From Oscillospiraceae bacterium (GTDB lineage Bacteria > Bacillota > Clostridia > Oscillospirales > Ruminococcaceae), in NCBI GenBank assembly GCA_018110855.1, contig JAGBFZ010000115.1, positions 1 to 25,966 on the forward strand: a stretch of DNA of 25,966 bases, written 5' to 3'. Below, one piece after another: positions 1-25,966 of the stretch (its first letter is position 1; every line of letters begins with the position of its first letter). A model generated the notes under the pieces. It was not told where the DNA came from, did no database searches, and saw only the letters and a program-made list of their open reading frames with translations. Both the position numbers and the translations under genes were made by a program.

Positions 1-2
1 CG

Positions 3-1313
3 CTTACAGATGAAAAAGCATCGGGTACAAGGATAGATTACATATTCATGGCGGCGGGCGCAAAGGAAAATGATTATTACATTTCTCTTGCCAAAAATGC
101 AGACGCTCCGCAGAATATAAGAATTTCCGCAATCAAAGCAATGTCACATGATACTTCAAATTCCGAAGCACTTCTTGAGCTTTACAATACCGAAAAGGGC
201 AAGGTGAAAAATGCAGCGCTTATGGCTGTGCTGGAGCTTGACCCGCCCGAGGCTGAGGAAATACTTGCAAAGCTTATTGAAAAGGCAAAAGGAAAATATG
301 ATAAGTATTCTGATTATGTACGCATATCGCCCTCACAAACAGCCGAGGATCTCGTAAGAGTGAAGATGAATGAAACGGCACAGGTCCCTTGCGATAAAGA
401 TATTTTATTGTCGGCATTGTCCATAGAAAGAACTGTTTCGCTTTTCAAAAACAAAAGCGGAATTGCCGACTGCTATCTTAAAGCGGCGGATGTCATTAAA
501 AAGTGGAGCACAGGAGAGCAGCTGACTGAAAATTATTATGCTTCTCTTAATGATACTCTGATAAAAAATCTGCAAAATAAGGACAACGATAAATTCCGCT
601 GTCTGATATCCGAGCTTTATAAGAAAAGTCCCAATGAATTTGTTCCCGCATATTTCTTTATGAAGCTTATAGATGCCCCCGATAATGCTGTGTTCGTTCT
701 TTCGGGCAGCCTTGAAAAGCTGCATTATACCGTAACAAGTCTTCTTGCCGACATCAGATATTCTTCCGCTCATAAAGCATATTTTACGGAGTATCGCTGC
801 GGTCCTGCCGAAAACGGCAGCGAGCCTGCGGGCAAGGCTTTTCTGTTTGAAAGCTTTCCCGACAGCCTGCTTGAGGTTATGTGCAGTCTGTCCGATATAA
901 ATGAAAAATTCTATGAAGATATCTGTTCCTCAATGTTGGAATTTATCAAGTGCTGTGCGCCTTATGACAGGGAACGCATTGTTTCCACAATACTTGAAAC
1001 TGCCTTTGATATGGCAAATAAATATCCCTCTTACTATTGTGTTGACATTATTGCAAAGTACTGCCCCGAAATCATGGCTGACAGGTGCAAGGGTATCGCT
1101 TCTGAATATATTTACAGTATCCTTATTACAAAGCGAGCTTCCACCTCTTGTTCAATAATAAATCGGCTGCCTCTGTCCCGTTCCGACAAGATAGACGAGC
1201 TTACAGGGCTTTTAAATCGTGTTGCGGCGGCAAAGGGTGATTTTAATGAAAACACTCGTAACGATCTTATGAAAAGAATCAAAAGCGAGATAGATTTTCT
1301 TATGAAAGGATAA
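3..1313 (+). CDS. HEAT-repeat-like protein of the MoxR/VWA operon (5' truncated by window edge)
   Basis: The reading frame is open from the first bases of the window, so the Met at position 48 is probably internal and the true start lies to the left. The visible part is about 437 residues. Its first ~90 residues read as short paired helices with HEAT-like spacing (for example NIRISAIKAMSHD, then VKNAALMAVLELDPPEAEEI). The rest is helical, with no signal peptide, membrane segment or catalytic motif that I can see. The stop is 6 bp before the ATPase start, so the genes are in one operon. Related MoxR-DUF5682-VWA operons often carry a helical-repeat protein and a SWIM zinc-finger protein upstream; this could be the former, probably a scaffold. 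The family assignment is inference from fold pattern and context. Confidence 0.7.
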   Translation, partial: LTDEKASGTRIDYIFMAAGAKENDYYISLAKNADAPQNIRISAIKAMSHDTSNSEALLELYNTEKGKVKNAALMAVLELDPPEAEEILAKLIEKAKGKYDKYSDYVRISPSQTAEDLVRVKMNETAQVPCDKDILLSALSIERTVSLFKNKSGIADCYLKAADVIKKWSTGEQLTENYYASLNDTLIKNLQNKDNDKFRCLISELYKKSPNEFVPAYFFMKLIDAPDNAVFVLSGSLEKLHYTVTSLLADIRYSSAHKAYFTEYRCGPAENGSEPAGKAFLFESFPDSLLEVMCSLSDINEKFYEDICSSMLEFIKCCAPYDRERIVSTILETAFDMANKYPSYYCVDIIAKYCPEIMADRCKGIASEYIYSILITKRASTSCSIINRLPLSRSDKIDELTGLLNRVAAAKGDFNENTRNDLMKRIKSEIDFLMKG

Positions 1314-1319
1314 ACCGTT

Positions 1320-2399
1320 ATGTCAGATATTTTAAGACTTCCCGCAGAGGAATTATACAAAAACGAGCTTGAATCACTTATTGCAAACGAGAAAAACCCC
1401 GTTCCCGCAGGCTGGAGAATGTCGCCCAAGTCCGTGCTTACATATATCATGGGCGGCAAGTCGGGAAATACAGTCATCACGCCCAAATATATGGGCGACA
1501 GGCGAATTGCCGAGATATGTATCGCCACACTTGTAACAGACCGTGCGCTCCTGCTCATAGGCGAGCCGGGAACCGCAAAATCATGGCTTTCCGAGCATCT
1601 CACCGCAGCTATAAACGGCAATTCATCGAGAGTTATTCAGGGAACCGCAGGCACTACCGAGGAGCAGATACGATATTCGTGGAATTATGCAATGCTGCTT
1701 GCAAAGGGACCCTCTCATGAGGCACTTGTAAAAAGCCCCGTATATAACGCAATGGAAACGGGAACCATTGCCCGAATCGAGGAAATTTCCCGCTGCGCCT
1801 CCGAGGTGCAGGACGCACTTATTTCTATACTTTCCGAAAAGCGGATATCCGTTCCCGAGCTTAACGAAGAGGTCGCCGCAAAGAAAGGATTTTCCATTAT
1901 TGCAACTGCAAATACAAGGGACAAGGGCGTAAATGAGATGTCCTCCGCATTAAAAAGGCGCTTCAATATCGTTGTTCTTCCCGCACCCGCAAATATTGAA
2001 ACGGAAATTGAAATAGTTACAACACGAGTTGCGCAGCTTGCGGACAGCTTCGGACTTAATGCAAAGCTCCCCGACAGAACAGCTGTTGAGAGAGTTGTTA
2101 CCATTTTCAGAGAACTGAGAAGCGGTCAGACCCTTGACGGTCAGGTAAAGCTCAAGACCACATCGGGAGTATTGTCATCAGCAGAAGCCATTTCACTTCT
2201 TATCAACAGCATGGCTCTTGCAGGCAGCTTCGGAAACGGAGAAATAACCGATTCCGATCTTGCAGGGGCACTTCAGGGAGCAGTCGTAAAGGACGATAAC
2301 AAGGACAAGGCTGTGTGGACGGAATATCTTGAGAATGTTATGCGCAAAAGAAGCGGCTGTTCAAAGCTCTATGCCGAATGTAAGGAGAGAAATTCATAA
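1320..2399 (+). CDS. MoxR-family AAA+ ATPase (YehL-like)
   Basis: A 359-residue cytosolic AAA+ ATPase of the MoxR type. The Walker A motif is GEPGTAKS at residues 81-88. The Walker B region is TIARIEEISR (149-158), with Glu-Glu where most AAA+ proteins have Asp-Glu. Sensor 1 is IIATANTRD (193-201), and an arginine-finger-like ALKRRFN follows at 210-216. The C-terminal helical lid has a Lys/Thr-rich sensor 2 area. MoxR ATPases form rings that remodel or activate a target together with a VWA-domain partner, and such a partner is encoded two genes downstream. The start is the first ATG after the upstream stop, with AAAGGA just before it. The stop codon shares one base with the next start (TAATG), so translation is coupled. 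The family call is firm; the target is unknown. Confidence 0.9.
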   Translation: MSDILRLPAEELYKNELESLIANEKNPVPAGWRMSPKSVLTYIMGGKSGNTVITPKYMGDRRIAEICIATLVTDRALLLIGEPGTAKSWLSEHLTAAINGNSSRVIQGTAGTTEEQIRYSWNYAMLLAKGPSHEALVKSPVYNAMETGTIARIEEISRCASEVQDALISILSEKRISVPELNEEVAAKKGFSIIATANTRDKGVNEMSSALKRRFNIVVLPAPANIETEIEIVTTRVAQLADSFGLNAKLPDRTAVERVVTIFRELRSGQTLDGQVKLKTTSGVLSSAEAISLLINSMALAGSFGNGEITDSDLAGALQGAVVKDDNKDKAVWTEYLENVMRKRSGCSKLYAECKERNS

Positions 2400-4636
2400 T
2401 GGCGGCATATTTCGGCGTGCGTCATCTTTCGCCTGCCTGCGCTTATTATGTCAGGGAATTTCTTGACAGAAATGACCCGGAAATAGTTCTGATAGAGGGA
2501 CCTTCCGATCTTAGCCATCTGATAGAACCGCTGTGCAGCGATGAAACGGCAATGCCTGCGGCTATTCTTGCATATACCGAGGAAGCTCCCGTTAAGACAG
2601 TACTATTCCCTCTTGCAGAGTTTTCCCCCGAATATCAGGCGATGAGATGGGCGGTAAAACGGGGCAGAAGGGTAATGTTCTGTGATCTTCCCTCAGACTG
2701 CCTGCTTGCACGTCAGAATGAAGAGGAAAAGCAGGACGAGGATAAGTCTGAGGGGGTTTCCGTTTACACCGAAATGGAAAAAGTCTCGGGAACGGACAAT
2801 GATTCCTTCTGGGAATACACCTTCGAGCAGTGCGAAAGCTATGACGATTTTATTGAAGCGGTTCATGAATACGGAAAAAGCCTTCGTGAGTTTTCCGAAA
2901 ATGACGGGCATAACAGGCTTCGTGAAGCGTATATGCGCAAAGTGATATCCGAATGTGAGAATGAAGTTCCGTCGGAAAAGATATGCGTTATAACAGGCGC
3001 ATTTCATACCGCAGGGATAAAGGATATCCCATTTTCTGATGATGACAGAAAACTTACGGGGAAGCTGCCTTCCGTCAAGGCAAAGGCTACCTTAATGCCA
3101 TATTCCTATTACAGATTATCCTCCCGATCGGGATACGGCGCAGGAAGCAAGGCTCCCGCATATTTTGAGCTTTTGTGGAACAGCAGAATGCAAGGCGTTA
3201 TTGGAAGCAGTGCAAACAGGTATCTTTCCATGATAGCGGCATATCAGCGTGAGAACGGCTATGCAGCGTCTACTGCCGAGGTTATTGAAGCAAAGCGGCT
3301 TGCGGACACTCTTGCTGCCATGCGGGGAGGAAAATATCCCAATATGACCGACCTGCGTGACGCCGCAGTTACCTGCATCGGTCACGGCTCCTTCGGAGAA
3401 ATATCCCTTGCCTGCGCCGATACGGAGATAGGTACAAAAATCGGCTCTCTTCCCGACGGCACAGTCTGCACATCTGTTCAGGAGGATTTTACAAGACAGC
3501 TTAGAGAATTGAAGCTTGAAAAATACAGAAAAGCAGCCGCAGAGGATATAGAGCTTGATCTGCGTGAAAATCTGAGAGTTAAAACCGAAAAGTCTGCATT
3601 TCTTGATCTGAACAGGTCTTTCTTTCTGCACAGACTGCGCATTTTAGGCATTTGCTTTGCGGAGACTCAGCCGAGAAGTCAGGATAATGCCACATGGGCT
3701 GAACGCTGGAGACTGCAATGGACTCCCGAAGCGGAGATAGAGATAGTAGAAGCTTCGCTCAAGGGCGATACCGTAAAGCTGGCGGCAGAATATGAGCTGA
3801 ATATGAAGCTATACGAAGCGGATTCGGTAAATGCTGCGGCAATGATACTTTCCGACGCATTTGACGGCGGACTGACCGACTGCATCTCTACGGCAATTTC
3901 CGCAATTCAGAAGCAGACTGCGGACTGCTCCTCGGCAGAGGACACGGGAAAAACCATCGGAACTCTTTCAACCATTGTCCGTTTCGGAAGTATCAGAAGA
4001 ATAGACACAGAACCTATCTATCCTCTGATGGAAAAGCTGTATCTGAGATTCTGCCTGTGTATGCCATCTGCGGTGGTGTGCGACAGAAACGGGGCAGAGC
4101 TGCTTATAACATCAATGGCGGCTGTGAACGACGCCTGCCTTGCCCATGACTTCCTTGATACCGACAGATTTATCACGCTGCTTTCGGACATTGCGGACAA
4201 TAATTTTGCAAATCCGCTTTTGTCGGGATATTCAGCCGCACTGCTGACAGAGCGGGGAATGATATCTTCCGAAAAGCTGTCCCGGCTGATAAACAGACGG
4301 CTTTCTGCGGGAACTCCTCCTGCGGAAGCGGCACTGTGGTTTGAAGGCTTGGCAAGGCGAAACAGGCGCTCGCTTATCAGCAGGCTTTCGGTATGGGAAA
4401 AGCTCTGCGATTTTGTTTCAAAGCTTGATGATGACGAATTTAAGCCCGTTCTTGTGGCTCTCAGAAGGACATTTTCCGATTTTTCTCCTATGGAAAGATC
4501 AGACATTGCAGAAAATATCGGCGAGGTGCTGGGGATATCAAAGGAAGCGGCGGCGGAGTTCGTAACAATGCAGCTTTCGGGTGATGAACAGCAGTCAATA
4601 GATGAGCTTGATGATTTTGATTTTGGTGATATATGA
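2399..4636 (+). CDS. DUF5682 family protein (YehM-like)
   Basis: A 745-residue protein whose N-terminus (YFGVRHLSPACAYYV, then VLIEGPSDL at about 29-37) is the hallmark of DUF5682 proteins found with MoxR and VWA genes. A second conserved block is ITGAFHTAGI with His203. The pairing of an early G-x-R-H, an acidic IEGP strand and a late G-x-x-H resembles the EreA/ChaN/TraB metal-dependent fold, so an enzymatic N-terminal half is possible (inference). The C-terminal ~350 residues are helical. There is no signal peptide or membrane segment. An AAGGAG site lies 11 nt before the ATG. It overlaps the ATPase by 1 bp and the VWA gene by 4 bp, so all three should be made in fixed proportion. The biochemical function of the family is not known to me. 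Confidence 0.85.
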   Translation: MAAYFGVRHLSPACAYYVREFLDRNDPEIVLIEGPSDLSHLIEPLCSDETAMPAAILAYTEEAPVKTVLFPLAEFSPEYQAMRWAVKRGRRVMFCDLPSDCLLARQNEEEKQDEDKSEGVSVYTEMEKVSGTDNDSFWEYTFEQCESYDDFIEAVHEYGKSLREFSENDGHNRLREAYMRKVISECENEVPSEKICVITGAFHTAGIKDIPFSDDDRKLTGKLPSVKAKATLMPYSYYRLSSRSGYGAGSKAPAYFELLWNSRMQGVIGSSANRYLSMIAAYQRENGYAASTAEVIEAKRLADTLAAMRGGKYPNMTDLRDAAVTCIGHGSFGEISLACADTEIGTKIGSLPDGTVCTSVQEDFTRQLRELKLEKYRKAAAEDIELDLRENLRVKTEKSAFLDLNRSFFLHRLRILGICFAETQPRSQDNATWAERWRLQWTPEAEIEIVEASLKGDTVKLAAEYELNMKLYEADSVNAAAMILSDAFDGGLTDCISTAISAIQKQTADCSSAEDTGKTIGTLSTIVRFGSIRRIDTEPIYPLMEKLYLRFCLCMPSAVVCDRNGAELLITSMAAVNDACLAHDFLDTDRFITLLSDIADNNFANPLLSGYSAALLTERGMISSEKLSRLINRRLSAGTPPAEAALWFEGLARRNRRSLISRLSVWEKLCDFVSKLDDDEFKPVLVALRRTFSDFSPMERSDIAENIGEVLGISKEAAAEFVTMQLSGDEQQSIDELDDFDFGDI

Positions 4637-5787
4637 TGGATAATAAGGAAATACTGAAACGCTGGCGGCTCATTCTGGGAGCGGACAGCGAAAAGATGAT
4701 GGAGCAGATGGGCGGCGCAGCGGCACTTTCTGCAGAGGAAATGCTGATGGACAGTGCGCTTTCGCAGATATACGGAAATGACGGAGCGGGGCTTTCGGGC
4801 AGTGCGGGCAGAGGTTCTTCCTCACCGAAGCTGACAAAATGGCTGGGTGATCTGCGCACTCTTTTTTCTCCTATGGAGATAAAGGTGATACAGAATGATG
4901 CCATTGAGCGCAAGGGCTTGAAGCAGCTTCTTTTCGAGCCTGAAATGCTGGATTCCATCGAGCCGGATATAAATACAGCCTCTCTTCTTCTTATGCTCAA
5001 GGATCAGATACCGCAGAAGTCAAAGGACAATGCAAGAGCATATATTGCAAAGATAGTGGAGGATATAAACCGCCGCCTTTCGGATGACATAAAGCGTTCG
5101 GTCACATCTGCTCTCAACAGGAGAAATCATTCTCCCATACCATCGGCGGCGGCACTTGACTATAAGCTGACCATAAGGCGGAATCTGAAAAATTTTGATA
5201 CAAAGTCAAATACTATCATGCCTGAGAGATTCTATTTTTACGAGAGAGCTTCCCGCTCTGCTTCAAGGACTGTTATCATTGATATAGACCAGAGCGGCTC
5301 CATGGGCGAATCTGCAATTTATTCCTCTGTGGTGGGGTGCATACTTGCAAGCATGAATTCCCTCAAGACCCATGTAGTCGCATTTGATACCAATGTTACC
5401 GATCTTACCGAGCATTGCTCCGACCCTGTGGAGCTTCTGTACGGAATACAGCTGGGCGGCGGAACAGACATTGAAAAATCGGTTGCATACTGCACAGAGC
5501 TTATCGAGGAGCCCGAAAAGACAACAATGTTTCTTGTTACCGACCTTTGTGAGGGCGGAAACAGAAACGGACTTATCAGAAGGCTGGGGGAACTGAAGGA
5601 ATCGGGCGTGAATCTGGTGATACTCCTTGCCATATCAGACAGCGGAAAGCCTATGTATGATGCAGCTTTGGCAGATAAGGCGGCGGCTCTTGATATTCCC
5701 TGCTTTGCCTGCCCTCCCGAAAGACTTCCCGAGCTGCTTGAAGCGGCACTCAAGAAACATTCGCTCAAGGCATTCGAGCAGAAATAA
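4633..5787 (+). CDS. VWA-domain protein, MoxR partner (YehP-like)
   Basis: A 384-residue protein with a helical N-terminal half (about 1-205) and a von Willebrand factor A domain (about 210-370). The metal-ion-dependent adhesion site is complete: DQSGS with Asp219, Ser221 and Ser223, then Thr278 in GGGTD, and Asp304 in LVTDLCEGG. Soluble VWA proteins of this type bind Mg2+ and act as the substrate-binding or effector partner of a MoxR ATPase. The start is fixed by a 4-bp overlap (ATGA) with the upstream gene. A strong hairpin terminator follows 29 bp after the stop, so this is the last gene of the operon. No secretion signal is visible. Confidence 0.9.
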   Translation: MMDNKEILKRWRLILGADSEKMMEQMGGAAALSAEEMLMDSALSQIYGNDGAGLSGSAGRGSSSPKLTKWLGDLRTLFSPMEIKVIQNDAIERKGLKQLLFEPEMLDSIEPDINTASLLLMLKDQIPQKSKDNARAYIAKIVEDINRRLSDDIKRSVTSALNRRNHSPIPSAAALDYKLTIRRNLKNFDTKSNTIMPERFYFYERASRSASRTVIIDIDQSGSMGESAIYSSVVGCILASMNSLKTHVVAFDTNVTDLTEHCSDPVELLYGIQLGGGTDIEKSVAYCTELIEEPEKTTMFLVTDLCEGGNRNGLIRRLGELKESGVNLVILLAISDSGKPMYDAALADKAAALDIPCFACPPERLPELLEAALKKHSLKAFEQK

Positions 5788-5816
5788 AACTAAATTCCTT
5801 GAATTATGTGAATATC

Positions 5817-5860
5817 CCGCCGCAAAATCCATATATGCAGGATTTTGCGGCGGTTTCTTC
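5817..5860 (+). terminator. Intrinsic terminator of the MoxR/VWA operon
   Basis: A perfect 14-bp inverted repeat (5817-5830 with 5840-5853, arm CCGCCGCAAAATCC) has a 9-nt loop and is followed by TTTCTTCT. It sits directly after the last gene of the operon. Confidence 0.88.
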
Positions 5861-5979
5861 TCCATAATTCTAATGGTGTTTAGTATAAATGAAGATAAGT
5901 TTACAGACGGATATGAGCTTAAACTCAAGATGAAGATCAAAGGCAAGAGAGACTTTGACGAATAAAGCGTTACAATGAA

Positions 5980-5999
5980 TGTATATAAGTGTATATAAG
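5980..5999. repeat. Two tandem copies of a 10-bp unit
   Basis: TGTATATAAG occurs twice in direct tandem. The unit looks like a -10 element. TTACAA at 5970-5975 lies 16 nt before TATATA at 5992-5997, so a promoter for a short transcript ending at the hairpin at 6045-6091 is possible. Confidence 0.4.
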
Positions 6000-6044
6000 A
6001 TAGACGGCAAATGGTGCCTTCTTTCAACCTTCTAAAAAGCAATG

Positions 6045-6091
6045 ACAAATACCTCCTATGGTTCTATAATGCCACAGGAGGTTTTGTTTTT
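6045..6091 (+). terminator. Terminator-like hairpin in the intergenic region
   Basis: The left arm 6045-6061 (ACAAATACCTCCTATGG) pairs with 6072-6087 (CCACAGGAGGTTTTGT), with one bulge and one mismatch, and a U-rich run follows. It lies about 190 bp after the previous terminator with no gene between, so it either ends an unannotated short RNA or acts as a backup or leader terminator ahead of the kinase operon. Confidence 0.65.
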
Positions 6092-6205
6092 CATCATCCG
6101 GAATATGGAAATAATCGACAAAAGTTTTTATATGAGAAAAGGGATTTTGACTAAAAGCATAAAATGCATCGTTTTGTGTCTGAAATACGAAAAATCTCTT
6201 GCTTA

Positions 6206-6236
6206 TTGGCACAAAATATTGTAAAATAGGTATAAT
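6206..6236 (+). promoter_or_regulatory. Candidate sigma-A promoter of the kinase/cyclase operon
   Basis: TTGGCA (6206-6211) and a consensus TATAAT (6231-6236) are separated by 19 bp, slightly longer than ideal. Transcription would begin near 6243, about 90 nt ahead of the first kinase gene. Confidence 0.55.
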
Positions 6237-6334
6237 AAGGCGGTTTGTACGATCTTAAAAGCTAATAATATATGTTCGGCGTAATAACTATTGATTTGAT
6301 AAAGTAATTTCCAAAAAAGGAATGGGTTTGAAAA

Positions 6335-9061
6335 ATGGAATACACCGATATTGTTACAAACAAAAAGACTGCGGCGAAATTGGCATTACTGATTTTTTTG
6401 TTTTGCACATTTATTATGTGTTCAATTAGCATTTTCAGCGGATGGAGATCATGGGTCATCAAAATGCTTTTGCTCCATGCTGCTGTGCTGACAGTAATGT
6501 CCTTTCACCCGAAGGCAACAGCCAGAGTGCAGTCTGTTCTGCTCATGCTGTTTTCTTTTTCTAATATATTTATCTGCAGTGTGATGGAGAATGATATTTA
6601 TCCTTCTATTGCAGTTTTTATGGGTGCAGCAATACTTATATCCGTTTACAAGGACTCAAAGCTGCTGCTTGGGTATGTACTTCTCATTGCGGGTGCCATA
6701 TTGTTTCATATTTTTGTATTAAACAGCGTATGTTTTGATATGATGATCGATGTTACGCATTTTATTGTAAGGATATCAGTCATGATAACTGCTCTGTTCT
6801 TTCTTATCGTGTTTATCAGAAGCATGGATAAAAACGAGGAGAAGCTCAGACAAAGCGTGGCGGAAGCAAGGCAGGCTGAGCATTACAAGTCGGATTTCCT
6901 TGCCAATATGAGCCATGAGATACGCACTCCCATGAATGCTATCATCGGAATGTGCGAGCTTATCCTTCGTGAAAACGGGCTTAGCGAGAGCGTAAGGGAA
7001 AATTGCTTCAACATTCAGACCTCCGGCAGAAGTCTGCTTTCCATCATTAACGATATCCTTGATTTTTCAAAGATCGAATCGGGAAAGCTGGAGCTTATCC
7101 CCGATGAATTTAATATTGCTTCCACCATTAATACCGTTATAAATATGTCCGAGGCGAGAAAGGGCAATAAGAAGATAGACATTATCGTTAAGGCTGATCC
7201 AGATATCCCAAGAGGAATTATCGGAGATGAGGTTCGTATAAGGCAGGTCATCGTCAACCTTATGACGAATGCGGTCAAATATACCGAAAGCGGATTTGTC
7301 ACCCTTACCGTATCCCATACAAAACAGCCCTACGGCATAAATCTTTCAGTTTCGGTTGCAGATACGGGAATTGGTATTTCCGAGGAAAATATTGAAAAGC
7401 TTTTCACCAGCTTCCGTCAGGTGGATACAAAAAAGAATCGCTCTGTTGAGGGAACGGGACTTGGTCTTGCCATTTCCAAGCGTCTTGTCAGTCAGATGGG
7501 CGGATTTATCAATGTAAAGAGTGAATATGGTTCAGGCTCTGAATTCAGCTTTGTAATACCTGTCAAGGTCTCGGATGATAAACCCTTTATCACAGTCAAG
7601 GATCCGCAGAAAATACATACGGCAGGATATTTCGGCAGCTCAGGGAAGAATGGGATTTATGAGAAGAATTTTACAGGAATGGGAGAACAGCTCCATGTGG
7701 ATTTCAGATGCTGCGGCAGCGACAGCGAATTGAAAGCAATGGCTGACAGCCGTGAGTTCACCCATTTCTTCGTCGGCAAAGATGAATACATAGCCAATGC
7801 TGAGCTTTTGGGTGAAATAGCTGACAGATCAGACGTCTTTGTTATTCAGGAAAGAATGGACGCTATCAATCTTCCCAATAATATCAGATGCATTTACAAG
7901 CCGTTTTATATCATTTCTGTGGTGTCGGCGCTCAATCATGAAAATATCGTGTTGGATCTCAATGAGCGCAGAGGTTCGGATATCCGTTTTTCCGCACCCA
8001 AAGCAAGAATTCTTATCGTTGACGATAATGCTATCAACCTCAAGGTCGCTGTGGGACTTATGCAGCCCTATCATATGCAGGTCATGACTGCCGAAAGCGG
8101 TGCTGCGGCTATAAATATGCTTCGTTCAAAGGATATAGATATCGTGTTTATGGATCATATGATGCCCGGAATGGACGGCGTCGAGGCAACAAGGATAATA
8201 AGAGAGATGGATGGCGATTATTACAAGAAGCTGCCCATCATCGCTCTTACCGCCAATGCCGTAAACGGCGTCAGGGATATGTTCATACGGGAAGGTCTTA
8301 ACGATTTTCTTGCAAAGCCCATCGAGCTTTCCGCTCTTGACAGGATGCTGCGGTATTATCTCCCGAAGGAATACATACAGGCTCCCTCCGCTTCGGACTA
8401 TGGGGCAGGGGACAGGCGCAGAAATGCCAAAACGGCGGGCAATGAAAGCTCGGCAATGTTTGATCCCGATAAGGGGCTTATGTACACAGGCGGCAGCATG
8501 GAGGCATACCGTGAGATACTTGAGCTTTATGTGAAAAAGGGTCCCGAAAAAAGAGCGCAGATCGGCGGGCTGTTTGAGAAAAAGGACTGGAAAAATTATA
8601 TCATCGAGGTACACGCTCTGAAAAGCACATCTATGAGCATAGGCGCTGTAAAGCTCTCAGAGCTTGCAAAGGAGCTTGAAGCCGCAGGAAAGTCAGGAAG
8701 CTACCGCACCATCGAAAAGAAAAACGGAACTCTTTTAAAGCTTTACGGCGAGGTAATGGATATTATAAAGGATTTTCTCGGCGGGGACAAAAATGAAGCC
8801 AATAATAACGGCGAAGAGAAGCAGATCATCGAGCTTGCGGAAATATCCGAGGATAAGCTTTCTGAATATATAAGCAGTGCAAAGGAAGCCTGCAGCAGCT
8901 TTGACGGCGATGCTATGAAGGAAATTGCCGAAGCCGTTTCGGGATATTCATTCAGGAACATACCCCTTTCGGAATATTTCGGCAGGGCGGCAGAGCTTGC
9001 GGAGGATTTTGAATACGATTCCGCAGAGGCAGAGATATCAAAGCTGGAAGCGGAACTGTGA
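6335..9061 (+). CDS. Membrane hybrid histidine kinase with REC and HPt domains (HK1)
   Basis: A 908-residue hybrid sensor kinase. The N-terminal ~165 residues form five or six membrane segments with almost no extracellular part. A HisKA domain follows (H-box NMSHEIRTPMNA, phospho-His194), then the HATPase domain with N-box RIRQVIVNLMTNAVKYT, G1 DTGIGI and G2 GTGLGLAIS. Residues ~428-540 look like a degenerate receiver lacking the acidic pocket. A complete receiver is at ~555-670 (VDDN, phospho-Asp607, Lys in AKP). The HPt domain is at ~705-815 (His760 in EVHALKSTS). A ~75-residue helical tail ends the protein and is shared with the second kinase in the operon. The start is fixed by an in-frame TGA just before ATG; AAAAGG lies 14 nt upstream. 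The signal sensed is unknown and may lie within or near the membrane. Confidence 0.93.
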   Translation: MEYTDIVTNKKTAAKLALLIFLFCTFIMCSISIFSGWRSWVIKMLLLHAAVLTVMSFHPKATARVQSVLLMLFSFSNIFICSVMENDIYPSIAVFMGAAILISVYKDSKLLLGYVLLIAGAILFHIFVLNSVCFDMMIDVTHFIVRISVMITALFFLIVFIRSMDKNEEKLRQSVAEARQAEHYKSDFLANMSHEIRTPMNAIIGMCELILRENGLSESVRENCFNIQTSGRSLLSIINDILDFSKIESGKLELIPDEFNIASTINTVINMSEARKGNKKIDIIVKADPDIPRGIIGDEVRIRQVIVNLMTNAVKYTESGFVTLTVSHTKQPYGINLSVSVADTGIGISEENIEKLFTSFRQVDTKKNRSVEGTGLGLAISKRLVSQMGGFINVKSEYGSGSEFSFVIPVKVSDDKPFITVKDPQKIHTAGYFGSSGKNGIYEKNFTGMGEQLHVDFRCCGSDSELKAMADSREFTHFFVGKDEYIANAELLGEIADRSDVFVIQERMDAINLPNNIRCIYKPFYIISVVSALNHENIVLDLNERRGSDIRFSAPKARILIVDDNAINLKVAVGLMQPYHMQVMTAESGAAAINMLRSKDIDIVFMDHMMPGMDGVEATRIIREMDGDYYKKLPIIALTANAVNGVRDMFIREGLNDFLAKPIELSALDRMLRYYLPKEYIQAPSASDYGAGDRRRNAKTAGNESSAMFDPDKGLMYTGGSMEAYREILELYVKKGPEKRAQIGGLFEKKDWKNYIIEVHALKSTSMSIGAVKLSELAKELEAAGKSGSYRTIEKKNGTLLKLYGEVMDIIKDFLGGDKNEANNNGEEKQIIELAEISEDKLSEYISSAKEACSSFDGDAMKEIAEAVSGYSFRNIPLSEYFGRAAELAEDFEYDSAEAEISKLEAEL

Positions 9062-9153
9062 ATGCTTTCTGTCCGAAAATATCATGAGCTGTATAACGTC
9101 GGTATTGCTTTTTTTGAAAAATAACATCATAAATGAAAAATGAGGAGGATACT

Positions 9154-10557
9154 ATGAAAAATATTCTGATCGTAGATGATAACAAGATAAACCTCGCTTC
9201 TGCCCGCAAGGTGCTCAGCGGTGAATACAAGGTAATTCCCGTAATGAGAGGCGAGCAGGCGCTCACTTACCTTGAAAACGGTGAATGTGACATTATCCTG
9301 CTTGATATCAATATGCCCGAAATGGACGGCTTTGAAGTGTTGGACAGAATAAAGCAGATGGAACGCTGCAAGCATATTCCCGTTATTTTCCTTACGGCTG
9401 ACAATGATTCCGAAACTGAGACCCGCTGCTTTAAGGAGGGTGCTGTGGATTTTATCGCAAAGCCCTTTGTGACCGAGGTCATGCTTTCAAGAATAAGCAG
9501 GGTGCTGGAGCTGGAGGAGCTTCGCCGCAGCCTTGCTGACAGGCTTGAGCAGAAAACAAAAGAGGTCTCGGATATTAAGAGCAAGTCCCGTCAGGATGCA
9601 CTTACGGGTCTCTGGAACAGAGCGCACACTGAGGAAACGGTCAACGCCATGATCTCCGAGGGCGTAAGAGGCGCTCTGATGATGATAGATATGGATAATT
9701 TCAAGGCTATCAACGATAATTACGGTCATATCGCAGGTGATCAGACGCTGAAAATGTTTGCCGACACTCTGAGAAAATTTTCGGAAGAGGGAGACATTCT
9801 CTGCCGTATCGGAGGAGATGAATTTGTGGTTTTTGCCAAGGATCTCTCTTCGAAAAGCGAGATCGGCAACCGTGCTTCCGATATAATTTCCGATCTGTGC
9901 TATAATCTGGAGCAGTGCAAATTTGAGACAAATTCTTCGGTATCAATAGGCATTGCCCAGACTCCCGATGACGGAACGGAGTTTAACAAGCTTTATAATG
10001 CGGCAGATAAGGCGCTTTATTATGTAAAGCAGAACGGTAAAAATTCTTATCACTTTTTCAGCGACCAGAACGAATCCGAGAAGAAGCGTGCCTCAAAGAG
10101 CGTTGATCTTGCATATCTGAGCGAGCTGCTCAGCCGAGCAGACAGCGGAAAGGGAGCATATCTTCTTGATTTCGACAGCTTCCATCATGTGTACAATTTT
10201 ATCAAAAGATTCGTCAGCCGAAGCGGCAGAGAGGTGCAGACCATTCTGTTCACAGTTATTCCTGCCGATGGCGTAAGCGAGCCGGCTCCTGAGGAAGTTG
10301 AGGCTGCGTTGGAGATGCTTGATAAGGCAATATACACATCTCTCAGACGTGTCGATGTTTCTACCAGATATTCAAGCAAGCAGATAATCGTTATACTTAT
10401 GGACGCCAACACCGAAAACGGCGACCTTGTTGCAAAGAGGATAATCAGCTGCTTTGAAAAGCTGTACATAGGCGGACAGCTGAAGATCGAATACGGGATC
10501 GCAAAGATGGAAGGCAATAACATTTTAGGCAAGAATCCTGACAGCGCATCCTTATAA
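9154..10557 (+). CDS. Response regulator with GGDEF domain (predicted diguanylate cyclase) and pseudo-cyclase tail
   Basis: The start chosen is the ATG at 9154, because GAGGAGG (9142-9148) lies 5 nt before it; an in-frame ATG at 9133 has no such site. The 467-residue protein has a receiver (VDDN, phospho-Asp51 in LLDINMP), a short coiled linker (DRLEQKTKEVSDIKSK), and a GGDEF domain with intact DALTGLWNR and GGDEF at 220-224, so it should make c-di-GMP from GTP. The RxxD product-inhibition site five residues before GGDEF reads EEGD, with its Arg lost. Residues ~315-455 look like a second cyclase fold in which the signature is replaced by TRYSSKQ, so it is presumably non-catalytic. It lies 92 bp after HK1 and 41 bp before HK2, and is the likely phosphorelay output of both. 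Confidence 0.92.
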   Translation: MKNILIVDDNKINLASARKVLSGEYKVIPVMRGEQALTYLENGECDIILLDINMPEMDGFEVLDRIKQMERCKHIPVIFLTADNDSETETRCFKEGAVDFIAKPFVTEVMLSRISRVLELEELRRSLADRLEQKTKEVSDIKSKSRQDALTGLWNRAHTEETVNAMISEGVRGALMMIDMDNFKAINDNYGHIAGDQTLKMFADTLRKFSEEGDILCRIGGDEFVVFAKDLSSKSEIGNRASDIISDLCYNLEQCKFETNSSVSIGIAQTPDDGTEFNKLYNAADKALYYVKQNGKNSYHFFSDQNESEKKRASKSVDLAYLSELLSRADSGKGAYLLDFDSFHHVYNFIKRFVSRSGREVQTILFTVIPADGVSEPAPEEVEAALEMLDKAIYTSLRRVDVSTRYSSKQIIVILMDANTENGDLVAKRIISCFEKLYIGGQLKIEYGIAKMEGNNILGKNPDSASL

Positions 10558-10598
10558 GGGATCGTATGCCGATAATATAAACTAAGGACTTGATCGGA

Positions 10599-13500
10599 TT
10601 GAAGAAAAACAGAATAAAATTCAGCGGCAGTTATCGGGCAGCGTTATTCATGATAATGCTTGCTCTCGGAATAATTATCGTGATGAATGTCATTCTGATA
10701 AGGCGTGCAGAAACACAGCAGATCGAAGCCGAGGGTCAGACAAGGCTCAGCAGCATTGCAGGACGTGTTGATAACAGCCTTTACCGTTCAGAGTGTCTCC
10801 TTGACAGCGTGGCTTTGCAGGTAGAACAGATCATTTCTGTAAGCGACAATGCGTCCGAGCTTCTTGATAATTATTTCTGTTCCGAGACTATTGCAGATAT
10901 AAACAATAGATCTGACGGAAGCTGTTTCAGCGCTTATGCCGCTTATAACGGCGAGCTGTATATAAATGATTTTGTCCCCGACGAGGATTTTGTGCTTGAT
11001 GAACGTTCATGGTATATGGGTGCAAAAAAACGTATGGGTGCTGTCCATGTTACCGAGCCGTATATTGACGCAAGCACGGGGGAGATGTGTTACAGTATCT
11101 CTAAGCTGCTTTCCGACGGCTCAACTATTGTGGGACTTGATTTCAATCTCAGTGAGATACAGCATTATATCGAAGAGATGAATGCAAACGGGTCTGGAAC
11201 GAGCTTTATTGTTGATGCCAACGGCATGATCGTGGGACATTCCGACTCGGATAATATCGGCAGGGATTACAGAGAGCTGGATTTTTATTACGAGCTTGTC
11301 AATAAGGTATTTATGCTTTACGGTCATTCCTTCGATTACATATCCGACGGCATAAGATACAATGTTTTTTCCGATAAGACCAATTATGACTGGTATCTTG
11401 TTGTCTGCGTAAAGCGGGGCGAGGAATATTCCGTTCTAAGTGGCAATTCATTATACATAGCTGTGTTCACTCTTATTCTTGCGACTGCTGTTGTTATATT
11501 CTTAATTCATACCTGCCGCAGCAAGGCGGAAGCGGAAAACGCACTGGCTGAAAAGGACAGATTCCTAAAGGATATGAGCATTGAGCTGAAGCGTCCCCTT
11601 TCAAGGATCATAAACCGTGCCGATATCCTAAGCAGCTCGGTTGAAAGCGGCAGCACAGCAGCCGAGATAGGCGATTCGGCAAATGAGCTGAACCATATGC
11701 TTGATGATCTGTTTACTGAATCTGTCGCCGAAAATCCCAAGAATAAGGAGAAAGAAAATAAAAATGTCAGCAAAAGTCCTGTCAACCATGTGATAAGGAT
11801 AGCTCTTGTCACCTTTGTGCTTGTGGTTACAGGCGTGGTCACATTTATCTTCAATACAATGGCATATTCCGAGCTTGGCGGCGTCAGAATGGAGCAGGAG
11901 ACAGAGATTTATCTCAATCAGGTCAGGGACTGGGCACTGACAAACAAAACAGTTCTTGATGTTATCTCTGACAGCATTGTCGCTCAGCCGGGGTTTGCAG
12001 ACGATTATGATTCGGCTGTTGCATATCTCGACAGCATTGTATCAAAATATGATGATATTTCAGTGGCATATATCTGCAATCCCAAATGGGAGCATACGGT
12101 GATCATGAACAACGGCTGGGAGCCTGATGAAAACTGGCACGTTGAAGAGCGGCAGTGGTATGTTGATACTCTTGATTCAAAGCAGAATTTCAATGTATCG
12201 GTACCCTATCTTGATGAGCAGACAGGTCTTTACTGCACAACTCTCAGTAAGATCGTTTATGATGACAAGGGCAATTTTATCGGCGTTCTGGGCATTGATT
12301 ATTACCTTGACAAGCTCATAGGTATTCTGGGCGAAAGCTATACCGACAGGGAATATGCCTTTATTACCGACATTGACGGAAATATCCTTAATCACCCCAA
12401 TGAAGAATACCAGATGAAGCCCGGCTATTCGGTGAATGCTGCCGATATCTGTTACAGATCAGCTCTATCTGAGATCGACAGTGATTTTGTTATTTTCACG
12501 GATTATGACGGTGTTCAAAAAAGCTGCCTTGCTATGAAGGAGGATATTTCCGGATTTAACGTTTTTGTGGTGAGAAGCCTTTACGATGTAGCAGGAAATG
12601 CGATCATTTCCGATCTGATCTACATAGGCGTGTTTATTTTGTGTATAGTTATTGTCAACGCTATCATGTTAAGCCTTACCCGCTGGCAGGCAAAGGTCAA
12701 CAAGGAGCTGAAGGAGGCTGCTGACAAGGCGATAAGTGCAGGCAAAGCCAAAAATGATTTCCTTGCAAATATGAGCCATGAGATCAGAACTCCCATAAAC
12801 GCTGTTCTTGGCATGAATGAAATGATAATGCGGGAATCAAGCGAAAAGCAGATCGTGGAATATGCCGCAAATATTCAGGGCGCAGGCAGGACGCTCCTTT
12901 CAATTATCAATGATATTCTTGATTTCTCGAAGATCGAATCGGGCAAGATGGAGATAGTTCCTGTCTCATACGATGTAAGCTCCCTTATTAACGATATTGT
13001 CAATATGGTAAGGATCAGAGCGGAAAAGAAAAAGCTCAAGTTCATATACGAAATTGATGAAAATATCCCGTCTGTGCTTTACGGAGACGATGTAAGGCTC
13101 AGGCAGATAATTACCAATATCCTTACCAATGCGGTGAAATATACTCCCGAGGGATATGTCCGCTTCAGAATGAATGTAGTTCAGACAGAGAACGATATTG
13201 TGCGTCTGGCAGTAAGCGTGACAGATACGGGAATAGGTATCCGTGAAGAGGATATGGATAAGCTGTTTGCTTCGTTCCAGCGTCTCGATCAGGAAAAGAA
13301 CCGCAGTGTTGAGGGTACGGGACTTGGTATGTCCATCGTTCAGCGGCTGCTTAATATGATGGGAAGCGAGCTGAAGGTCTCCAGCGTTTACGGCTCAGGC
13401 TCTACCTTCTCCTTTGAGATAGAACAGCAAGTTATAAAGGCTGAGCCTATCGGTGGTTTTGAGCAGCGCTTCAAAGCGGCTGCTTCTCAGCAAAGCCCCG

Positions 13501-14567
13501 ATACTGTTTCCCGTATTGCTCCGAATGCAAGGATACTTGTGGTTGACGACAACGAAACAAATCTGCTTGTTGCGAAGAGCCTGCTCAAACGCACAATGGT
13601 AAGGCTTGACACGGCTGTAAGCGGTTCCAAGTGTATTGAGCTGCTGAAAAACAACAGCTATAACATTGTATTCCTCGATCATATGATGCCTGAAATGGAC
13701 GGTATCGAGACCCTGAAAAAGATCAGGGAGGAAAATATTGCGAGGGATACCTGCTTTATTGCTCTTACGGCAAATGCTATCCATGGTGCGAGACAGAATT
13801 ATCTTGACGCAGGCTTTGACGATTATCTTTCAAAGCCGTTTACAGGCGTGGAAATTGAAAAGTGCCTTTTCGGTCATCTTCCCGAGAGCTTATGGGAATA
13901 TGTCAAGATGTCGGAGAATGACACATCGAAGCCTGAGCCTGAGAATGATGAAAAGGAAAGCAGCACACTTTTCAGCCCCGAGGAGGGTGCAAAATATACG
14001 GGCGGGGACGTTGAGGCATATAATGAGATACTTGCGCTGTATGTCCGCAAGGCTCCCGAGCTTTCCGAGCGCATAAAAAGGCTTTTTGAAGAGAAGGACT
14101 GGAAAAATTATGTTATCGAGGTCCACGCACTGAAAAGCTCGTCTCTTAATGCAGGTTCAAGGGAGCTTTCCGAGCTGGCAAAGGAGCTTGAGCTTTCGGG
14201 CAAGGCGGGAAATTACGCTGTTATTGAAGAAAAGAACGCCGAGCTTCTTGCTCTTTACAAAAAGGTTGCCGAGCTTGGAAAGGAATATCTGGGTGAAACA
14301 GAAGATACGAATGAGGATACCCGTGATGAAAATGAGCAGCTGACAGAAATTGCGGCGGAAAAAGCAAAGGAATACTTCAATGCGATCAAGGACGCCTGTC
14401 TTGCATTCGATTCTGATGAAGCAGAAAGGCTGTGCGGTGAGATATCGGGCTGTTCGGTAAACGGCGAACCTCTTAAACCCGTGCTCAATGAAATAATTTC
14501 GGCGGCAGAGGATTTTGAGTATGAAGCTGCTGCCGATACAGCGGAAAAGTATGCCGAAAAGCTTTGA
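10599..14567 (+). CDS. Giant hybrid histidine kinase with two Cache sensor modules, REC and HPt (HK2)
   Basis: The TTG at 10599 is preferred: AAGGA (10584-10588) lies 10 nt upstream, but only 1 nt before the in-frame TTG at 10590. The product is 1322 residues. Domains in order: TM ~13-33; dCache ~35-285 (R136-x-W138-Y139, Asp181); TM ~287-308; a helical DHp remnant ~310-390 with H-box DMSIELKRPLSR, in which the phospho-His is Ile328; TM ~398-420; second dCache ~425-670 (R518-x-W520-Y521, Asp567); TM ~672-693; complete HisKA (His727), HATPase (G1 DTGIGI, G2 GTGLGMS), REC (Asp1027 in FLDHMMPE), HPt (His1176 in EVHALKSSS), and the same ~75-residue tail as HK1. This looks like a fusion of a truncated kinase to a complete one. 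The Cache residues resemble an amino-acid-binding pattern (inference). It is the last large gene of the operon. Confidence 0.92.
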   Translation: MKKNRIKFSGSYRAALFMIMLALGIIIVMNVILIRRAETQQIEAEGQTRLSSIAGRVDNSLYRSECLLDSVALQVEQIISVSDNASELLDNYFCSETIADINNRSDGSCFSAYAAYNGELYINDFVPDEDFVLDERSWYMGAKKRMGAVHVTEPYIDASTGEMCYSISKLLSDGSTIVGLDFNLSEIQHYIEEMNANGSGTSFIVDANGMIVGHSDSDNIGRDYRELDFYYELVNKVFMLYGHSFDYISDGIRYNVFSDKTNYDWYLVVCVKRGEEYSVLSGNSLYIAVFTLILATAVVIFLIHTCRSKAEAENALAEKDRFLKDMSIELKRPLSRIINRADILSSSVESGSTAAEIGDSANELNHMLDDLFTESVAENPKNKEKENKNVSKSPVNHVIRIALVTFVLVVTGVVTFIFNTMAYSELGGVRMEQETEIYLNQVRDWALTNKTVLDVISDSIVAQPGFADDYDSAVAYLDSIVSKYDDISVAYICNPKWEHTVIMNNGWEPDENWHVEERQWYVDTLDSKQNFNVSVPYLDEQTGLYCTTLSKIVYDDKGNFIGVLGIDYYLDKLIGILGESYTDREYAFITDIDGNILNHPNEEYQMKPGYSVNAADICYRSALSEIDSDFVIFTDYDGVQKSCLAMKEDISGFNVFVVRSLYDVAGNAIISDLIYIGVFILCIVIVNAIMLSLTRWQAKVNKELKEAADKAISAGKAKNDFLANMSHEIRTPINAVLGMNEMIMRESSEKQIVEYAANIQGAGRTLLSIINDILDFSKIESGKMEIVPVSYDVSSLINDIVNMVRIRAEKKKLKFIYEIDENIPSVLYGDDVRLRQIITNILTNAVKYTPEGYVRFRMNVVQTENDIVRLAVSVTDTGIGIREEDMDKLFASFQRLDQEKNRSVEGTGLGMSIVQRLLNMMGSELKVSSVYGSGSTFSFEIEQQVIKAEPIGGFEQRFKAAASQQSPDTVSRIAPNARILVVDDNETNLLVAKSLLKRTMVRLDTAVSGSKCIELLKNNSYNIVFLDHMMPEMDGIETLKKIREENIARDTCFIALTANAIHGARQNYLDAGFDDYLSKPFTGVEIEKCLFGHLPESLWEYVKMSENDTSKPEPENDEKESSTLFSPEEGAKYTGGDVEAYNEILALYVRKAPELSERIKRLFEEKDWKNYVIEVHALKSSSLNAGSRELSELAKELELSGKAGNYAVIEEKNAELLALYKKVAELGKEYLGETEDTNEDTRDENEQLTEIAAEKAKEYFNAIKDACLAFDSDEAERLCGEISGCSVNGEPLKPVLNEIISAAEDFEYEAAADTAEKYAEKL

Positions 14568-14608
14568 TATCATATCAGCACCGCATGGAAGATATGAGGG
14601 AATAAATA

Positions 14609-14692
14609 ATGAAGGTATTGAAGAAAACAGGTGATTTTCTGTCGGCAATGTTCCTGATGAAAAAATGCGTCACAGCCTGCCAAGGAACCTGA
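14609..14692 (+). CDS. Possible 27-residue peptide gene
   Basis: A short frame beginning MKVLKKTGDFLSAMFLMKK and ending in KKCVTACQGT. It has a well-placed GAGGG site (14596-14600), 8 nt before ATG. It lies 41 bp after HK2 and ahead of the operon's terminator, so it would be co-transcribed. The peptide has a basic N-terminus, an amphipathic or hydrophobic middle and two cysteines near the C-terminus. I do not recognise the family. It could be a signalling or small membrane peptide, or chance. Confidence 0.35.
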   Translation: MKVLKKTGDFLSAMFLMKKCVTACQGT

Positions 14693-14712
14693 TGACGAAC
14701 GGATATGATTTT

Positions 14713-14744
14713 ACCCCGTATTTGCTTGCAAATACGGGGTTTTT
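14713..14744 (+). terminator. Intrinsic terminator of the kinase/cyclase operon
   Basis: A perfect 12-bp stem (ACCCCGTATTTG at 14713-14724 with 14729-14740) and a 4-nt loop are followed by TTTT. On the opposite strand the stem is not followed by a U run, so it serves the plus-strand operon. Confidence 0.85.
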
Positions 14745-14760
14745 GACATAATAATATATT

Positions 14761-15195
14761 TCACTTACCAAGCTTTTTCAGAAGCTCTTTTTTCAAATAT
14801 TCATATCTCAGCCGCTTTTCTTCTTTTGAAAAATGGACCTCTCGGAGCTGACGGGGATTATTCTCATAGCACAGCTTTTCATCACCGAACTGCTCGCTTG
14901 TAAGGTCGAAAATGCAGTCGCCGATAACATTGTAGCAGTGATAATTTCCGCCTGTCCGAAGAATGCCGTAAACCTCGCCGCCGAAGATATCCTGAGCGAG
15001 AAATGCGGTTATGGAGCACTGTCCCAGCGTCATATTCTCCTTTGTCCAGCTGTCTCTCATGCGGGGAGCACAGGTCTCGGCGCACCATATATCGGACAGC
15101 ATATCGTAAAGCTTGCGTGGGTCTGTTATCTTGCTGTATTCATTATTAACAGGGGGAACATCAGCCTGTTCCCAGCCGTAAAATTTATATTCCAT
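14761..15195 (-). CDS. YunG-like protein with papain-type Cys-His-Asp residues
   Basis: A 144-residue soluble protein. The central block, GQCSITAFLAQDIFGG followed by GGNYHCYNV and FDLTSEQF, matches the Bacillus YunG family as I remember it. Cys60, His86 and Asp97 are spaced as a papain- or transglutaminase-like catalytic triad, so hydrolase or transferase chemistry is possible but undocumented (inference). The start has TGAGGTG about 5 nt upstream and lies 20 bp after the stop of the CoA-transferase, so the two genes share a transcript. No signal peptide is visible. No clear minus-strand terminator is visible after it; the hairpin downstream faces the other way. Confidence 0.75.
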   Translation of the reverse strand: MEYKFYGWEQADVPPVNNEYSKITDPRKLYDMLSDIWCAETCAPRMRDSWTKENMTLGQCSITAFLAQDIFGGEVYGILRTGGNYHCYNVIGDCIFDLTSEQFGDEKLCYENNPRQLREVHFSKEEKRLRYEYLKKELLKKLGK

Positions 15196-15215
15196 ACAGG
15201 CACCTCACATTATCA

Positions 15216-16745
15216 TTACAGCTTGATCTCGGGAGCAATCTCTATCTCAAAGGGCAGAAGATCAATGATATCCTTCTTTGTATCTATGCCGTCATAGACT
15301 TCAATGAGCCTGAGACCGCTTCTGCAAAGCTCGAATACGCAGCGTTCGGTCACATAAAGCACTTTCTGTTTATTAACAAGCGCACGCTTGGCAGAGAAGC
15401 TGATGCTGTTTATCTTTTCAACAAACTTGGGAATGGTTCCATTCCGGTCAACAGTTACGCTGTTTTCGCCCTCGGTGACTTCAAGTCCCTTGGTGTTGAA
15501 GGTCAGGCAGAAAACAACAGTGTGGGTCTTGGCAGTGATGTTTGCAAATCCGCCTATGCCTGAGAATGCACCGGGACCGCGGTGGGAATTGACGTTTCCG
15601 AAACGGTCAACCTCAAGTCCACCCATGAAGCAGATGTCAAGTCCGCCATTGTCGTAGAGGTCAAACTGGTTTGCCATATCGTTCATGGAGGCAGCGCCTA
15701 TCATGGCTCCGAATACGGTTCCCGACGCAGGGAATCCTCCAACGCCGCCTGATTCCACAGTAAGCGTTATCCTGTCAAGCATACCGCTTTCTCTGGCATA
15801 TCGGGACACATTCTCGGGGATACCTATGCCGATGTTAACAATGTCCTCGGGCTTCAGCTCCATGGACGCACGCTTTCCGATTATGTTCGCTGCCGCATTG
15901 AATGTCGCTTTTGTGGCAGTTCGTTCCGCAAGCATTTCGTTCCAGTCCTGCCACTGAGAATAGGGTATCTCAAAGCTGCCCGTAAGGGATTCGTATGCTG
16001 CGTGTCTCGGCTCGGGTTCAACCATTACAATAGCGTCAACTAAACATCCGGGAATAATTGTGTTTCGGGGACGTGAAGGGGTGCTGACGATGCGGTCCAC
16101 CTGAACGATAACCTTGCCGTGGTTTGCCTTTACTGCCTGACAGATGGAAAGGGCGTCACCCGACATATACATCTCGTCAAAGGAGATATTTCCCTTGCGG
16201 TCAGCGGCTGTTCCCTTGATGAGCGCAACATTTATCTTCGGGAGAGTGTAATAGAGAAATTCCTCATTATCCACCTCGACGATCTTTACCAGAGAATCAT
16301 CATGGGACAGATTGTTTATTCCCGGTCCGTCAAGACGGGGGTCAACGAAAATATCAAGTCCAACCTTGGACAGCGCACCGGGGAGACCGCCTGCCTGCGC
16401 ACGAATAGCATGGGAAATGCAGCCCAGTGGAAGATTATATGCCTCGAATCTGTCCTCGAGAACAAGTTTTTTTGTGCTGAGCATTGCACCGAAATGACCG
16501 CAGATCAGCTTATCCAGCGCGCCTTCCCTTATGTAGCTTTCAGCGTTTCTGTTCTCGTCCCAGACGCCGAAGCCTGCGCTGGAAATGATGGTCAGGTGCC
16601 CCGGGGAGCCTGTCTGCTTATATCTTCTGTATATGGCTTCGTGAAGCTCTACGGGATTTTCTATTCCTACAAAGGAGTTCAGACATATAACATCGCCGTC
16701 CTTGATGAGGCTGATTGCTTCGTCTGATGTCATTATTTTGTACAT
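15216..16745 (-). CDS. Fused acyl-CoA:acetate/3-ketoacid CoA-transferase (YdiF/Pct-like)
   Basis: A 509-residue single-chain class I CoA-transferase. The N-terminal alpha-type half (~1-265) begins with DEAISLIKDGDVICLNSF. The beta-type half (~285-505) carries the catalytic Glu331 in TVESGGVGGFP, which forms the glutamyl-CoA thioester in this family. The length is usual for YdiF and propionate CoA-transferase proteins, in which the two subunits are fused. It moves CoA between short-chain acids in the cytosol, consistent with fermentation to acetate, propionate or butyrate; the true substrate pair cannot be read from the sequence. ATG follows AAAGAGGT by about 6 nt. A near-consensus promoter lies upstream, and the YunG-like gene follows. 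Confidence 0.9.
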   Translation of the reverse strand: MYKIMTSDEAISLIKDGDVICLNSFVGIENPVELHEAIYRRYKQTGSPGHLTIISSAGFGVWDENRNAESYIREGALDKLICGHFGAMLSTKKLVLEDRFEAYNLPLGCISHAIRAQAGGLPGALSKVGLDIFVDPRLDGPGINNLSHDDSLVKIVEVDNEEFLYYTLPKINVALIKGTAADRKGNISFDEMYMSGDALSICQAVKANHGKVIVQVDRIVSTPSRPRNTIIPGCLVDAIVMVEPEPRHAAYESLTGSFEIPYSQWQDWNEMLAERTATKATFNAAANIIGKRASMELKPEDIVNIGIGIPENVSRYARESGMLDRITLTVESGGVGGFPASGTVFGAMIGAASMNDMANQFDLYDNGGLDICFMGGLEVDRFGNVNSHRGPGAFSGIGGFANITAKTHTVVFCLTFNTKGLEVTEGENSVTVDRNGTIPKFVEKINSISFSAKRALVNKQKVLYVTERCVFELCRSGLRLIEVYDGIDTKKDIIDLLPFEIEIAPEIKL

Positions 16746-16795
16746 TGCTTACCTCTTTCCATTCTGACAAATTATTACAAAATATACCATTATAC

Positions 16796-16824
16796 ATTTT
16801 ATACGATTTTATGCCGATTGTCAA
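16796..16824 (-). promoter_or_regulatory. Sigma-A promoter of the CoA-transferase operon
   Basis: Read on the minus strand: TTGACA (16819-16824), a 17-bp spacer, then TAAAAT (16796-16801). The start of transcription would be near 16789, about 44 nt before the ATG. It lies in the 121-bp gap after the GLUG-protein gene, where I see no strong terminator for that gene. Confidence 0.8.
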
Positions 16825-16866
16825 GAGGTATAATTATTTCATTCAATATCCGAATGGAGATCGGTA

Positions 16867-19800
16867 TTATTCATCTGATCTCTTTCTGCGGCTTTTCTTT
16901 TTCCTGTTGACCACCGCTCCGCAGGCAGCAAGAGCAGCAGCTGCCGCGCAGGATAGTCCTGCGATAAGAGAAACATTCACAGGTCTTTCATAAGCTGATA
17001 TCACAAGTGTGCCGCCTGAAGCCGTAAAGGTGACATAGCTTCCGTCCGTTTCGCAGGGAACTTCGCATCCGTCTATCTCAACAACGGTTTTTTTCGGGTC
17101 GGAAACAGGCAGAAAGCGGATAAGCCGCTCGGTGTTTTCGTCCTCGGGAATGTGCAGCTCCCATTTTTCGTTTCCAAGGTCATTAAGCTCCAGCCTGTCA
17201 GAATCGGTAAAGCTGCCCTCAGCCATGAATACGGGAGAGCCGTTTTCTCTTGCAAGCTCTGTGGAGATCGTGGTGACATAGGGAATATATTCGGCATTTA
17301 TTACTGCGCCGTATGTCATATCCGAATAGTCATGCTCCTCCCACTTTGCAAAATAACCGTTTTTGCGGGGCGCAGCGGGGATATCGCTTTCAGAAAGTGA
17401 CTCGCCGTATTTAAACTCAATTATATCGACTACCTTATCCTCAGCCATAAAGGTAAGGGTCAGGGTCTTGAATTCCTCAGGAATGCCTTCCATTGCTATC
17501 ATAGCCTTGTAGGGAACAGGAAATGCCTTTCCGCTGAAACTTATCCCGTCAACCGCTCCCATGCCGTTTTCGGCAAAAATATTTCCCTCAAGCACGCCGT
17601 CGCATTCTCCCGCAACAGCACCCGAATATTCATCGGACATATCTATGGAAACATAGCTCATGCAGCTGCTTATATCATGTCCCTCACCTGCGATACCGCC
17701 TACATGATCGTCTCCCTCAAGGCGGCACATTGCATAGCTGCCGAATATTGCGGCAGATGATCTTCCGGCAATGCCTCCCACATAGCTGCCGTCTGTGGAG
17801 CGAACATTACCCAGATTTTTTGAAGAAATAATGCAGCCTGTATCCATGCTTCCCGCAATTCCGCCCGCTCCGTCCTTCTTGGAGGTGATAATTCCGCTGT
17901 TCTCACAGCTTCTCACCACAGTTCTTGACTGATACATAAAATCAAAGGAGCGGTCGCCTATCTGCTCGATATCCTCCTCGGGGTCGAAGGAATTTTCCAC
18001 GCCCATTGCTCCCGCAATGCCGCCTGCGTTAACATCGGCAAAAATGCTTCCCGTATTAATGCAGGAGGCAAGCTTTCCGTCAGCCCTTCCTACGGAATCC
18101 GAAGCGGAAATATCCTCGGTATAGTCCGCAAGGCTTCTTGAATCCTGTGAAAGCTCGTCTGTCATATCAAGGATAACATCATAAACCTCCGAAGCCTTGC
18201 TGTTCACAGCTTTAAGGTCCTCGGAAATAATATCTACCGAATCTCCCGCAGAGATATTCAGGATATCAAGGGTGTTGAACAGGGCTTCAAGATCACCTGT
18301 AAGGTCTTTGCGGATATTTCTGAAATTATTGTCTGTGCCTGTGAATTCTATCTTTTCCTTTCCCGCAAAATAATCGGTGATATCATGGAGATAGGAAAGC
18401 CCGTCAGACAGATACACCGAGCCGTCCTCGGCATACTGAACAGCCTCCTCGGCACAGTATGCCGCTTCAATTGCTGCAGCTGCGCTGTCATCAAGGAAGG
18501 GCCATGCTTCCTTTATCCTGTCGGTCACAGAAACAGCGGAAGCACCCGCTTCGTCCAGCCCCTCGGAGGATCTCATAAGATGATCTATTATCTCATTCAG
18601 ACTGTCAAGGGTAATATCATCGGGGATATCGCCGCTTTGGGGAACAGATGCATTTGCCTGCCCTTTTATTGATGATGCGCAGCGCTCAATTTCATCCTTT
18701 GCGCTTTGTGCGGCAGAGGAGTCTATAAGCATTCTCATTCCATCGGTAAGGTCTGAAAAAGCCTCAAACATATTTCTAAGTGAACCGTCCGTAAAAATAT
18801 CAAGCAGATCGCTGATGCAGCTCTTGTATGCCCCGGGATCGTCAATATCACGGTCAAGCAGATCCTGAAGCTGCCTGATAGTAAATTCCGCATTGCTGAT
18901 ATTATCAGATATCCTGTCGGCACTGTCGCTGATCGCAGCAAGGCTGTCCTTGATCTTTCTTACTGCTTCCTCGGTTTCCGGAGATGAAGAATAATCATCA
19001 AGTGCAATAAGAGCATTATTTACGATGCCGCTTATGGACTGAACAGACTGACCCAGAATAAACAGACGGCTTTTCAGGTCGTTCAGAGACGCAGAAATGC
19101 CGTTGGGGTCTCCGATAGAGCTTTGAACAGATGAAAGTCCGTCCTGAAAGGAATCGTTTGCCTCACGCATTGCTTCGATGGCAGCTGAAAGCTCGTCAAG
19201 CACGGGGAAGAGGATATCGAAGGCTTCGTCGCTGCTCTCCATGGACTGTGCAAGCAGATCGTTTGCCGCCCACAGGCTGTCTGTTGCTTCGGTAAAAGAG
19301 TCCGACGCCTTGGAAAAGCTGTCGGCAGCAGGCTCTGACATATCTATAAGGTCAGATATGCGTGAGCTTAGCTCATTCAGAGAATCTATATTTGCGTTCA
19401 GAACAGAATCCGCTTCGTCAATAAGCCTGTCTGAGCTGCTGCGGACTGATTCAAGAGCATCGAGTGCGCTGTCCATATCTCCCGAGAGCCTGTCTGATGA
19501 ACTGTTTGCATCGGATATGGTCTTGTCGATAAGCTGATTCATCTCATCGAGCCTGTCTCTGAGCTTGTTTACAGAGGATTCGGAAAAAAGCAGGGAGAAA
19601 TGAGGCTCTGCCTGACCGACGATACCTCCCACGTCCTTTCTTCCGTTGATAATACCGCTGTTTTCACAGCCGCTTATGTAGCCGTTCTGCCGTCCGCAGA
19701 TACCGCCGATATTGTAGCCCACATGGGGATAGCCGACCTTTCCCTTATTTGTGCATTTCATGATATTGCCCGAGGAATAGCCCGCAATGCCGCCTGCGTC

Positions 19801-20550
19801 TGTGGAATCTGCCGCCTTTTCGGTGGAATATATATCATCTATATTCAGGCTTTCAAGGTCAAGGGAATTGTCGGAAGCATTTGTATTTACGGAAACTGAG
19901 CTTTCGCTGAGCATGATACAGCCCCTGTTTTCACCCGAAATTCCTCCTGTGAAATGCTCCGCCTGAATGCGTCCGCTTGCAGTGCAGCAGGAGATAAGAG
20001 CGGTCTCCTCATTTACTCCTGCTATTCCTCCGCAGTATTCCTTGCCCGTAACAACACCGTCAAAGGTACAGCCGTAAACGGTCCCGCGGTTTACTCCCAC
20101 AATGCCGCCGCATTTTGACGAGCTTCCCGAGGGGGATATTTTGCAGGAAACATTTATATTTTTTACCCTGCCGCTTTTTTCGATATACCTGAAAAGTCCC
20201 TGAACAGAGCCGTTTGATTCAATTGAAAAGCCGCTTATCTTATGTCCGTTTCCCTCGAATATTCCGCTGAAGGAGGGCACGGGGATAAAGTCCAGATCTG
20301 AGGAGGAGAAATTGATATCCGTGTTCAGAATAAAGGTCTTTCCCACAGAATAGCTGTCAAGGGTGCAGAGCCTTGCAAAGCTGACAAAGTCCTCCGCTGA
20401 ATTTATATAAACAGTGTTTGCATTTTGATCTGCAGCAGCGGACAAATTAACGGAATTATCCTCCGCATATACGGAAAATCCGCCGCAAACAGGGCTTGCC
20501 GCAATGATCACCGCAAGTGCGCAGGCAGCGCAGCGTTTTATATGATTCAT
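16867..20550 (-). CDS. Wall-exposed GLUG-repeat/coiled-coil protein, partner of the MMPL exporter
   Basis: A 1227-residue exported protein. It has a signal peptide (1 to ~30, cleavage likely after SVYA) and GLUG-type beta-solenoid repeats (~75-320, many GGIAG/GGIVG motifs). A long helical, Ser/Asp-rich region follows (~325-815, LRDRLDEMNQLIDKT onward) with coiled-coil-like spacing. GLUG repeats then resume (~820-985), followed by an InlB-repeat-like module (~1030-1090), a beta-rich stalk, one C-terminal membrane helix (~1192-1214) and a basic tail (RKKKSRRKR). There is no LPXTG motif, so anchoring is by the membrane. AAAGGAGG lies 10 nt before ATG, inside the exporter gene, and the two genes overlap by 4 bp. 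The helical part recalls YhgE/Pip and EsaA/YueB extracellular domains, though I cannot show homology. Function unknown; it is likely part of the export machine. Confidence 0.85.
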   Translation of the reverse strand: MNHIKRCAACALAVIIAASPVCGGFSVYAEDNSVNLSAAADQNANTVYINSAEDFVSFARLCTLDSYSVGKTFILNTDINFSSSDLDFIPVPSFSGIFEGNGHKISGFSIESNGSVQGLFRYIEKSGRVKNINVSCKISPSGSSSKCGGIVGVNRGTVYGCTFDGVVTGKEYCGGIAGVNEETALISCCTASGRIQAEHFTGGISGENRGCIMLSESSVSVNTNASDNSLDLESLNIDDIYSTEKAADSTDAGGIAGYSSGNIMKCTNKGKVGYPHVGYNIGGICGRQNGYISGCENSGIINGRKDVGGIVGQAEPHFSLLFSESSVNKLRDRLDEMNQLIDKTISDANSSSDRLSGDMDSALDALESVRSSSDRLIDEADSVLNANIDSLNELSSRISDLIDMSEPAADSFSKASDSFTEATDSLWAANDLLAQSMESSDEAFDILFPVLDELSAAIEAMREANDSFQDGLSSVQSSIGDPNGISASLNDLKSRLFILGQSVQSISGIVNNALIALDDYSSSPETEEAVRKIKDSLAAISDSADRISDNISNAEFTIRQLQDLLDRDIDDPGAYKSCISDLLDIFTDGSLRNMFEAFSDLTDGMRMLIDSSAAQSAKDEIERCASSIKGQANASVPQSGDIPDDITLDSLNEIIDHLMRSSEGLDEAGASAVSVTDRIKEAWPFLDDSAAAAIEAAYCAEEAVQYAEDGSVYLSDGLSYLHDITDYFAGKEKIEFTGTDNNFRNIRKDLTGDLEALFNTLDILNISAGDSVDIISEDLKAVNSKASEVYDVILDMTDELSQDSRSLADYTEDISASDSVGRADGKLASCINTGSIFADVNAGGIAGAMGVENSFDPEEDIEQIGDRSFDFMYQSRTVVRSCENSGIITSKKDGAGGIAGSMDTGCIISSKNLGNVRSTDGSYVGGIAGRSSAAIFGSYAMCRLEGDDHVGGIAGEGHDISSCMSYVSIDMSDEYSGAVAGECDGVLEGNIFAENGMGAVDGISFSGKAFPVPYKAMIAMEGIPEEFKTLTLTFMAEDKVVDIIEFKYGESLSESDIPAAPRKNGYFAKWEEHDYSDMTYGAVINAEYIPYVTTISTELARENGSPVFMAEGSFTDSDRLELNDLGNEKWELHIPEDENTERLIRFLPVSDPKKTVVEIDGCEVPCETDGSYVTFTASGGTLVISAYERPVNVSLIAGLSCAAAAALAACGAVVNRKKKSRRKRSDE

Positions 20551-23018
20551 TGTGTGATCTCCTCCTTTCCCGAGTCTGCGTCATCAAGTTCATCATAATT
20601 TCTGCTTTCTATCTTAGCGTCCACATCGCCGATGATGATTCCATTTACAACAGCGTCGATCCTTCCGTTGACATAGCCGTGTATCCTGCCCGTAACGGCA
20701 ATCCTGCCGCCCGATACCTGAGTGCGCTCACGCTTTTTGATGGTAAACGAGGTCTTTTCGATAATGGTATCGCCAAGCAGAAGTATCTGGGGAAGAACGC
20801 CCATTACAAGGACGATGGACATAATTGTACCCCGTCCGAGACATACTCCGATGGAGGATATGGTCCCGTCGGAGGAAAGCTGCCCGATAAGTATTCCCGC
20901 AGCTGCAAGGATCGCGCCCGAGGTGATAATCGTAGGGAATGCCTGATTCAGCGTTTCGGTAATGGCGTCCTTGATGGACATTTCCTGTTTAAGCTCCATA
21001 TATCTGCTGGATATTACTATGGCATAGTCGATATTTGCGCCCATCTGAATGGAATTTACGATAAGGTAGCTTAAAAAGAAAAGGCTTGTATTCTGAAGAT
21101 AGGGGAATGAGAAATTCATCCAGATACTTCCCTGAATAACTGCAATGAGCAGCACGGGAAGACCTGCTGATTTGAATGTAAAGAGCAGGATAATGATAAC
21201 AAACAGCGCCGAAAGGATACTGATTATCAGATTATCCGTTACAAAGGATGAGGACAGGTCGTAATCGCTGGTGGAATTTCCTACAAGAAATACATTTTCG
21301 GGATAGTATTTTGCCGCTTCCTCATGGATAACGGAGAGGAAATCAAAGGTCTCCTCACCCTCCTCAGGGAGGTCGAGAAAAACAAGGATACGGCTGTAAT
21401 CATCGCTTCTGAGCTGGAGCAATGCCATGTCAAGAGTTGTGTGCAGCTCCTCAAGAGTGTCCATCAGCTCATCGTCCAGAGTGACATAGCCCTTATCCAC
21501 CTCGTCATAGGTGAACATAAACATATCAATAAGGGGAACGCTGTAGGAATCCAGACCGTTTATGACCTCGCCGTAGTTTTCATCATTGATGGCATAAGCG
21601 GCATACAGCAGCTTTGCCACCTCGTAATCCAGCTCCACAAGCTCGGAAAACTGTCTTGGAGTAAGCGCATCGGTGAGAACATAGCCGTCCATTGCTTCAA
21701 TATTCGCAAGTCCCATGCAGGATTCTACCTCATCGTAGCTTTCAAGCTTTCTTATAAGCCTGCCTTCTGCTTCGTAATCACCCGCAGGAACGATAAGTGC
21801 GGCAAGATTTGATGTGCCGAAATTATCCTTTATCTTCTGCTCTGCAAGCTGCTGTTCGCTGTGGCGGGTGGTCTCAAGGTCTGTTGTGCCGTAGCAATAC
21901 GGGCATTTGCTTGAGAATACGAACGCCACACATACAATGCCCACAAACAGGGGAGGAATAATGTATTTTGTCGCAAAGGCAAATTTTCCCACAGCGGATA
22001 TTTTCGGAACGAAATTTTTATGCACAGTCTTGTCAATAAGCTTTGAGAATATCATTATCAGTCCGGGCATAAGGGTGAAAACGGACAAAAGGCTTAAAAG
22101 TATTGCCTTGATAAGCACCATTGCCAGATCTGCGCCTATCCTGAACTGCATGAACGCAAGAGCGATAAGTCCCGAAATAGTGGTAAGGCTGCTGGAGGAT
22201 ATTTCGGGGATAGCCTTGCTGAGCGCAGTTATGCAGGCTTCTCTCGAATCAAGGTGTTCATGCTCCTCACTGTATCTGTGAATAAGGATAATGGCATAGT
22301 CAATAGCAAGGGCAAGCTGCAGAACTATGGTCACGGAATCGGATATGAAGGAGATGGTGCCGAGCAGGAAATTCGTTCCCGAATTAACAAGAGCTGCCGC
22401 TCCGAAGGTGCAGATGAGAACGGGTATCTCCGCATATGCCTTGGATGTGAAAAGAAGGACAAGCAGAATTATTACAGCGGCGATCAGAGTGACCGTCTGC
22501 ATTTCCGCAGCAAGCTGAGCGGAGGAATCGCTGCCTACTGTGCTTGAAATATACACGTCCATGCCCTCGAGAAGCTCTCTTATCTCATTCATAGCGTCAA
22601 TGCTTATCTGCTCGTCCTCTTCGCCGTCAAAGGTGACAGAGAACATGGCTGACGAGTTTTTGTAATGCTCTTCGGAGTTGTCAAAGGCGGCTTCGGAAAC
22701 GCCTTCGATGGCTTCTATCTCCTCTGCAAGGGCTTCGGCTTTTTCATAGGTAATATTTGATATCATTACCGAAGCAGTGCCGTATGTAGTAAATTCCTCC
22801 TCCATAAGGGTAAGACCCTGCCTTGTTTCGGTGGTATCGGGGAGATATGCGGTGATATCATTCTCCACCTTGACCCAGCTGCTTGCAAATACGCTGAAAA
22901 TAAGCGCAAATGCCCATAACAGGAATATCAGATTGCGTTTGTCTACAATAAATGTGGCAAGCTTATACATAAAGGTTTCATTTTCCTCTTGGGGAGGAGA
23001 CGGGAACTTCTGTGACAA
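20547..23018 (-). CDS. MMPL/RND-family exporter with an unusual bactofilin-like C-terminal tail
   Basis: The TTG at 23018 is preferred because AAGGAG lies 8 nt upstream; the in-frame GTG at 23027 overlaps that site. The ~823-residue protein has the MMPL layout: TM1, a large outer loop, TM2-6, a linker and TM7, a second large outer loop (~360-585), and TM8-12. Both proton-relay Asp-Tyr pairs known from MmpL3 are present: Asp240-Tyr241 (LAIDYAIIL) in the TM4 position and Asp664-Tyr665 (NIDYAIVI) in the TM10 position. Proton-driven export of a lipid or other hydrophobic substrate is likely. After the last TM, ~35 residues (20604-20712) follow a G-R-I-x-G-x-V-x-G rhythm like bactofilin beta-helix turns. 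The gene is translationally coupled to the GLUG protein and divergent from a TetR regulator. Confidence 0.9.
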   Translation of the reverse strand: MSQKFPSPPQEENETFMYKLATFIVDKRNLIFLLWAFALIFSVFASSWVKVENDITAYLPDTTETRQGLTLMEEEFTTYGTASVMISNITYEKAEALAEEIEAIEGVSEAAFDNSEEHYKNSSAMFSVTFDGEEDEQISIDAMNEIRELLEGMDVYISSTVGSDSSAQLAAEMQTVTLIAAVIILLVLLFTSKAYAEIPVLICTFGAAALVNSGTNFLLGTISFISDSVTIVLQLALAIDYAIILIHRYSEEHEHLDSREACITALSKAIPEISSSSLTTISGLIALAFMQFRIGADLAMVLIKAILLSLLSVFTLMPGLIMIFSKLIDKTVHKNFVPKISAVGKFAFATKYIIPPLFVGIVCVAFVFSSKCPYCYGTTDLETTRHSEQQLAEQKIKDNFGTSNLAALIVPAGDYEAEGRLIRKLESYDEVESCMGLANIEAMDGYVLTDALTPRQFSELVELDYEVAKLLYAAYAINDENYGEVINGLDSYSVPLIDMFMFTYDEVDKGYVTLDDELMDTLEELHTTLDMALLQLRSDDYSRILVFLDLPEEGEETFDFLSVIHEEAAKYYPENVFLVGNSTSDYDLSSSFVTDNLIISILSALFVIIILLFTFKSAGLPVLLIAVIQGSIWMNFSFPYLQNTSLFFLSYLIVNSIQMGANIDYAIVISSRYMELKQEMSIKDAITETLNQAFPTIITSGAILAAAGILIGQLSSDGTISSIGVCLGRGTIMSIVLVMGVLPQILLLGDTIIEKTSFTIKKRERTQVSGGRIAVTGRIHGYVNGRIDAVVNGIIIGDVDAKIESRNYDELDDADSGKEEITQ

Positions 23019-23051
23019 GTGCTTCACTCCTTGATGATGATTTATTTAAAT

Positions 23052-23080
23052 ATTTTACAGCATTATGCAGTAAATGGCAA
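23052..23080 (-). promoter_or_regulatory. Promoter of the exporter/GLUG operon
   Basis: Read on the minus strand: TTGCCA (23075-23080), a 17-bp spacer, then TAAAAT (23052-23057). Transcription would start near 23045, about 27 nt before the TTG start. It lies in the gap shared with the divergent TetR gene, where that regulator would be expected to bind. Confidence 0.7.
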
Positions 23081-23152
23081 TAGACAAAATCGCCGTTTTG
23101 TTGAAAAGGGAAAAGAGTATTATAAAGTATAGCTTTTTTTGCTTTATTATGT

Positions 23153-23158
23153 TATAAT
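23153..23158 (+). promoter_or_regulatory. Possible -10 element of the TetR gene
   Basis: A consensus TATAAT lies 25 nt before the TetR start codon. I see no convincing -35 element at the right distance, so this is tentative. Confidence 0.35.
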
Positions 23159-23182
23159 TCCGGTGAAAGGAATGAGCTTATT

Positions 23183-23758
23183 ATGCCAAAAAATTCGTCC
23201 GACTCAGCCGCAAGATACAGGCTTGCCGAAGCACTGAAAAAACGGCTTTCATATATGCCTCTGGAAAAAATAACCATAAAGCAGCTTACTGATGACTGCG
23301 GTCTTAACCGTCAGACCTTTTATTATCATTTTGATGATATTTACGACCTCCTGAAATGGCTGTTTGAATGGGAGGCGGAAACGGCAGTGCATTTACATGA
23401 TGTTTCCGTTTCATGGAAGGATACCATGAGGAAAATGCTTAAATATCTTTCGGATAACAAGCGTTTCTGCGTATCGGTGCTCAATTCGGTGGGACATAGG
23501 CACGTCAGCAGATTTCTTTTGGATTTCATGTCCACCCTTACAGAGAAAATTATTTCGGACTGCATGGAGGAATACGGCATTGCTCCCGCCGAGTCCGACA
23601 GGGAATTTGCGGATTTTTTTATTGACTTTTATTCGGGAGCGGCAGCGCTGATGATCGAGCGCAGGCTCCTTGACGAGATAAAGCTCACCGACGATCAGCT
23701 TATCGCCTATATTGAAAAAATTGCCGTAAACAATATCAAAGGATATTACAGCCTGTGA
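23183..23758 (+). CDS. TetR/AcrR-family transcriptional regulator
   Basis: A 191-residue DNA-binding protein. The N-terminal helix-turn-helix (~32-60, ITIKQLTDDCGLNRQTFYYHF) is typical of TetR proteins. The C-terminal ligand or dimer domain (~75-185) is like that of the DhaS-type subgroup. AAAGG lies 12 nt before ATG. It is divergent from the MMPL exporter operon with a 164-bp gap, the usual arrangement for a repressor of an efflux or export operon that also controls itself. The ligand is unknown. No clear terminator follows in the 130 bp after the stop. Confidence 0.88.
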   Translation: MPKNSSDSAARYRLAEALKKRLSYMPLEKITIKQLTDDCGLNRQTFYYHFDDIYDLLKWLFEWEAETAVHLHDVSVSWKDTMRKMLKYLSDNKRFCVSVLNSVGHRHVSRFLLDFMSTLTEKIISDCMEEYGIAPAESDREFADFFIDFYSGAAALMIERRLLDEIKLTDDQLIAYIEKIAVNNIKGYYSL

Positions 23759-23854
23759 TTCTCCGCGAAAAATGGGAATGGAAACGGTTCAAAGCTTTTT
23801 TCTGATACAAAAGAAACATCAGCGCAGATATTTTGCCTGAAAAAAACTCCTCAT

Positions 23855-23876
23855 GGTGATAATTCAGAATATCACC
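23855..23876. repeat. Inverted repeat upstream of the carboxynorspermidine synthase promoter
   Basis: GGTGATA (23855-23861) and TATCACC (23870-23876) are perfect 7-bp arms separated by 8 nt. It is centred about 30 bp upstream of the -35 box and is not followed by a U run, so a regulator-binding site fits better than a terminator. Confidence 0.5.
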
Positions 23877-23892
23877 CGTTAATAAAAAGTTG

Positions 23893-23921
23893 TTGCATTA
23901 TTTTTGAAAACGTGATATACT
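23893..23921 (+). promoter_or_regulatory. Promoter of the carboxynorspermidine synthase gene
   Basis: TTGCAT (23893-23898), a 17-bp spacer and TATACT (23916-23921). Transcription would start near 23928, leaving a leader of about 60 nt. Confidence 0.75.
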
Positions 23922-23943
23922 GAAATCATCGGTTAAGAATAGA

Positions 23944-23960
23944 TTTCTGCATTGCAGAAA
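23944..23960. promoter_or_regulatory. 17-bp palindrome in the leader, candidate operator
   Basis: TTTCTGCA-T-TGCAGAAA is a perfect 8-bp inverted repeat around one base, about 16 nt after the predicted transcription start and ahead of the ribosome binding site. The position suits a repressor-binding operator. With a one-base loop it is not a good RNA hairpin terminator. Confidence 0.55.
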
Positions 23961-23988
23961 AAGCAATAAAGTAACGGAGGTATGCAAA

Positions 23989-25191
23989 ATGGGTAAGGCT
24001 CTGATAATCGGCTGCGGAGGAGTAGCAAGCGTAGTCATTCATAAGTGCTGTCAGAATTCCGAGGTGTTTGAGGAAATAATGATAGCCTCCCGCACAAAAT
24101 CCAAGTGTGACGCGCTCAAGGAAAAGCTGCAGGGACAGACAAAAACCAAAATATCCACTGCAAAGGTGGACGCTGACAAGGTAGAGGAGCTTGTGGCTCT
24201 GATGAAGGAGTTCAAGCCCGATATCTGCATAAATGTGGCTCTTCCTTATCAGGATCTCACCATAATGGATGCGTGCCTGGAGTGTAAGGTGGACTATGTG
24301 GATACCGCAAACTATGAGCCTGAGGATACTGCAAAGTTTGAATACAGCTGGCAGTGGGCGTATCGTGAGAGATTTGAAAAGGCAGGCATCACAGCACTGC
24401 TGGGAAGCGGCTTTGACCCGGGCGTAACAGGCGTTTTCTGCGCATATGCCCAGAAGCATTATTTTGACGAGATACACTACATTGATATTCTCGACTGCAA
24501 TGCGGGAGATCACGGCTATCCCTTTGCAACCAACTTCAATCCCGAGATAAATATCCGTGAGGTTTCCGCAAAGGGCTCCTACATCGAAAACGGAAAATGG
24601 GTGGAGACCGAGCCTATGGAAATAAAGAGAGTTTACAATTTTCCCGAGGTGGGCGAGAAGGATATGTATCTTCTCCATCACGAGGAGCTTGAATCTCTTG
24701 CACTGAACATCAAGGGAATAAAGCGTATCCGTTTCTTTATGACCTTCGGACAGTCCTATCTCACTCATCTCAAGTGCCTTGAAAACGTGGGAATGACATC
24801 GATCGAGCCTATCAACTACAACGGAATGGAAATTGTTCCTCTCCAGTTCTTAAAGGCTGTTCTTCCCGATCCCGCAAGCCTCGGTCCCAGAACAAAGGGC
24901 AAGACCAATATCGGCTGCATCATGCAGGGCGTCAAGGACGGAAAGCCTGTAAAATACTATGTTTATAATGTCTGCGTTCATGAGGAATGCTATGCGGAGG
25001 TTGGCTCTCAGGCAATCTCCTACACCACAGGTGTTCCCGCAATGATCGGCGCAATGATGGTAATGACAGGCAAATGGAAAAAGCCCGGCGTTTACAATAT
25101 TGAGGAATTTGATCCCGATCCCTTCATGGATGCACTTAACAAGTGGGGTCTTCCTTGGAAGGAAAACTTTGATCCCGATCTGGTTGACTGA
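23989..25191 (+). CDS. Carboxynorspermidine synthase (saccharopine dehydrogenase family)
   Basis: A 400-residue cytosolic oxidoreductase. The N-terminal Rossmann fold begins with KALIIGCGGVASVVIHKC (GxGGV-type nucleotide loop). The family blocks VDTANYEPED, GSGFDPGVTGVFCAYAQ and HGYPFATNFNPEINIREV are all present, and the length is typical. Enzymes of this group reductively condense aspartate semialdehyde with a diamine using NADPH, giving carboxynorspermidine or carboxyspermidine, the step before polyamine formation by NspC. No decarboxylase gene is adjacent here; the gene has its own promoter and terminator. GGAGG lies 8 nt before ATG. The alternative, a saccharopine dehydrogenase of lysine metabolism, is less likely given these blocks. 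Confidence 0.92.
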   Translation: MGKALIIGCGGVASVVIHKCCQNSEVFEEIMIASRTKSKCDALKEKLQGQTKTKISTAKVDADKVEELVALMKEFKPDICINVALPYQDLTIMDACLECKVDYVDTANYEPEDTAKFEYSWQWAYRERFEKAGITALLGSGFDPGVTGVFCAYAQKHYFDEIHYIDILDCNAGDHGYPFATNFNPEINIREVSAKGSYIENGKWVETEPMEIKRVYNFPEVGEKDMYLLHHEELESLALNIKGIKRIRFFMTFGQSYLTHLKCLENVGMTSIEPINYNGMEIVPLQFLKAVLPDPASLGPRTKGKTNIGCIMQGVKDGKPVKYYVYNVCVHEECYAEVGSQAISYTTGVPAMIGAMMVMTGKWKKPGVYNIEEFDPDPFMDALNKWGLPWKENFDPDLVD

Positions 25192-25212
25192 TGCAATAGC
25201 TTTACACATATC

Positions 25213-25262
25213 AAAAAGGAGAACAGTCATTTTTACTTCTGACTGTTCTCCTTTTTTGTTTT
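25213..25262. terminator. Bidirectional intrinsic terminator between convergent genes
   Basis: A perfect 17-bp stem (25213-25229 with 25240-25256, core GGAGAACAGTCA) has a 10-nt loop. On the plus strand it runs into TTTTTTGTTTTTT. On the minus strand the arm itself ends in TTTTTGA. It can serve both the carboxynorspermidine synthase gene and the converging phosphatase gene. Confidence 0.9.
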
Positions 25263-25332
25263 TTCTAAAGATAAGGCTGTTTCCCAACCATCTCACACGC
25301 TCAGAGAAATATGAGGAGATCGGCAAAAGCGT

Positions 25333-25966
25333 TTATTGACCGCTGAGAATATCATCTCCGATGCGGCAAAGCCGTTCAAAAGCATCGTCTCCGCTTTTTT
25401 TTCGTATTATCCGCTCGGCTTCGCTGAAGCGGGGAGGACGGTTTATAAGATCATGAGCATCAGACCCCAGAACCCCTGCTATTCCGCTGTCTATCATTCC
25501 AAGAAGTCTGCGGCGGCTGAAAAATCCCGCTTCTGAAATGGAATCGCAGTTCATCTGGCAGATAATACTTCCGAATGAGCATAAGCGCTCAATATCCTGA
25601 ACGGTGTTTCCGAAGCTGAGATACCGTTCGGCGTGAGCAAGAATGATCCTATGGCTGCACTTGTTGACAAATGACATGAACTGAGCGTAGAAATTATCAT
25701 AAAAGCGTTCAAAGGGCAGCTCGAGAAGAATAAAATCGGTGCCCTCTATGCATAGCCTTCCCAGATCGGGATCCTCTGCGAGAGAAGGGTAAAAAAAGAC
25801 CTCGGCTCCAAGTATCATATCGGAAAAGGAGCTGTCGGACAAAGACCTCTGAAGCATTTCAAGTGAGTACTTCCTGCGGCTCAGAAAGCTCCGGATATTT
25901 TCCTTCTGCCTGTAAAAATGCGGAGTAAGCACGACTCTGTCAACTCCCGATGCTTTGAGCAGAGCA
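25333..25966 (-). CDS. CpsB/YwqE-type PHP-family tyrosine phosphatase (5' truncated by window edge)
   Basis: The frame is open to the right edge of the window, so the N-terminus, which should hold the first metal-binding His-x-His motif, is outside. About 211 residues are visible. Metal-ligand blocks of the PHP fold can be seen: VLTPHFYR, LGAEVFF, ILAHAERY and VLGSDAHD, in the order found in CpsB/CapC/YwqE manganese-dependent protein-tyrosine phosphatases. These dephosphorylate bacterial tyrosine kinases that control capsule or exopolysaccharide synthesis, so polysaccharide genes may lie just outside. It converges on the carboxynorspermidine synthase gene and shares its terminator. A PHP-family histidinol phosphatase is a less likely alternative. 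Confidence 0.85.
   Translation of the reverse strand, partial: ALLKASGVDRVVLTPHFYRQKENIRSFLSRRKYSLEMLQRSLSDSSFSDMILGAEVFFYPSLAEDPDLGRLCIEGTDFILLELPFERFYDNFYAQFMSFVNKCSHRIILAHAERYLSFGNTVQDIERLCSFGSIICQMNCDSISEAGFFSRRRLLGMIDSGIAGVLGSDAHDLINRPPRFSEAERIIRKKSGDDAFERLCRIGDDILSGQ

Follow-up and report, generated by a model that had tools for sequence, protein, structure and literature searches.

A hybrid histidine kinase with two dCache sensor modules joined by a DHp hairpin that lacks its phospho-histidine

Receptors of the PctA/KinD type, which sense amino acids or AI-2 through a dCache_1 domain, are known with one dCache per chain. RcsD, a membrane phosphorelay protein with an HPt, contains a dead kinase region and is not known to have an active kinase in the same chain. 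The BvgS/EvgS-type kinases, which contain REC and HPt, carry two extracellular sensors in a single chain; these are tandem Venus-flytrap sensors within one periplasmic region. The Caulobacter pseudo-histidine kinase DivL has a DHp in which the phospho-His is replaced by Tyr (Ala in one homologue) and works in vivo without kinase activity; it binds phospho-DivK via the docking face of this DHp, with the residues at +3, +7 and +12 tested (PMC4211667). DivL also carries PAS sensors and a CA domain of its own, and it is not known to contain a second, active kinase module.

Here we describe HK2, a protein encoded in a window of 25,966 nucleotides, from a contig of an Oscillospiraceae gut bacterium. 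Unlike BvgS/EvgS, HK2 has dCache sensors, each with its own TM pair, and a cytoplasmic pseudo-DHp (DHp1) between them; unlike in DivL, neither a CA domain nor PAS sensors are attached to DHp1. No description of this architecture was found among the titles and abstract openings listed by searches of an open-access collection, outside which most subscription papers fall.

HK2 (10599..14567; all features given here are on the plus strand) starts with TTG and has 1322 amino acids, and its relatives align from the same start. The order of its parts is TM-dCache-TM-DHp1-TM-dCache-TM-HisKA-HATPase-REC-HPt. TM1 (10641..10706, about residues 15-36), TM2 (11445..11516, about residues 283-306), TM3 (11793..11870, about residues 399-424), which begins the second module, and TM4 (12606..12680, about residues 670-694) were placed by sequence and by the hydropathy of relatives, in the case of TM1 its peaks. 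Sensor 1 (10707..11405, residues 37-269) and sensor 2 (11871..12578, about residues 425-660) were delimited by Pfam, the PctA alignment and conservation; with the N half alone, dCache_1 was matched at 37-269 with 52.0 bits against a cutoff of 45, and the match in sensor 2 covered 458-602. DHp1 (11523..11726, residues 309-376) is followed by a variable charged linker (11727..11792, residues 377-398), which had the top mean entropy among the measured segments. The phospho-His position of DHp1 is occupied by Ile328 (ATT codon, 11580..11582), and Pfam found no HATPase before TM3, so DHp1 has no CA domain behind it. The original prediction had this domain order, with two dCache modules around a dead DHp, Ile for the phospho-His in the first H-box and no HATPase after it, and all of this was confirmed by Pfam, sequence and hydropathy.

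The C half has the phospho-His, the N, G1 and G2 boxes, the REC Asp and the HPt His of a hybrid HisKA-type phosphorelay kinase. They are located in DHp2, an active-type HisKA (12747..12944, residues 717-782, H727; Pfam), HATPase_c, the CA domain (13083..13427, residues 829-943; Pfam, boxes by motif), REC (13533..13862, residues 979-1088, D1027; Pfam and motifs) and HPt (14025..14258, residues 1143-1220, H1176; Pfam and motif), respectively. None of the 25 NCBIfam families among the matches listed (of 123) reached its cutoff with HK2, and an Rfam search of the window gave no match above the gathering score.

A profile alignment of the DHp1 region to HisKA revealed homology. The HisKA match at 319-374 scored 28.6 bits against a cutoff of 26.9 in the Pfam search with the N half and 32.5 bits for the excised segment. 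An hhalign comparison of 51 DHp1 segments with four active DHp sequences gave a probability of 96.2 and an E value of 2.8e-9 over 69 columns. These segments came from 56 loci, five of which (L047, L057, L066, L081 and L087) were left out for a contig edge or a short or interrupted sequence; one of the 51 loci, L099, itself has no DHp1. HisKA was matched singly at E<=0.01 by 33 of the 51 segments and not by the other 18. Among solved kinases in the PDB, the DHp1 family profile matched 7z8n (1.3e-7), CpxA (6.6e-6), DivL (7.2e-6) and RetS (4.4e-4), and the segment is 63-71 residues long in the 188 listed protein clusters. Periodicity was mixed. Helix 1 conservation had a period of 3.55 (as strong in 12/1000 shuffles) and helix 2 hydropathy a period of 3.5 (2/1000). 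No periodicity was seen in helix 1 hydropathy (165/1000) or helix 2 entropy (969/1000) of the window's branch, and that of helix 2 in the other set was weak (83 and 68/1000). By homology, DHp1 is a DHp relic from which the phospho-His and the CA domain are gone. By eye, the DHp1 of P0066-P0069, L092, L100 and L101 is far diverged.

The HK2 order recurs in 188 listed protein clusters, a count that includes the window's own P0002, and at loci of related genomes; for most genomes the scans scored only 4-6 candidates, and members may have been missed. Two candidate sets were scored (8000 and 7997), and the latter gave 120 listed of 310. The search for homologs with the same order thus found it in many related bacteria, and an isolated accident is refuted. 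A sequencing or assembly artefact, or a gene decaying in one genome, would fit the fragmented assembly of the window (455 contigs) and a decayed copy in a congener, but the catalytic motifs of the C half are intact and the same architecture is present in the listed clusters and in records not titled as MAGs (Ruminococcus albus KH2T6, Butyrivibrio LC3010 and Butyrivibrio INlla16); finding the fused order again in genomes independent of this one rules out an accident or assembly artefact, and we give this explanation practically no weight. The decayed HK2 copy of the congener is in genome G009.

The ligand residues of PctA are R126, W128, Y144, D146 and D173 (PMC7584622). By alignment to PctA, the corresponding residues are R136, W138, Y155, D157 and D181 in sensor 1 and R518, W520, Y537, D539 and D567 in sensor 2, so that both modules resemble PctA/KinD-type dCache_1 receptors at all five places. 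These residues (R, W, Y, D, D) are kept in 187/188 listed clusters in module 1 and in 188/188 in module 2. The pockets of HK2 are therefore predicted to be of the amino-acid/AI-2 class, from which its ligands may come. Many related bacteria share the two-sensor design, so HK2 appears to be a functional receptor with two inputs rather than an accident.

The phospho-His column of DHp1 contains His in 2/188 listed clusters and other residues in 186/188, while that of DHp2 contains His in 187/188, with one gap. It had been asked whether the change from His to Ile is conserved: the loss of His is, and Ile itself is not. A conserved Ile was ruled out: the most frequent residues of one set are Leu and Tyr, and those of the other are Gly, Ala and Ser. 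The flanks are kept, with Pro at +5 in 173/188 and Glu at +1 in 160/188 listed clusters, and in the window's branch the minimum number of changes is at least 27 at the His column versus 5, 7 and 9 at +1, +2 and +5. The two clusters with His, P0017 and P0033, are separate tips of the tree (2 changes), which suggests regain of His rather than retention; a retained ancestral His is disfavoured on the same ground. A phosphate on DHp1 at a different residue, whether Tyr, Ser or His358 of helix 2, could be imagined from the Tyr common in one branch and from H358, kept in 115/120 of the listed Lachnospiraceae-type set, but Leu, Gly, Ala or Ile occupies the column in 130/188 listed clusters and Gly and Ser prevail over H358 in the window's branch, and we regard it as extremely improbable.

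The pN/pS was 0.38 and 0.39 for DHp1 and 0.58 and 0.51 for the linker, and in the window's branch DHp1 (0.38) was held about half as tightly as the dCache domains (0.19 and 0.17), with pS near saturation. The DHp1-TM3 linker was the least conserved of the segments measured, which argues against a rigid relay into TM3. L099 (genome G003) and L133 (genome G258) have kept both sensors and have no DHp1, so DHp1 is not indispensable. For this reason, a DHp1 acting just as a dimer clamp or spacer that keeps both TM-sensor modules together, carrying no specific signal and with its residual conservation due to helix packing, is a live rival. The variable linker and the high conservation of the likely core positions L316, I337, I357 and L364 are in line with it. 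On the other side, Glu+1 and Pro+5 of DHp1 are kept, H358 (115/120) and Q370 (118/120) are kept in the listed Lachnospiraceae-type set, and in the window's branch fewer changes fall on non-core sites following the His column than on those preceding it (mean 13.4 versus 19.9, Mann-Whitney p 0.028, with the core set chosen after seeing the data). A mere spacer is a possibility that we take seriously but doubt.

DHp1 might also be a docking decoy like DivL, binding a REC (its own or that of REC-GGDEF) or CA without phosphorylation under the control of sensor 1. The binding of phospho-DivK by a Tyr-bearing DHp is a precedent (PMC4211667). The DHp1 profile matches the solved DHp of DivL, Tyr is at the His column in 18/69 rows of the DHp1 alignment, which counts P0002 twice, and the window's branch often has Lys/Arg at +3, Ser at +7 and Arg at +12. 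However, these three positions are highly variable in the 120 listed Lachnospiraceae-type proteins, DHp1 has no CA domain, unlike DivL, and the binding partner is hypothetical, making a decoy unlikely. A related and rather unlikely proposal is that the dead DHp1 was kept as an allosteric switch that would dock CA or REC under sensor 1 and gate the real kinase; His would have been lost specifically against wasteful phosphorylation, with the H-box surface preserved.

The origin of the two halves was analysed with module trees. In two IQ-TREE runs the N modules formed one clade and the C modules another (support 99 and 100). The N modules grouped with single-module dCache kinases, in which the H-box His was kept in 11/11 fetched, and the C modules were placed elsewhere, with other kinases and chemoreceptors (97). 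FastTree was less clear: the C modules except that of L133 formed a clade (0.911), and the group including the C module of L133 also contained three single-module kinases (0.737). A tandem duplication of one module would explain the shared plan and similar spacing of the two modules, and holding N and C together was not rejected by the sparser tree (AU p 0.084). The denser tree rejected it (lnL 39.4 lower, AU p 0.000539), and the separate placements of the N and C modules also speak against it, with long branches in play; we consider duplication very unlikely. One fusion of two dCache-kinase lineages is most likely from these trees. The in-frame fusion of a truncated kinase to a complete one, as originally predicted, is therefore supported by the module trees, and its retention by the conservation of DHp1 and both predicted ligand sites in the listed relatives. 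A clean separate N-half gene was not seen among the six proteins that the N half by itself retrieved: three close ones (P0070-P0072) stop shortly past TM2 or TM3, their tail being short or foreign-looking, and the other three are distant dCache proteins.

A REC-GGDEF response regulator (9133..10557; Pfam) lies directly upstream, 41 bases before HK2, and a further hybrid kinase, HK1 (6335..9061; HisKA-HATPase-REC-HPt by Pfam), is likely the first gene of a three-gene unit. The promoter-like site upstream of HK1 (6042..6070) is a consensus match only (11/12), of a kind found 27 times in the region against 18.4 expected. In L046, copies of REC-GGDEF (91% identical) and HK1 (81%) are beside and near HK2, respectively, and HK1 kin at 57-59% adjoin HK2 in L048, L049, L050, L053 and L056. 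Neighbours were taken as the longest plus-strand frame within 700 bases (downstream at 41/44 loci, upstream at 35/44), some of which are perhaps not genes; the downstream frames contained REC in 25/41, GGDEF in 9/41 and HD in 3/41. The REC-GGDEF protein is likely the output of HK2.

On balance, we think it probable that HK2 is an old, conserved two-input hybrid kinase of fusion origin, in which the dead DHp1 dimerises and passes conformation, with a phosphorelay to REC-GGDEF. A dCache kinase shortened so as to end with its DHp hairpin would have been joined in-frame, once, to a complete dCache hybrid kinase from a different lineage. Two separate dCache sensors per chain would be exposed outside, each with its own TM pair, and DHp1 would be a membrane-near helical hairpin between them, probably forming a four-helix bundle in the dimer. 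No longer phosphorylatable at the usual site, DHp1 may keep sensor 1 dimeric and relay the conformation of that sensor to the second module, where DHp2-CA would be the only catalyst. Phosphate is predicted to pass from His727 of DHp2 to Asp1027 of REC, to His1176 of HPt and to the neighbouring REC-GGDEF protein. Because it would end there, two ligands may jointly set c-di-GMP.

HK2 would represent a natural separation of the two jobs of a DHp, phosphate acceptor and conformational relay, with one copy for each in the same chain. Natural variants are available in L099 and L133, which have no DHp1, and in the His-bearing P0017 and P0033. With this separation and these variants, signalling through a DHp without phosphorylation would be directly testable, and the design of HK2 may offer a plan for two-input receptors.

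The HK2 gene (10599-14567, + strand) encodes 1322 residues from the start codon TTG. By Pfam, its N half contained dCache_1 (residues 37-269) and HisKA (319-374; 28.6 bits vs. a cutoff of 26.9), and the whole protein contained a further dCache_1 followed by HisKA (717-782), HATPase_c, Response_reg and Hpt. In the C half, the H, N, G1 and G2 boxes, the REC Asp and the HPt His were all intact in a motif check. A profile of 51 segments of the first DHp hairpin (DHp1) matched by sequence the DHps of the solved kinases 7z8n, CpxA, DivL, ethylene response sensor 1 and RetS with E values of 1.3e-7, 6.6e-6, 7.2e-6, 2.9e-5 and 4.4e-4, respectively, and more weakly 2c2a (0.012). Taken singly, 33 of the 51 segments matched HisKA at E ≤ 0.01 and 18 did not. 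The hhalign comparison with four active DHp sequences gave 96.2% (E 2.8e-9). With the HisKA match at residues 319-374, these results confirmed, at the level of sequence, the original prediction of a DHp remnant at residues 310-390, between two dCache modules. The phospho-His column was occupied by Ile328 (codon ATT, 11580-11582) and no HATPase was found by Pfam upstream of TM3, both as had been claimed.

A protein search with HK2 residues 1-450 returned 68 clusters at E ≤ 0.001, its own cluster included (the branch of the window), and when GTDB species genomes were scanned, 56 loci of the family were picked up, recorded as Oscillospiraceae, Lachnospiraceae, Ruminococcus, Butyrivibrio, Selenomonadales, other Clostridia and one Treponema MAG fragment. 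Querying instead with a locus from an uncultured Eubacterium sp. (L069) gave 310 clusters, many of them named Lachnospiraceae; the 120 listed form the Lachnospiraceae-type set. Counts out of 188 combine the 68 clusters with these 120 of 310, and all figures are among the matches listed. Given these homologues, HK2 is not an isolated accident. The distribution of the family is patchy: matches were found in 6 of 20 genomes of the source genus (N half, E ≤ 1e-40, own genome included), 14 of 299 genomes of another family (at least 319 bits; frames of 977-1366 aa), 2 of 391 genomes of a class sample (>300 bits) and 1 of 398 genomes of a phylum sample (E ≤ 1e-60), the last being the own genome. In the congener G009 (contig C30, L034/L045), the HK2 copy was decayed, with an internal stop and much of the stretch between sensor 1 and REC missing, and the adjoining HK1 copy aligned along its full length.

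The DHp1 segment was 63-71 residues long across the 188 listed clusters. Its phospho-His column was occupied in all 188 and held His in two, P0017 and P0033, positioned at separate tips of the tree; the same column of the active-type DHp (DHp2) held His in 187 and was a gap in the remaining one. The +5 Pro and +1 Glu of DHp1 were retained in 173 and 160 listed clusters, respectively. The column held Leu (22), Tyr (18), Ser (6), Glu (4), Ile (3) and others in the first 68 clusters, so a conserved His-to-Ile change was not borne out, and Gly (87), Ala (14), Ser (8) and others in the 120 listed Lachnospiraceae-type clusters. On a FastTree tree of the 68 proteins, built with the DHp1 columns excluded, the His column underwent at least 27 changes (fifth among 70 columns counted) vs. 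at least 5, 7, 9, 12 and 9 at the next five residues, so in the branch of the window the His site drifts and its flanks are held. The His codon at locus L051, whose contig is as long as that of P0017, was CAT, one base from TAT, the common Tyr codon, as in L052. In DHp1 helix 2, His at column 358 (115/120) and Gln at column 370 (118/120) were conserved among the listed Lachnospiraceae-type clusters, which was not the rule in the branch of the window.

In two quick IQ-TREE runs, the N modules formed one clade and the C modules another (99 and 100, respectively); a FastTree tree of 161 modules agreed for N (0.991) and was less clear for C. Since the inner order of the two clades largely matched by eye, the two-module family probably had a single origin. 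N modules grouped with single-module dCache kinases, which retained the H-box His in 11 of 11 fetched, and C modules fell among other kinases and chemoreceptors. Trees constrained to unite N and C were worse by 25.2 log units with 77 rows (AU p 0.084) and by 39.4 log units with 62 rows including more near kinases (AU p 0.000539). As long branches are in play, these tests count as favouring a fusion of two lineages, short of proof; the proposed fusion of a truncated kinase to a complete one was supported by the separate clades and the 62-row test, and the 77-row test did not reject a tandem duplication. One of these 11 single-module relatives of the N half (L167, 1182-3485, - strand) carried dCache, HisKA with His, REC and a weak HPt, and no HATPase was found in it by Pfam. 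This one case, a DHp without a CA domain yet with its His, suggests that CA loss alone does not explain His loss.

Mean pN/pS of dCache1, DHp1, the linker to TM3, dCache2 and DHp2 was 0.19, 0.38, 0.58, 0.17 and 0.06, respectively, in 45 pairs from the branch of the window, and 0.40, 0.39, 0.51, 0.29 and 0.14 in 120 pairs of Lachnospiraceae-type loci, values usable for order alone because pS was close to saturation (0.61-0.84). DHp1 is under constraint, tighter than the linker and looser than the active DHp. Its helical periodicity is mixed. In the branch of the window, helix 1 conservation (period 3.55; 12/1000 shuffles equally strong) and helix 2 hydropathy (period 3.5; 2/1000) were periodic, and helix 1 hydropathy (165/1000) and helix 2 conservation (969/1000) were not. 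In the Lachnospiraceae-type set, helix 1 was periodic in both measures (19 and 3/1000) and helix 2 weakly so (83 and 68/1000).

We lean, by a little, towards HK2 being a phosphorelay receptor with two inputs, whose dead DHp1 would hold sensor 1 as a dimer and convey its state to the active module. The main alternative is that DHp1 acts purely as a spacer, because the linker to TM3 was the least conserved segment measured and two relatives manage without DHp1; we consider this rather unlikely. The segment aligned to HK2 residues 305-392 was 86-98 residues long in 50 of 51 loci with usable frames. Only 29 residues aligned in L099, which has lost DHp1 and has both sensors, and L133 likewise lacks DHp1 by reading of its sequence; both are natural two-sensor deletion variants. 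The boldest reading, a DivL-like docking decoy, fits the Glu, Pro and docking-face residues retained in the branch of the window. It does not fit the Lachnospiraceae-type set, where positions +3, +7 and +12 vary, and we regard this reading as improbable.

To our knowledge, the described systems that come closest are DivL and BvgS. Among the listed titles and abstract openings of the open-access papers searched, no description of an architecture with a pseudo-DHp linking two TM-dCache modules was found. The comparison drew on PMC10104139, PMC9540692, PMC4211667, PMC3762810, PMC7584622, PMC13269768, PMC8534201, PMC5829827 and PMC6023141. For a two-input receptor, both dCache domains matched PctA-type chemoreceptor domains in PDB. 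PMC7584622 ties AI-2-binding dCache_1 domains to PctA R126, W128, Y144, D146 and D173, and PMC10104139 ties amino acid receptors to R126, W128, Y144 and D173. Counterparts of the five residues were present in module 1 of 187 and module 2 of 188 of the 188 listed clusters. Judged from these residues, both sensors look alive, in line with the two complete Cache sensors originally proposed and found by Pfam as dCache_1 twice.

HK1 (6335-9061, + strand), a hybrid kinase with a promoter-like site upstream (6042-6070, +), is co-directional with the REC-GGDEF gene (9133-10557, +) and HK2, the three being separated by 71 and 41 bases, respectively. Elsewhere in the window were a run of four genes (48-5787) encoding HEAT-like (weak), AAA_5, DUF5682 and VWA CoxE-like proteins, an MMPL transporter with a 1227-aa partner without clear family (16867-23027, -) and an adjoining TetR-type regulator (23183-23758, +). 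Locus L066 comes from a GC-rich rumen MAG; its family gene (7935-11243, +) contained two in-frame TAGs, each flanked by homology, and the adjoining GGDEF frame (5431-7266, +) one; PylS was below its cutoff there, and the TAGs may reflect reassignment, readthrough or decay. Locus L046 carried HK1, REC-GGDEF and HK2 in identical order (81% and 91% identity for HK1 and REC-GGDEF, respectively); in L048 and L053, HK2 was followed by a hybrid kinase sharing 57% and 59% identity, respectively, with the kinase part of HK1, and then by a REC-GGDEF gene (~73%). Frames downstream of family loci (n=41) included receiver (25), GGDEF (9) and HD (3) domains and kinases (8), and those upstream (n=35) receiver (6) and GGDEF (3) domains. 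This neighbourhood points to c-di-GMP as the probable output of HK2.
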